Of a stretch of 56,952 nucleotides of DNA, positions 1-56,952 are shown one piece after another. The translations under genes and the position numbers were made by a program. The notes below the pieces were generated by a model. That model saw only the letters and a program-made list of their open reading frames with translations, did not search any database and had not been told where the DNA came from. The stretch's first letter is position 1. Each line of letters starts with the position of its first letter. This DNA comes from Candidatus Neomarinimicrobiota bacterium (lineage in GTDB: Bacteria > Fidelibacterota > UBA8477 > JABMPR01): positions 1-56,952 of the forward strand of contig JAYEKW010000245.1 in assembly GCA_034716895.1 (NCBI GenBank), read 5' to 3'.

Positions 1-474
1 AGGACTAATAGGTCTCAGAATTTGAAGATCAAAGTGGAGATCGACACGGACCCTCCTCCGGATTTTAAAACCGAGGTGCTCCAACTTTACAATCCCATCC
101 CTTATTCAGTCAAGACATATGTGCAAGAGGATCTCTTTGCGGGGAAGATGCATGCTGTGTTATTCAGAGAATGGAGAAGTAGGGTGAAAGGCAGGGACTG
201 GTACGATATGCTCTGGTTTATGCGCAGAGAGATCAAGCTGAATCTCCACTACTTAGAACAGCGTATGCGAGCATCGGGGAACTGGACTGGGGAGAATGGT
301 CTAACTGAGAAGAAATTTATGTCGCTCTGCATGGACAAGATAAACAACCTGAATATCGAGAGTGCAAAGGAAGATATAGAAGTGTTCCTACACGATCCAC
401 GTAGCATCGAAGCCTGGTCGCAAGAATTCTTCCGTGGAGTTGTCAAGAAAATAGAAATACTCCAAATCAATTGA
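1..474 (+). CDS. AbiEii/AbiGii-like nucleotidyltransferase, C-terminal part (cut by window edge)
   Basis: The reading frame is open from base 1, so only the last 157 or so residues are visible and the start lies outside the window. The text K-V-E-I-D-T-D-P-P followed by a K-x-x-A-x-x-x-R stretch and G-R-D-W-Y-D-M resembles the C-terminal half of AbiEii-type nucleotidyltransferase toxins, where an R/K-D-x-Y/F-D segment follows the nucleotidyltransferase fold. The catalytic GGT and D-x-D motifs would lie upstream and cannot be checked. If complete it would be the toxin of a type IV toxin-antitoxin pair. A second, intact AbiE pair lies 2 kb downstream. The TTG at 22 is inside the gene and not a credible start. 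Confidence 0.7.
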   Translation, partial: RTNRSQNLKIKVEIDTDPPPDFKTEVLQLYNPIPYSVKTYVQEDLFAGKMHAVLFREWRSRVKGRDWYDMLWFMRREIKLNLHYLEQRMRASGNWTGENGLTEKKFMSLCMDKINNLNIESAKEDIEVFLHDPRSIEAWSQEFFRGVVKKIEILQIN

Positions 475-566
475 GGGAATCGTATATCAAAAACTGAACG
501 TATTCTTCCACATTATTTTCTGAAAGTCGACTTTTCTGTCAGACACTAAATAGATACTGGCTTTGA

Positions 567-596
567 GTATTATACTTCCATTAGGCATGATAATAC
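567..596. promoter_or_regulatory. inverted repeat upstream of fic
   Basis: GTATTAT (567-573) and ATAATAC (590-596) form a perfect 7-bp inverted repeat with a 16-base spacer, ending 13 bases before the Fic start codon. It could be an operator for autoregulation or a chance AT-rich palindrome. No other evidence. Confidence 0.25.
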
Positions 597-609
597 CTAT
601 AATTCACGC

Positions 610-2157
610 ATGATAGCAAATAATACCCAATATTCATGTGAAATACCTCATATTCATGACAGAACTCTACCTGAGCCCGGATCATTGGTGGGCTACACTG
701 CGATCATCAATGCTTTAGAACTAGAGGTTCCAATTCCAGATATCGTATCGATAATATCAAAGAAAAATAAACGGTATGAAGAAGATGGCTGGAAAGTCTT
801 TACGCCCAAGCATCAGCCAGAAGATTCCCTGTATCACCATTTGGTGTTCGCCTTAAAGTACGAAGGCATAAATCTGCTATTATTCAAAAAACTGTTTCAA
901 AGTCTCTCTGAATCAGAAATTATTGAAATACTACAAATAGCGCCAACAGGGCAGTACAGTCGGAAAATATGGTTTCTGTATGAATGGTTGATGGATAATA
1001 AATTGGATATTCCAGACCTGCGGATAAAAAATGCTGTCCCCCTTTTGGACGATAAACTTCAATATACTGGAAAAGGGGTTAGCTCTCCCCGGCACAGAAT
1101 TTTAAACAATCTCCCCGGGACGAGTACATTTTGTCCGTTGATCAGGAAGACCGAGAAACTTCAGGCTTTTATCCATTCAAATTTAGCTGACAGAAAAAAT
1201 GATTATTTGCAGAGCGTCCATAAAGATGTATTGCAGCGTGCTTCGGGATTTCTTTTGTTAAAAGATTCTAAGGCATCTTTTACCATCGAAGGTGAAACTC
1301 CAGGCAATAAACGGGCTCAACGGTGGGGGGAGGCAATTGGTCAGGCTGGGAGTCAGCCCTTGACTAAGGATGAGTTACTTCGGTTGCAAAAACTGGTCAT
1401 CGAGAATAGTCGGTTTACAGCTATGGGTTATAGAGAAGCAGGTGGTTTTGTAGGATCACATGATCGTTTGACAGGAGAACCGATTCCAGATCATATCTCA
1501 GCAAGATGGCAAGATGTGAGTTCTTTATTGGATGGTCTGATCGAAATGGATCATTTATTAGAGGAATCAGATTATGACTCGGTCTTAGCAGCTGCAATCA
1601 TAGCTTTTTCTTTTGTATTTATACATCCATTTGTTGATGGCAATGGCCGATTACACCGTTACCTAATCCATCACATCCTGGCGAAGATGAATTTTACTCA
1701 ACAGGGGATTGTCTTTCCGGTCTCCGCCTCAATGTTGGATCATATTGGAGATTATCAGAAAGTTCTAGAGTCATATTCACGACCACTACTTGAATTCATT
1801 GAATGGAAAGCCACATCAAAGGGTAATGTGGAAGTTCTTAATGAGACATCAGATTATTATCGGTATTTTGATGCAACCAAACAGGCTGAATTCTTGTACG
1901 CCTCTGTCCAGGATACGGTCGAAACAATTATACCATATGAGGTCGATTACTTAAATCATTATTTTGAAATGAAACGGTATTTAGATAATAATTATGAGAT
2001 GCCTGATGGAACCGTTGCACTTCTTGTACGCTTTTTGGAACAAAATGGAGGGAAGTTATCAATTAGGGCAAGGTCAAAAGAATTCAGGGCACTATCCAAT
2101 GATGAAGTTACTGATATTGAAAATGTGTATCAGGAGATCTTCGAAATAATCAAATAG
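610..2157 (+). CDS. fic: Fic-domain protein with built-in inhibitory motif
   Basis: This is a 515-residue protein. The Fic catalytic loop HPFVDGNGRLHR (residues 339-350) carries the catalytic His and the phosphate-binding residues of AMP-transferases that modify target proteins. About 115 residues earlier, S-F-T-I-E-G (residues 223-228) fits the inhibitory helix consensus (S/T)xxxE(G/N), so this is a self-inhibited (class II type) Fic protein, and no separate antitoxin is needed or seen. The N-terminal 200 residues are helical and of a type often found in stand-alone Fic proteins. No clear Shine-Dalgarno is visible before the ATG. Targets are unknown. It stands alone, with 135 bases upstream and 372 downstream, between AbiE-type genes. 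Confidence 0.93.
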   Translation: MIANNTQYSCEIPHIHDRTLPEPGSLVGYTAIINALELEVPIPDIVSIISKKNKRYEEDGWKVFTPKHQPEDSLYHHLVFALKYEGINLLLFKKLFQSLSESEIIEILQIAPTGQYSRKIWFLYEWLMDNKLDIPDLRIKNAVPLLDDKLQYTGKGVSSPRHRILNNLPGTSTFCPLIRKTEKLQAFIHSNLADRKNDYLQSVHKDVLQRASGFLLLKDSKASFTIEGETPGNKRAQRWGEAIGQAGSQPLTKDELLRLQKLVIENSRFTAMGYREAGGFVGSHDRLTGEPIPDHISARWQDVSSLLDGLIEMDHLLEESDYDSVLAAAIIAFSFVFIHPFVDGNGRLHRYLIHHILAKMNFTQQGIVFPVSASMLDHIGDYQKVLESYSRPLLEFIEWKATSKGNVEVLNETSDYYRYFDATKQAEFLYASVQDTVETIIPYEVDYLNHYFEMKRYLDNNYEMPDGTVALLVRFLEQNGGKLSIRARSKEFRALSNDEVTDIENVYQEIFEIIK

Positions 2158-2529
2158 ACAATATAGATCTCCATACTTGTATATTATTTTCTGTATACAT
2201 GATTCTGTTGATTTAACCGCTAATTACACTAATGTACGCGAATTTTATGATTTATGTATTTGTTTCTATTGAACAATTATTTATAATTAAATAAGACGAG
2301 TAATTTCTATTGAATCCGGCATGATGGGCTCCTCTGATATTCTACCACCTAGTTTACCATAATCATGATTGATAAACACAAAGTATAATTATCTCCATAA
2401 ATATAAACTAATTAGCCAGCATGATTTGATACTGTATAATGTAAATATGTCAAGTAAAATATGATAAAAACTTGACAATAGATAAAATAGACTTACCTTT
2501 TCTGTAGATAGTACAAGGGAGGGTGCTTA
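2158..2529. other. AT-rich intergenic region before the abiE pair
   Basis: No coding frame is supported here. The sequence is strongly AT-rich. A TTGACA hexamer at 2472-2477 is a possible -35 box for the abiE genes, but no convincing -10 box lies at 16-18 bases. AAGGGAGG ending about 7 bases before 2530 is a strong ribosome binding site. Confidence 0.5.
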
Positions 2530-3255
2530 ATGAAGGTTACAGAGAAAATCGCAAAAAAGATTAAGCGGATGAAAGAAGGATCCGTATTTGGGTATACTCA
2601 ACTTGGAATAGAGCCCGATGAATTTGTTGCTGCAGCCAAAGCATTAGAGCGGTTTGTGAAAAATGAGACTATTGGCAAAGTCTCTAAGGGAAAATTTTAT
2701 AAGCCAAAGGAAACAGTGTTCGGAAAGCTGAAGCCACGTGAGGATGAATTGCTGAAATTGTATTTATTTTCTGGTCGGAAGCAAGTTGCCTATATCACCG
2801 GTACAGCGCTTTTCAATCGATTGGGGCTAACAACACAAGTTCCTAAGGTTATCAAAGTGGCAAGTCAGGATAAGCGGATATCTATTAACAATGGAAGTTT
2901 GCGAGTGAAGTCTGTCACAGGCTATGTGAGAGTAACAAACGACAATGTCTACCTTCTTGAGCTCCTTGATGTCATGAAAGATTTCTCGAAAATACCGGAT
3001 TTAGATAAAGATATGGCAATTCGTTATTTGAAAGGACGATTAGGGAACCTGAGTGGGAAAGAGAAATCAAAAATAGTAACGTATGCCCTGGAGTATCCCC
3101 CGAGAGTTCGGGCGCTACTTGGCCTGCTCTTAAGTGAAATTGGGTCCTGTGAAAAGATTGAGAAGCTCAAGGAAAGTCTCAATCCACTATCGAAGTATGA
3201 TTACGGTCTTAGCAGTGCCTTGGTTGAAGGGGCAGCAGCGTGGGGGGTGGCTTGA
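2530..3255 (+). CDS. DUF6088/AbiEi-like antitoxin
   Basis: A 241-residue protein with a basic N-terminal region (many K/R in the first 20 residues), a short winged-helix-like part (G-S-V-F-G-Y-T ... residues 17-55) and a C-terminal part with Y-I-T-G-T-A-L-F-N-R-L-G-L-T-T-Q, typical of DUF6088/AbiEi antitoxins of type IV toxin-antitoxin systems. These bind the promoter of their own operon and neutralise the partner toxin without direct contact. Its stop codon overlaps the start of the AbiEii toxin gene, the classical arrangement of the pair. A very good ribosome binding site supports the ATG at 2530. Family assignment rests on sequence pattern and gene order. Confidence 0.8.
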   Translation: MKVTEKIAKKIKRMKEGSVFGYTQLGIEPDEFVAAAKALERFVKNETIGKVSKGKFYKPKETVFGKLKPREDELLKLYLFSGRKQVAYITGTALFNRLGLTTQVPKVIKVASQDKRISINNGSLRVKSVTGYVRVTNDNVYLLELLDVMKDFSKIPDLDKDMAIRYLKGRLGNLSGKEKSKIVTYALEYPPRVRALLGLLLSEIGSCEKIEKLKESLNPLSKYDYGLSSALVEGAAAWGVA

Positions 3256-4226
3256 ATCTCCATGAAAACGAAGAATTGTTTCAAGATGCAGTTGTAGCTA
3301 CTGCACAAATGCTTGATATCCCTGAAATCTTTGTAGAAAAAGACTATTGGGTAACATTGGTACTGCATAAGATTTTTCACTCAAGTATGGCTGAGGCTGC
3401 TGTATTTAAGGGAGGCACAGCACTTTCAAAATGTCATGGGTTGATTGAGAGATTTTCAGAAGACATAGACATGGTCGTATTGAAAAACCCAGGGGATAGT
3501 CATAGTCAGTTAGATAGAAAAGTTAGGAAAATAGGAAAGGTAGTCGAATCGATTCTACCGGAGATCCACATTGAGGGTGTGACAAATAAAATGGGAAAAA
3601 TCAGGAAAACAGCACACCAATTTGAAAAAGTCTTCTCTGGGGATTATGGTCAGGTTCGACCTGATATCATTGTAGAGACAACCTGGTTCGGAAACTCTGA
3701 GCCTAATACTGAAGAGGATGTAAGTTCTTATATCGCCGAGATGATGCACAGGCAGAATCAACACGACCTGATCGAAGAATACGGTTTACAGCCTTTTAAA
3801 GTGAGAGTCGTCAGTAAAGAGATATCTCTTTGTGAAAAGATAATGAGTCTTGTCCGATTTTCTCGCCGGGAAAACGCGTACGAAGATCTAGCCAATAAAA
3901 TTAGACATATTTATGATATACATATGATGTTACTGGATAGTGAGATTGAACAATTCTTTAAGAGCCAACTGTTTGATAAAATGCTCATAACAGTTGGCAA
4001 AGAAGATGTGGAGAGCTTCAACAACAATAACGAATGGCTTGTTGAACACCCGGGAAAAGCGGTCATTTTTAATCAAGTTCAAGATACTTGGAATAATATT
4101 CGCTCAACATACCGGGGTGTCTTCAGCGAATTAGTCATTGGCAAGCTTCCTGATGACAATGAAATAATCTCTACACTTAAGAGAGTCTCAAATCGGCTAA
4201 ATAAAGTGGATTGGAAATTGGGCTGA
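3240..4226 (+). CDS. AbiEii nucleotidyltransferase toxin
   Basis: A 328-residue protein with the features of AbiEii/AbiGii toxins: E-K-D-Y-W (residues 33-37), F-K-G-G-T-A-L-S-K (57-64), and S-E-D-I-D-M (73-78), the G-G-T...D-x-D signature of the DNA polymerase beta-type nucleotidyltransferase fold. Characterised relatives add nucleotides to tRNA acceptor ends and halt growth, giving phage abortive infection. It overlaps the end of the antitoxin gene. The GTG at 3240 has AAGGGG seven bases upstream. A TTG at 3252 overlapping the antitoxin TGA, preceded by a run of six G, is an equally possible start. Confidence 0.88.
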   Translation: MGGGLNLHENEELFQDAVVATAQMLDIPEIFVEKDYWVTLVLHKIFHSSMAEAAVFKGGTALSKCHGLIERFSEDIDMVVLKNPGDSHSQLDRKVRKIGKVVESILPEIHIEGVTNKMGKIRKTAHQFEKVFSGDYGQVRPDIIVETTWFGNSEPNTEEDVSSYIAEMMHRQNQHDLIEEYGLQPFKVRVVSKEISLCEKIMSLVRFSRRENAYEDLANKIRHIYDIHMMLLDSEIEQFFKSQLFDKMLITVGKEDVESFNNNNEWLVEHPGKAVIFNQVQDTWNNIRSTYRGVFSELVIGKLPDDNEIISTLKRVSNRLNKVDWKLG

Positions 4227-4247
4227 AACTAGAGATGAAATAGCATC

Positions 4248-4266
4248 GAGGGACATTAAGTCCCTT
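4248..4266 (+). terminator. hairpin after the abiE pair
   Basis: AGGGAC (4249-4254) pairs perfectly with GTCCCT (4260-4265) around the loop ATTAA, with an extra G-U pair outside. It begins 22 bases after the AbiEii stop. There is no strong T-run, so termination is plausible but not certain. Confidence 0.4.
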
Positions 4267-4511
4267 CAAGAGGTAGCTAAGTATTTTGATCAAGGGTGAT
4301 TCCTTATAGATTTTGATCCGTATTTGTTGCTTTCACCGGATATCATTTGACCATTTAATTGTCTTTGTTTGGCAGTATCAAACGAGCTTCATCAGATTGA
4401 CAATATCTCTGCGTTGGGATGCCGCCGGGGACGTGGGGAGTGAGTGTCAGTCGGTCACAGATTTACATTTTGATTTTCGAACAACTGCTTAGTAAATGGG
4501 CAGAAATATAC

Positions 4512-4540
4512 TTGACATGTGGGATGGCATCTTTTAAACT
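4512..4540 (+). promoter_or_regulatory. sigma-70-type promoter of the alginate operon
   Basis: A consensus -35 TTGACA (4512-4517), a 17-base spacer and TAAACT (4535-4540, four of six matches to TATAAT). The predicted transcription start, near 4547, falls within the first copy of the 15-base operator-like motif, which fits repression. The leader would be about 155 bases. A second TTGACA at 4574 could serve a tandem promoter but has a poorer -10. Confidence 0.5.
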
Positions 4541-4541
4541 A

Positions 4542-4556
4542 AATACGTCATACATC
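4542..4556. promoter_or_regulatory. candidate GntR/FCD operator, copy 1
   Basis: A 15-base element with core GTCATAC (reverse: GTATGAC). It matches the copy at 4661-4675 at 13 of 15 bases. The core fits the GT-NNN-AC pattern known for FadR-subfamily GntR repressors, and such a regulator is encoded in this operon (22605). It overlaps the predicted transcription start. Confidence 0.4.
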
Positions 4557-4650
4557 TTACTAATTCTAATTGTTTGACAAGTATTAAATAAAACATAGAC
4601 AATAAAGGGTACAGCGTATTCTTGTTCAACTTGATGGTAGTTTTTTCCCT

Positions 4651-4675
4651 TTGATACATAAATGTGTCATACATC
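4651..4675. promoter_or_regulatory. candidate GntR/FCD operator, copy 2
   Basis: The second copy of the 15-base element is at 4661-4675. Within it ATGTGTCATACAT (4662-4674) is a near-palindrome around the GT-NNN-AC core, with two mismatched pairs. The preceding TTGATACAT (4651-4659) mirrors it imperfectly. It lies 28 bases before the TonB receptor start codon. Confidence 0.4.
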
Positions 4676-4703
4676 ATTCACATTATTTATGGAGAGTCTC
4701 TTC

Positions 4704-7634
4704 ATGACTTGGTTACGTAAGTGGCAATCATCTTCTTTGATCGTACTGTTGTTGGTCGCACAGGCCACTTTTGGCGGACAGGGTGGAAAAATATCTGGAC
4801 AGGTCAGCGATGCTCAATCTGGAGATCCATTGCCGGGTGCGAATGTAATGATCACCCATCGTTGGATCGACGGCCAGGAAATCCCTCTGGATAACCTGAT
4901 TGGAACAGCGACTGATGTGGATGGTCACTATTACCTCTTAAATATTTATCCCGGTAGCTATTCACTAAGAGTCGATTTTATTGGAATGTCGAGTCGGGTG
5001 GTCACCGATGTTGCGATTATGGTCGATATGACAACCTTTATAGATATTGCTATGGAAAACAATGCGCTCGAAGGTGAAGCGGTTATCGTTGAATCTCAAC
5101 GAAAGAATACGGTCCAAACAGATCTCACAGCTACCAAACAAGTCTACCAAATATCTGATGTTCAAAGTATTGCCGGTGTTAATGATATCGGTGATATCAT
5201 TAACCTGCAAGCCGATGTGGTTGATGATCATTTTCGGGGAGGGCGAGTCGGCGAGGCAAGTTATCTCCTCGGTGGTGCAACCATCGTTAATCCTTTGACC
5301 AATGGCAGGGCTTTTAAGCCAATCGTCACCGGTCTGGAACAGGTTGAAGTCTATACCAGTGGCTTTAGCTCTGAATATGGAAATGCCCAGTCTGGTGTGA
5401 TCAATATGATTACTAAAGAAGGCCGGGAAAAATGGGAATCACGCCTGGAGGTTTCCATAGTTGCACCGTACTATAAGGTCTGGGAGGAATTTCTGGATGC
5501 CGATAGTAACCAAACACTGAAGCCGGGAAGTCCTTATGATAAAAACAGTCTGGATTTTTATGAAATGTTGACTGATACAGCTGAATGGTTAAAAGAAAAT
5601 CCACAGCAGCCCGGGAGAGTTCTGTATGACCTGGGGTATGGCTTCGGTTCCATCTATTTGCCACCACGTACAACCTGGCCTCCCAATCCGCTCTCCTTTA
5701 GCGATTCGATCCAACTTGCACGTCTGGGACAGGTCGCCTGGCTTCAATCTGTAAGGGATGTGGGGCTCCAGTATGACAATACATTTGACAATCGCTTAGA
5801 CTTTTCAACAGGGGGACCGGTTGCTGAAAATATAAAGATGTTTGTGGCTGTACGGCAGAACAGATCCTATACCCGAATTCCAACCCAGAACCCGGATACT
5901 GATAGACAACTGATGAGTAGCTTGGTCTACAGACCTACTGTATCTGATAAATATAAATTGAGTTGGAATTATAATAAATCTAGTCAAACCTACTTTAGCA
6001 GTTCATATCGATACTGGCTCTTTGATCCAGCCCTGGCAACCTCCCAACGATTATCTAAGTCCACCCAGTTGGGACTGGATTGGAACCATGTGGTTAATCC
6101 TTCAACCTTCTGGCATTTGCGTTTTAGCACCTTAGAACTTATGAATGAGGAATTACTGGCTCTGTTAGCTGAGGATCAATTTGTAACCGATTATATGAAA
6201 TCTTCTAACTGGGTTGACCTGGTTGGCCCCTCTGCCCACCGGGTTGGAAGAATGAACGATGATGGTGGCCGTGATATTACCACTACCTATGCAGCCCAAG
6301 CAGATATTACATCTCAAATTGACCCCGCCAACATGCTCAAAGGTGGCATTCAGTTCAATTACTATGATATTGTTGTGGATAAAATGTATAACCGGTATGG
6401 CGAAGCCGATATCAGGTATTTAAGCTTCACTGGAAATCCCTTTGAAGGCGCTATTTTCGCTCAGGACAAGATGGAATTTGAAGGGATGATCGCCAACGTG
6501 GGAATGCGTCTTGATTTCTATCAGCTCAATACAGACTTCTATGCTGACCTATATGCCCCGCTGCGAAATCCCAACTATGATCCAACTTTACCCTATCTTG
6601 ACCGGGGTCCATATTATTCACGGGACCTGGCAGCAACTGAACATTCCCAAGTATATTGGAAGCTACAGCCTCGTATTGGTGTCAGTTTCCCAGTAGATGA
6701 AACAACAGTATTTCATCTTAATTATGGTACTTTTTCACAGCGTCCAAATTTTAATCAACTCTTCTATAACCAGATCACACAGAATAACGAAATAGAAATT
6801 CTCGGTAATCCCAGATTGAAGCCCGAAGAGACCAATGCCTACGACATGGGTATTGTAAAAGGCTTACCTGTGTTTGGGTTGACCATTGATGTCAGCGCTT
6901 ATTATAAAGATGTTAAAAATCTCATTCAAAGCGCCTACTATTATGATGAGCAACAAGCCATTTACCGAACTTACATCAATCGGGATTATGCAGATATCAA
7001 AGGCTTTCACGTGAATATGGAGCGCAAACACGGGAATCTCCGAGGATATCTACGCTATAATTATGAATCGGCCACCGGCAAGAGCAGCAATGATCTAAAT
7101 GCGCCCGTAACCTTTTTTGAAATAGCAGATCCGGTATACGGTCTTGAACAATTGCCAGATCCTGCTGATGTATATCTGGACTATGACCGAACCCACAAAA
7201 CGGTGATGAATATTCGCTACAAGACACCAAAGAGATTTGGACCGGATATTGCCGGAATTTATCCGCTGGCTCAATTTAGTTTTAGTATGACTAATAAATA
7301 CAGTACAGGAAGGCCCTATACAGATCCTGAAACAGGTCTCCTCTTTACTGAAAGAACTCCCGATGAAGAAGAAGTTCGCCTCCGGATTGAGAAGGGGATG
7401 ACCCTCTCCGGCACGAAAGCAACCATCTATCTGGAAGGCTATAATGTAACCAATCAAGTCGTTTGGGATTACAGTCGCACCTATGATAATCCATATAATA
7501 CACCGAGGCTGAAGACTGATCCAGAGGGTATTTTGACCTACGAACTTTACGAACCTTATGTGAGCAGTCAGGATATATATCTATTGCGCAATCAACCCAG
7601 ACACTGGCGTTTTGGCCTGATAGTGAAATTTTAA
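4704..7634 (+). CDS. TonB-dependent outer-membrane receptor, likely for alginate oligosaccharides
   Basis: A 976-residue protein from ATG 4704, chosen because GGAGAG lies seven bases upstream and a signal peptide (hydrophobic S-L-I-V-L-L-L-V-A-Q-A-T-F-G) follows directly. Next come a carboxypeptidase-regulatory-like domain (about residues 27-110, G-Q-V-S-D-A...G-D-P-L-P-G-A-N-V), a plug domain (about 130-240, with G-L-E-Q-V-E-V-Y-T-S-G-F-S-S-E-Y-G-N-A-Q-S-G-V-I-N) and a long beta-barrel ending in the aromatic residue expected of outer-membrane proteins (V-K-F). It imports substrates by TonB energy. As the first gene of a run that includes PL6, PL17 and KDG genes, it most likely takes up alginate oligomers. 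No SusD gene follows, unlike SusCD systems. Confidence 0.93.
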   Translation: MTWLRKWQSSSLIVLLLVAQATFGGQGGKISGQVSDAQSGDPLPGANVMITHRWIDGQEIPLDNLIGTATDVDGHYYLLNIYPGSYSLRVDFIGMSSRVVTDVAIMVDMTTFIDIAMENNALEGEAVIVESQRKNTVQTDLTATKQVYQISDVQSIAGVNDIGDIINLQADVVDDHFRGGRVGEASYLLGGATIVNPLTNGRAFKPIVTGLEQVEVYTSGFSSEYGNAQSGVINMITKEGREKWESRLEVSIVAPYYKVWEEFLDADSNQTLKPGSPYDKNSLDFYEMLTDTAEWLKENPQQPGRVLYDLGYGFGSIYLPPRTTWPPNPLSFSDSIQLARLGQVAWLQSVRDVGLQYDNTFDNRLDFSTGGPVAENIKMFVAVRQNRSYTRIPTQNPDTDRQLMSSLVYRPTVSDKYKLSWNYNKSSQTYFSSSYRYWLFDPALATSQRLSKSTQLGLDWNHVVNPSTFWHLRFSTLELMNEELLALLAEDQFVTDYMKSSNWVDLVGPSAHRVGRMNDDGGRDITTTYAAQADITSQIDPANMLKGGIQFNYYDIVVDKMYNRYGEADIRYLSFTGNPFEGAIFAQDKMEFEGMIANVGMRLDFYQLNTDFYADLYAPLRNPNYDPTLPYLDRGPYYSRDLAATEHSQVYWKLQPRIGVSFPVDETTVFHLNYGTFSQRPNFNQLFYNQITQNNEIEILGNPRLKPEETNAYDMGIVKGLPVFGLTIDVSAYYKDVKNLIQSAYYYDEQQAIYRTYINRDYADIKGFHVNMERKHGNLRGYLRYNYESATGKSSNDLNAPVTFFEIADPVYGLEQLPDPADVYLDYDRTHKTVMNIRYKTPKRFGPDIAGIYPLAQFSFSMTNKYSTGRPYTDPETGLLFTERTPDEEEVRLRIEKGMTLSGTKATIYLEGYNVTNQVVWDYSRTYDNPYNTPRLKTDPEGILTYELYEPYVSSQDIYLLRNQPRHWRFGLIVKF

Positions 7635-7653
7635 GAATGGACCTGGAGAATAT

Positions 7654-9957
7654 ATGAGAACCACAACACGCATTTTCATTCTTATCCTTTCCCTAGGATT
7701 AACGCAGACAATATTGGGACAAATACGAGAATACAGAATCCATGATCGGGGCATGCTCCACAATACTGTATTTAACACAGGAGAGATTGGACGCGCCTGG
7801 CAAACTGGAGATGCAGGAAATTACACCAGCGTTCCTCTTTTTGAGTGGCCCCCTTACTCGAAAACAGTGGTAGGTGGGATTGAATATGATGGACAGCATA
7901 ATATTTTAGGTGCTGGTGTTTATATCGGCGCCAATCTGGAGGGTTCTCCTGGAGAGACAAATCGTTTGTTTGCGCTATGCGGGGCGGTTGGGGCCAGTTC
8001 ACCTGAAGTCGCCATCGGTCGATGGTCCTTTCCCCTCTACATGGAGGAGATTGAGAACTTTCCCCTGAATGCAGACGGTCATTTAAATGAAGATTATAAT
8101 CCCAATGAAGCCGAGGAAATAATCACTGCAGCCTGGGCATCATCCACAGGTATTACCGTAACGCGTACATCCCGCCAGTGGAGCTATCCGGATTATGATG
8201 ATTTTATTATCTATGAATATGAATTTGAATACACTGGCGATACAGATGGTAATCCTGCGACCATTGAAATGACTGATGATCTTAAAGATGTGATGATTGC
8301 TGTAAACTATGGATTCGCTCCCTCGATGTATGGCTATCAGAGACAATATCTTGAATGGAAATACTCAGGGGGGCTTTACCGGGGCGATCAAAACAATTTT
8401 TGGGATAGTGACTGGTGGCTATCCTTCAATATGAATTTACGGGTTAACATTTCTGATGCTTCTCTGCCTGCCAAGCCGGAACCAGATCCAGAACGCTTCA
8501 TGGAGCTTGCCCAATCAGGAATAAATGGGGGTGCCTTAGGCTCACCACAAGCACCAGGTTATGCCATCCTGTTCTATGATACCACTCATCTTGCCTATGT
8601 AGTTCCTGAATCACTTGATAGCCTGGGCTTGAATGATTCAGAAACACAAGCCGCTCTCAGGACGTCCACATTACTCTCCCTTGATGACTATGACCAGGTT
8701 GATATTTATCGGGAAAATGATGATGGGTCCTTTACCTGGTACTATGAATTAGATGAAAAACATCATATTAAACAGCCCTGGTCCAACAAAGTTTCTACTG
8801 GAAATACCAATAGTCCCAAAATGATGTACGAAAAAGATGCCTTTAATCCCAATACACGCTGGAGTGGGGTTTATTCACCAAACAGCGTAACTTGGGCAGA
8901 GCGAAAGGGCGACCACTGGTTGGGACGCGCGGCATATCCCTATCGTCAAAGTGCTGATGCCGGGATGAAATTGATAGTCTTCGGACCTTACAGCCTCAAG
9001 ATAGGGGACAAGCTCGAGCTCAGTTACGCAGAAGTTGTTGGCTATGGCGCTGAGCCGGATAAAAGAATCGAAGGGGGAAATGTGACGCAGCAGTGGATGA
9101 GAACTCCAGACTGGAATAGACGATATGTCATAGATGGTCAAGTCATGACCGAAGCCTACCTCGATGATTTTGGATATCCTGATTATGTGAATTCAACGAC
9201 AGTTCGGACGGTTACTGAAGTGACTGAAAAAGCTTTTGAAGCCTATATGGGGCAGACACCAACTGTCCCGGTTTGGCCAGAGGCAAATGGAAAAGATGGC
9301 AGCTATCAGATTCCACCACCGTTCCCTGCTCCCATCTTAACCATAAAGAACAATGAATTGGCAACGGTGAAGTTGACCTGGTATCCTGATCAGGAAGATT
9401 TTGTGCATCCCCTTTTAAGTAGCACGTTAGAAAGATACTATATCTGGAGATCCGTCGCTGGAATGGGGCCCTGGACCCTGCTGGACAGTTTGGAAGTGGG
9501 AACCCCGATGAATATCGATGGTAAGTACGAGTACATCGATGTCGAGGAGAATTTTAAAGTTGGTGAGTACCGCTATTATGCCGTGACTTCTGTGAGTGAT
9601 GCCGGTCAGCAAAGTGGGAAAACGAATATAGGACGCTTTGGAAAGAATATTGCTGCCGTTGAAGAACTTACCGATGTCTATGTCGTTCCCAATCCCTATC
9701 GTGCTGATATTGGATCATTTCACGGATTAGATGCTGGCAAAATTGGTTTTTATGGTCTGCCCGAAGTGTGCACCATTCAAATCTATAGTTATGCCATGCA
9801 ATTAGTGCGGACCATTGAGCATGCGGAACCTGCCTATTCCAACCTGAATCACCAGACGACCCGAGTGGGGCAGGAGATGGCTTCTGGAATTTATTTCTAT
9901 GTTGTTACCACACCTGAGGGTGACAGCTCTAACGGTAAATTTGTGATCATTAAGTAG
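7654..9957 (+). CDS. secreted protein of unknown family in the SusD position, T9SS C-terminal domain
   Basis: A 767-residue protein with a signal peptide (first 23 residues, cleavage near L-G-Q). The main part (about 25-540) is rich in W, Y and D and I do not recognise it. A fibronectin type III-like segment follows (about 560-665: L-T-W-Y-P-D, Y-Y-I-W-R-S, Y-R-Y-Y-A-V-T-S-V). The last 95 residues (V-P-N-P-Y ... G-I-Y-F-Y-V ... K-F-V-I-I-K) are a type IX secretion C-terminal domain. It starts 19 bases after the TonB receptor gene, where SusD would be in Bacteroidetes. It may capture glycan at the surface for the receptor. That is inference from position and from its aromatic-rich composition. 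Confidence 0.75.
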   Translation: MRTTTRIFILILSLGLTQTILGQIREYRIHDRGMLHNTVFNTGEIGRAWQTGDAGNYTSVPLFEWPPYSKTVVGGIEYDGQHNILGAGVYIGANLEGSPGETNRLFALCGAVGASSPEVAIGRWSFPLYMEEIENFPLNADGHLNEDYNPNEAEEIITAAWASSTGITVTRTSRQWSYPDYDDFIIYEYEFEYTGDTDGNPATIEMTDDLKDVMIAVNYGFAPSMYGYQRQYLEWKYSGGLYRGDQNNFWDSDWWLSFNMNLRVNISDASLPAKPEPDPERFMELAQSGINGGALGSPQAPGYAILFYDTTHLAYVVPESLDSLGLNDSETQAALRTSTLLSLDDYDQVDIYRENDDGSFTWYYELDEKHHIKQPWSNKVSTGNTNSPKMMYEKDAFNPNTRWSGVYSPNSVTWAERKGDHWLGRAAYPYRQSADAGMKLIVFGPYSLKIGDKLELSYAEVVGYGAEPDKRIEGGNVTQQWMRTPDWNRRYVIDGQVMTEAYLDDFGYPDYVNSTTVRTVTEVTEKAFEAYMGQTPTVPVWPEANGKDGSYQIPPPFPAPILTIKNNELATVKLTWYPDQEDFVHPLLSSTLERYYIWRSVAGMGPWTLLDSLEVGTPMNIDGKYEYIDVEENFKVGEYRYYAVTSVSDAGQQSGKTNIGRFGKNIAAVEELTDVYVVPNPYRADIGSFHGLDAGKIGFYGLPEVCTIQIYSYAMQLVRTIEHAEPAYSNLNHQTTRVGQEMASGIYFYVVTTPEGDSSNGKFVIIK

Positions 9958-9967
9958 GGGTGCGGGT

Positions 9968-10936
9968 ATGATTAAAAAATCAATTCTGGCCTGGATCATG
10001 TTTTCCCTGATTTCTTTTCAAAGTTTTGCATTTGAAAAGGTGGGTGTAACATCTTTTCAGTTTTTAAAAATTTCCATGGATCCCACAAGCGCTGCAATGG
10101 GAGGAGCCTTCGCTGCCGTATCAAGAGGGACCGAAAGTATGTATAACAATCCTGCTGCGTTGGTCAAACAACGAGGATTTGGTACCTTTCTATCTCAATT
10201 GGATTATGTATTTGACGCGAATCACAGTACTGGCGCTGCTTCCTGGGGGTTTGGTGACTGGGCGATTGGCGTGTATGGCATTTCTGTAGACTATGGATCA
10301 ATCCAGGTCACAGATATTGACCACCTGTTCTATGCAGACAACGGAAGCTTTAACCCGGGGCTAACTGGGGAAAAGCTATCTCTCGGGGCCACAGATATAG
10401 GGATTGGGTTTAGCCAGGAGTTGACAAATAAATTCTCATATGGCATTATCAGCAAATATATACGCGAAGATTTCTCGATTATGAGCAGCTCGCTGGTTGC
10501 ATGGGATATTGGTGTTTTATATGACTCAGGATTCAGAAGTATCGTGTTGGGAGCAACCTTGAGAAATTTTGGTCCTCAAGTTAAATATATCACCCAAAGC
10601 TATCCTTTGCCCCAAACCATGAATCTTGGTGTTTCAGCAGAATTGCTTGGGGCAGGTACGCCTCTATTCAAAGAAAGTGACTCCCATACTTTGCTCATTT
10701 CCGCAGACTTGCTTCAGCCCCGAGACTATGGGCAACAGTATAATATTGGGGCGGAGTATGCTTTTCGTGATCTCTTGTTTGTCAGGAGTGGCTATCGGTT
10801 GAATTATGATACAGAAGGTTTGAACATTGGCCTGGGATTTAAACTGAAAAGTGTGGCCTTGAACTATAGTTACAGTGACTACGGAGAACAGCTACCAGGT
10901 GTTCACCGTGTTAGCATTGGCTTTATAAATATTTAG
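9968..10936 (+). CDS. PorV/PorQ-like outer-membrane protein
   Basis: A 322-residue protein with a signal peptide ending in S-F-A. The segment D-P-T-S-A-A-M-G-G-A-F-A-A-V, then Y-N-N-P-A-A-L, is the hallmark start of the PorV/PorQ (UPF0164) family of FadL-like outer-membrane barrels. PorV carries type IX substrates to the attachment complex. Here it sits in one operon with at least four proteins having type IX C-terminal domains, so a dedicated shuttle for these enzymes is plausible. It follows the upstream gene by 10 bases with a G-rich ribosome binding site. Barrel strands with alternating residues continue to the C-terminus. Confidence 0.82.
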   Translation: MIKKSILAWIMFSLISFQSFAFEKVGVTSFQFLKISMDPTSAAMGGAFAAVSRGTESMYNNPAALVKQRGFGTFLSQLDYVFDANHSTGAASWGFGDWAIGVYGISVDYGSIQVTDIDHLFYADNGSFNPGLTGEKLSLGATDIGIGFSQELTNKFSYGIISKYIREDFSIMSSSLVAWDIGVLYDSGFRSIVLGATLRNFGPQVKYITQSYPLPQTMNLGVSAELLGAGTPLFKESDSHTLLISADLLQPRDYGQQYNIGAEYAFRDLLFVRSGYRLNYDTEGLNIGLGFKLKSVALNYSYSDYGEQLPGVHRVSIGFINI

Positions 10937-10947
10937 GGAATGGCAAG

Positions 10948-12486
10948 ATGACTCAATTACGTGGCTTCTTAATGGTGATCGTGTTGACAGTTCTTGGGCT
11001 TAGTACAATTACAGCTCAAAACCGGGGAACGGCATTGTCATTTCAGGGAGTGGAAAATGCACTTCTTTTTACACCTGGTTTGTTTGGCTCTGGTTTAGAC
11101 GGTGTTGCTGGTCTTGGAAAAACAGTCTCAATTTTTAATAATCCTGCGGGTTTAACCGGCTTTCAGAAGATCACGATGAGCGTTGGCTATGGTCAGAATC
11201 AACACAAATGGTGGGAGAATCAGAATATTAAACCGAACCGTCTTTTTGTCACTTTACCTTTTTATTTGGAGGGCCTGTATATACCGGATCCTGCCAATAA
11301 TGGATTGCTTGATTCTGATATATTTTTTGAATCACTCCTGGATACTACCTATGTCGTAGCTGATCCAGAGATGGGTGTAGAACACTTTTCCGAAGAAGCA
11401 GCCGATTGGTCTCGGGAAGAAAATACCAATGGTTTAACCCATCTGGGCCTTGCCATACCCGTGCGATTGGGTGGAAAAGAGATAACCTTTAGTCTTGGTT
11501 ATGCCAATCTGCTCCATGCCATAAGCTTTGACCGAAACGCTACTTATCTAACCCCAAACCCGGGATATATTGATTATGCAATGCCTGCAAAGGCTGAGGG
11601 AATGGATACCGTTCACATCGACTGGTTTGCTTTTGAACGATTGCAGAAACACAAATTTCAGCAATATGATATAAGTGTAGGGTTTCAGCCTATGAATATT
11701 ATTCATCTGGGTGCTGGCTTTTCACTGGTAAGTGGAAGCTCTCAGGAATATCAGCATCAGGACAAAATCGGGTATTTCGATCTCTATGACCAAAATGAAT
11801 TTTCCTATTCTTATGATACACTGAATACACGATACCTGGGGGAGGCTGATTATTCTGGGATTAAGGCTCGACTTGGAGCTATCCTGGAGTTTGATAAAAT
11901 ACAGATAGGTCTGTCATACACAACGCCCCTCGAACTGAGCAAAAGCTGGTCGTATACCGAAACCACTAGCTTTATTGATGATGATTCACTCATGGCAGAC
12001 AATATCCGTGAGCTTGAGGGAGAGGATACTTTTCGCATTCCTGCTTCCTATTCCATCGGCTTCCAGGTGACACCAGTGAATCGGTTTGCTTTTAGCCTGG
12101 GTTACGAGATTCACCCTTATGTTGATGCAGAACTAACGCTGGATGAAAATAATCCCTTTTCCCAGGGCGATGTACAAACCTGGATGGATCAGACAATCCT
12201 GTATTACGGCTGTCAGTATCAGGTCTTCAATTTTCTGGGTGTAAGCGCGCTCTACCGATCCATTCCTCAAGTCTATATTCCTGATGGCTCACCAATAAAA
12301 GATTCTGGCCCAGAGACAAACAGTTACACGTTTGGTGTAGCGAGTGATTTGGGTGTATTTGGCAATGTTTATATCAATCTTGAATACCTCGACTTGAAAT
12401 ATCAGGACATCTATTTTTCAAATACAAATTATGCTCATGAACAGGGATGGTCCCTAAGGATGAGCTACAGTTATTCCATTAATTAA
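10948..12486 (+). CDS. outer-membrane beta-barrel protein (PorV/FadL-like)
   Basis: A 512-residue protein with a signal peptide (cleavage near T-A-Q). After it, I-F-N-N-P-A-G-L-T-G-F resembles the N-P-A-G-L motif near the start of FadL/OmpP1 and PorV-type barrels, followed by many short amphipathic strands and a C-terminus of Y-S-Y-S-I-N. It is longer than the preceding PorV-like protein (322 residues) and is probably a second barrel in the same complex. Spacing to both neighbours is about 10 bases, so it is cotranscribed. It could transport oligosaccharides passively or assist surface display. I cannot tell which. Confidence 0.7.
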   Translation: MTQLRGFLMVIVLTVLGLSTITAQNRGTALSFQGVENALLFTPGLFGSGLDGVAGLGKTVSIFNNPAGLTGFQKITMSVGYGQNQHKWWENQNIKPNRLFVTLPFYLEGLYIPDPANNGLLDSDIFFESLLDTTYVVADPEMGVEHFSEEAADWSREENTNGLTHLGLAIPVRLGGKEITFSLGYANLLHAISFDRNATYLTPNPGYIDYAMPAKAEGMDTVHIDWFAFERLQKHKFQQYDISVGFQPMNIIHLGAGFSLVSGSSQEYQHQDKIGYFDLYDQNEFSYSYDTLNTRYLGEADYSGIKARLGAILEFDKIQIGLSYTTPLELSKSWSYTETTSFIDDDSLMADNIRELEGEDTFRIPASYSIGFQVTPVNRFAFSLGYEIHPYVDAELTLDENNPFSQGDVQTWMDQTILYYGCQYQVFNFLGVSALYRSIPQVYIPDGSPIKDSGPETNSYTFGVASDLGVFGNVYINLEYLDLKYQDIYFSNTNYAHEQGWSLRMSYSYSIN

Positions 12487-12495
12487 GGAGGCGGT

Positions 12496-13998
12496 ATGAA
12501 GAAACTGCAACTAGGCCTTTTATCGTTGCTGATCTCAGTAACATCGTTTGCCCAGATTCCATCACTCATTGAAGTGGGTGCGGATAACTGGGAATCGTGG
12601 TATCAAGGTGATTTTAAGAATGTATTGGGCTTTGTGGCACAGGGTGCTGATACAGTCCTGTTGACCTCGGGAGGTTTTGTCTATACGACATCAGATACCT
12701 TCCCATTGCTCATCAACAGCCCCGTGGTCATTATGGCTGCTCCGGGTTTGACTGAGAAACCTATTTTGACTCATTCAAATCCTAATCTCAGTACTTCCAT
12801 GGAGATTTTTCGCATTACAGATGATGTGGAATTCCATGGAATTGCTTTTGAGGGAGCCCTTGATCAGCCCCATGGCCTCAAATACGCATTACGTTATGGC
12901 GATTTTGAAGATACTGGAACCGGTATGATAACCTTGGGTAAAACAGATGTAGACATTACCGTAAAGGATTGTAGCTTCAATAATTTTCATTCTGAAGGTG
13001 ATCAAAATCTTCAAGGGAATGCCTTCTACTTTCTCAAGCCAATTGATATTACGAATGATCACTTGAGAGCGCATAAGATTCTCATCGAGAATTGTATGTT
13101 TACCGATATAGGGGATGAGGCTATCCGCATTTCAGAAGGTGAGAAATACCCCTTTGGTTCAATCGGTACAGTGGCCTACGATACGCTTATCGTTCGAGAT
13201 TGTACTTTTGATGATATCGATGCCGAGTGTATCCGGATCTATGGTGACACAGATACCAGTTTCGCAGGGCCTACCTACGTTGATGGGTTAACCCTCATCG
13301 AAAATGTCACGGCAGTAAACTGTTCTCCGCGCTTCATTTATGCTAAGAATTATCGGCAGACGATTGTGCGGGACGTGTTGGTTGCTCACGGACGAGGAAC
13401 TTCTCTAGCCAGACCGGAACGTGGTGATTTTGTCATGCAGATTCAACTGAGCTCATCCTACATAGCTCATATCGATACATTTGATCTGTTGTTTACCATG
13501 TATTACGATAAACGCATTGGAGCAACCAAGGGTGGATGGGTCGACACGAATTCAGTCTATGGCTTTGATCCACTATTTGCTGATTTTGCCAATGGGAATT
13601 ACGAAGCACAATCCAGTTCGCCGCTTTACTGGACCAGTTCACTTGGTGGATTTAACTCCAACGGTGGCTTTATTGGTGATCGTCGTTGGGCTACTGATCC
13701 GCCTGCAGCAGGAATTAATTCTGAGAATAAACCCGAAAGATTTCAACTGGGTCAGAATTATCCCAACCCATTCAATCCATCAACAACCATCAATTTTTCC
13801 ATTGAGAGACCTGATTTCACGACGTTAAAGGTTTTCAATGTTAGGGGGCAGGTCATCGCAACCTTGAAGGATGGATTTCTCATGGATGGAAAGTATAGCC
13901 TCGTATTCAATGCATCTGATCTGTCAAATGGCGTTTATTTCTATGAGTTACGCCAGGGGCAGCAGGTACAAATTCAAAAAATGATATTACTTAAATAA
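12496..13998 (+). CDS. secreted right-handed beta-helix protein related to the PL6 C-terminal helix, T9SS domain
   Basis: A 500-residue protein with a very strong ribosome binding site (AAGGAGG) and a signal peptide (...T-S-F-A-Q). Residues 20-400 show repeated short strands with N and D turns (D-V-T-V-K-D-C-S-F-N-N-F, I-L-I-E-N-C-M-F-T-D-I), typical of parallel beta-helices of the DUF4957/DUF5123 kind. The closing motif D-P-L-F-A-D-F-A-N-G-N-Y ... G-D-R-R-W-A recurs at the end of each helix in the next two genes, including the C-terminal half of the PL6 lyase. The last 85 residues are a type IX C-terminal domain (N-Y-P-N-P-F-N-P-S-T-T-I, K-M-I-L-L-K). No PL6 catalytic Lys/Arg pair is visible, so binding rather than cleavage is likely. 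Confidence 0.72.
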   Translation: MKKLQLGLLSLLISVTSFAQIPSLIEVGADNWESWYQGDFKNVLGFVAQGADTVLLTSGGFVYTTSDTFPLLINSPVVIMAAPGLTEKPILTHSNPNLSTSMEIFRITDDVEFHGIAFEGALDQPHGLKYALRYGDFEDTGTGMITLGKTDVDITVKDCSFNNFHSEGDQNLQGNAFYFLKPIDITNDHLRAHKILIENCMFTDIGDEAIRISEGEKYPFGSIGTVAYDTLIVRDCTFDDIDAECIRIYGDTDTSFAGPTYVDGLTLIENVTAVNCSPRFIYAKNYRQTIVRDVLVAHGRGTSLARPERGDFVMQIQLSSSYIAHIDTFDLLFTMYYDKRIGATKGGWVDTNSVYGFDPLFADFANGNYEAQSSSPLYWTSSLGGFNSNGGFIGDRRWATDPPAAGINSENKPERFQLGQNYPNPFNPSTTINFSIERPDFTTLKVFNVRGQVIATLKDGFLMDGKYSLVFNASDLSNGVYFYELRQGQQVQIQKMILLK

Positions 13999-14014
13999 CG
14001 AAACGGGAGGAAAC

Positions 14015-17000
14015 ATGAAACGATTGCTACTGGCTATTTGTCTTGTGACATTAGCATTTGGAACCCTGCAAGCTACGGTGATTCCAGTAGAAAATACTGT
14101 AAACAACTCGCTGTCAGATGCTATTGCTGCTGCGACTGCAGGTGACATCATTGAGTTGATTACAGATGGAGATTATCTGTCAACATCACAGATCGTTATT
14201 GATAAGGATCTGACGATCCGCGGTCTGGAAACACTGGCCAATAAACCAGTATTGAAGTATATCGGTACTTCAACAGGTGCCTATATGTTTAAGGGCGTTG
14301 GTTCATCCCATATCGAATTCCACAATCTGGAACTCGATGGTGACGGAACTGCTGAAGGTGGTGCCGCTCTAGCAAAATATGCTTTCAGATTAGACAATGG
14401 TGATCCTACTATGACCATGGACCTGTTCATGGACAATTGCCATGTCCATGATTTCAATGAGAAGTTCATCAAACCTTATGGAAACACTGGACTTGACTCC
14501 CTGGTTATTACCAACACCGTTTTCCATGATGGTGCCAGAGAAGGTATCGTTCTTTATTCAGGTTCTACCAGTGACCCAGCTGTAGTTTTTGCTTATGCTG
14601 AAATCTCTAATTGTACCTTTTATGCCATAGAACGTGAAGCCATTAAGGGTGATACCTATGTTGATGGTGTGGTTCGTATAGATCGCATCACTGCTTACGA
14701 TTGTGGAAGCACTCAGAATAAACCCATGATTTATTTCCGGGATATGACGGATGTTATCGTAACAAACAGCATTTTTGCAAATAATACCAATCCTGATGCA
14801 GGTGAGGAGTTTGCTGAATTTGACTCTGACTTGAGTTTATTTAACCATAATTGTGTCTGGGATATTGTGAATTCAGATGTTAGTGCTGCAACCGTGAGTG
14901 ATACCATCCATACGGATCCTCAGTTCACCGACGCAGCCAATGGTGATTTCTCCATTCCTGAAGCATCTGTATTGTATTTCTTTGCTGATGATGGCGGCGC
15001 TATTGGTGATTCACGTTGGGCTCCTGTAATTGAAGCGACCGTGATTCAGATTAGCAATGCTGCACCAAATGCCCTGGCTGACGCTATTTCAGCAGCCGCT
15101 GAAGGTGATATCATTGAGCTGATCTCTGATGGTGTCTATACCAATGATTCTCAGATTGTTCTAGATCAAGACATAACCATTCGTGGTTCATCTAATATCC
15201 CCAATCGACCGGTTGTAAAATATAATGGTACATCCACTGGTGCCTATATGTTCAAGGGGGTTGGTTCACCACATTTGGTTATTAAGAATCTGGAGCTCGA
15301 TGGTGACGGAACTGCTGAAGGTGGTGCCGCTCTAGCAAAATATGCTTTCAGATTAGACAATGGTGATCCTACTATGACCATGGACCTGTTCATGGACAAT
15401 TGCCATGTCCATGATTTCAATGAGAAGTTCATCAAACCTTATGGAAACACTGGACTTGACTCCCTGGTTATTACCAACACCGTTTTCCATGATGGTGCCA
15501 GAGAAGGTATCGTTCTTTATTCAGGTTCTACCAGTGACCCAGCTGTAGTTTTTGCTTATGCTGAAATCTCTAATTGTACCTTTTATGCCATAGAACGTGA
15601 AGCCATTAAGGGTGATACCTATGTTGATGGTGTGGTTCGTATAGATCGCATCACTGCTTACGATTGTGGAAGCACTCAGAATAAACCCATGATTTATTTC
15701 CGGGATATGACGGATGTTATCGTAACAAACAGCATTTTTGCAAATAATACCAATCCTGATGCAGGTGAGGAGTTTGCTGAATTTGACTCTGACTTGAGTT
15801 TATTTAACCATAATTGTGTCTGGGATATTGTGAATTCAGATGTTAGTGCTGCAACCGTGAGTGATACCATCCATACGGATCCTCAGTTCACCGACGCAGC
15901 CAATGGTGATTTCTCTATTCCTGAAGCATCTGTATTGTATTTCTTTGCTGATGATGGCGGCGCTATTGGTGACTCACGTTGGGCACCCCCCATCGGACTC
16001 TATGCTCTAAATGTTTTCACAGATGGTTTGGGCTCTGTAGCTCTAGATCCTCCTGGTGGTGTTTATACTGAGAATACGGTAGTTACGCTGACAGCTACAC
16101 CGGATGATTATTATGCATTCGAAGGCTGGAGCCCCAATGTACCAGCTTTTCCACCTAGCAACCCAGTTGTTTCAATTACAGTAACTGAGACCATGGATAT
16201 CACAGCCTACTTTGTTCCGACTATCACGGAATACTTTATCGAGATATCCAGTATTGGCCTGGGACATGTTGATGCAACCCACACACCTCAGTTCCCGGTA
16301 GATGGTTACTATGAAGGGGATAACCTTGCCTTAGTGGCTGTTCCCGATACCACAACCTGGGAATTTGCCTATTGGGTCAACGCTGCAATGGACAGTATTG
16401 ATGTCGGTGATATCGATTATACCATCGATGCCGATACCAGCTTTATTGCTTATTTCCGTAGCACCATTGATCAGGTTACCCTGACCACCAGTTTTACGGG
16501 GATGGGGTCTATAGCAATCAGTCCTACTCCAGTAGCCGGATTTACAAGCTACGATACAGGTACTGAGATTACCTTGAATGCCATTGCTCCACTAGGTTGG
16601 GAGTTCACTGGATGGACAGGAGATCTAACTTCAACTGATAATCCACTGGTCTTTACAATCAATGCGGATATGGCTTTGGCAGCGAGTTTTGCTGAGATTA
16701 GCCATCCAGATGGCGTTCTTGCAGTTGATCTCAGCTGGGAAATTCTGGATGCAGTTGAATATGCAGCCAATAATAGTCAGGTAACAACGCTTCTATTGAC
16801 CAGTGTTGGTCCATATGTGCCCTCTGAAGACCTGCGCGTTAATGGTAAAATGCCACCAATTACCCTCCGCAACCATCTGAACATATATGGGGCCGATACC
16901 CTGGCCATGCGACCCTTGATCCAGGGCTATACCTCATCAACAGGTGGAACCAGCTCTGAAGGTTTTTTCCGATTTAGAGATGGGGGTAGTCTTACTCTTA

Positions 17001-18565
17001 AAGATCTTCGCGTAGATGGATTAATGGACGGTGCAGTTGTTCCTTCAAAATACATCTTTCGCGCAGATGATTCTGCAGTGACTGAATTTCATTGTTCTTT
17101 GAATGCCTATAACGTTGATTTTAAATCAACAGTAGAGGTCTTCTATAAGAATTATGGAACTGCCTATGTAGATACCATGCGATTTGTTGACTGTGTGGTT
17201 TCGGATATTGGCAAGGAGTTAATATACTTGAATACTGTAGGACAGGCTGATTATGTGGAGCTTACCAACAGCACGTTCCATAATATTGGTCGTGAGATTA
17301 TTTACCTCAAGAATATGAACCCCCAGATCGTTGTTGACCACATAACCATCGACTCTTGTGGTTATGGCTATGGTACTGAAGGTGATAAATTCGGTGCTTT
17401 CCGGATCGAAAATACAACGAATGTCAGTTTTACCAACTCGATCATCAATGATATGCCAAATACTATCTATGATTATGCCATGAGAATTTCCGGCGAGAAC
17501 TCAATCATTGATAATATTCTAATGAATAATGTGTCCATGAATATCCAGAATAGAGATGGTGCGACGATCGGATCCAATGTCTTCTGGTATGATCCCATGT
17601 TCGCCAACGAAACAGACCATGACTATAATTTGGCTGACGCTTCCGTGGCTTACCACTTAGCCGATGATGGATCAGCTGCTATTGGTGATCTGAAATGGGC
17701 CACATCAGTAAATGTAACACCGTACAACGCACTCAATCTTGATGTTATTGGTGAAGGACTTGTTATGGTAGTTCCTGAACCCATGGCCAAATTCTATGTG
17801 CCTGGTACTTCAGTAACAGCTTCAGCTGCTCCAGATTCATTGGCACAGTTTGATGGTTGGAGTGGTGATGTTGTCTCTCCTGATGCAGCGATTACTTTCA
17901 CAATGGATGCTGACAAATCAATCACAGCAACCTTCAGTGTACCTACCTATACGCTTAACCTGAATGTGAAGATGCAGTATCAAATCCATATTGGGACCTT
18001 CAACCCAGCAACCGATTCACTAGATGTAGCTGGATCATTTAATAACTGGGGTGCCGATGGGACCTGGTTGTATGATGTTGATGGCGATACGGTCTGGTCA
18101 GTTGCCATGGTATTTCCAGCCCTTTCACCAGACCTGAATTTTGAGTATAAATTCAGAATCAATGCCAGTTGGGATGATGCTACAGCTGAGTTCCCATATG
18201 GTGGACCAGCTCGTGTTCTGAATCTCACCAGTGATACTACTATCACGGTATGGTATAATGATCTGGATATGACTACTTCCGTGGATGAACATTTCATGCC
18301 TGAAGTTTATAGCCTATCTCAGAATTTCCCCAACCCCTTCAATCCTAGTACCACTATCTCCTTCGATCTCATCGAAACAGCGGATACTAGATTGATTCTT
18401 TATGATATGCGGGGTCGAGAAGTTGAACACCTTGTGAATCAGAACATGGCTCCAGGGCGCTATACTGTCACCTTTAATGGTGCTGCCCATGCCAGTGGCG
18501 TTTATTTCTATCGCTTGACGAGTGGCACATTCTCAGATGTTAAGAAGTTGATGCTTATAAAATAA
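14015..18565 (+). CDS. giant secreted multi-domain protein: three beta-helices, InlB-type repeats, CBM48-like and T9SS domains
   Basis: A 1516-residue protein with a signal peptide (cleavage after L-Q-A). Domains in order: beta-helix 1 (about 20-335), beta-helix 2 (336-655, nearly identical to helix 1), three divergent InlB B-type repeats (about 660-895; pattern G-x-G-S-V ... F-x-G-W-x-G-D ... A-x-F), beta-helix 3 (896-1230), a fourth InlB-type repeat (1235-1305), a CBM48/AMPK-like domain (about 1310-1415: V-A-G-S-F-N-N-W), and a type IX C-terminal domain (1425-1516; N-F-P-N-P-F-N-P-S-T-T). Each helix ends with D-P-x-F ... I-G-D-x-x-W-A. The role is probably multivalent glycan binding at the surface. 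No catalytic residues were recognised. Confidence 0.75.
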   Translation: MKRLLLAICLVTLAFGTLQATVIPVENTVNNSLSDAIAAATAGDIIELITDGDYLSTSQIVIDKDLTIRGLETLANKPVLKYIGTSTGAYMFKGVGSSHIEFHNLELDGDGTAEGGAALAKYAFRLDNGDPTMTMDLFMDNCHVHDFNEKFIKPYGNTGLDSLVITNTVFHDGAREGIVLYSGSTSDPAVVFAYAEISNCTFYAIEREAIKGDTYVDGVVRIDRITAYDCGSTQNKPMIYFRDMTDVIVTNSIFANNTNPDAGEEFAEFDSDLSLFNHNCVWDIVNSDVSAATVSDTIHTDPQFTDAANGDFSIPEASVLYFFADDGGAIGDSRWAPVIEATVIQISNAAPNALADAISAAAEGDIIELISDGVYTNDSQIVLDQDITIRGSSNIPNRPVVKYNGTSTGAYMFKGVGSPHLVIKNLELDGDGTAEGGAALAKYAFRLDNGDPTMTMDLFMDNCHVHDFNEKFIKPYGNTGLDSLVITNTVFHDGAREGIVLYSGSTSDPAVVFAYAEISNCTFYAIEREAIKGDTYVDGVVRIDRITAYDCGSTQNKPMIYFRDMTDVIVTNSIFANNTNPDAGEEFAEFDSDLSLFNHNCVWDIVNSDVSAATVSDTIHTDPQFTDAANGDFSIPEASVLYFFADDGGAIGDSRWAPPIGLYALNVFTDGLGSVALDPPGGVYTENTVVTLTATPDDYYAFEGWSPNVPAFPPSNPVVSITVTETMDITAYFVPTITEYFIEISSIGLGHVDATHTPQFPVDGYYEGDNLALVAVPDTTTWEFAYWVNAAMDSIDVGDIDYTIDADTSFIAYFRSTIDQVTLTTSFTGMGSIAISPTPVAGFTSYDTGTEITLNAIAPLGWEFTGWTGDLTSTDNPLVFTINADMALAASFAEISHPDGVLAVDLSWEILDAVEYAANNSQVTTLLLTSVGPYVPSEDLRVNGKMPPITLRNHLNIYGADTLAMRPLIQGYTSSTGGTSSEGFFRFRDGGSLTLKDLRVDGLMDGAVVPSKYIFRADDSAVTEFHCSLNAYNVDFKSTVEVFYKNYGTAYVDTMRFVDCVVSDIGKELIYLNTVGQADYVELTNSTFHNIGREIIYLKNMNPQIVVDHITIDSCGYGYGTEGDKFGAFRIENTTNVSFTNSIINDMPNTIYDYAMRISGENSIIDNILMNNVSMNIQNRDGATIGSNVFWYDPMFANETDHDYNLADASVAYHLADDGSAAIGDLKWATSVNVTPYNALNLDVIGEGLVMVVPEPMAKFYVPGTSVTASAAPDSLAQFDGWSGDVVSPDAAITFTMDADKSITATFSVPTYTLNLNVKMQYQIHIGTFNPATDSLDVAGSFNNWGADGTWLYDVDGDTVWSVAMVFPALSPDLNFEYKFRINASWDDATAEFPYGGPARVLNLTSDTTITVWYNDLDMTTSVDEHFMPEVYSLSQNFPNPFNPSTTISFDLIETADTRLILYDMRGREVEHLVNQNMAPGRYTVTFNGAAHASGVYFYRLTSGTFSDVKKLMLIK
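14333..14952 (+). repeat. perfect 620-bp direct repeat, copy 1 (coding)
   Basis: Compared base by base, 14333-14952 equals 15296-15915 with no differences; the offset is 963 bases (321 codons). After one C/T difference (14953 versus 15916) identity runs on for 56 bases. It encodes residues 107-313 of the large beta-helix protein. Flanking sequence on both sides differs clearly between the two copies. Confidence 0.97.
15296..15915 (+). repeat. perfect 620-bp direct repeat, copy 2 (coding)
   Basis: Second copy, encoding residues 428-634 of the same protein. Homology at the protein level extends beyond the identical block on both sides. Confidence 0.97.
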
Positions 18566-18569
18566 GTTA

Positions 18570-18605
18570 GTGACCATCCTGCGGGGTGCCTGGTCACCCC
18601 GCAGG
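18570..18605 (+). promoter_or_regulatory. two competing hairpins covering the PL6 ribosome binding site
   Basis: CCTGCGGGGTG (18578-18588) and CACCCCGCAGG (18595-18605) form a perfect 11-bp GC-rich stem with a 6-base loop. GTGACCA (18570-18576) can instead pair with TGGTCAC (18591-18597), which shares three bases with the first stem, so the two exclude each other. The only good ribosome binding site for the PL6 gene, AGGG at 18603-18606, eight bases before ATG 18614, lies in the 3' arm. The structure may act as a terminator, an mRNA stabiliser or a translational gate. Confidence 0.6.
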
Positions 18606-18613
18606 GCTTATTT

Positions 18614-21328
18614 ATGAAAATACTGATCTATATATTATCCTTTTTAAGTGCGGTTCAACTACTGGCAGACAATACGCTGGTCTATACAGCGCTTGAAATT
18701 CATAATATCATGGATGAATTGCTTCCAGGTGATACTCTGACCCTGAATAATGGGGTTTGGAATGATCAACGGATCTCTATTCACGCAGAGGGAAGCGCAA
18801 CAGAACCAATTGTGTTAATTGCAGAAACTCCCGGCCAGGTGATCTTGACCGGGTTTTCTACACTCGCTATTTCTGGTTCGTGGATTGAAGTAAACGGACT
18901 TAATTTTAGAGATGGTTATTCTACCGGATCTGGCGTTATTGAATTTCGACGGTATGGTGACAGGGCTAATTATTGTCGTGTAACCAATACCACCATATTC
19001 AATTTTAACCCATCTAGTAACACAGCGAATTATAAATGGGTTTCCATGTATGGTCAACACAATCAGGTGGATCATTGTTATTTCGCTGGAAAATCTCATG
19101 ATGGGGCTACTTTTGTGGTCTGGCTGACAGAACCACAGGATCGTGAGAATCAGCATATCATCGAGTACAACCATTTTGGCTATCGACCACCCCTGGGTTT
19201 TAACGGTGGCGAGACTATTAGGATCGGGACCAGCACGCACTCAATGTCGAATTCTCAAACTATTGTCAGACATAACTTATTTCAACAATGCAATGGTGAG
19301 ATCGAGATTATTTCCAACAAGTCCTGCGAAAATATTTTTTTCAGTAACACCTTTCGAGACAATGAAGGTTGTCTCACCCTCAGACACGGAAACCGCTGTC
19401 GCATCGAGGGAAATTTCTTTTTTGGCGCTGGCAATACTGAAGCTGGTGGTGTTCGTATCATTGGAACAGACCACGAAATTGTAAATAATTATTTTGAAGG
19501 GTTACCTGGAACCGGTTATCGATCAGCAATCACATTTGTTATGGGTGTCGTGGACTCACCCTTAAATCGTTACTTCCAGGTTGAAAATACAACAGTAGTC
19601 CACAATACACTGGTGAATTGCTCCCAATCATTTTTAATCGGCTATGGTTCCTCAGATGATCAGACCCTGCCACCCATTAACTGCACCATTGCTAATAATG
19701 CTGTAGATGCCGGGAATTATGATGTCTTTCACTTTGGTGCTTCAGAAGGAAACCCTCAGGGGTTTTCATATTCACAAAATATGGTTATGGGACATGCTTT
19801 AGGTGTGACGGATACCAGTGCTGGAATTATTTGGCTTGATCCTGAGTTGAGCCTTTCAGAAGATGATCTATATCGACCCGCCAATATCAGTCCTTTGCTG
19901 GGTGCCGCCTCTGAGTTGAACATCGTCATGACCACCGATATGGATGGTCAGCTTCGAACTGCATCTACCGATATTGGGGCAGATCAAGTATCGTTTGATC
20001 CTATTGTTTATAGACCCCTGTCGGAAACGGATGTTGGTCCGAGCTGGATTTCAGTTCCAAGTGGTAACCAATTCGTTGAAGCTGGTATGAACACATTGCT
20101 AGATGCAGTTGAAACGGCAATACCAGGTGATACTTTATTTCTTGTTGGGGTGGACTACCAGCTTTCTGAACCCATTGTGATAGACAAAGAGGTTTTGATA
20201 CTCCCGGGATCTGACTTAGAGCTAACCCCAGTTATCAGCTTAGCCAGTGACGTATTATCCATGTCAACGCTCTTTGACATTCAAGGGAATGGTGAGCTGA
20301 AAATAACCGGAGTGACCATTGATGGTGGTGGAAATAGTGGAAATATAGCTCAACGTGCATTCCATGCAAATTACAACGATGCAAACCTGCTCTACGCACT
20401 CGATATTCAAAATACAATATTTCAGAATTTTGGGACCACAGGTGACTATGCTTCAGTTCTGGAAGGTTCAGTAGGTAGTTTTGCTGATTCCATCAGTTTT
20501 AAAAACTGCATATTCAAGCATACCAAGGGGACTTTGTTTATCCTGGATAATAATGATGATGATACTGGCTTGTATAGTGTCCAATATCTTCTTTTTGAGG
20601 ATTGTACATTTTGGGATATCCCCCATGGCGTTCTCAGTATTTATGGCGGCGATAGCAATCCGTACTCTGTTGGCCCAGTTGTCCTGATCGATCAATGTAC
20701 GTTCCATGAATGTGGCCTTGATGGTTTACCCGTAATCAATGCACGGGACGTAGATGTTACCACCATCGCAAATAGTATTTTTAGCACTTGTAGTCCCGAT
20801 GCCGCAATCGTTGAACTATATAACTGGTCCCAAATATATAACTGCGATATTTATGAGAGTGGGACGGTTTCCCTTCACTCTACTGCAAGCATTGGAGAGG
20901 GGATGCTCGAAAGTGACCCGCAGTATATGGATGCTACTCAGGGCTTATTCAATTTGATCGAAGGCTCTCTGCTCTATGAAAATAACGGGACAAATGGGAT
21001 TCCCTACGGGGATAGTCAATGGCATGACCCACTTCTCATCGTAGGGGTTGTCGAAAATCAACCTCACATCTTGCAACCTAGCTATAATTATCCAAATCCC
21101 TTTAATGCATTCACAACATTTTATGTGGAATTCACTTCACCTGGTCCTTTGAAATTAGAGATATTTGATCTGGCAGGCAGGCAAGTCGTTGCCAAGGACC
21201 TAGGGGTTTATTCTGCGGGAGGGCATGATATAAATATGAATTTGGAGTATTTGGCTTCGGGTGTATACGTTTGGAAAATAATGCAGGGTAATATTTATCA
21301 CTTGGCAAAAATGACAGTAATTAAATGA
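18614..21328 (+). CDS. two-helix PL6 alginate lyase with T9SS domain
   Basis: A 904-residue protein with a signal peptide (cleavage near L-L-A-D). Residues 20-460 form the catalytic PL6 beta-helix. N197, E229, E231, K236 and R257 reproduce the spacing of the calcium ligands and catalytic Lys/Arg reported for AlyGC (N181, E213, E215, K220, R241), including L-T-L-R-H-G-N around the Arg. Residues about 480-800 form a second beta-helix, as in AlyGC, closing with D-P-Q-Y ... G-D-S-Q-W. The last 85 residues are a type IX C-terminal domain (N-Y-P-N-P-F-N). It cuts alginate by beta-elimination at the cell surface. The gene overlaps the next by ATGA. Its ribosome binding site lies in a hairpin. Confidence 0.93.
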   Translation: MKILIYILSFLSAVQLLADNTLVYTALEIHNIMDELLPGDTLTLNNGVWNDQRISIHAEGSATEPIVLIAETPGQVILTGFSTLAISGSWIEVNGLNFRDGYSTGSGVIEFRRYGDRANYCRVTNTTIFNFNPSSNTANYKWVSMYGQHNQVDHCYFAGKSHDGATFVVWLTEPQDRENQHIIEYNHFGYRPPLGFNGGETIRIGTSTHSMSNSQTIVRHNLFQQCNGEIEIISNKSCENIFFSNTFRDNEGCLTLRHGNRCRIEGNFFFGAGNTEAGGVRIIGTDHEIVNNYFEGLPGTGYRSAITFVMGVVDSPLNRYFQVENTTVVHNTLVNCSQSFLIGYGSSDDQTLPPINCTIANNAVDAGNYDVFHFGASEGNPQGFSYSQNMVMGHALGVTDTSAGIIWLDPELSLSEDDLYRPANISPLLGAASELNIVMTTDMDGQLRTASTDIGADQVSFDPIVYRPLSETDVGPSWISVPSGNQFVEAGMNTLLDAVETAIPGDTLFLVGVDYQLSEPIVIDKEVLILPGSDLELTPVISLASDVLSMSTLFDIQGNGELKITGVTIDGGGNSGNIAQRAFHANYNDANLLYALDIQNTIFQNFGTTGDYASVLEGSVGSFADSISFKNCIFKHTKGTLFILDNNDDDTGLYSVQYLLFEDCTFWDIPHGVLSIYGGDSNPYSVGPVVLIDQCTFHECGLDGLPVINARDVDVTTIANSIFSTCSPDAAIVELYNWSQIYNCDIYESGTVSLHSTASIGEGMLESDPQYMDATQGLFNLIEGSLLYENNGTNGIPYGDSQWHDPLLIVGVVENQPHILQPSYNYPNPFNAFTTFYVEFTSPGPLKLEIFDLAGRQVVAKDLGVYSAGGHDINMNLEYLASGVYVWKIMQGNIYHLAKMTVIK

Positions 21329-22602
21329 GAATTGTTATGAATAGACCCTTGGTAGCGTTAGCTCAGATTTTGTTTCTGGGATTATTACTGACCACATGCT
21401 CAACAACTCAGAGTTTAAAAGTGGAGCTGAGTCACACTGGGATGTTTGAGCTAAGTATCCTGGAAACGAACAAACAGGAGATCTTAAAAGGCAGTCATAT
21501 GCTGATGCCTGCCTATGACCAGTTGAAATTGGATGCTTTGGTCGCCCTGGATCTTGTTGCTCCAAGCGTGATGGATAAGGTATCCATTCCACCCAGCGGC
21601 GATAAGCACGACTACACGAGTATGGGGCCATATTGGTGGCCAAATCCTGATACACCTGATGGTTTACCCTATGTCCGTAAAGATGGTCAGGTCAATCCGG
21701 AGCGAAATAAATACGACAAAGTGTCAGGTTCGGAAATGTCATATGCTGTCAAGGCGTTGGCTCTTATGTATTATTTCAGCGAAGATGAGATTTATGCAAA
21801 ACAAGCAGCCCATCTACTCCGTACCTGGTTTATTTCCCTGGACACACGTATGAATCCCAATCTAAATTATGGTCAATTTGTTCCTGGTCGTTCAGTTGGC
21901 CGTTCAGTTGGTATTATTGAATCTAGAGATTTTGTATTTTTGACAAGTTTTGAGCCATTGTTGCAGTCATCTGAACATTGGACAAAAGCTGACCACCACT
22001 CCTTTGTGACCTGGATGGATGAATTTCGGGTCTGGTTAGTTAAAAGCGACTTAGGCCAGCAGGAGTTTAAGCGTGCCAATAACCACGGTTCCTGGTACGA
22101 TTATCAAGTGCTGGCATTAAGTCATTTTTGCGATAGAACAGAAGAAACAACTATTTTGGCTGAAAGTGTTCTTGAAAGACGGCTGGAACATCAAATTGAG
22201 CCAACGGGTGAACAACTTGAAGAGTTAGCCCGTACAAAATCTTTCAACTACTCTGTGTTCAACATAGAGGCATTAACGCATGTAGCCATTTATACTCAGG
22301 ATTATGGCATTGATCTATATCAGACAAAAGAAGAAAACCCATTATTAGTGCAGGCCATTGATTTTCTTTTGCCCTATATTGTTGGAGATAAACCCTGGCC
22401 ATATAAACAGATATCAAGCATAGCACATTCACAAGAAAAGATGATATTTATCCTTGCTCGTGCGTATGCGCATTACAAAGTCCCTGAATACATGAGTGCA
22501 ATAGAAATTTTAAAAAATAGATTTCCTCAGTCACGTTATAACCTTACCACAAGGCAAGGAAACATCACGACGATAAATCAGGATTTGCTGGGAGAAAAAT
22601 AG
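21325..22602 (+). CDS. PF05426 alginate-lyase-family lipoprotein (PL38/PL5-like)
   Basis: A 425-residue protein. The N-terminus has a lipoprotein signal (L-L-L-T-T-C, Cys25), so it is probably anchored in a membrane facing the periplasm or the surface. Y-W-W-P-N-P and the (alpha/alpha)-barrel-like helices, with N253-H254 (N-N-H-G), R303 and Y309, match the Asn-His-Arg-Tyr catalytic set of PF05426 lyases (AlgL of PL5 has the same order). The opening P-Y-W-W-P-N-P-D-T ... Y-V-R-K-D-G-Q resembles family PL38, whose members act on alginate or glucuronan. It overlaps the PL6 gene by ATGA (an ATG at 21337 is an alternative start) and is followed after two bases by the GntR gene. Its paralogue at 40404 is in the second cluster. 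Confidence 0.85.
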   Translation: MRIVMNRPLVALAQILFLGLLLTTCSTTQSLKVELSHTGMFELSILETNKQEILKGSHMLMPAYDQLKLDALVALDLVAPSVMDKVSIPPSGDKHDYTSMGPYWWPNPDTPDGLPYVRKDGQVNPERNKYDKVSGSEMSYAVKALALMYYFSEDEIYAKQAAHLLRTWFISLDTRMNPNLNYGQFVPGRSVGRSVGIIESRDFVFLTSFEPLLQSSEHWTKADHHSFVTWMDEFRVWLVKSDLGQQEFKRANNHGSWYDYQVLALSHFCDRTEETTILAESVLERRLEHQIEPTGEQLEELARTKSFNYSVFNIEALTHVAIYTQDYGIDLYQTKEENPLLVQAIDFLLPYIVGDKPWPYKQISSIAHSQEKMIFILARAYAHYKVPEYMSAIEILKNRFPQSRYNLTTRQGNITTINQDLLGEK

Positions 22603-22604
22603 GT

Positions 22605-23321
22605 ATGCATACATATTCAAAAGTGGGTAGCACAGAAACCCTTAGCAGCAAAATTCAAAATCAGATTGAGCAATCAATCCTACAGAAGAAATATTTACCT
22701 GGTGATAAGCTACCGACTGAAAAAGAATTGTGCATCATGTTTGGTGTCAGTCGGACCGCACTTCGAGAAGCACTCCAAATGTTGAGTATTCAGGGACTTA
22801 TTAGTATTCGAAAGGGGAGTGGGATCTACGTTACGGAGTACAATTCCGATCACGCTGTTAGACCCATGAGCCGTTACCTGGCAATGAATCTGAATGCTGA
22901 GTTGATCATACAGGTCATTGAAGTTCGAAAAGCATTTGAACCTCAGATTGCCTGGATAGCAGCCAGGAATCGGGATGAGGCAGATGTGAACGGTTTAGAA
23001 ATAAATCTGGAAGAGCTGCAAAAAAGTGATCAATCCAATTCCGAGCGACAAGGTGAGATTGATCAAAGTTTTCATATGCAAATTTGTGAAGCCACCAAGA
23101 ATCCGATTATTCCCCTGCAAATGGAGCCAATATTTCGGTTGATGCCAAGGATTCGAACTATTGTTTATAGTACTGTGGACACAGCCTTAAGTGAAGCAGT
23201 AACATTTCATGAAAAAATATTTGTGGCCATTCGTGATCAGAATTCAGAGGCTGCCCGTGATGCTATGATGGGGCACTTGGCTGTTGCAGAAGAACATTCC
23301 TACAAGATATTGAATCAATAA
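22605..23321 (+). CDS. GntR/FCD-family transcriptional regulator of alginate catabolism
   Basis: A 238-residue protein. Residues 12-80 are a GntR winged helix (L-P-T-E-K-E-L-C-I-M-F-G-V-S-R-T-A-L-R-E-A-L, then G-L-I-S-I-R-K-G-S-G-I-Y-V). Residues 95-235 are the helical FCD ligand domain with the metal-site pattern (D-Q-S-F-H, H-E-K-I, and a final H-L-A-V-A-E-E-H). Related regulators sense uronates or KDG/KDPG-type metabolites and are usually repressors. Its position in the middle of the alginate operon, before the monomer-catabolism genes, and the three GTATGAC-type sites (4542, 4661, 23367) suggest it controls both promoters. The effector is unknown. Confidence 0.9.
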   Translation: MHTYSKVGSTETLSSKIQNQIEQSILQKKYLPGDKLPTEKELCIMFGVSRTALREALQMLSIQGLISIRKGSGIYVTEYNSDHAVRPMSRYLAMNLNAELIIQVIEVRKAFEPQIAWIAARNRDEADVNGLEINLEELQKSDQSNSERQGEIDQSFHMQICEATKNPIIPLQMEPIFRLMPRIRTIVYSTVDTALSEAVTFHEKIFVAIRDQNSEAARDAMMGHLAVAEEHSYKILNQ

Positions 23322-23366
23322 AGAGCGGATGATTAAAACCAACCGCGATCTTACAGGCCAAATTAA

Positions 23367-23383
23367 TTAGTATGACATATTAT
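23367..23383. promoter_or_regulatory. candidate GntR operator and -10 box before the DEH reductase gene
   Basis: GTATGAC at 23370-23376, continuing as ATATT, shares 11 of 15 bases with the two elements before the TonB receptor gene, in opposite orientation. TATTAT at 23378-23383 could be a -10 box. No good -35 is seen, so an internal promoter in this 91-base gap is possible but not secure. Confidence 0.35.
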
Positions 23384-23412
23384 AAAAAGATACAAAACTG
23401 AAAGGGTTGGAC

Positions 23413-24177
23413 ATGAAAATCGATTTAACAGGTAAAACAGCCTTGATTACAGGTAGCATCCAGGGAATTGGATTCGAAACAGCGAAAACACTGGCTTTAG
23501 CAGGTGCAAAGGTAGTGCTCAATAATCATATGGATGCTGATGGTCTCCAAACAAAAGTGGATGAGATCATTGCAGCTGGTGGTGAGGCAAAAGGGGTCAT
23601 CGCAGATTGTTCAAATAAAGCGGATGTCCAAAAATTAATTGATGAAACCGTGGCTTTTGGCGGATCATTAGACATTCTGGTGAACAACGCTGGTGGACTT
23701 ATTAAACGTGTTCCCATAGCAGATTTTGATGAGGGTCATTTTGATACTATCATGAACGTAAATGTCAAAACTGCATTTATGGTTACGTCCTTCGCTATTC
23801 CTCATCTTATTAAAAGTACAGCAGGTCGCATTATTAACTTCTCCAGCCAGGCTGCCCACGATGGTGGTGGGCCTGGTGCCGCAGCCTATGCCGCTTCAAA
23901 GGGTGCTATTTGGACCATGACCAAAGGTGTAATCAAGGAAGTGTCTTCGCATGGTGTGACTGTAAATGCTATATCTCCTGGATTCATTGCTGGTACGGCA
24001 TTTCATAACACCTTTACTGCTCCCGAAGTTCATGAAAAGGTCACTGGGATGGTTCCTCTAGGTCGTTTAGGCGAGCCTGTTGATGTGGCAAATGTCGTAT
24101 TGTTTCTTGCTTCTGGTCTAGGTGCTTATGTCAATGGGCAGAGTATCCAGGTAAATGGTGGTTTATACATGCCCTAA
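23413..24177 (+). CDS. SDR-family DEH reductase (to KDG)
   Basis: A 254-residue short-chain dehydrogenase from ATG 23413, six bases after AAAGGG. It has the Rossmann motif T-G-S-I-Q-G-I-G, the N-N-A-G motif, the catalytic Ser and the Y-A-A-S-K of the active site, and ends in V-N-G-G-L-Y-M-P, an ending shared with reductases of 4-deoxy-L-erythro-5-hexoseulose uronate (DEH) from alginate degraders. Reaction: DEH + NAD(P)H to 2-keto-3-deoxygluconate (KDG). It sits between the regulator and the PL17 lyase that makes the monomer. Cofactor preference cannot be settled by eye. Confidence 0.82.
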   Translation: MKIDLTGKTALITGSIQGIGFETAKTLALAGAKVVLNNHMDADGLQTKVDEIIAAGGEAKGVIADCSNKADVQKLIDETVAFGGSLDILVNNAGGLIKRVPIADFDEGHFDTIMNVNVKTAFMVTSFAIPHLIKSTAGRIINFSSQAAHDGGGPGAAAYAASKGAIWTMTKGVIKEVSSHGVTVNAISPGFIAGTAFHNTFTAPEVHEKVTGMVPLGRLGEPVDVANVVLFLASGLGAYVNGQSIQVNGGLYMP

Positions 24178-24194
24178 TGTGATTTGAGGACCCA

Positions 24195-26393
24195 ATGAAA
24201 AAAATAATTTTAATAGCTATTCCCGTCATGTTGCTGGTGCTGAACTGTACTCAAGAACCAGTTGTATCATCCAACCATCCGAATCTGAGTATTTCTTCAA
24301 GCGAAGCGCAGGATGTCGTGCTTGCCATAAAGTCCAACACACTGATGGACAAGTCATACACCGATCTGAAAATGAAAACAGATCAAGCCATTGCATCTCC
24401 AATAGATGTTCCAGAACCGGGAGAATCAGGTGGTTATGCTCACGAAAAGCATAAGCAGAACTATAGGGATATGAAAAATGCCGGCTATATGTACACGTTC
24501 ACCGGTGATGAGACTTATGCCAGATTCATCAAAGACATGCTGGATACTTACGCTGACTTTTATCCCACATTGGGTCCTCATCCCTTATCTCACAAACAGA
24601 AACCAGGCAGATTATTTCACCAGATGCTAAACGAGACAGTCTGGTTACTGAATACTGCCCAGGCCTACGATTGCATCTACGATTGGCTGTCTGCAGAGGA
24701 TCATGCCAATTATGAAAAGAATATCTTCATTCCCATGGTTAATTGGTTTTCCATTGATCATGCCGAAGAGTTCAACCGGATTCACAACCATGGGATGTGG
24801 ACTGCTGCTTCTGTTGGGATGATGGGACTGGTCATGGGAAATGATGATTTTGTAGAGCGTGCCCTTTATGGAACAGAAAAAGATGGCAATGGGGGCTTTC
24901 TGGCTCAAATCGAGCATCTGTTTGCTCCCGATGGTTATTACATGGAGGGCGCCTACTATGTGCGTTATGCCATGCGACCCCTGCTCTTTTTTGCTGAAGC
25001 CTTGGAACGGGTTAAACCGGAAGTAAAGATCTATGAGTTCAAGGAACAGATTATTAAGAAAGCTTTTTATTCAGCCGTTCAGATGACCTATCCAAATGGT
25101 GTCTTTCTGCCCATTAATGATGCCAGCTTATCCATGGATATCTTAGCACCGGGGATACTGTTTGGTACATCAGTTATTTTGGACCGCTATGGTATTGATA
25201 AAAATCTACTAGGATTGGCCAAAATTCAGGGGTCTGTATATCCCAATGGCTCTGGTTTAAAACTAGCCCAGGCCTACGAGAAGGAGTCTGTCGTAGTCGA
25301 GCCAACGTGGTCCAGTATCGAGTTTGTTGATGGTGATGATGGTACTCAGGGTGGTTTTGGAATCTTACGCTACGGCAAAGGTGCTGACCAAACCCTGCTG
25401 GCCATGAAATATGGTGTTCATGGTCTTGGACATGGACATTTTGATAAACTTCATTTTATGTACTATGATCAAGGTTCTGATGTGATTCCTGACTATGGCT
25501 ATAGCAGATGGATCAATATTGAAACAAAGTTCGGTGGTCGTTACCTTCCAGAGAATAATTCCTATGCTAAGCAGACTATTACCCATAACACACTGGTTAT
25601 CGATGGGAAAACCCAGAATAATTTTAATCGAAAAGCTGCGGATAAAGTACATGGGAATCGTCATTTCTTTGATGCCACAAATGGGGATGTACAGGTGATG
25701 AGCGCCACGGCCAATGATCATTATGATGGAGTGAAGATGCAACGAACCATGTTTCTATTGAAAGATGCGCGTCTGGACTATCCTGTGGTTGTTGATATTT
25801 ATCGCGTTCGAAGTGCCCAGCGACACCAGTATGATATGCCGGTTCATTTCCATGGTCAAATCATCAATTCAAATTTTGAATATACGGTTAACACCGCTAA
25901 GCGTGAGCCAATTGGAAAATCGGATGGTTATCAGCACATCTGGCAGATCGCCCAATCGGTGGTGAATACAGATGCCAGCCTCACCTGGTTGGATGGACAT
26001 CGTTATTATTCTTACTTGACTGATATTGATTCTGATACTGAAATGATATTTGGTATGATTGGAGCCAATGATCCCAATTTCAATCTACGCAATGAACCCC
26101 TGTTGATTCGTAGGTCTGAAGGGAAAAGTGAAGTATTTGCCAGCGTGATCGAACCACATGGATATTTCAGCGAAGCACAGGAAGTGTCTTCCAGTGTTTA
26201 TCCTGAATTAACTGAAATTCAGGTCATAGGTCATTCTGATGTTGCTACGGTGGTAAAAGTGATGGGCGAAAATGATATCGTCTGGACCCTGATGATCACC
26301 AATAGTGAAGCTGATCTAGAAGCTGAACACTCCGTTGAATTCCATGGAGCCACGTACTCCTGGAAAGGGAATTACAAAGTTACTCTGAATTAA
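24195..26393 (+). CDS. PL17 oligoalginate lyase (heparinase II/III family)
   Basis: A 732-residue protein with a lipoprotein-like signal (L-V-L-N-C, Cys18). The N-terminal (alpha/alpha) toroid carries H-N-H-G with N198-H199, and Y255 lies 56 residues on, the same spacing as H202-Y258 in Alg17c. The beta-sandwich heparinase II/III domain carries G-H-G-H-F-D-K-L (H413, H415). PL17 enzymes are exolytic and release unsaturated uronate monomers from alginate oligomers, usually in the periplasm. The genes directly after it (MFS, KdgF) handle its product. The length equals the family norm. Confidence 0.93.
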   Translation: MKKIILIAIPVMLLVLNCTQEPVVSSNHPNLSISSSEAQDVVLAIKSNTLMDKSYTDLKMKTDQAIASPIDVPEPGESGGYAHEKHKQNYRDMKNAGYMYTFTGDETYARFIKDMLDTYADFYPTLGPHPLSHKQKPGRLFHQMLNETVWLLNTAQAYDCIYDWLSAEDHANYEKNIFIPMVNWFSIDHAEEFNRIHNHGMWTAASVGMMGLVMGNDDFVERALYGTEKDGNGGFLAQIEHLFAPDGYYMEGAYYVRYAMRPLLFFAEALERVKPEVKIYEFKEQIIKKAFYSAVQMTYPNGVFLPINDASLSMDILAPGILFGTSVILDRYGIDKNLLGLAKIQGSVYPNGSGLKLAQAYEKESVVVEPTWSSIEFVDGDDGTQGGFGILRYGKGADQTLLAMKYGVHGLGHGHFDKLHFMYYDQGSDVIPDYGYSRWINIETKFGGRYLPENNSYAKQTITHNTLVIDGKTQNNFNRKAADKVHGNRHFFDATNGDVQVMSATANDHYDGVKMQRTMFLLKDARLDYPVVVDIYRVRSAQRHQYDMPVHFHGQIINSNFEYTVNTAKREPIGKSDGYQHIWQIAQSVVNTDASLTWLDGHRYYSYLTDIDSDTEMIFGMIGANDPNFNLRNEPLLIRRSEGKSEVFASVIEPHGYFSEAQEVSSSVYPELTEIQVIGHSDVATVVKVMGENDIVWTLMITNSEADLEAEHSVEFHGATYSWKGNYKVTLN

Positions 26394-26415
26394 TGCATAA
26401 GACTTGGAGCTGAAA

Positions 26416-27711
26416 ATGAATGCGAAACAAGAAAAAAAGATTAAAGGTCTCAGGTGGTGGATTGTGACACTGGTTGCAGTGGCCACCATGATCAATTATA
26501 TCGATCGTTTCGCTATGGCCATCATGTGGCCGGAAATGAGTGAGGAATTGGGCATTGGTAACGCAGGGTACGCCAAGATAATGAGTATGTTTCTGGTGGC
26601 CTATGGTGTGAGCCAGATGCTTTCGGGTAAGCTGTATGATATTGTTGGTACCAGACTTGGATTTGTGATTTCCATTGTGGTTTGGAGTTTGTCAGCAGCC
26701 CTTCATGGCTTGGCACGTTCGGTTGTTTCTTTTAGTCTTGTCCGCTTCCTGTTAGGGGTTGGTGAGGCGGGTAACTGGCCAGGAGCCACCAAGTCCAATG
26801 CTGAATGGTTCCCCGCTAAGGAAAGAGCCTTTGCTCAGGGTATTTTCAGTACGGGAACATCGGCTGGATCCATTGTAGCTCCGCCTCTGATTGCTATTCT
26901 GTATTTGTCAATAGGGTGGAAAATCACTTTCATGTTACTCGGTTTGCTTGGAATGTTATGGATCATCCCCTGGTGGTATTTGAATCGGGCTTTACCAAAA
27001 GACCATCCGTGGATCACTGACGAAGAAAAACAGCATATCCTGGGTGACCAAGCCTTAAGTGATACACCTGCCTCCACGGAGAGAGTTCCTGGCTGGGGTG
27101 AGTTGCTCACCTATAAACAGAGTTATTCCGTAATTATTTCAAGAATATTTCTGGATCCGGTCTGGTGGCTGTTTGTAGTATGGCTACCCATATATTTGCA
27201 CAACAAATTTGGTTTCAATGTCAAAGAAATCGGCATGTATGCCTGGATGCCCTATGTGGGGGCAGCGCTGGGATCTCTATTTGGCGGTTATCTGAGTGGC
27301 TATTTCATGGAAAAAGGCTGGACCGTAAATAAAGCCCGGAAATGGGCCATCACCCTGGGAGCCATCATCATGTTCCCCAGTTTGATTATGACTGCTTTTG
27401 CCAGCACCTCAGCTGCCGCTATTGCATTGATCACCATCATCTTATTCGGTTTCCAAATATCAATGAATAATATTCAGACCCTACCCAGCGATTTCTTTGG
27501 GGGAGGTACCGTTGGTTCCCTGGCAGGTATGGGGGGGTTGAGTGCTGTTCTGGGAGTCATTGTTGTTACGAACCTGGTACCAGTCATTGTTGACACATCA
27601 GGATACACATTGGTATTTCTTATGGGTGCAGGTCTTGTACCAGCAGCCTTGCTTTTCGTCTTCTTGTTCAGCGGGGAGATCAAAAAAGTACAGCTGAAGG
27701 AACCCAAATAA
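26416..27711 (+). CDS. MFS hexuronate/DEH importer (ExuT-like)
   Basis: A 431-residue inner-membrane protein from ATG 26416, with GGAG six bases upstream (a TTG at 26404 is less likely). Twelve hydrophobic segments can be drawn. The start M-I-N-Y-I-D-R-F-A-M-A and the region G-V-G-E-A-G-N-W-P-G-A-T-K are typical of the anion:cation symporter branch of MFS that carries hexuronates and related sugar acids. Its place between PL17 and KdgF points to unsaturated uronate (DEH) import. Its stop overlaps the start of kdgF (TAATG). Confidence 0.88.
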   Translation: MNAKQEKKIKGLRWWIVTLVAVATMINYIDRFAMAIMWPEMSEELGIGNAGYAKIMSMFLVAYGVSQMLSGKLYDIVGTRLGFVISIVVWSLSAALHGLARSVVSFSLVRFLLGVGEAGNWPGATKSNAEWFPAKERAFAQGIFSTGTSAGSIVAPPLIAILYLSIGWKITFMLLGLLGMLWIIPWWYLNRALPKDHPWITDEEKQHILGDQALSDTPASTERVPGWGELLTYKQSYSVIISRIFLDPVWWLFVVWLPIYLHNKFGFNVKEIGMYAWMPYVGAALGSLFGGYLSGYFMEKGWTVNKARKWAITLGAIIMFPSLIMTAFASTSAAAIALITIILFGFQISMNNIQTLPSDFFGGGTVGSLAGMGGLSAVLGVIVVTNLVPVIVDTSGYTLVFLMGAGLVPAALLFVFLFSGEIKKVQLKEPK

Positions 27712-28049
27712 TGAAAACAGGTCATATCTACGCCAAGGATGTTGAAGTTGAGAACATCCAAGAGGGTTTGGATCGTCAGATTCTTGGATATTTATCCGAT
27801 TTGATGCTGGTAAGGGTTACTTTCAAACAGGGTGCCATTGGGTATACCCATGAGCACCTCCATCAACAGGTTACTTATGTGGAATCTGGTGTTTTTGAAG
27901 TTGAAATTGATGGACTGAAAAAAATCATGCGTGCTGGTGATGCTTTTGTACTTGTCAGTGATATTAATCACGGTGCCGTTTGCCTTGAAGATGGGGTACT
28001 TATTGATACTTTTTCACCGATGCGCGAGGATTTTATTGAAGCTGAATAG
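27711..28049 (+). CDS. kdgF: KdgF-type cupin, unsaturated uronate linearisation
   Basis: A 112-residue single-domain cupin. H47, H49, Q53 and H87 occupy the metal-binding positions described for KdgF (H-x-H-x3-Q ... N-H). KdgF speeds the ring opening of 4,5-unsaturated uronates released by lyases to the linear ketouronate that the reductase uses. Gene order (transporter, kdgF, aldolase, kinase) supports this. It is translationally coupled to the MFS gene. Small cupins are diverse, but the context makes the assignment firm. Confidence 0.88.
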   Translation: MKTGHIYAKDVEVENIQEGLDRQILGYLSDLMLVRVTFKQGAIGYTHEHLHQQVTYVESGVFEVEIDGLKKIMRAGDAFVLVSDINHGAVCLEDGVLIDTFSPMREDFIEAE

Positions 28050-28057
28050 AGGTTAAG

Positions 28058-28705
28058 ATGATGCAGAAAAATGAGGTCTTGGATAAATTAATAGCCATTG
28101 GAATTGTTCCAGTGGTTCGGATCACTAAGGGGTCGCAGGTCATGGAAGCTGCTGAGGCTCTGATGGCGGGTGGTATTAGTATTATGGAAGTGACCATGTC
28201 ATCAACCCGGCCCTTTGAGATCATTCAGAATCTGAAGAAGACGTATGGGGATCAAATACTGGTTGGCCTGGGATCCGTACTTAATCCAAGGGTGGCTCAA
28301 AAAGGCATTGATGCAGGCGCAGAGTTTATTGTCTCGCCTATATTTGATGAAGGTGTGCTTGAAATCGCTCATAGTCATGATAAGCCAGCTATTCTGGGCG
28401 CTTTGACACCCACAGAAATCCAACGCTCCTTTGCTGCTGGTACAGATATCGTTAAAGTGTTTCCTGCTACAACTTTTGGTCCGGGTTATTTCAAAGATAT
28501 TCTGGCACCCATGCCACATCTTAAAATGACGCCTACAGGTGGTGTGAACTTAACAAACGTTGCAGATTTTATTAGAAATGGTGCTGTCTGCGTGGGCGTT
28601 GGCACAGCTTTGCTCCAGTACGATTTAATTAATAATGCCCGCTGGGATGATTTGGCCGATTTGGCCAGACAATACTATCGTGAAGTAGAAAAAGGACGAG
28701 CATAG
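28058..28705 (+). CDS. eda: KDPG/KHG aldolase
   Basis: A 215-residue class I aldolase with P-V-V-R-I near the start, E44 in G-I-S-I-M-E-V-T-M, the G-L-G-S-V-L-N segment, and K133 in D-I-V-K-V-F-P-A as the Schiff-base lysine. Reaction: 2-keto-3-deoxy-6-phosphogluconate to pyruvate and glyceraldehyde-3-phosphate. It takes the product of the adjacent KDG kinase, and probably also serves the second cluster, where no aldolase is found. ATG 28058 has AGAGG upstream; ATG 28061 is an alternative. Confidence 0.95.
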   Translation: MMQKNEVLDKLIAIGIVPVVRITKGSQVMEAAEALMAGGISIMEVTMSSTRPFEIIQNLKKTYGDQILVGLGSVLNPRVAQKGIDAGAEFIVSPIFDEGVLEIAHSHDKPAILGALTPTEIQRSFAAGTDIVKVFPATTFGPGYFKDILAPMPHLKMTPTGGVNLTNVADFIRNGAVCVGVGTALLQYDLINNARWDDLADLARQYYREVEKGRA

Positions 28706-28714
28706 GAGCTAGTT

Positions 28715-29740
28715 ATGAGTCACAAAATTGTCACCTTTGGGGAGATCATGCTCCGGCTTTCTCCCTACGATCATCAACGATTTATTCAAACCGACCGGTT
28801 CCAGACAACCTTTGGCGGTGGCGAAGCAAATGTTGCTGTTTCACTTTCTAATTTTGGAAATGATGTGCAATTTGTGACCAAATTACCAGAAAATCCCATT
28901 GCTGATGCTGCACTGGGTGATTTACATAAGTATGGCGTTAAAACCAATTTTATAAGTCGCGGTGGAGATCGTATGGGGATTTACTTCCTGGAACATGGTG
29001 CTTCTATCAGACCTTCCAAAGTGACTTATGATCGTAAACACTCAGCCATATCAGAGGCTGATGGTAGCGATTTTGACTGGGATCAGATATTTGCCCATCA
29101 AGAATGGTTTCATACAACGGGAATTACTCCTGCACTCTCACCACAAGCTGCTAAACTTACCCTGGAAGCTGCAAAGACTGCTAAAAAGCTCGGTCTTCGT
29201 GTGAGTTGTGATTTGAATTATCGCAATAAGTTATGGACCCGTAATGAGGCTCGTGAGGTGATGACTGAATTGGTTCAGTACACTGATCTTATTATTGCCA
29301 ATGAAGAGGATTGTGCTGATGTGTTTGGTATTCGAGCCAATTCAACGGATGTTCATTCCGGAGAATTAGATGTTGAGCACTACCGGCAGGTTGCTACTGA
29401 AGTGATGTCAATCAGCAAAGCTTCCATGGTCGCAATAACGCTTCGAGAAAGTCTTTCAGCCAGTGATAACAATTGGTCCGCCATGTTGTACGATGGAAGT
29501 GAATTTTTTCTTTCTAAGCGGTATTCCTTACATATTGTTGATCGTGTGGGTGGGGGAGACGCTTTCGGGGCAGGTCTAATCCATGCCTTGTTAAAAAAAC
29601 AACCGCTTCAGGATGCTCTTGAGTTTGGCGTTGCTGCTTCCGCTCTTAAACAGACCATTCCCGGTGATTTTAATCTGGTTTCTGAAACTGAAGTGTTCAG
29701 CGTGGTACAGGGGAATACCTCAGGACGGGTTCAGCGTTAG
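28715..29740 (+). CDS. kdgK: 2-keto-3-deoxygluconate kinase (PfkB family)
   Basis: A 341-residue PfkB/ribokinase-family protein. The N-terminal G-E-I-M-L-R-L-S-P and F-G-G-G-E-A-N-V-A-V are typical of KDG kinases, D-L-N-Y-R-N-K-L-W lies mid-protein, and G-G-G-D-A-F-G-A-G-L holds the catalytic Asp and the anion hole. Reaction: KDG + ATP to KDPG. It is the last gene of the alginate operon, nine bases after eda, and a small hairpin (29741-29755) follows its stop. The kinase at 52417 is a paralogue sharing D-L-N-Y-R-x-K-L-W and a C-terminal R-V-Q-R. Confidence 0.93.
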   Translation: MSHKIVTFGEIMLRLSPYDHQRFIQTDRFQTTFGGGEANVAVSLSNFGNDVQFVTKLPENPIADAALGDLHKYGVKTNFISRGGDRMGIYFLEHGASIRPSKVTYDRKHSAISEADGSDFDWDQIFAHQEWFHTTGITPALSPQAAKLTLEAAKTAKKLGLRVSCDLNYRNKLWTRNEAREVMTELVQYTDLIIANEEDCADVFGIRANSTDVHSGELDVEHYRQVATEVMSISKASMVAITLRESLSASDNNWSAMLYDGSEFFLSKRYSLHIVDRVGGGDAFGAGLIHALLKKQPLQDALEFGVAASALKQTIPGDFNLVSETEVFSVVQGNTSGRVQR

Positions 29741-29755
29741 CATTCGCTTCGAATG
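29741..29755 (+). terminator. small hairpin after kdgK
   Basis: CATTCG (29741-29746) pairs with CGAATG (29750-29755) around CTT, immediately after the kdgK stop. No T-run follows. It is a weak candidate for ending the alginate operon. The following 116 bases hold no recognisable gene; a start-like ATG at 29835 is closed after three codons. Confidence 0.3.
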
Positions 29756-29871
29756 ATACTTGGTCAACGACAAACATGCGATGTAATCTGCCCAATGAGT
29801 GTGCAAAAAGGCGAAAAAGGTCCAGGGGGTAAGGATGGATCAGTAAATCCTCAAATTGAAGTATCTTTGGT

Positions 29872-31587
29872 ATGAAGCGCCTCGTGATCATTATTTTCTT
29901 TTTGATCTTTGGTGGCTCATTGCTGGCCCAACCAGCTTTTGATATTCCAGGTTTCTTCAATGAAGATGGCTCTGTTCATGAGATTCTTGATCCCCTTTTG
30001 CCCTGGGGTGATACGGTCAATGTCCTTGATTATGGGGTTGACATTTTGGACAATGATTTTGACGATAGGCCAGGTATTCAGGCGGCAGTCAGTGCTGCAG
30101 GCGCAGGTGACCTCGTTTATTTCCCCAATGGTGTATACAACCTCTTGTCTTCACACACTTCCAGTTCTACATCCCACATTATGCTATCAGATGGATATCA
30201 TCTTCATGGTGAGTCTATGGAAGGCACAATCCTCAAGTCTCAATTTCCACTGACTATCAATCAGAATGAAACGACAAAAACAGTTAAGCTTCAAGGTCTG
30301 TACGCAGTGACCATCAATAGTTTGACCTTTAGTTCAGATTATTCAGGTGCATATTCGACCAATCCAACAATAAATAATCCTGATCGATCAGCTCCTGGTG
30401 TACACCTCTATATTGATGACTCAGGTAGTACACCCTCCAGGCGGGTTGTGGTAGATAGTTGTCGATTCGAGAAATTTCGAGCAGCGGCCATTCGTTTGGC
30501 CAATTCCAGTGACTGTATTGTTCGAAACTCTGATTTCAGGATGGCGACTGATGTGGGTGGTGGGGGATCCGGTTATGGAATAACTGTCCAGGGTAATGGA
30601 CATAACGTGGATAGTTATGGCCTGGCCAGAGACAGTCGTTATAATCTGATTGAGGATAATTCGTTTACCGGTCCATACATCAGACATGGAGTGGTGGTCC
30701 AATACTACTCTCACAACAACCTTATTCGGAACAATATCCTTACTGACAACGTTTTGGATGCCCTTGATCTCCATGGCGAAGATGAATACAACAATGAGAT
30801 CTGCTATAATGAGATACGCGATGTAACCTCAGGGGGTGGAGTGGGCGTTGGCAACACTGGTGCCTTGCATGATGCATCTGGATATTACAATTATATTCAT
30901 CATAACGTTTTTATTAATTGCCGAGAAGGGGTTCGGGTGTATCTCGGTTCACCCCATACTCGAATTGAGCATAACCGGGTTGAGAATTGCACTGTAAGTT
31001 CCGGGAAAGGTTTCTACATTCAAAATGCTCCTCACACAATTTTAAAGAACAATATCATTCGTTACAACAATTCCTCCGGATTCGCAGGGATCTATCTCAA
31101 ATATGATCCGGGAACCCTAGGCGGGTATGCTGGCAATCCTGAGTTTGTCTGGATCGATAGCAATCAGATTTATTACAACACCAATGGGGTTATCATAGAA
31201 AATGGCACTTCCATCTATTATGGACCGGATAATCTGGTCTATAGTAATACGGATTATGATACACTGTTTGGTGTGAATGTCACCTGGTGGGAACCGGTGG
31301 AAATTGTGCCAGTAGTTTTGGCTGGTCAACCTTTTGTGATATCATCATATCCCAACCCATACAACACCAGTTTTGTACTGAACCTGAATGGGCTAAGTCG
31401 TTCTGAGACCAGCATTGTGATAATTGATATTTGTGGTCGCCGGCTTAAGATGCTATTTCAAGGGGTTCTTGAGGCTGGAAACCATCGCTTGACTGTCCAA
31501 ACACCTGAATTAGCCAGCGGCATCTATTTTATCCATTGCCGGCAAAGCCTGGAGTCTCGCACTCACAAAGTTGTTTTAAATCGCTAA
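29872..31587 (+). CDS. secreted beta-helix protein (pectate-lyase-superfamily fold) with T9SS domain
   Basis: A 571-residue protein with a signal peptide (...S-L-L-A-Q). V-N-V-L-D-Y-G-V-D then D-R-P-G-I-Q-A-A-V and F-P-N-G-V-Y is the usual opening of pectate-lyase-3/GH28-like beta-helix proteins. From about residue 190 to 460 the coils are rich in N/H repeats (H-N-x-I-x-x-N). The C-terminal 85 residues (S-Y-P-N-P-Y-N-T-S-F, H-K-V-V-L-N-R) are a type IX C-terminal domain with a slightly divergent end. Candidate activities are a polysaccharide lyase or a mannuronan C5-epimerase-like enzyme. I see no motif that decides. Only a weak ribosome binding site is visible. Confidence 0.72.
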   Translation: MKRLVIIIFFLIFGGSLLAQPAFDIPGFFNEDGSVHEILDPLLPWGDTVNVLDYGVDILDNDFDDRPGIQAAVSAAGAGDLVYFPNGVYNLLSSHTSSSTSHIMLSDGYHLHGESMEGTILKSQFPLTINQNETTKTVKLQGLYAVTINSLTFSSDYSGAYSTNPTINNPDRSAPGVHLYIDDSGSTPSRRVVVDSCRFEKFRAAAIRLANSSDCIVRNSDFRMATDVGGGGSGYGITVQGNGHNVDSYGLARDSRYNLIEDNSFTGPYIRHGVVVQYYSHNNLIRNNILTDNVLDALDLHGEDEYNNEICYNEIRDVTSGGGVGVGNTGALHDASGYYNYIHHNVFINCREGVRVYLGSPHTRIEHNRVENCTVSSGKGFYIQNAPHTILKNNIIRYNNSSGFAGIYLKYDPGTLGGYAGNPEFVWIDSNQIYYNTNGVIIENGTSIYYGPDNLVYSNTDYDTLFGVNVTWWEPVEIVPVVLAGQPFVISSYPNPYNTSFVLNLNGLSRSETSIVIIDICGRRLKMLFQGVLEAGNHRLTVQTPELASGIYFIHCRQSLESRTHKVVLNR

Positions 31588-31625
31588 ATAATTTTCAGCC
31601 CATCATTCGATTGGGGAATCTGTCT

Positions 31626-33926
31626 ATGCTACTTAAAAATAAATTTGTTTTCATCTTATTGTTTTTCATCTGTATCACAGCTCTTTTTGAATGTTCAGGT
31701 AGTGAACGTACGTCAAATTTAAAACCAATACAGGTGATTCGCGCTGATGAAATACCCTCCGATAGCGTTTTACTCTATGGCCTTGTTCCCAATATCAAGG
31801 GCTTGGGTAAGGTATATTCAGCGCGGAACAATGGAGATCATCAATTAGCTCTCAAACGATTGGCTGCCTATTTCAAAGAAGCTGCCTCAGAACGCTACTA
31901 TTTCAATTGGAAACATTTTCCGGAAAAGTACGCGAGTTATCATAAGGCCTTCCCGAAGCGACTCAAATATCACACGGATAGGTCAGCAGAGATGAAAGCC
32001 ATGTATGCCCCTGAGACACATTGGATTCGACCTTTTAAGAATTTGAGGGGAGCAGAAGTTACCGCCTATCGTCTGCGTCATCTGGCACGCCAAAGCAAAT
32101 CCAGAGATATGGTCTTTATGTATTTCGCTGATCCTGGAGAATCTGAAAATATGCAGTACTGGGTGCGTCAGATGGCCAGTCTGAACCAGGCTTTCAGGGA
32201 AGGGGAATATGACCAGGCCGGGAATGCGGTGTATGAAGTATTCCGGGCTGGAAAGCGAACCCATCAATGGCTGCATGCCCATCATAGTTATTTGAGCAGT
32301 GATGATTATTCATGGCAGGATCAGATTGAAACCATAAGGACGCTCTTGCATACAGGGGCACAGCTGGCTGAGAAGGGTAAGAAAGTTCGACATGGTAATC
32401 ACCATACTCGGGGGATGGTTTCGCTTTTTGAGATATCTACACTATTCAATGAATATGCCAGTGCCAGATTGTGGCAGCACCTGGCTGTTGATGGGGTAAC
32501 CTGGCACCTTGAGCATGAGATCAATGAGGATGGGTTCCAATTTGAACGCACGGTGCATTACCATAAGGGAGATATTGAGAATTATCTTAGGGTTTGGCAA
32601 CTTGCTCAGCGAAGTAAGGTCAAATTACCCCCAATATATGAGCAGCAATTCCGAAAAATGTTCCATGCCCTCGTTGTATTGGCACAACCAGATAAATTAT
32701 TACCTGTTTTACAGGACGATACGGATGCTTTTCATGCCGAAACCAATACAGCGAGTGATGTCATGGCGTTGGGAACCATTCTCTGGCAGGATCCTATTTA
32801 CGGCTATTTTGTCGATGAAGGTGTTTCTGCCAATTTGTACTGGCTTTTAAATCAGGAAGAGATAGCCTCTCTCTCTAATATTCAAACTCAAAGACCGGAA
32901 CTATCCTCGACTGCTCTGACCAGTACCGGCTACTATGTCATGCGGAATGGTTGGGCTAAGGACGATGAATACATGGTGATCAATGCTGGTTTATCACCCA
33001 CTAAACCGGATCATCAACACGCTGATATGCTGGGTTTGGTTGCGTATGCCGACGGCAATGAGATTTTGCCTAATTATCAAGTCAAATACAACAAACCTGA
33101 TTTTCGGTTCTGGAAGAATAGCTGGACTAAAAGTGTTGTGCTGGTTGATAGTATTCCCCAAGCTCAGAACTGGAAAGGGAACAGCGGGGGATCAGGTTTT
33201 GGAAAATGGTTAGATCTGCCTCAGCCTAAGGTTCTTAGCCATCACTTTGGAAATGATATCGATTATTTTGCAGGAACCCATAATGGTTTTGATGCGCAAA
33301 ACCTTACATACACGAGGGAGGTTCTTTTTGTGAAAGATGGCTTTTGGATAGTTCGAGATGTCTTTCATAACCCGGCTGGAACAGACCACGAATACCAACA
33401 GATCTGGCAGGGCCTTTTTACAGAAATTGATAATTCGCAGGTAAAACGGGTGTTTAGTAATGGCTCCGTATTCATTATCAAATCACTTGATGCAGAACCT
33501 GTAACTGTTTGGAGGCACGGGAGGTACGCTGACAAAGGCAATGTCATGCGTGTTCAGAATACCGCTGCTAGCGACATTATTATGACTAGTTTACTTCTTT
33601 CATCTCAAGCTGATAATGGCAAATTACCTGAAGCTTGGGTAGGGGTAACTCCAGTAAGTCCGGGAAAAATTAATTGGAAACATGCGACCTATTCCGCTAC
33701 CGCTCTTTTGGTTAGGGAAAATGGAGATTATGTCGCCATTGGTTTGACCAGTATAGTGAATCAAGCCATCCGACATCTTTTCAAACAACCAGTAATTCTG
33801 GTGAATATATCTGGCGTTCAAACGATCTATGCCTCAGTATCGACCCATATTGAAAGTCAGAGTGGAGCAGAAGAAACCATCCTTCAAGCAGTCAAATCAG
33901 GTGAAATGTGGCGATCAGGTAACTGA
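31626..33926 (+). CDS. heparinase II/III-family polysaccharide lyase, lipoprotein
   Basis: A 766-residue protein from ATG 31626, since upstream in-frame codons lie within the preceding gene. The N-terminus has a hydrophobic stretch ending in L-F-E-C (an atypical lipobox). Residues 60-380 form an (alpha/alpha) toroid with G-N-H-H-T-R-G, like the N-H of PL12/PL15/PL21-type enzymes. The second half is a heparinase II/III-like beta-sandwich with P-D-H-Q-H-A-D-M-L, matching the conserved D/H-x-H segment, and W-x-x-R-D-V. It is clearly different from the PL17 enzyme at 24195, so it probably cuts another uronate linkage. The exact PL family is not assigned. Confidence 0.8.
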   Translation: MLLKNKFVFILLFFICITALFECSGSERTSNLKPIQVIRADEIPSDSVLLYGLVPNIKGLGKVYSARNNGDHQLALKRLAAYFKEAASERYYFNWKHFPEKYASYHKAFPKRLKYHTDRSAEMKAMYAPETHWIRPFKNLRGAEVTAYRLRHLARQSKSRDMVFMYFADPGESENMQYWVRQMASLNQAFREGEYDQAGNAVYEVFRAGKRTHQWLHAHHSYLSSDDYSWQDQIETIRTLLHTGAQLAEKGKKVRHGNHHTRGMVSLFEISTLFNEYASARLWQHLAVDGVTWHLEHEINEDGFQFERTVHYHKGDIENYLRVWQLAQRSKVKLPPIYEQQFRKMFHALVVLAQPDKLLPVLQDDTDAFHAETNTASDVMALGTILWQDPIYGYFVDEGVSANLYWLLNQEEIASLSNIQTQRPELSSTALTSTGYYVMRNGWAKDDEYMVINAGLSPTKPDHQHADMLGLVAYADGNEILPNYQVKYNKPDFRFWKNSWTKSVVLVDSIPQAQNWKGNSGGSGFGKWLDLPQPKVLSHHFGNDIDYFAGTHNGFDAQNLTYTREVLFVKDGFWIVRDVFHNPAGTDHEYQQIWQGLFTEIDNSQVKRVFSNGSVFIIKSLDAEPVTVWRHGRYADKGNVMRVQNTAASDIIMTSLLLSSQADNGKLPEAWVGVTPVSPGKINWKHATYSATALLVRENGDYVAIGLTSIVNQAIRHLFKQPVILVNISGVQTIYASVSTHIESQSGAEETILQAVKSGEMWRSGN

Positions 33927-33941
33927 TATCTACCCAATGGG

Positions 33942-33975
33942 AATACTATCGGGCGGTTTTTCCCCGATTGGTATT
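33942..33975 (+). terminator. imperfect hairpin between the lyase and LacI genes
   Basis: AATAC (33942-33946) and TCGGG (33949-33953) pair with CCCGA (33963-33967) and GTATT (33971-33975), interrupted by a small internal loop. The apical loop contains five T. It starts 16 bases after the stop of the lyase gene. Weak candidate terminator. Confidence 0.35.
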
Positions 33976-34032
33976 ATCCGTATACCCCTATAAAAAATAA
34001 AATTCCTAGAATACTTGCGAATCGTGAAGCAC

Positions 34033-34062
34033 AAAGTAACTTAACCGGTAAAGTAACTTAAC
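34033..34062. promoter_or_regulatory. candidate LacI-family operator before lacI-type gene
   Basis: The 13-mer AAAGTAACTTAAC occurs at 34033-34045 and again at 34050-34062. Around the central C-G step between 34046 and 34047 the region 34034-34059 is a near-palindrome with 11 of 13 pairs matching. LacI-family operators are typically palindromes with a central CG, so this is a good candidate for autoregulation by the gene starting 11 bases later. Confidence 0.5.
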
Positions 34063-34073
34063 AGGGATCAACC

Positions 34074-35102
34074 GTGAGTAAGATAAAACCAGTTACGCTT
34101 CAAGATATTGCTACCCGTTTGGGAATCTCAAAAGTATCCGTGTCTAAAGCATTACGACGCCAATCCGATATTGGGCAAGCGACTACCGAGAAAGTCCTAG
34201 CCTTAGCTAAGGAGTTGGGCTACCGTCCAAATATCATCGCTCAAAAATTGACTGCAAAACATACCAGGACTATTGGCCTGGTGGTGCCTAAAATTGCTCA
34301 TCATTTTTTAACTCAGGCCATTGATGCCATATATTTGCTGGCCAATGAAAAAGATTATGAGATTATCATGATGGTCTCAGAGGAAGACGATACCCTGGAA
34401 CAAAAACATCTGAAGACACTGCTTTCCATGCGTGTGGATGGTCTGTTGATCTCGGTAACAGAGCAGACTAGACAGACCGACATATTTCAAAGGGTGGCTG
34501 AGAATGGAACACCCCTAGTCTTTTTTGATCGTGTGATAGAAGATCTGGGCTTTAGCTGTATCACCTCTGCAGATGAGCAGGGTACCTTAGACCTGGTGGA
34601 TTGTGCCATCGACAAGGGTTATAGGGAGTTAGGACATATAGGTGGCTATCAGAATGTCAGTATCGGTCGATTACGCTATAAGGGTTTTTTAAAAGCGTTG
34701 GAAAATCATGGACTAACAGCCGCAGATTCCCATGTGATCTTTGGCGGTTTTAGTCGCTCAGATGGTTATTCCGGATTACAAAAGATTCATGAAAAAGGGG
34801 CACTGCCTCAGATCATTTTTGCTGTCACTTATCCAGTGGCTCTGGGAGTACTTAGCTATGCCAAGGAGCACGGAATTCAAATTCCACAGGATCTGGATAT
34901 TGTCTGTTTTGGCAGTAGTAATTACAATTCGTTCATATCACCTGCCATCACCGGGATCAAGCAACCGGCGCAAGAGATAGGTCGTATTGCATTGGAGCAG
35001 GTACTTCGTCAAATCCATGATCCAAGTACTGATGACAGGGCAAGTATTTCAGTTCCAGTTAAGATTAACCAGGCAGAGACCTGTATCGGCATTAAAGATT
35101 AG
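34074..35102 (+). CDS. LacI-family transcriptional regulator of the second cluster
   Basis: A 342-residue protein starting with GTG after CAGGGA. The N-terminal helix-turn-helix is canonical (T-L-Q-D-I-A-T-R-L-G-I-S-K-V-S-V-S-K-A-L), followed by the hinge (L-G-Y-R-P-N-I-I-A-Q-K-L) and a periplasmic-binding-protein-like effector domain (T-I-G-L-V-V-P, V-F-F-D-R, G-H-I-G-G, ending with the I-K-Q-P-A-Q-E-I-G-R motif). It is followed directly by the beta-helix lipoprotein, GH105 and GH2 genes, so it is probably the local regulator. The effector is unknown, perhaps a uronate or KDG. Confidence 0.93.
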   Translation: MSKIKPVTLQDIATRLGISKVSVSKALRRQSDIGQATTEKVLALAKELGYRPNIIAQKLTAKHTRTIGLVVPKIAHHFLTQAIDAIYLLANEKDYEIIMMVSEEDDTLEQKHLKTLLSMRVDGLLISVTEQTRQTDIFQRVAENGTPLVFFDRVIEDLGFSCITSADEQGTLDLVDCAIDKGYRELGHIGGYQNVSIGRLRYKGFLKALENHGLTAADSHVIFGGFSRSDGYSGLQKIHEKGALPQIIFAVTYPVALGVLSYAKEHGIQIPQDLDIVCFGSSNYNSFISPAITGIKQPAQEIGRIALEQVLRQIHDPSTDDRASISVPVKINQAETCIGIKD

Positions 35103-35153
35103 AAATTCTATAAAAGAGAAATGAAGCTATTAATAAATACAAAGGGGAAAACT

Positions 35154-36827
35154 GTGAAACATAAGTCATTATCATCCAGAATCATTGCACTCGGAGTAGT
35201 GTGGGTACTATTAATCAGCACTGGATGCACGCCACAAAAACAGTCCTCTGTAGGACCATGGATGCCAACCATCCTGGAGGATTCAGATATCTACCTTCCT
35301 GATTTCTCGTACGCCGGGTATCATTGGGGCGAAAAAGAAATCCCCCAAATGCAAGCCACCCTTTTTGCAACAGATTTTGGAGTTGTAGCCAATGACTCTC
35401 TGGATGATACAGATGCCCTGAAAGCCGCTTTTACTGCAGCGCATAGCCAATCTGAACCTGTGGTGCTTGCTCTACCTGCCGGGCGGGTGATTATTTCGGA
35501 CATCCTATACATCGAGCGCAGTAATTTTGTTCTGCAAGGTGCCGGGAGCGGGGCAGAGGGAACCATTCTGTATTTCCCCAAACCACTTAATACCTTGCCA
35601 ACGCCCACGGATATGATCGAGCTGGAAGAATATCTTCATGTAAACAATAAGCGCCAACGCGAACCGGAACGAGGCATCGATTCTCTCTATTCACTCTATG
35701 CCTGGTCAGGGGCCTATTTTTGGACGAGAGTACCAGGTGAAGCTGCCAAAACGTATATGTCTAAATACTATAAACCGGATCAAGTACTGGCCTCCATACT
35801 GGAAGGCGCCCGGGGAAGTCATGAGCTCATTGTGGATCAATCTGATGGGCTGAGTGTCGGTGATGTTGTACGTGTCAACTGGTACAACAAATCGGGTGAG
35901 AATTCTTCACTGATCAAACATCTATATGATAATCAGGACGTAATGGTGGGTTCCCGTCATTGGGAAAATCCCAATATGCCGGTCATCAAACAAGAAGTCA
36001 CAATTGTTGAGATCAATGCGGAGGTTATCAAGTTGAAGGAACCACTTATGCATGATCTGCGACCTGAGTGGGCACCCACATTAACTGAATGGAAGCATCT
36101 TGAAGAGATTGGTATGGAACACTTGCGTTTTGAATTTGCCTATGAACCCTATTTTGCTCATCACCTTGAGGCGGGTTACAATGGGATATACTATGCCAAT
36201 GTTGCCAATTCGTGGGTAAAGGACGTGTCTTTTCATAATGGGGATAGCGGATTTCTGTCTGATGTCTGTGCTAATGTAACGGTTGAGAATGTGAAGGTTA
36301 CCGGTCGCAAATATCACTATGCAGTTCATTTTGGTGATGTCTACGATATGCTGGGAAAAAATATTCACGTAAACTGCGATGTTTATCATTCATTAAGTTT
36401 TAATACCGGTGCTAGAAATTGTGTCTTTACCCATTCAGTGGTAACTGAAGTGCCCTCTCTTGATCAACATAGTGGTGCGAATCATCAGAATCTGTTTGAT
36501 GATATTAAACTTATCGAAGCTGATCCCAACAGGACCTTTTTCTATATGGGAGGCGATGGATATTGGTCGCCCACTCATGGCGCCTTTTCCACATTCTGGA
36601 ATATCCAGGTTGACTTCACCTATGATGAACCCAAGGAATTACCCTTGCAGATTAAGGGTGTCACCAATGGACCCTCAGCCCGCCTGATTGGAGTGACAGG
36701 CAACTATCCCATGGAGATCAATTATGGACCAGGAGCCTATATGGAAGGGATCAATGCCAAGAATATTGCCGTTCCCTCACTCTATGAATACCAGTTCGAA
36801 CAAAGATTAAATCGGATGAACAAGTAG
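35154..36827 (+). CDS. beta-helix lipoprotein, putative polysaccharide lyase or hydrolase
   Basis: A 557-residue protein from GTG 35154, chosen because AAAGGGG lies six bases upstream; an ATG at 35121 gives 11 more residues. Lipoprotein signal L-I-S-T-G-C. Early D-F-G-V-V-A-N-D-S-L-D-D-T-D-A-L-K-A-A-F is the opening motif of pectate-lyase-3/GH28-like beta-helices (usual form G-A-x-G-D-G-x-T-D-D-T). An inserted region follows (about 140-300), then coils with Y-H-Y-A-V-H-F, D-V-Y-H-S-L-S-F and D-Q-H-S-G-A-N-H-Q. Such His-rich coils suggest a metal-dependent or lyase active site. It heads the run with GH105 and GH2. The substrate is unassigned. Confidence 0.75.
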   Translation: MKHKSLSSRIIALGVVWVLLISTGCTPQKQSSVGPWMPTILEDSDIYLPDFSYAGYHWGEKEIPQMQATLFATDFGVVANDSLDDTDALKAAFTAAHSQSEPVVLALPAGRVIISDILYIERSNFVLQGAGSGAEGTILYFPKPLNTLPTPTDMIELEEYLHVNNKRQREPERGIDSLYSLYAWSGAYFWTRVPGEAAKTYMSKYYKPDQVLASILEGARGSHELIVDQSDGLSVGDVVRVNWYNKSGENSSLIKHLYDNQDVMVGSRHWENPNMPVIKQEVTIVEINAEVIKLKEPLMHDLRPEWAPTLTEWKHLEEIGMEHLRFEFAYEPYFAHHLEAGYNGIYYANVANSWVKDVSFHNGDSGFLSDVCANVTVENVKVTGRKYHYAVHFGDVYDMLGKNIHVNCDVYHSLSFNTGARNCVFTHSVVTEVPSLDQHSGANHQNLFDDIKLIEADPNRTFFYMGGDGYWSPTHGAFSTFWNIQVDFTYDEPKELPLQIKGVTNGPSARLIGVTGNYPMEINYGPGAYMEGINAKNIAVPSLYEYQFEQRLNRMNK

Positions 36828-36834
36828 TTTCCTG

Positions 36835-37929
36835 ATGCGCCGTATTTTAGTTCTCATACTCGGTTTATTGATCTGGCTTTCCCCAGGTATTGGTGATTCA
36901 GGATCGACCCTGTTGACCAGTGTCCAGGTCAAAAAGCAGATGAAGGCAGTCGCCAAATATCAGATTAAGAATCCCAGTCGGCACAGAAGCAAGAACCGTG
37001 ATTTCCCCAATGGCTGGGTGCCTGCTTCATTCTATATCGGCGTGATGGCTGCGCATGAGGCTACGGGTGATAAGTATTACTTAAAACAGGCTCGAAAATG
37101 GGCTGAGGCAAATAATTATGCAATGGGACCTCGATTGCGTCATGCGGACGACCATGCCTGTGGATCTGTTTACTTGAGTCTTCATGCTGATTCCCCAAAA
37201 AAACACCGTATTGAGGCTGTCAGGGCTGTTTATGACACACTGATGAGTCACCCAAAGCTTGGTAGAAAGGATTGGTCCTGGTGTGATGCTCTCTTTATGT
37301 CGCCGCCCACCCTGGCTCAACTCGGGCAAGTGACTGGTCAGAAGAAATATCATAAATTTTTGCACCAGCTATACTGGGACACAGCTGAGCATCTGTTTGA
37401 TAAAAACGAAGCTTTATTTTACAGGGATCAACGTTACTTCTATCGTAGGTCCGCCAATGGATATAAAGTTTTCTGGTCCAGAGGCAATGGGTGGGTGATT
37501 GCTGGCTTACCTCGCATCATTGTGAATCTTCCTGAAAAGGATAAACAGCGCCAGTCCTATATTGAACTTTTCAAGACTTTGGCAGCATCACTGGTTGTTC
37601 TCCAGGGAGAGGATGGTCTTTGGCGCTCCAGTCTACTGGATGCTGCAGAATATCCTAATCCAGAGAGCAGTGGCAGTGGTTTCATTACCTATGCTTTAGC
37701 CTGGGGTGTTAATCAGGGTCACCTTGATCCGGCGAAATATGAATCAGCCGTAATTCTGGGGTGGTCCGGGTTGGTTCAGGCTGTTCATGAAGATGGTAAG
37801 ATCGGTTGGGTCCAAGATATTGGCATGGATCCCAGAGATGTCTCCTATGATGATACCCATGCGTATGGGGCTGGAGCCTTTCTTCTGGCCGGTTCAGAAA
37901 TGATTAAACTTTTGGAAAACAGGGAGTAA
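36835..37929 (+). CDS. GH105-family unsaturated glucuronyl/galacturonyl hydrolase
   Basis: A 364-residue protein with a signal-like N-terminus (L-V-L-I-L-G-L-L-I-W-L). It has the (alpha/alpha)6-barrel pattern of GH105/GH88 with A-D-D-H (D105/D106) and W-C-D-A-L-F-M-S-P-P (D151), the two-Asp arrangement known from YteR, plus W-S-R-G-N-G-W and S-S-G-S-G-F near the end. These enzymes remove the 4,5-unsaturated uronate that a lyase leaves at the non-reducing end of an oligosaccharide, which fits with KduI/KduD downstream. It follows the beta-helix gene by seven bases and precedes GH2 by three. Probably periplasmic. Confidence 0.9.
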   Translation: MRRILVLILGLLIWLSPGIGDSGSTLLTSVQVKKQMKAVAKYQIKNPSRHRSKNRDFPNGWVPASFYIGVMAAHEATGDKYYLKQARKWAEANNYAMGPRLRHADDHACGSVYLSLHADSPKKHRIEAVRAVYDTLMSHPKLGRKDWSWCDALFMSPPTLAQLGQVTGQKKYHKFLHQLYWDTAEHLFDKNEALFYRDQRYFYRRSANGYKVFWSRGNGWVIAGLPRIIVNLPEKDKQRQSYIELFKTLAASLVVLQGEDGLWRSSLLDAAEYPNPESSGSGFITYALAWGVNQGHLDPAKYESAVILGWSGLVQAVHEDGKIGWVQDIGMDPRDVSYDDTHAYGAGAFLLAGSEMIKLLENRE

Positions 37930-37932
37930 ATA

Positions 37933-40407
37933 ATGGGGAAGACCATCCTTACACCACTACTATTAATGGTATTGTTGAGTAGTTGCATACCACCAGATGG
38001 AAATACCAGTCACTCCTCTCAGATTGTCCCCCTTAGCATTGTACTGGATCCTGAGTTAGCTCGCCAGACTATCAATCTGAATGAGGGCTGGAGATATCTT
38101 GAACAATCCCTTGAAATTTCACAAGTAGGAGAGGTATCTCAGTCAGAATGGGTAGACATCAATTTACCTCATACCTGGAATGCTCTGGATGCCACTGATA
38201 ACAATCCCGGTTACCGTCGCTCTGCAAGTTGGTATCGGAAGTTGATTCAATTTCCTGGTGCTGATAAAAAGTGGATCCTGCATTTTGAGGGTGTCAACAT
38301 CTCATCAAAAGTCTATCTGAATGGCCAGGAAGTAGGGGGACATGTAGGTGGTTATGTGGGGTTTGATGTGGACATTTCGACTTCCCTGAAACCTGGCAAG
38401 ATCAATGAACTGCTGGTTTGGGTGGATAACTCAGTGAACCCAAATATCATCCCATCCCAAAAATCTGATTTTTTCATTTATGGTGGCATAACCCGGGATG
38501 TGTGGCTCAAGGTTCTTCCTAAAGTACATCTGAATCAGCTTCATATTTCAACCCCGCAGGTAAGCGTTGCTTCTGCCAATACCAGTATTGCTATGGAAGT
38601 CATCAACGATCTGAACCATTCTGATGAGATTGCGATATCGATACAACTTATAGATCCACAGGGAGATATAGCACTCAGTTCAAGGTATTCAGAAAGGCTA
38701 GAAGCTGGTTTGAATACCTATACATTTGTTCTTCCAAATCTAACTGGCCCAAACCTTTGGTCCCCGGATAATCCTGATCTATATACTGTAGTTATTCAGT
38801 CCAGTGTTGCTGGATATAAAGATATTGTGAAAGAAAAGATTGGTTACCGATGGTTTGAATTCCAGGAACATGGTCCCTTTTTTCTCAATGGAGAACGCCT
38901 CCTTTTGCGGGGTACCCACCGCCATGAAGAGTGGGCTGGCTATGGTAACGCCATGCCGAATGCTTTGCACCGTAGAGATATGGAAATGATCAAAGAGATT
39001 GGGGCAAACTTTGTCCGCCTGGCTCACTATCCCCAGGACCCAGAAATTTACAAAGCTTGTGACGAACTTGGCTTACTGGTCTGGGATGAATTGCCCTGGT
39101 GTCGTGGCGGTATGGGGGGCACAGTATGGAAATCCAACACTGAACGGCTCTGGAGGGAGCAGATCAATCAAAATTTTAATCATCCCAGCATCATCCTATG
39201 GTCTGTGGGCAATGAACTTTACTGGCAGCCTGATTTTGAAGGAGGCGGCAATATTGACTCTCTAGTGACCTATGTTCATCATTTGAATGATCTCACACAT
39301 GCATTGGATCCGTACCGTTTAACCACGATGCGCAAATTCTATGATGGTGCTGATGTCACAGATGTGTTTTCACCTTCGATCTGGGCCGGTTGGTATTCGG
39401 GGATGTATAAGACCTTTGAAACCGCCATCACAAAAGCCAATAAAAAGTACAAACATTTTTTCCACATGGAGTACGGCGGGGCCAGTCATCTGGGTCGGCA
39501 TACTGAATATCCCATTACTGGCGAGGGTTTTGTCAAAGCGGATGAGTGGGATGAAAAATCCAATATGATCAACGTAAAAAGAGTCTCAGCTTCAGGTGAT
39601 TGGAGTGAGAATTACATCGTGGATCTATTCGATTGGCACCTCATGATCAGCGAGACCAGTCCATGGCTTACTGGGAATGCCCAGTGGGCGTTTAAAGACT
39701 TTGGGACCCCGCTGAGACCGGAAAATGCTATTCCTTACATTAATCAAAAAGGCCTGGTGGATCGGGAGGGTAATCCCAAGGATGCCTATTATGTGTTTAA
39801 GAGCTACTGGACCACCGATCCAAAGTTCTGTTATATCGAATCGCATACCTGGACCGAGAGATTCGGCAAAAAGAACGAAACCAGAGAGATCTCCGTTTTC
39901 AGTAACTGTGAAACAGTGGAATTTTATCACAACGATGTATCCATGGGTAGGCATGAAAAGGAACTCAGAGCCTTTCCCGCCAGTGGATTTCACTGGGATG
40001 TTAATTTTGAAGCAGGTCCAAACACACTGATCGCTGTTGGATATACAGGAACAGAGGAAGTTTCCCGGGATTCGCTCATTGTGAATTTCACCGTGGGGAA
40101 GCCGAGTAAACCTGAAACCGTAGCGCTGAGCCAGACCGTATTGGACAATGGCACTATTTTGATCGAAGCTAGAGTCGTTGACAAAAAGGGTGGCTTATGT
40201 CCCCAATACAATAAAAGAGTCTATTTCGATATCGATGGTCCAGGAGATTTGTTGCGTTACCAGGGCACCCCAACTGGCAGCGATGTGATCGAGTTTGCAA
40301 GTGGTAAAGCATCAATCGAATTCTTGCCAGGTGCTTCAGGAATTTCAACCATCGAAGCCAGAACTCAAGATTTTAAGGGAAGTTATTTAAGGATTACAAC
40401 ACCATGA
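37933..40407 (+). CDS. GH2-family exo-glycosidase, lipoprotein
   Basis: An 824-residue protein with a lipoprotein signal (V-L-L-S-S-C). Jelly-roll, Ig-like and TIM-barrel domains of GH2 follow in order: L-P-H-T-W-N and W-Y-R-K in the first, L-R-G-T-H-R-H-E at the barrel start, acid/base E428 in W-S-V-G-N-E-L, and nucleophile E513 in H-M-E-Y-G-G. Extra Ig-like domains occupy the last 180 residues. GH2 covers beta-galactosidase, beta-glucuronidase and related activities. The surrounding uronate genes suggest beta-glucuronidase or an oligomer-trimming enzyme, but the motif alone cannot decide. It overlaps the next gene by ATGA. Confidence 0.92.
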   Translation: MGKTILTPLLLMVLLSSCIPPDGNTSHSSQIVPLSIVLDPELARQTINLNEGWRYLEQSLEISQVGEVSQSEWVDINLPHTWNALDATDNNPGYRRSASWYRKLIQFPGADKKWILHFEGVNISSKVYLNGQEVGGHVGGYVGFDVDISTSLKPGKINELLVWVDNSVNPNIIPSQKSDFFIYGGITRDVWLKVLPKVHLNQLHISTPQVSVASANTSIAMEVINDLNHSDEIAISIQLIDPQGDIALSSRYSERLEAGLNTYTFVLPNLTGPNLWSPDNPDLYTVVIQSSVAGYKDIVKEKIGYRWFEFQEHGPFFLNGERLLLRGTHRHEEWAGYGNAMPNALHRRDMEMIKEIGANFVRLAHYPQDPEIYKACDELGLLVWDELPWCRGGMGGTVWKSNTERLWREQINQNFNHPSIILWSVGNELYWQPDFEGGGNIDSLVTYVHHLNDLTHALDPYRLTTMRKFYDGADVTDVFSPSIWAGWYSGMYKTFETAITKANKKYKHFFHMEYGGASHLGRHTEYPITGEGFVKADEWDEKSNMINVKRVSASGDWSENYIVDLFDWHLMISETSPWLTGNAQWAFKDFGTPLRPENAIPYINQKGLVDREGNPKDAYYVFKSYWTTDPKFCYIESHTWTERFGKKNETREISVFSNCETVEFYHNDVSMGRHEKELRAFPASGFHWDVNFEAGPNTLIAVGYTGTEEVSRDSLIVNFTVGKPSKPETVALSQTVLDNGTILIEARVVDKKGGLCPQYNKRVYFDIDGPGDLLRYQGTPTGSDVIEFASGKASIEFLPGASGISTIEARTQDFKGSYLRITTP

Positions 40408-41594
40408 AAAATCACATCAGACCTCTGCTATTGATAATAGCTATCCTCCTTGCAGGATGTGTGAATCAAACTCACATAATTCATCCAAAGCAAATAACTC
40501 TGGACAAAATAAAAGCCGTAGACGGTGCTTGGATCATCCAGTCGGCTGAAAAATATCTTAATATTGCTCCAGTCACAGTCACCGCAGCGCAATGTGATCG
40601 CAGCCAGGGTGGCTTGCATGACTTTTATTCTGAAGGTGATTACTGGTGGCCGAATCCTGATGATCCAGAGGGTCCCTACATACGGAAAGATGGGCAGAGT
40701 AATCCTGACAATTTCTTAGATCATCGCTTGGCAATGCGGAAAATGAGTATTGCTGTGGCCTCTTTGACGGCCGCTTTCAAGCTTACTGGTGACGCAAAAT
40801 ATGCTACACCTGCTGTCCGGAATCTGAAGGCCTGGTTTATTGATCCTGCCACTAAGATGACTGCAAATATGAATTATGCTCAGGCGATCAAAGGCCGTGT
40901 ACCGGGTAGGGGAGTTGGTCTGATTGATGGAATTCATTTTGTTGAGCCAGTTCAGGCAATCATGATTTTGCATCACTCAGGGCAAATTACGGATGATGAT
41001 TACCTGCTTTTCCAGGCTTGGTTCAGTGAGTTTTTAGCGTGGATGATGACCCACGAGTATGGAATCGATGAGCGGGATCGCACCAATAACCATGGGACAT
41101 GCTGGGTCATGCAGGCTTCCATTTATGCGAAGCTAACTGAGAATCAGGAAATGTTAGACTACTGTAGCTATCGTTTTAAGACGGTCATCCTACCGAATCA
41201 GATGTCTGAAGACGGGAGCTTTCACCTGGAGCTGAACCGGACCAAGCCTTATGGCTATTCATTATTCAATATGGATATCATGGCAACAGTCTGTCATATA
41301 CTCTCCACGCCAGAGAATAATCTTTGGACCTATCAGCTGGAAAATGGCAGTGGTCCTGCAAAAGCGATGGAATTTATTGTCCCATTTATTGATGACAAAT
41401 CAGCCTGGACTTATACCCCCGATGTTATGTATTGGGATCAATGGCCTGCAAGGCATCCAGCCCTTTTGTTTGCCGGGACCGCTTTAAATCGATCAGATTA
41501 TATCCACCTTTGGGAACAATTTCCACCTCTACCAAAAACTCAGGAAGGATTGCGAAATTTCCCAATTCGTCAACCAATCCTTTGGTATGATTAA
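40404..41594 (+). CDS. PF05426 alginate-lyase-family lipoprotein, second paralogue (PL38-like)
   Basis: A 396-residue protein with a lipoprotein signal (L-L-A-G-C, Cys19). Y-W-W-P-N-P-D-D, Y-I-R-K-D-G-Q, N229-H230 (N-N-H-G), R279 and Y285 parallel the other PF05426 protein at 21325. The His-to-Arg (49) and Arg-to-Tyr (6) spacings are identical in both, so it is likely catalytic. It lies with GH105/GH2/KduI genes rather than alginate genes, so glucuronan-like or other glucuronate-containing substrates are possible; PL38 includes glucuronan lyases. ATGA overlap with GH2 and an 8-base overlap with the next gene show tight coupling. Confidence 0.85.
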   Translation: MKNHIRPLLLIIAILLAGCVNQTHIIHPKQITLDKIKAVDGAWIIQSAEKYLNIAPVTVTAAQCDRSQGGLHDFYSEGDYWWPNPDDPEGPYIRKDGQSNPDNFLDHRLAMRKMSIAVASLTAAFKLTGDAKYATPAVRNLKAWFIDPATKMTANMNYAQAIKGRVPGRGVGLIDGIHFVEPVQAIMILHHSGQITDDDYLLFQAWFSEFLAWMMTHEYGIDERDRTNNHGTCWVMQASIYAKLTENQEMLDYCSYRFKTVILPNQMSEDGSFHLELNRTKPYGYSLFNMDIMATVCHILSTPENNLWTYQLENGSGPAKAMEFIVPFIDDKSAWTYTPDVMYWDQWPARHPALLFAGTALNRSDYIHLWEQFPPLPKTQEGLRNFPIRQPILWYD

Positions 41595-42768
41595 ATCCAC
41601 TATGCATCTAAAAAAATCCATAAATAATCCCGGATTATTTGTTCTTCCGTTGGCGCTATTAATTTTGGCTTGCCAACCTGAAAACAGTGTGATTCAAGTC
41701 AGCAATTCTTTAGATCTAGATCGTAAGAATGAGATGATTTCTATCAGTCGGTCACAGTTGGCAGGAACCATCAATACTGATGCCAAGCTTAAAATCCTCG
41801 ATCTTGAAACGAAACAGGAAATTTCCACTCAGAGCCTTGATCTGGATCAGGATGGGGAATGGGAGGAACTTCTACTCTCAGTTGATCTAAAGCCCCTGGA
41901 GCAACGTTCATTTCTCATCGTCAATGCAGAACCTACTGGGGTCGATACCCTGGTTTATGGTCGTTTTGTGCCAGAGCGAAAAGATGATTTTGCCTGGGAA
42001 AATAACCGGATTGCCTTCAGGATGTATGGGCCTGCCCTGGAACAATCGGGTGAGATCAGCAGCGGGGTTGACGTATGGACCAAAAGTGTGGATGATCTCA
42101 TCATTAATAAATGGTACGCCAGAGATGACTATCACCGAGATCATGGTCAGGGAGCTGATTTTTACAAGGTTGGTCCTACCCTGGGCTGTGGTGGTCTGGG
42201 ATTGTGGGTCAATGATACGCTGTACACGAGTAAGAATTATGTTGATTATCGGATTTTGGCAGAAGGTCCCCTGCGTCTGGTCTTTGAATTGGATTACGCC
42301 GCGTGGGGATCCAAAAATAACAGATTTACCGAAACAATGCGCATTTCCCTGGATGCAGGTCACTACCTGAATCATTTTGAATATCGCTTTACTCACGAGC
42401 CTGAACCATCTGCTACGCTAAAATTTGTTGCTGGTTTAACTGCTCACCCCAGTCGATCTCCAGAACCTGTAATCCTCGATAGCTCAGGTGATTACATGGT
42501 ACTCTATGAAGCTTTTAAGGGAAACAATGGTTGGTTGGGTTCTGCCATCATTCGAGATCCGTCATCTCAAGCAATACCAGTAATTCAATATGACGATCAA
42601 TTTTTATTTGGCTTATTTCAAGAGGGACAATCAGAACTCTCATATTATGCTGGAGCAAGTTGGTCAAAATCTGCTTACATGCCGGATAAAGAAACCTGGA
42701 TTCAGTATGTTAACAATTTTCAGGAACGAATGAGGACTCCGCTTGAAGTGTTGGTGTTAACAAAATGA
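41587..42768 (+). CDS. DUF4861 lipoprotein
   Basis: A 393-residue protein with a lipoprotein signal (L-L-I-L-A-C). The segment R-F-V-P-E-R-K-D-D-F-A-W-E-N then I-A-F-R-M-Y-G-P-A-L is the signature I associate with DUF4861, a domain found among polysaccharide-degradation genes for uronate-rich polymers; its activity is not firmly known to me. The beta-rich remainder could be a carbohydrate-active sandwich. ATG 41602 is an alternative start. It ends 57 bases before kduI. Confidence 0.75.
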   Translation: MIKSTMHLKKSINNPGLFVLPLALLILACQPENSVIQVSNSLDLDRKNEMISISRSQLAGTINTDAKLKILDLETKQEISTQSLDLDQDGEWEELLLSVDLKPLEQRSFLIVNAEPTGVDTLVYGRFVPERKDDFAWENNRIAFRMYGPALEQSGEISSGVDVWTKSVDDLIINKWYARDDYHRDHGQGADFYKVGPTLGCGGLGLWVNDTLYTSKNYVDYRILAEGPLRLVFELDYAAWGSKNNRFTETMRISLDAGHYLNHFEYRFTHEPEPSATLKFVAGLTAHPSRSPEPVILDSSGDYMVLYEAFKGNNGWLGSAIIRDPSSQAIPVIQYDDQFLFGLFQEGQSELSYYAGASWSKSAYMPDKETWIQYVNNFQERMRTPLEVLVLTK

Positions 42769-42825
42769 GTCAGCTTGAAACTATCCTCGCAAAGAATACA
42801 AAATAATTAAATAAATGGAGCAATA

Positions 42826-43659
42826 ATGGAAACACGATACTTACCAAACGATCAGGCTTACCCCCGCATGAATACTGAAGAATTGCGTCAAAATTTTCTA
42901 GTAGAACATCTTTTTATGCCTGGGGAAATAGTTCTCCTTTACGCAGATGCAGATCGCGCCATCGTCGGCTCGGCCGTTCCCCTTGATCTTACACTGGAGC
43001 TAAAAGGCAGTCAAAAGGAAATGGCGACAGAAATCTTTGCTGAGAGACGTGAATTAGGCGTTATTAATATTGGCGGTCATGGCAGCATCCAAGTAGATGC
43101 AAATACTTATGACCTGGAAAAAGGGGATGCGCTCTATGTTGGGCGTGGTTCACGCAGTATCAGCTTCACAAGTGTAGATCAAGATGATCCTGCTGAATTC
43201 TATCTGTTGAGCTATCCTGCACACACTAAATATCCCACTAAGTTGATTAAAAACTCCACTGGAGAGGTTGAAGACCTGGGTACTGCAGAAGCTGCCAATA
43301 CCCGCAGGATTGTGAAGATGATCCATCCCGGTTCCGTCCAATCATGTCAACTGGTCATGGGTATTACGTCCTTGGGTGTTGGTCAGGTATGGAACACGAT
43401 GCCGCCCCATCTCCATCCCCGTCGCATGGAAGTTTACATGTATTATGATCTTGAGCCAGGGCAACGAATTTTTCATCTCATGGGAAAACCAGATGAGATT
43501 CGCATGCTGGTGATGAAGAGCAAGCAAGCAGTCATTAGCCCCAGCTGGTCCATGCATTCTGCCGCTGGGACCCGTAATTACACATTCATCTGGGGCATGG
43601 GTGGTGAGAATCAGGCTTTTACCGATATGGATTTTATTGATATGGAAAAACTGAGGTAA
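42826..43659 (+). CDS. kduI: 5-dehydro-4-deoxy-D-glucuronate isomerase
   Basis: A 277-residue protein of the KduI cupin family, starting M-E-T-R-Y-L-P-N and with the zinc site P-P-H-L-H-P-R-R-M-E-V-Y-M-Y and a later S-M-H-S. Reaction: the linear unsaturated uronate 5-keto-4-deoxyuronate to 3-deoxy-D-glycero-2,5-hexodiulosonate. It works with KduD, whose gene begins two bases after its stop. The start has GGAG upstream. It handles the unsaturated uronate released by GH105 or exolyases of this cluster. Confidence 0.95.
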   Translation: METRYLPNDQAYPRMNTEELRQNFLVEHLFMPGEIVLLYADADRAIVGSAVPLDLTLELKGSQKEMATEIFAERRELGVINIGGHGSIQVDANTYDLEKGDALYVGRGSRSISFTSVDQDDPAEFYLLSYPAHTKYPTKLIKNSTGEVEDLGTAEAANTRRIVKMIHPGSVQSCQLVMGITSLGVGQVWNTMPPHLHPRRMEVYMYYDLEPGQRIFHLMGKPDEIRMLVMKSKQAVISPSWSMHSAAGTRNYTFIWGMGGENQAFTDMDFIDMEKLR

Positions 43660-43661
43660 GC

Positions 43662-44423
43662 ATGCATTCCGATCTCTTTTCATTAGCTGGAAAAACAGCA
43701 TTGGTGACTGGTTCCAGTCGGGGAATTGGCGAAGCTTGTGCCATGGCTCTGGCTGAAGCAGGGGCCGATATAGTGTCTGTTTCGCGATCAGGGAAAACTC
43801 TAAATCTGTCAGCGAAGTGTGATAATTTAGGCCGATCCTTCGCTAACTATACCTGTAACTTCGCTGACAGACAGTCACTTAGCGAATTTACCTCTACCTT
43901 GGCGAGAGATCACGCAGTCATCGATATCCTGGTGAATAATGCTGGAACCATTCTGCGTAAACCAGCTGAGGATCATCCGGATGAATTCTGGGATGAGGTC
44001 CTACATGTGAATCTTAGTGCCCAATTTATTTTGAGTCGGGAGATCGGTAAACAGATGCTGGCAAGGGGGCAGGGAAAGATCATATTTATTGCCTCATTGT
44101 TATCATTTCAGGGGGGCATTACAGTTCCAGGCTACGCAGCCAGCAAAGGGGGCATCAAGACGCTTACCATGGCGTTGGCAAATGAATGGGCTGGACTGGG
44201 TGTGAATGTTAATGCAGTGGCGCCTGGTTACATCGCTACTGACAACACAGCTGCTCTACAGGCAGATCCTGTTCGCAACAAAGCGATACTGGAGCGAATA
44301 CCAGCGGGTCGTTGGGGAGAACCTGAAGATATAGCAGGTGCTGTCCACTTCCTCAGTTCGAGCGCCTCTGATTACATCCATGGTACTACCCTGCTGGTAG
44401 ACGGTGGCTGGATGGGACGCTGA
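43662..44423 (+). CDS. kduD: 2-deoxy-D-gluconate 3-dehydrogenase / DHDH reductase
   Basis: A 253-residue SDR with T-G-S-S-R-G-I-G, N-N-A-G, an S-L-L-S catalytic serine region and Y-A-A-S-K. The pattern N-N-A-G-T-I-L-R-K-P-A-E-D-H and A-P-G-Y-I-A-T-D-N-T are typical of KduD. Reaction: 3-deoxy-D-glycero-2,5-hexodiulosonate + NAD(P)H to KDG. KDG would then be phosphorylated and split by kdgK and eda at 28 kb. It is directly downstream of kduI. Confidence 0.93.
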   Translation: MHSDLFSLAGKTALVTGSSRGIGEACAMALAEAGADIVSVSRSGKTLNLSAKCDNLGRSFANYTCNFADRQSLSEFTSTLARDHAVIDILVNNAGTILRKPAEDHPDEFWDEVLHVNLSAQFILSREIGKQMLARGQGKIIFIASLLSFQGGITVPGYAASKGGIKTLTMALANEWAGLGVNVNAVAPGYIATDNTAALQADPVRNKAILERIPAGRWGEPEDIAGAVHFLSSSASDYIHGTTLLVDGGWMGR

Positions 44424-44424
44424 T

Positions 44425-45837
44425 ATGATGGGTTCCAGATTACATCCACACCGTTTCTTCGATCCAAATTATGCAATCAGGAATATGGCCCACGAATTAT
44501 ATGATGGGGTTAAAAATCTACCCATTATTTCTCCCCATGGACACACTGACCCCAAATGGTTTGCCGAGAATAAACCCTTTAGCGATCCCACTAATCTGCT
44601 GATAACGCCTGATCACTATGTATTGCGGATGCTATACTCACAGGGGGTTGCCTTTGAAGATTTGGGCATTGCCAGGTCAGATGGAAGTCCAGTGGAACAA
44701 AATCCACGTAAGGTCTGGGATTTATTTGCCAAACATTATTACTTATTTTCCGGGACACCTGTAGGCTCTTGGTTCGATCATGTTTTCCATGATGTGTTTG
44801 GTATTAATGAAACCCTGGATGAGAATACATCCACAGAGTTTTATCGGCAGATCAACCTGGCACTGAAATCCCCTGATTTTCTACCTAGAAGCATTATCGA
44901 AAGCTTTAATATTGAGGTAATTGCCACAACTGATCGGGTAACAGATACACTTGAATTTCATCAGGATATACTTGATTCAGGATGGAAGGGGAAGGTGATT
45001 CCTACCTTTCGTCCAGATTCAGTAATTGATATTCTGGATACTGATTGGAAGCAAACTATCATTTATTTAGGTGAGCTGGCTGGCATTGAGATAAATTCTT
45101 ATACTGCATATATTGCTGCTTTAGAGGAGCGTAGAAAGACTTTTAAGAGCCTGGGTGCCACAGCCACAGATCATGGCGTATTGAGTCCCTATACTCACAG
45201 ATTATCTGATCAGGAGGCCAATAGTCTTTTTAGCAAAGCCTTGAAGGGAACCGCTGATCCTACAGATGCTCAAGCATTTACAGCACATATGCTCATGGAG
45301 ATGGCTCGGATGAGCATGGAGGATGGCTTGGTCATGCAAATCCATCCAGGGTCCTTCAGAAATCATAATAAACAAGTTTTCGAGTTGTTTGGAGCGGATA
45401 TGGGTGGGGATATTCCAACGCAAACGGAATACACAAAAAACTTATACGAACTATTAAATGCTTACGGTAATGATCCTCATCTGAAATTGATCATCTTTAC
45501 TCTGGATGAATCGAACTATACGAGAGAATTAGCTCCTCTAGCTGCCCACTATCCAGCGCTGAAATTAGGACCCGCCTGGTGGTTCAATGATAGTATTGAA
45601 GGGATGAGGCGGTTTCGTCAAATGACCACAGAAACTGCATCGATCTACAATACTGTGGGTTTTAATGACGATACCCGTGCTCTGATGTCCATCCCTGCCC
45701 GACACGACCTCAGTCGGAGGGTTGATTCGAATTATCTGGCAACTCTAGTTGCTTCACACCGGATTGACATGGCAGATGCCAGGATAATGAGTAGAGCAAT
45801 GGCCTACGATCTGGCTAAGCATGCGTATAACCTGTAG
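44425..45837 (+). CDS. uxaC: glucuronate/galacturonate isomerase
   Basis: A 470-residue UxaC-family protein from ATG 44425, one base after the kduD stop; a GTG at 44404 would overlap kduD and is less likely. It has the family start F-F-D-P-N and S-P-H-G-H-T-D-P with metal-binding histidines, and the C-terminal G-F-N-D-D-T-R-A-L-M-S-I-P-A-R-H-D. Reaction: D-glucuronate to D-fructuronate. This shows that saturated uronate is also consumed by this cluster. The next step would be the SDR at 48658. Confidence 0.94.
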   Translation: MMGSRLHPHRFFDPNYAIRNMAHELYDGVKNLPIISPHGHTDPKWFAENKPFSDPTNLLITPDHYVLRMLYSQGVAFEDLGIARSDGSPVEQNPRKVWDLFAKHYYLFSGTPVGSWFDHVFHDVFGINETLDENTSTEFYRQINLALKSPDFLPRSIIESFNIEVIATTDRVTDTLEFHQDILDSGWKGKVIPTFRPDSVIDILDTDWKQTIIYLGELAGIEINSYTAYIAALEERRKTFKSLGATATDHGVLSPYTHRLSDQEANSLFSKALKGTADPTDAQAFTAHMLMEMARMSMEDGLVMQIHPGSFRNHNKQVFELFGADMGGDIPTQTEYTKNLYELLNAYGNDPHLKLIIFTLDESNYTRELAPLAAHYPALKLGPAWWFNDSIEGMRRFRQMTTETASIYNTVGFNDDTRALMSIPARHDLSRRVDSNYLATLVASHRIDMADARIMSRAMAYDLAKHAYNL

Positions 45838-45844
45838 GTGACTT

Positions 45845-46840
45845 ATGTACACTCGTTTTAATATACTCCTCCTCTTGTTAAGTATGTCTCTTGTAAGCTG
45901 CTCCCAGGATCAGGACGTAAAAATTATCAAACTCGCACATGGACTGGATCCCAGTCATCCCGTACACCAGGCGATGGAATACATGGCCGAAAGATTGACT
46001 GAAAAATCCGCCGGACAGATGCAATTAGACATCTACCCCAGTGGACAATTAGGGGCAGAACGAGAGCTCATCGAGTTACTTCAGATTGGTAGTCTGGCTA
46101 TGACAAAAGTGTCTGCCAGTCCCATGGAATCATTTGTCCTCGAAATGAAACTGTTCAGTATTCCCTATGTTTTTTCCAGTGAAGCGCATTTATGGCAGAT
46201 ACTCCAAGGTCCCATCGGGCAGGATATCCTATTGGCTGGGCAGGACTTCAGGTTACGTGGCTTAGGATATTTTGATGCGGGTAGTCGTAGTTTTTACACA
46301 AAGGAAACTCCAATTCACAGTCCAACTGATTTGCAGGGTCTGAAAATTCGTGTTATGAAGAGTCTGACAGCCGTAAAAATGGTCCAGGCTCTTGGTGGTT
46401 CGGCGACACCTATTTCTTGGGGTGAGCTATATACGGCTTTGCAACAAGGGGTTGTAGATGGTGCCGAGAATAATCCCCCTAGTTTTTTTCTCTCAAAGCA
46501 TTATGAAGTCTGTAAATATTACTCTTTGGATGAACATACCAGTGTCCCTGATATCCTCCTTATCAGTACGGTCGTATGGGAATCACTGTCTTCTCAACAG
46601 CAGACTTGGCTCCAGGAAGCTGTAAACGAGTCCGTGACCTACCAACGCCGACTATGGAAGAAATCTACAGACCATGCTTTGGCAGAACTTGTCAAGGCCG
46701 GGGTGCAGATTATACAACCTGAAAAAGTCAACTTTCAACAATCAGTAAAAGACATGCATGAAAGCTACAGAGGAACAGCCATCTATGATCTCATTCAGGA
46801 AATAGCTGCACTTGATACCAGTGGAAGGGACGAGGGATGA
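45845..46840 (+). CDS. TRAP transporter substrate-binding lipoprotein (DctP family)
   Basis: A 331-residue protein with a lipoprotein signal (S-L-V-S-C). H-P-V-H-Q-A, Q-L-G-A-E-R-E-L, and G-L-K-I-R-V-M with the carboxylate-binding arginine are typical of DctP/TAXI-like solute binding proteins. It binds an organic acid in the periplasm and delivers it to the QM subunits encoded directly after. By context the ligand should be a uronate such as glucuronate or the unsaturated ketouronate. It overlaps the next gene by four bases. Confidence 0.92.
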   Translation: MYTRFNILLLLLSMSLVSCSQDQDVKIIKLAHGLDPSHPVHQAMEYMAERLTEKSAGQMQLDIYPSGQLGAERELIELLQIGSLAMTKVSASPMESFVLEMKLFSIPYVFSSEAHLWQILQGPIGQDILLAGQDFRLRGLGYFDAGSRSFYTKETPIHSPTDLQGLKIRVMKSLTAVKMVQALGGSATPISWGELYTALQQGVVDGAENNPPSFFLSKHYEVCKYYSLDEHTSVPDILLISTVVWESLSSQQQTWLQEAVNESVTYQRRLWKKSTDHALAELVKAGVQIIQPEKVNFQQSVKDMHESYRGTAIYDLIQEIAALDTSGRDEG

Positions 46841-47331
46841 ATACACTTATCACACTTCTTGATAAAGCCTTAAGTCGTTTTCTGATCAGTCTTATGGCAT
46901 TTATTGTCCTGGTAGTGACCTGGCAGGTTATTACCCGCTTCCTCATGTCAACACCGAGTTCCTACACCGAAGAATTAGCCCGATTTCTGCTCATCTGGAT
47001 TGGTGTTCTGGGCTCCAGTTATGCCTTGCGGACCCGAGCCCACTTGGGGATTGATCTATTGTCTACCAAGCTGGAGGGAAGAGCAAAAGGGCTGCTTATT
47101 ATTGGAATCTATCTTTTGGTCATTCTCTTTGCCTTGCTGATTATGGTCATCGGGGGCATTCGTCTGGTCTCGCTTACTTTCAACCTGGATCAAATTTCTG
47201 CTTCATTAGGTATCAAAATGGGATACATATATCTGGTGTTGCCTTTGAGTGGATCGATTATGATCATCTATTCCAGCGATTTCATCTTAAAAGCGCTGCA
47301 TCTCATTACTCATGGGGAGGAGACAAGCTGA
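46837..47331 (+). CDS. TRAP transporter small membrane subunit (DctQ family)
   Basis: A 164-residue protein with four hydrophobic segments, W-Q-V-I-T-R-F and S-Y-T-E-E-L-A-R-F-L-L-I-W, the usual DctQ motifs. It is the small subunit pairing with DctM and overlaps both neighbours (ATGA at its start, one base at its end), so stoichiometric translation is likely. Confidence 0.92.
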   Translation: MNTLITLLDKALSRFLISLMAFIVLVVTWQVITRFLMSTPSSYTEELARFLLIWIGVLGSSYALRTRAHLGIDLLSTKLEGRAKGLLIIGIYLLVILFALLIMVIGGIRLVSLTFNLDQISASLGIKMGYIYLVLPLSGSIMIIYSSDFILKALHLITHGEETS

Positions 47332-48626
47332 TGGATATGTCAATTCTCGTTCTCATTATTAGTTTTGTCGTTTTGCTGGGCCTGAACGTTCCCATTGGTT
47401 TCAGTATTGGTCTTTCCACCACATTTACTATGCTATTTACCATTCCCATGGGACCAGCAATAACCACGGTGGCCCAGAGAATGGCCACAGGAATTGATAG
47501 TTTTGCACTCTTGGCAATTCCCTTCTTTATTCTATCTGGACAGCTCATGGGGCGTGGGGGCATTGCTAGGCGCTTGATTGAATTTGCAAAAGTTTTGGTG
47601 GGGATGTTACCCGGGGGACTGGCTTATGTGAATGTCCTGGCTTGTATGTTTTTTGGTGCGATATCTGGTTCGGCTGTTGCTGCAACATCAGCCATTGGTG
47701 GGTTTATGATCCCCATCATGAACAAGGAAGGATACGATAGGAACTTTAACACAGCGGTAACTGTAACTGCCTCAACCACAGGGCTTTTAATCCCTCCAAG
47801 TAATGTTCTTATTGTCTATTCCCTGGCCAGTGGAGGAATCTCAATTGCAGCGTTGTTTATCGCTGGATACGTTCCCGGGATTATGATTGGGATCGCTTTG
47901 ATCCTGGTCGCTGCTTTTTTGGCAAAACGCCGTGGATATCCCAGGGGTGAGCGGGTTGCATTTTTACCAGGTGTAAAGAAATTATTAGATGCCATACCAA
48001 GTATGATGCTTATCGTGATCGTCATTGGAGGGATTATTGCCGGAATTTTCACTGCCACGGAAGCCAGTGCAATTGCTGTGCTCTACTCACTCCTGTTATC
48101 AGTGGTTTTTTATCGCGAGATTAAACCGTCTCAATTGCCAGAGATTCTCCTGAAAACAGTTGAGACGACAGCTATTGTCATGTTGCTGATTGGCACATCT
48201 TCCGCCATGTCCTGGATCTTATCCTACGAAAACATCCCCCAAAATATTAGTCAGGCCTTGGTATCATTGACTGAGAGCAAAATTGTCATTCTCATGATCA
48301 TTAATCTGGTGTTGTTGGTTGTTGGTACTTTTATGGACATGACCCCTGCCATCCTGATTTTCACGCCAATTTTTCTACCCGTCGTGGCGGAACTGGGAAT
48401 CAGTCCTCTGCATTTTGGGATTATGATGGTTCTCAATCTAAGTATCGGTTTGACGACACCACCTGTTGGCTCGGTTCTTTTTGTGGGCTGCGGGATCGGA
48501 AAAACAACAATTGGGGGCTTAACGAAGGCGCTATTGCCATTTTACGCTGTCATGGTTTTGGTACTGATCGCTGTGACATACTTCCCCTGGATCACTGAAT
48601 CCTTACCTCGTTATCTTGGCTATTAA
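47331..48626 (+). CDS. TRAP transporter large permease (DctM family)
   Basis: A 431-residue, roughly 12-segment membrane protein with F-F-I-L-S-G-Q-L-M-G-R-G-G-I-A-R-R, G-A-I-S-G-S-A-V-A-A-T-S-A-I-G, and T-E-A-S-A-I-A-V-L-Y motifs of DctM. It forms the sodium-coupled channel of the TRAP system with the two preceding genes. This cluster thus uses TRAP, whereas the alginate operon uses an MFS importer. Confidence 0.95.
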   Translation: MDMSILVLIISFVVLLGLNVPIGFSIGLSTTFTMLFTIPMGPAITTVAQRMATGIDSFALLAIPFFILSGQLMGRGGIARRLIEFAKVLVGMLPGGLAYVNVLACMFFGAISGSAVAATSAIGGFMIPIMNKEGYDRNFNTAVTVTASTTGLLIPPSNVLIVYSLASGGISIAALFIAGYVPGIMIGIALILVAAFLAKRRGYPRGERVAFLPGVKKLLDAIPSMMLIVIVIGGIIAGIFTATEASAIAVLYSLLLSVVFYREIKPSQLPEILLKTVETTAIVMLLIGTSSAMSWILSYENIPQNISQALVSLTESKIVILMIINLVLLVVGTFMDMTPAILIFTPIFLPVVAELGISPLHFGIMMVLNLSIGLTTPPVGSVLFVGCGIGKTTIGGLTKALLPFYAVMVLVLIAVTYFPWITESLPRYLGY

Positions 48627-48657
48627 ACACCTGAACTTTTAGATAAAGGAAACTGAG

Positions 48658-49476
48658 TTGAACAATCTATTCGATGTTAATGATCAGGTCATTGTGATCA
48701 CCGGAGGGGCGGGCGTTCTAGGCAGCGATCTGGCCAGAGCCCTGTATGGTTTGGGAGCGAAGATTGCCATTCTTGATCTCAATGAAATTGCAGGGGATGA
48801 ATTGGTGGTGGAGCTTCATAAGAAACCAGGCCAGGCCATCAGTTTGAAAACAAATATTCTGGAAGAAGATTCAATTGCAGCAGCGGCGGATGAGGTTGTG
48901 AATCGATTTGGTCGGATCGATTGCTTGATTAACGCGGGTGGTGGGAATCATCCCAAGGCAACAACGGGTCCAGACCTGAGCTTTTTCGATGTTCCTAAAG
49001 AAGCTTTCCAGTTTGTTTCCGACCTGAATTTGCTGGGCACTGTTCTGCCCAGTCAGGTGATTGGTAAGATTATCGCCAAACAGGAATCAGGAATTATTCT
49101 GAATATATCTTCGATGAATGCTTTTCGACCCCTCACACGCATTCCTGCTTATTCTGCCGCAAAAGCAGCTGTGAGCAATTTTACCCAGTGGTTGGCAGTG
49201 CATCTAGCTCAGGAGTATTCACCTAAAATCCGGGTGAATGCAATCGCACCTGGATTTTTCCTCACCAATCAGAATCGTTTTTTACTTACTGATGAGAAAA
49301 CAGGCGAGCTAACAACCAGAGGCAAGCAGATCATTGATCATACACCCCAGGGACGTTTCGGAGATCCAGAAGATCTCATCGGAACCGTTGTATGGTTATT
49401 ATCACCGGCTTCAATATTTATCACTGGTGTCGTAGTCCCCGTGGATGGTGGGTTTTCCGCTTTCAGTGGTGTTTAA
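48658..49476 (+). CDS. SDR oxidoreductase, probably D-mannonate (fructuronate) dehydrogenase of YjmF type
   Basis: A 272-residue SDR beginning at TTG 48658, seven bases after AAAGGAAA. It has T-G-G-A-G-V-L-G, Y-S-A-A-K, and I-N-A-G-G-G-N-H-P-K-A-T-T, a signature I associate with SDR-type mannonate oxidoreductases (YjmF of Bacillus) rather than other SDRs. Reaction proposed: D-fructuronate + NAD(P)H to D-mannonate. It lies after uxaC and the TRAP genes, and no uxuA (mannonate dehydratase) follows. The product may instead go to the LarA-type enzyme at 51149. Confidence 0.8.
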   Translation: MNNLFDVNDQVIVITGGAGVLGSDLARALYGLGAKIAILDLNEIAGDELVVELHKKPGQAISLKTNILEEDSIAAAADEVVNRFGRIDCLINAGGGNHPKATTGPDLSFFDVPKEAFQFVSDLNLLGTVLPSQVIGKIIAKQESGIILNISSMNAFRPLTRIPAYSAAKAAVSNFTQWLAVHLAQEYSPKIRVNAIAPGFFLTNQNRFLLTDEKTGELTTRGKQIIDHTPQGRFGDPEDLIGTVVWLLSPASIFITGVVVPVDGGFSAFSGV

Positions 49477-49620
49477 TACCCTTTAACAAGAAAATGGAAT
49501 ATATCCTACTATTGTGCAAGTTCATAGTCCCCTCCTGGTTAGGGCGGGGTACCTGTCCGCTCAAATAGAAGCATAACTAAAAATAATAATTTAAAAAAAA
49601 TAGAATAATTGGAGCAAAAA

Positions 49621-51078
49621 TTGACAAAGAATAAAGCAAATATAGGGGTTGTCGGGCTGGCAGTCATGGGGGAGAACCTCATTCTCAATATGGAAAGTAA
49701 AGGCTTTCAGGTTGCCTGTTTTAACAGAACTACTTCAAAAGTAGATGACTTTATTAATGGTCGAGCGAAGGGGAAGAACATCCAGGGGTATCATAGTCTC
49801 AAAGATTTCTGCCAGGGTCTAGAATCTCCTCGTAAGGTCATGCTCATGGTCAAAGCTGGTGGTGTGGTGGATGCCTTTATTGATCAGATCATTCCTTTTC
49901 TTGAGCAGGGTGACATCATTATTGACGGTGGAAATTCCCATTTTCCAGACACCATTAGGCGGACAGCGTACGTTGAGAGCAAAGGTCTGCTCTATATCGG
50001 AACAGGTGTGTCAGGTGGCGAAGAAGGAGCTCTATTGGGTCCTTCTATCATGCCAGGTGGCTCACCAAAAGCCTGGGATCAGGTAAAGCTTATCTTTCAA
50101 AAGATATCAGCACATACAGATGAAGGGGATGCTTGTTGTGAATGGGTGGGTGAGAATGGTGCTGGTCATTTTGTGAAGATGGTCCACAATGGGATCGAGT
50201 ATGGTGACATGCAGATGATCACTGAGACCTATCAGATGATGAAATATGGCTTAAAGATGAGTAATGGAGAGATGGAGGCTGTTTTCAACACCTGGAATCA
50301 GGGAAAACTGGATTCCTACCTGATCGAGATAACTAGAGATATCCTGGGTTATCGTGATGAAAATGGGAAAGCAACCCTGGATTTAATTCTGGATACAGCA
50401 GGCCAAAAAGGTACAGGGAAATGGACAGCTATTGCTGCATTGGACGAGGGCATGCCTCTCACGCTCATCGGTGAAGCCGTTTTTGCTCGTTGTCTTTCTG
50501 CCATCAAGGATGAACGGGTGGAAGCATCAAAAGTACTCACCGGTCCAGAAGCAAGCTTCACGGGTGAAAAAGCCGCTTTTATTGCTGACCTGGAAGAAGC
50601 TCTGTATGCTTCCAAGATCGTTTCCTATGCCCAAGGTTATCAGTTAATGAGAGCTGCGGCTACAAGCTATGAGTGGAATCTCAATTATGGTGGGATTGCC
50701 ATGATGTGGCGGGGTGGTTGCATTATTCGATCTGTCTTTCTGGGTAAGATTAAAGATGCCTTCGAAATGAATCCCGAACTTAACAATCTTTTGTTAGACC
50801 CATTTTTTCGGGATGCTGTGACAAATGCTCAAGCTGCCTGGAGGAGGGTGGTCATGAAAGCTGTGGAATTAGGCATTCCCATGCCGGCCATTAGTTCTGC
50901 ACTGGTCTATTACGATGGGTTTCGTTCAGAGCGTTTGCCAGCCAATCTACTTCAAGCTCAGCGCGATTATTTTGGTGCTCATACTTATGAGCGAGTTGAC
51001 AAGCTTCGTGGTGAAGTTTTTCATACCAATTGGACCGGTCGCGGTGGCACTACCTCCGCCTCAACTTATGTGGTTTGA
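49621..51078 (+). CDS. gnd: 6-phosphogluconate dehydrogenase, decarboxylating
   Basis: A 485-residue protein from TTG 49621, chosen because GGAG sits seven bases upstream; an in-frame TTG at 49609 is less likely. It has G-L-A-V-M-G-E-N-L (NADP site), D-G-G-N-S-H-F, G-V-S-G-G-E-E-G-A-L-L-G-P-S-I-M-P-G-G, and K-M-V-H-N-G-I-E-Y-G-D-M-Q, the full signature of Gnd. Length fits the family (about 470-490). Reaction: 6-phosphogluconate to ribulose-5-phosphate and CO2. It is unusual to find it in a uronate-catabolic operon, which suggests gluconate or 6-phosphogluconate is made here. Confidence 0.96.
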   Translation: MTKNKANIGVVGLAVMGENLILNMESKGFQVACFNRTTSKVDDFINGRAKGKNIQGYHSLKDFCQGLESPRKVMLMVKAGGVVDAFIDQIIPFLEQGDIIIDGGNSHFPDTIRRTAYVESKGLLYIGTGVSGGEEGALLGPSIMPGGSPKAWDQVKLIFQKISAHTDEGDACCEWVGENGAGHFVKMVHNGIEYGDMQMITETYQMMKYGLKMSNGEMEAVFNTWNQGKLDSYLIEITRDILGYRDENGKATLDLILDTAGQKGTGKWTAIAALDEGMPLTLIGEAVFARCLSAIKDERVEASKVLTGPEASFTGEKAAFIADLEEALYASKIVSYAQGYQLMRAAATSYEWNLNYGGIAMMWRGGCIIRSVFLGKIKDAFEMNPELNNLLLDPFFRDAVTNAQAAWRRVVMKAVELGIPMPAISSALVYYDGFRSERLPANLLQAQRDYFGAHTYERVDKLRGEVFHTNWTGRGGTTSASTYVV

Positions 51079-51079
51079 G

Positions 51080-51121
51080 GGGATAAGGAATAAGTAAAAA
51101 GGGATAAGGGATAAGTAAAAC
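51080..51121 (+). repeat. two tandem 21-bp units after gnd
   Basis: Two adjacent 21-base units (51080-51100 and 51101-51121) of the form GGGATAAGGRATAAGTAAAA plus one base differ at two positions. Each unit itself contains a GGGATAAG-type duplication. They fill the gap between gnd and the LarA-type gene. No function is known to me. Confidence 0.75.
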
Positions 51122-51148
51122 AGTTATGATACATAAAGCGAGAAACCA

Positions 51149-52396
51149 ATGATAGGCAAAGGCTTTACGGACCACATTCTTACCGAAACAGAAGTTATCA
51201 AACTTGTACAGGATGCTTTCTCAGCTAAGGATATGAGTACTAAGAAGGTGCTTTGCATCATCCCGGATCTAACCAGAACGGCTCCCATCGACCTCATGTT
51301 CAGAACGGTTTATGCTGAGTTGGCAGAACAAGTAGAACTGTTGGATTTTATTATCGCTCTGGGAACCCATCAACCCTTAAATGAAGTAGCCATCAATCAC
51401 CGCGTTGGTATTACGCAATCCGAACGAACGTCACGCTATCCGAAAGCCAGGTTCTTTAATCACGAATGGAAAAATTCAGATCAGCTCGTAGTTGCTGGAA
51501 CATTTTCCGCAGAAGAAGTCTTTCTACTTTCTGATGGACGAATGAATGAGGCCGTGGATGTTAGCGTCAATAAAATTGTCTACGATTATGATTTACTCCT
51601 GATCATTGGTCCAACCTTTCCCCATGAGGTGGTGGGGTTTTCCGGAGGAAATAAATATCTCTTTCCAGGGCTAGCTGGTCAGGAAATTATTGATATGTTC
51701 CATTGGCTAGGAGCGCTTATCACCAATCCCATGATCATTGGACATAAGTATACTCCGGTGCGTGCTGTAGTAGATCGTTCAGCAGCATTTCTGCCTGTTG
51801 AACGCATGTGCATGAGTCTGGTGGTCAAGGGACAGGACCTGGCAGGTTTATATATTGGAACCCCAGAAGCAGCCTGGGAAGCAGCCTCGGATCTATCGGA
51901 TAAACTGAATGTGAAATACCTGGAAAAGCCATTTCATACGGTGCTATCCAGAGCTCCTGAGATGTATGATGATCTTTGGACTGGTGGCAAGTGCATGTAT
52001 AAACTGGAACAAGTCGTCGCGGATGGTGGTGATCTCATTATTTATGCTCCTCACATCACTGAAGTATCCGTTACCCACGGGGATATTATCGAGGAAATTG
52101 GCTATCATGTGCGTGATTACTTTGTAAAACAAACCGAACATTTCAAGCATATCCCTGGTGGGGTTATGGCGCATTCCACCCATGTACGAGGGGTTGGTAC
52201 GTATGAGAATGGTGTTGAAAAGCCCCGAATAAATGTCATCCTGGCTACTGGTATTCCAGAAGAAACCTGCAAAAAGATCAATCTGGGTTATCGAGATCCA
52301 GCAAGCATTAAAATTGAAGAATTTATGAATAGAGATGACGAAGGTATCCTGTATGTGCCCAAAGCAGGTGAGATACTTTATCGACTAAAAAATTAA
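51149..52396 (+). CDS. LarA-family nickel-dependent racemase/epimerase, candidate D-gluconate 2-epimerase
   Basis: A 415-residue LarA (DUF2088) family protein. P-D-L-T-R-T-A-P, G-T-H-Q-P (H74), P-H-E-V-V-G-F-S-G-G-N-K-Y-L-F-P-G (H159, K169) and H185 keep the H-to-K (10) and K-to-H (16) spacing of L. plantarum LarA (H174, K184, H200), the residues that hold the nickel-pincer cofactor. Known LarA homologues include D-gluconate 2-epimerases besides lactate and malate racemases. Neighbours are mannonate SDR, gnd and a sugar-acid kinase, so conversion of D-mannonate to D-gluconate is proposed. Larger differences from lactate racemase elsewhere make lactate an unlikely substrate here. The cofactor genes larB, larC and larE are not in the window. 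Confidence 0.82.
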   Translation: MIGKGFTDHILTETEVIKLVQDAFSAKDMSTKKVLCIIPDLTRTAPIDLMFRTVYAELAEQVELLDFIIALGTHQPLNEVAINHRVGITQSERTSRYPKARFFNHEWKNSDQLVVAGTFSAEEVFLLSDGRMNEAVDVSVNKIVYDYDLLLIIGPTFPHEVVGFSGGNKYLFPGLAGQEIIDMFHWLGALITNPMIIGHKYTPVRAVVDRSAAFLPVERMCMSLVVKGQDLAGLYIGTPEAAWEAASDLSDKLNVKYLEKPFHTVLSRAPEMYDDLWTGGKCMYKLEQVVADGGDLIIYAPHITEVSVTHGDIIEEIGYHVRDYFVKQTEHFKHIPGGVMAHSTHVRGVGTYENGVEKPRINVILATGIPEETCKKINLGYRDPASIKIEEFMNRDDEGILYVPKAGEILYRLKN

Positions 52397-52416
52397 TAAT
52401 GTAAGGATTTACAATA

Positions 52417-53499
52417 ATGGCTGAATTGAAGATTAGACAAGATGACTGCGCTTTGGATTTCCTGTCACTGGGTTCCTTAGTACATAGGCTTGATCCAGGC
52501 CGGATCCCGTTCCGAAAAGCCAGATCAGTAAATATTCATGTTTCTGGTGGTGAATACAATTGTGCAGCAAATCTATCTGATTGTTTTGGCTTGAAAACGG
52601 GTATTGCAACGGCCATGATCGATTATGGTATTGGCGAGTTAGTTCAATCCCGAGTCCAGGAAATGGGTGTGAAGCCCATTTACAAATGGTTTAAGCATGA
52701 TGGGGTCCGGGGTCCCAACATAGCTACAGTCTACAGTGACCTGGGGTATGGTGTTCGTCCACCCGTCGTTTTCTATAATCGAGCCAATGAAGCGGGAGCC
52801 ATGTTGAAACCTGGCGATTTTGACTGGAAGGGCATCTTTGATAAAGGGGTCCGCTGGTTTCACTCAGGTGGCATTTATGCGTCTCTCTCGGAAACTACTT
52901 CTGAATTGATCGTTGAAGCCATGAAGGTTGCCAAAAAATCTGGTGCAATTACCTCCTTTGATCTGAATTATCGTGGAAAACTCTGGGAATCCATGGGTGG
53001 ACTGGAGCAGGCTCAGAAAACCTTTAAAAAAATTGTCGAGTATGTAGATGTTCTTATCGGAAATGAGGAAGATCTGCAACTGGGACTGGGAGTTAAGGGG
53101 CCAGATGTGGAGAAAAAATCAAAATTAGACACTTCAGTGTTTTTTCAGATGATGTCTGACGTGAATCGAGATTTCCCTAACGTAAAAATGGTTGCTACAA
53201 CCATGCGCGAAGTTGAATCAGCCAATCGTCATCAATGGGGTGCCGTGGTCTGGACCAAGGATCAGCAAGCCATTAGTCCCACCTGTGAACTAGGTGTGAT
53301 CGATCGTATTGGTGGTGGTGATGGTTTTGCCTCAGGATTGATCTTCGGATTATTAGATGGTCGTGAGCTTGATGAAGTCCTGCGACTGGGATGGGCACAC
53401 GGCGCCTTATCTACGACTTTTTCTGGTGATGTAACTATGGCTCGGTTGGAAGAAGTGGAGGCTTTTGCTCAAGGTGGATCAGCTCGAGTGCAGCGCTAA
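52417..53499 (+). CDS. PfkB-family sugar-acid kinase, possible gluconate kinase
   Basis: A 360-residue PfkB kinase with V-S-G-G-E-Y-N-C-A-A-N-L near the start, S-F-D-L-N-Y-R-G-K-L-W in the middle and G-G-G-D-G-F-A-S-G-L carrying the catalytic Asp. It shares D-L-N-Y-R-x-K-L-W and the C-terminal R-V-Q-R with the KDG kinase at 28715, so a sugar acid is the likely substrate. KDG is possible. In context with LarA and Gnd, gluconate to 6-phosphogluconate is attractive. It starts 20 bases after the LarA-type gene. Confidence 0.82.
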   Translation: MAELKIRQDDCALDFLSLGSLVHRLDPGRIPFRKARSVNIHVSGGEYNCAANLSDCFGLKTGIATAMIDYGIGELVQSRVQEMGVKPIYKWFKHDGVRGPNIATVYSDLGYGVRPPVVFYNRANEAGAMLKPGDFDWKGIFDKGVRWFHSGGIYASLSETTSELIVEAMKVAKKSGAITSFDLNYRGKLWESMGGLEQAQKTFKKIVEYVDVLIGNEEDLQLGLGVKGPDVEKKSKLDTSVFFQMMSDVNRDFPNVKMVATTMREVESANRHQWGAVVWTKDQQAISPTCELGVIDRIGGGDGFASGLIFGLLDGRELDEVLRLGWAHGALSTTFSGDVTMARLEEVEAFAQGGSARVQR

Positions 53500-53519
53500 T
53501 AAACACCGCAAGAATTCTG

Positions 53520-54284
53520 ATGTTTGATACTTCAATCCCCCGATTAATGGCACTTGATTTTGATGGTGTAATTTCTGATAGCATTCAGGAGTGCCTGGTA
53601 ACAGCATTTAACGCTTATGCAGAGTTTCGGGGTTTATCGGACTTTAGAACTGATCTGGAAAAATTCAGTGACACGGAGATTCAGAGGTTTCGAGAATCTA
53701 GGGTATTTATTCGCAGGGGGGAGGACTATGTCTATTTGCTGCAAGCCGCTAACGAAAAGATTACGATCTCTTCTCAGAATCAGTTTGACGAATATCTACA
53801 GGAACATGAATTGATTCGAGAGAAGTATAGAACACTTTTCTATGGTTATCGTAAGCGGCTACAAGGGGAGAACCCTGAAAAATGGTTGGCGCTCAATCCT
53901 TTATATCCGGGTATGGCAACTTTCCTGAATCAATTCAATGATCTAGATATGGTATTTATCGTTACGACCAAGGACTTGCTGTCTGTAGAACTCATCCTCA
54001 GTTCGCATGGTATTACACTTGCACCAGAAAATATGTATCAGGCCACTCGAGTTTACCGGAAGCCTCAGATTCTCCAGGAGATCATTCAGAAGAGACATAT
54101 TACGCCCCAGCAATTGCATTTCATTGATGATCATGTGGCAACTGTTCTTGAGGTTTCAGAGAACACTGAGGTGAACTGCTCTTGCGCTGATTGGGGTTAT
54201 AACACATTTGCACAACGATCAGAACTGACAGATCATCAAATACCGGTTGACTCCATTGATATTTTTTTAAATCGATTTACATAG
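53520..54284 (+). CDS. HAD-family hydrolase
   Basis: A 254-residue protein. D-F-D-G-V-I-S-D-S near the N-terminus is HAD motif I with the nucleophile Asp and acid/base Asp, V-T-T-K-D is motif II (Thr), K or R around Y-R-K-P is motif III, and F-I-D-D-H is motif IV. These are small-molecule phosphatases. The helical cap is between residues 20 and 130. It is the last gene of the run, 20 bases after the kinase. It might remove stalled phospho-sugar acids made by the kinase. The substrate is unknown. Confidence 0.85.
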   Translation: MFDTSIPRLMALDFDGVISDSIQECLVTAFNAYAEFRGLSDFRTDLEKFSDTEIQRFRESRVFIRRGEDYVYLLQAANEKITISSQNQFDEYLQEHELIREKYRTLFYGYRKRLQGENPEKWLALNPLYPGMATFLNQFNDLDMVFIVTTKDLLSVELILSSHGITLAPENMYQATRVYRKPQILQEIIQKRHITPQQLHFIDDHVATVLEVSENTEVNCSCADWGYNTFAQRSELTDHQIPVDSIDIFLNRFT

Positions 54285-54309
54285 CTTCAGATAGAATATT
54301 TGAAACTCC

Positions 54310-54522
54310 ATGGCTAATAATAGAAAAAAGACATGTATCAGGGTTGATCATAAGACAGAATGGCAACCTGTGATCAATTTAATGAAAATGATCGAAATTA
54401 AGAAGAAGCCATATTTGCCAAGAGATATGAAGCTTGTTCAATTGAAGAAAGAGCACCAGGCTACGATGATAATTAATTCGGTTAAAACAGAGATGGATCC
54501 CCGTGAGGTTGAATCAAGATGA
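54310..54522 (+). CDS. small basic protein of unknown function
   Basis: A 70-residue frame rich in K and R (M-A-N-N-R-K-K-T-C-I-R-V-D ...). I do not recognise it, and no convincing ribosome binding site precedes it. Support comes from its ATGA overlap with the next gene and a position directly after the HAD gene. It might be a small nucleic-acid-binding or regulatory partner of the membrane protein, or may be non-functional. Confidence 0.4.
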   Translation: MANNRKKTCIRVDHKTEWQPVINLMKMIEIKKKPYLPRDMKLVQLKKEHQATMIINSVKTEMDPREVESR

Positions 54523-55034
54523 CTACAAGCAGTATGAGATTGACACATTCAATACCATTTACACTAATAATTGATATGATTGTAGTGTCAGGGCTATATC
54601 TGAGTATTTCGTATGCCCATATACTTCCTATTCCTTTATATATGCTGGATCCCATGAAGTTGCTCCTATTACCTGTTATTATCTATACTGGAAGAAAGAA
54701 TGTTTTGTTCTTGGCAGCTACATTTCCGCTTTTTTCATTCTTGATGACGGGGCATCCCGTTTTTCCAAAGTTTATGATAATCAGCCTAGAGCTTGTTGTA
54801 TTTTCGATAATCCTGTTATCAGAAAGGTTTACTGTTTATGGTGAAAACAGTAAATTCTTCTTCGCAATTATATTTTCAAAGACGATTTATTATGCGATCA
54901 AAGGAATTCTGATTAGCTCTGGTTTGCTAACATCATCGCTGTTCTCGACCCCCATAAGGATCCAAATGCTCAGTATTGTGATCCTCTTTGCAATATTTTG
55001 GTTAATGAAAGCTCAACTATCAAAAAATAAGTGA
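54519..55034 (+). CDS. small multi-pass membrane protein (ECF S-component-like?)
   Basis: A 171-residue protein with about five hydrophobic segments. The stretch L-D-P-M-K-L-L-L-L-P-V-I-I-Y-T-G-R-K-N and the later G-H-P-V-F-P-K look like conserved loop elements of small integral membrane proteins such as ECF S-components or Gx-type transporters, but I cannot place it securely. It overlaps the 70-residue gene. No link to uronate use is evident. Confidence 0.6.
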   Translation: MTTSSMRLTHSIPFTLIIDMIVVSGLYLSISYAHILPIPLYMLDPMKLLLLPVIIYTGRKNVLFLAATFPLFSFLMTGHPVFPKFMIISLELVVFSIILLSERFTVYGENSKFFFAIIFSKTIYYAIKGILISSGLLTSSLFSTPIRIQMLSIVILFAIFWLMKAQLSKNK

Positions 55035-55521
55035 TTTGTAGATGTTTCACTGAAATAGAATGGTTGGTAGGCACCATTCATCCTGATTGATATCCTGATA
55101 ATTTAGCACAGGTTAACATGACCTTTGAATACGCGTATACGTATTTTCAATAAATGCTATAAGATACTGTTAATACATTAGTTGTAATTCATTTCTGCAG
55201 ACTTCATAAGCCGGGCGTCGGCGAGGGTCCGAAGGCGAAGATAAATTTCATACAATAATCGGAGATGATATCTGTTGGTTCATTCTGCTGGCAGAGCTAG
55301 TTACGCTTCAATGATCAAGTGATTAAATCAAGGGAGTGGAGGCCGACCCGAGGAAAAAAACGACTCATATATGACCATTTGATTGAACTCATGGTTCTTA
55401 ATTCATTCACCATCCAAATTGATTAGTTTTTGAAAATCATAAAATCAGCTCCCTTCCAGTACCTCCAGTAATTGGATACCCCCTGCAAATCAACATCGAT
55501 ATTAATACTGTGTCAAAATAG
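55035..55521. other. non-coding stretch before the decayed mobile mystery genes
   Basis: No coding frame is supported. It holds a near-palindrome at 55128-55145 (AATACGCGTATACGTATT, 14 of 18 symmetric positions) and a short GC-rich patch near 55211-55240. The missing N-terminal (helix-turn-helix) part of mobile mystery protein A would be expected in the last part but is not recognisable. Confidence 0.5.
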
Positions 55522-55692
55522 TGTCAAAGAATATTAGAAGTGGTGGCGCGATATCCACGAGAAATTGTTGAGCGTACATCAGTAAGTATGGAGCTTGAGG
55601 ATCAAAAAATTTCCGCTCGACGACTTAAGCAGGCAATAGAGGAAAAAGCTGCTGAAATCAAGGCCGACACACCGAGATATTTATGGGATTAA
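55522..55692 (+). pseudogene. mobile mystery protein A, C-terminal remnant
   Basis: After a stop at 55519 the frame reads E-V-V-A-R-Y-P-R-E-I-V-E-R-T, then S-M-E-L-E-D-Q-K-I and ends P-R-Y-L-W-D, which resembles the end of mobile mystery protein A (an HTH partner of a Fic protein). The helix-turn-helix N-terminus is missing. Its stop overlaps the ATG of the following gene, as in intact A/B pairs. Too degraded to be functional. Confidence 0.65.
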
Positions 55693-56279
55693 ACATAGAC
55701 TACATCTACGGTCAAATATCTCTCACAGAAGAGGAGCTAGAGGGATTGTTGATTAAAACAATCTCTACCAGAGGAGAACTTGATGAATTTGAACAGCAGA
55801 ATATTGAAACTGCTGTCGAATGGAGCTTAAAGCAAAAAATTTAGCTCTAGTAAAATTCTTACAGCCGATTTTATTAATGAAGTACATAAACGGATGTATG
55901 ACAGGGTCTGGGAATGGGCTGTAACCTATAAAAAGAGAATTAAAAATTTGGCGTCGATAAGTTTCTGGTTCCCCAGGAACTGAAGCTACTATTTGACAAT
56001 TGCAATTATTGGATTGAAAGCAACACATATCCAAAGGACGAAATCGCCATCAGATTTAAACTTCGCCTTGTTCAAATTCACCCTTTCCCAAATGGCAACG
56101 GAAGACACTCACGTCTCTGTGCGGATATCTTAGTTTCACATGTATTCGGACTTCCTGTTTTCACTTGGGGACGCTTTAACTTAACAGCTCCTGGAGAACA
56201 ACGGCAACTCTACATTGATGCTTTGCATGCAGCGGATGCAGGAGATCTGGAGCCACTGATTGATTTTGCTCGATCCTAA
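55683..56279 (+). pseudogene. mobile mystery protein B (Fic family), frameshifted
   Basis: The text M-G-L-N-I-D-Y-I-Y-G-Q, R-G-E-L-D-E-F-E-Q-Q-N-I and later H-P-F-P-N-G-N-G-R-H-S-R matches mobile mystery protein B, a Fic-domain protein of about 200 residues. Two single-base events break it: one extra A in the A6 run near 55834-55839 (in-frame TAG at 55842) and one missing G near 55950. Together they restore the frame, so the last two thirds align. W-E-W-A-V-T-Y has Val where Gly is usual. Either a real pseudogene or two homopolymer sequencing errors; the decayed partner favours real decay. Confidence 0.75.
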
Positions 56280-56501
56280 AATAAACTGAGTGCTGTGTGT
56301 TGGCCATTCAGGATTTGGCCACAGACATTATCGGAATTTCTAACAGTTTAATTTATATATCATTACAAGGGTAGACGCACTACTTGAGAATCAATTGCTC
56401 CTTTCGAGCAAGTATACATGTTTCATATATAGGTGCATTTTAAAGGTGCATTTCCACTCCATGATGGTCATATTCACTCGGCATACTGAAAGGATGACAG
56501 G
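56280..56501. other. intergenic region with hairpin and direct repeat
   Basis: TTGCTC (56395-56400) and GAGCAA (56406-56411) form a perfect 6-bp hairpin, and AGGTGCATTT occurs twice near 56430-56455 with 13-base spacing. Possible regulatory elements of the next gene. No coding frame. Confidence 0.4.
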
Positions 56502-56952
56502 ATGGATGTTCAAGAGTTAAACGATCTGGTCTTAAGGGGTGAGGATAGTAGGCTTCAATTTAAAGTGGATGTAAATAATGCTACCTCCCTTGCAGCTGAA
56601 ATCGTAGCCTTCTCTAATGCCAATGGTGGTACCATCCTAATCGGTGTCTCCGATGATGGTACTATCCCTGGCCTTGAATCACAGGATGTTAGGCGAATAA
56701 ATCAACTAATTGCAAACACGGCCTCACAAAATGTTAGAAGTCCCGTTACAGTTAATACAGAGAATATTCCCCACGGCGGAGGAAAAACCGTTATTGTACT
56801 AGCCATTCCGGATGGAATTGACAAACCATATTTCGTCAATACTGGGGTAATTTGGATAAAGAGCGGCTCTGACAAGCGAAGAATTAACTCTGCAGAAGAA
56901 CTGCGTCGTCTTTTCCAGAGCGTAGAGCAAATACATGCTGATAAAGTCCCCA
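56502..56952 (+). CDS. AlbA_2-domain (Schlafen-like) protein, N-terminal part (cut by window edge)
   Basis: From ATG 56502 (AGGA about eight bases upstream) the frame is open to the window end, giving 150 residues. S-R-L-Q-F-K-V, A-A-E-I-V-A-F-S-N-A-N-G-G-T-I-L-I-G-V-S-D-D-G and V-I-W-I-K-S-G-S-D-K-R-R match the AlbA_2/divergent AAA-4 domain, found in putative transcriptional regulators and in Schlafen-like defence proteins. What follows is outside the window. It fits with the accessory character of this edge. Confidence 0.88.
   Translation, partial: MDVQELNDLVLRGEDSRLQFKVDVNNATSLAAEIVAFSNANGGTILIGVSDDGTIPGLESQDVRRINQLIANTASQNVRSPVTVNTENIPHGGGKTVIVLAIPDGIDKPYFVNTGVIWIKSGSDKRRINSAEELRRLFQSVEQIHADKVP

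Follow-up and report, generated by a model that had tools for sequence, protein, structure and literature searches.

Evidence for recurrent intragenic gene conversion between tandem helix units of a T9SS-tailed protein in a Fidelibacterota alginate locus

Two neighboring helix units encoded by a single gene of a Fidelibacterota (Marinimicrobia) bacterium share a block of 677 bp that differs at one position, while the adjacent sequence of the same two units has diverged. This pattern strongly supports gene conversion, or an equivalent recombination, between two older helix copies. We consider it probable that the event belongs to a recurrent process of intragenic conversion, which would act on old tandem units of the type found at the C-terminus of PL6 alginate lyases, within an accessory protein of an alginate locus that would be exported by type IX secretion (T9SS) and may serve to hold alginate. 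The process itself is already known, and we found no earlier account of this instance: neither the protein nor its architecture is described in the literature that we searched on DUF4957/DUF5123, Neomarinimicrobiota polysaccharides, Marinimicrobia alginate lyase, and intragenic conversion, a scope outside of which most subscription papers fall. Beyond the original prediction, which was made from the DNA of this stretch, the present analysis identifies the protein family and the locus, shows recurrence in sister species against an internal control, and documents that unit number differs between species.

The gene lies in the window, by which we mean the whole stretch of 56,952 nucleotides that was analyzed (contig JAYEKW010000245.1), and which belongs to a draft genome of 258 contigs. 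Among named genomes, its closest relatives belong to Candidatus Neomarinimicrobiota, which is assigned to Fidelibacterota in the NCBI taxonomy. Both copies of the block are located inside one open frame, which we refer to as the array gene (Table 1). The front end of its product is predicted to form a tandem array of separately capped beta-helices, each composed of DUF4957 and DUF5123. Within each unit, we call the portion upstream of the block the N-part and the portion that corresponds to the block the C-part. The third helix unit (W_3) shows 34% protein identity to the block, and three Flg_new_2 stretches occur in the whole protein. Homologues of PorU and SprA are present in the genome, both above cut-offs, which together with the type A sorting domain indicates that the array protein is a T9SS substrate. 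Proteins from across the phylum share the C-terminal 200 residues of the array protein. A stretch at 17960-18260 (VAGSFNNWG...), located after the last InlB-type repeat and before the sorting tail, resembles a CBM48/CBM20-type module by eye and has no Pfam match at 1e-3. The gene directly before the array (12496-13998) encodes a T9SS-tailed protein of 500 aa with helix-like repeats (EAIRI, ECIRIY), which by eye is like the third helix of L011 and lacks a Pfam helix match at 1e-3.

Table 1. Features of the array gene and of the surrounding alginate locus, in window coordinates.
Feature	Position	Strand	Basis
TonB-dependent receptor, 767-aa protein, and PorV/PorQ-family protein, upstream of array gene	4662..10936	+	Pfam, NCBIfam
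Multi-helix T9SS-tailed accessory protein gene (array gene), 1,516 aa	14015..18565	+	Single ORF; Pfam DUF4957, DUF5123, InlB-type repeats, Por_Secre_tail
Apparent signal peptide, aa 1-20	14015..14074	+	Read from translation
Helix unit 1, PL6 C-terminal-domain type	14075..15019	+	Alignment boundaries; DUF4957/DUF5123; AlphaFold2 model
Putatively converted block, copy 1 (C-part of unit 1)	14333..15009	+	677 bp, one mismatch, 620 bp exact; dS 0.013
Helix unit 2, PL6 C-terminal-domain type	15020..15982	+	Alignment boundaries; DUF4957/DUF5123
Putatively converted block, copy 2 (C-part of unit 2)	15296..15972	+	677 bp, one mismatch to copy 1
Linker with divergent InlB B-repeats	15983..16693	+	Flg_new_2; limits are those of neighboring units
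Third, older helix unit (W_3), outside the homogenized pair	16694..17698	+	Unit alignment
InlB-type repeat after helix 3	17795..17938	+	Flg_new_2, best stretch 1261-1308
Type IX secretion C-terminal sorting domain	18326..18553	+	PF18962 and TIGR04183, both above cut-offs
PL6-family lyase with its own T9SS tail, next gene	18614..21328	+	PF14592, E 2e-98
Alginate lyase, GntR/FCD regulator, SDR reductase, PL17-like oligoalginate lyase, MFS transporter	21325..27711	+	Pfam
KDPG aldolase and PfkB-family kinase, end of alginate pathway	28058..29740	+	Pfam

The longest exact run at an offset of 963 bp, which is exactly 321 codons, extends over 620 bp (14333-14952 and 15296-15915). A single mismatch follows (C at 14953, T at 15916), which is synonymous because TCC and TCT both encode Ser, and identity then continues for another 56 bp to 15009 and 15972. 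The two identical 620-bp blocks with a period of 963 bp were therefore correctly placed by the original prediction, although the homogenized block is slightly longer. The window contains no other repeat that reaches 25 bp, and no third copy was found in a search of the bacterium's own genome beyond the window. The diverged flanks that had been predicted for the same two domains were also found, with the N-parts of units 1 and 2 showing 65% identity over 233 ungapped bases; at that level of identity, an exact run of 620 bp has a probability of about 1e-115. When synonymous divergence between units 1 and 2 was compared as had been proposed, dS was 1.84 upstream of the block and 0.013 inside, which is a roughly 140-fold drop and supports the predicted recent conversion or recombination of two older helix copies. 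The edges of the low-dS tract at 14333 and 15009 are abrupt and set between otherwise old copies. Units 1 and 2 would thus be old duplicates, of which one had its last 677 bp copied onto the other very recently, through intragenic and presumably RecA-type gene conversion. Modest evidence suggests that unit 2 was copied onto unit 1, because the tail of the block (its last ~35 residues) goes with the last tandem unit of the array gene L023 of a congener (76-78% nucleotide identity) rather than with units 1 and 2 of that gene (58-71%).

The best match of a profile built from 13 helix units was the C-terminal domain of BcAlyPL6, a PL6 lyase (7dmk 431-744, E 6e-30), followed by Patl3640 and then AlyGC. 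An AlphaFold2 model of unit 1 (pLDDT 85.9, pTM 0.87) returned the same PL6 proteins as the best matches among solved structures. In sequence and predicted fold, the units therefore resemble the helix at the C-terminus of PL6 alginate lyases that have two domains (BcAlyPL6, 7dmk; Patl3640, 7o77; AlyGC, 5gkd), and the profile match covers the whole array unit. Unlike those lyases, the array units are free of a PL6 catalytic domain and occur in tandem alongside InlB-type repeats. Of the positions that are invariant across units, eight were counted among the first 86 residues and about 50 among the other 229. The invariant charged or polar residues, such as K130, K133, Y135, N137, E156, R187, E188, K191, and K216 (unit numbering), all fall within the part that appears to have been converted, and the set is not kept in the aligned domain of BcAlyPL6. 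We infer that the charged residues may form an alginate-binding face, such that each unit would present a conserved charged surface in its converted part and hold alginate near the neighboring PL6 lyase. Conversion would then keep the two putative binding units matched and would let a new type of C-part spread to both.

A reading in which the units are themselves active uronate lyases, with conversion keeping two catalytic sites matched, is credible enough to be considered, and we doubt it. In its favor, the fold of the units lies close to that of PL6 and other uronate lyases, and the invariant K, Y, N, E, and R residues are located in the C-part. However, it is the C-terminal domain of PL6 enzymes that the units match and not the catalytic N-terminal domain, and several lyases are already encoded in the locus. 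The possibility that the array protein is a catalytic PL6 lyase in the sense of CAZy was rejected, since the catalytic domain PF14592 does not match the array protein and among the two genes is found in the next one alone.

Relatives of the array gene indicate that the two parts of a unit have separate histories. The congeners G003 and G009 encode array genes (L023 and L025, respectively) with three tandem units each. In trees of the N-parts, units 1 and 2 each group with their orthologue in the other species (support 99-100), and a tree test rejected pairing within genes. In contrast, in trees of the C-parts, units 1 and 2 of the same gene group together (support 100), and pairing by orthology was rejected, at a cost of 217 in log-likelihood. 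Unit 3, which is orthologous in both parts, serves as an internal control. That copies inside the tract group within the gene and copies outside it group with their orthologues indicates that the same conversion, with about the same left boundary, has recurred in sister species, such that C-parts evolve in concert within a gene and N-parts follow species descent. The shift in similarity occurs at about window residue 81-107 in the window gene, L023, and L025. For the window gene, within-gene pairing of the N-parts was not rejected (p 0.18), and the age of its two units consequently rests on the dS contrast and not on orthology. In the array gene of G052 (L024), it is the N-part that is homogenized instead, with 86% nucleotide identity and 69% for the C-part. 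Clear copies of the array are found in 3 of the 19 genomes of the genus, with the window's genome counted. Besides the array genes themselves and distant helices, no silent donor copies were found in the window's own genome or in its congeners.

Comparison of L023 with L025 also points to replacement of the C-part. Protein identity between the two is 86-92% for the N-parts and 95% for the C-part of unit 3, and only 60-61% for the C-parts of units 1 and 2, which indicates that a divergent C-part entered at least one of these genes and is now in both units. When L025:9405-11318 is set against L023:9405-11318, units 1 and 2 of L025 carry a different, divergent type of C-part within surroundings that are 86-95% identical. 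The window C-part is closer to that of L023 (70% protein identity) than to that of L025 (58%), which suggests that L025 represents the lineage whose C-part changed, as if a foreign C-part had arrived there and then spread to units 1 and 2. Every other C-part sampled outside of the L025 gene shows 47-61% identity to the L025 C-part, which places the donor outside the sample.

The number of tandem units also differs between species, with one in G025, two in the window gene, G031, and G052, and three in G003 and G009; the arrays of G056 and G055 are cut by contig ends and were left out of these counts. All of the counted arrays are open frames. The prediction that helix number could vary without breaking the frame therefore held between species, and unequal crossing over, which had been proposed as the cause, may account for it; unit number changes in whole steps of about 320 codons. 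Whole units are gained and lost between species, and the identical C-parts could have arisen through a recent tandem duplication of the entire 963-bp unit, followed by replacement of one N-part with a divergent N-part from elsewhere, which would likewise leave different N-parts beside them. We consider this history unlikely. It takes two events rather than one, the genome has no other copy of the unit to act as donor, and relatives in other families already have two units. Furthermore, both N-parts of L023 and L025 predate the species split whereas the C-parts do not, which makes conversion of the C-part the mode that is demonstrated in the array gene.

It is quite unlikely that the blocks are an assembly artefact, in which a short-read assembler duplicated or smoothed one C-part and the true gene contains either one unit or two units that differ more. 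The genome is a draft, short reads hardly span an exact repeat of 620 bp, and the lone mismatch is only 57 bp from the unique right flank, a position that would fit a loss of differences farther inside the block. However, the two copies of the block have distinct N-parts and right flanks, the reading frame stays open across both units, and independent assemblies of relatives show the same place occupied by two or three units whose C-parts match. These points make a wholly false second copy unlikely. With the draft assembly as the sole source, the exact identity could partly reflect smoothing of a few true differences, which would leave the conclusion unchanged because the copies would still have been made nearly identical recently. 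Assemblers also tend to break contigs at such repeats, as they seemingly did in G056, where the contig (C142) ends inside unit 1 with 25 bp that exactly equal unit 2 before the sequence diverges (the reverse complement of L008, first 25 bases). The rest of that unit 1 was not found in the G056 genome. Because short-read assembly breaks in this way at an exact repeat, recent homogenization in G056 is likely, though not proven, and contig ends at such repeats may mask recent conversions in other draft genomes. Finally, strong purifying selection alone, acting without recombination, has next to no chance of being the explanation: the C-part does have more invariant positions than the N-part across relatives, but the low dS of the block rejects it, as synonymous sites are kept identical along with the others, and C-parts differ by at least 30% of residues between species.

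The C-terminal helix domain of PL6 lyases has no established role, and its occurrence here as a free-standing tandem unit in an alginate locus makes the function of this unsettled domain testable apart from the catalytic domain. Tentatively, the array may be a modular glycan-binding device that converts recurrently, with the C-part as an exchangeable ligand module, open to replacement by a divergent type that conversion would then spread to the neighboring unit. If so, the fit to a polysaccharide would change in both units together, and avidity would be tuned through gain or loss of whole units. The two features that vary from species to species, unit number and C-part type, could be followed in environments richer or poorer in alginate.

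In bacterial surface proteins, tandem repeats within a gene are known to evolve in concert through gene conversion. The array gene shares with these cases that neighboring repeats are closer to each other than orthologous ones and that copy number shifts between lineages. It departs from the general case in that, in three congeners, a sub-part of each domain alone converts, with a similar left boundary, and the N-part provides an internal control. The contrast between a converting and a non-converting part of each domain makes concerted evolution within one gene clearly readable in a phylum that is largely uncultured. In Mycoplasma genitalium, the MgpC adhesin varies by recombination between homologous copies, possibly through gene conversion (PMC2169797), and is likewise encoded by a surface protein gene that is changed in this way; the donors of MgpC are partial copies elsewhere in the genome, whereas the exchange in the array gene would be between neighbors in one gene.

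Based on gene content, with lyases, uptake, regulation, and KDPG-pathway genes side by side, the array gene sits in an alginate-utilization locus. The PL17-like oligoalginate lyase is a heparinase-fold protein with alginate-lyase and Alg17C_C matches in Pfam. In L023, L024, and L025, the array gene is followed by a protein that aligns to the PL6 protein of the window with 44-58% identity. Alginate-utilization loci are known in Bacteroidota, and the locus of Bacteroides eggerthii resembles that of the window in its TonB receptor, PL6 and PL17-like lyases, GntR/FadR-type regulator, MFS transporter, and reductase (PMC11381880). The window's locus also contains the end of the KDPG pathway and, unlike the loci of Bacteroidota such as B. 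eggerthii, the T9SS-tailed multi-helix protein and a PorV/PorQ-family gene; in further contrast to those loci, none of the proteins scanned in it matched the SusD family. Further along the window, a second set of uronate-polymer genes (31536-48626) comprises heparinase II/III-like and pectate-lyase-like proteins, a LacI regulator, GH88, GH2, another alginate-lyase-family protein, DUF4861, UxaC, and part of a TRAP transporter. Near the start of the window, positions 610-2157 encode a Fic/DOC-family protein of 515 aa.
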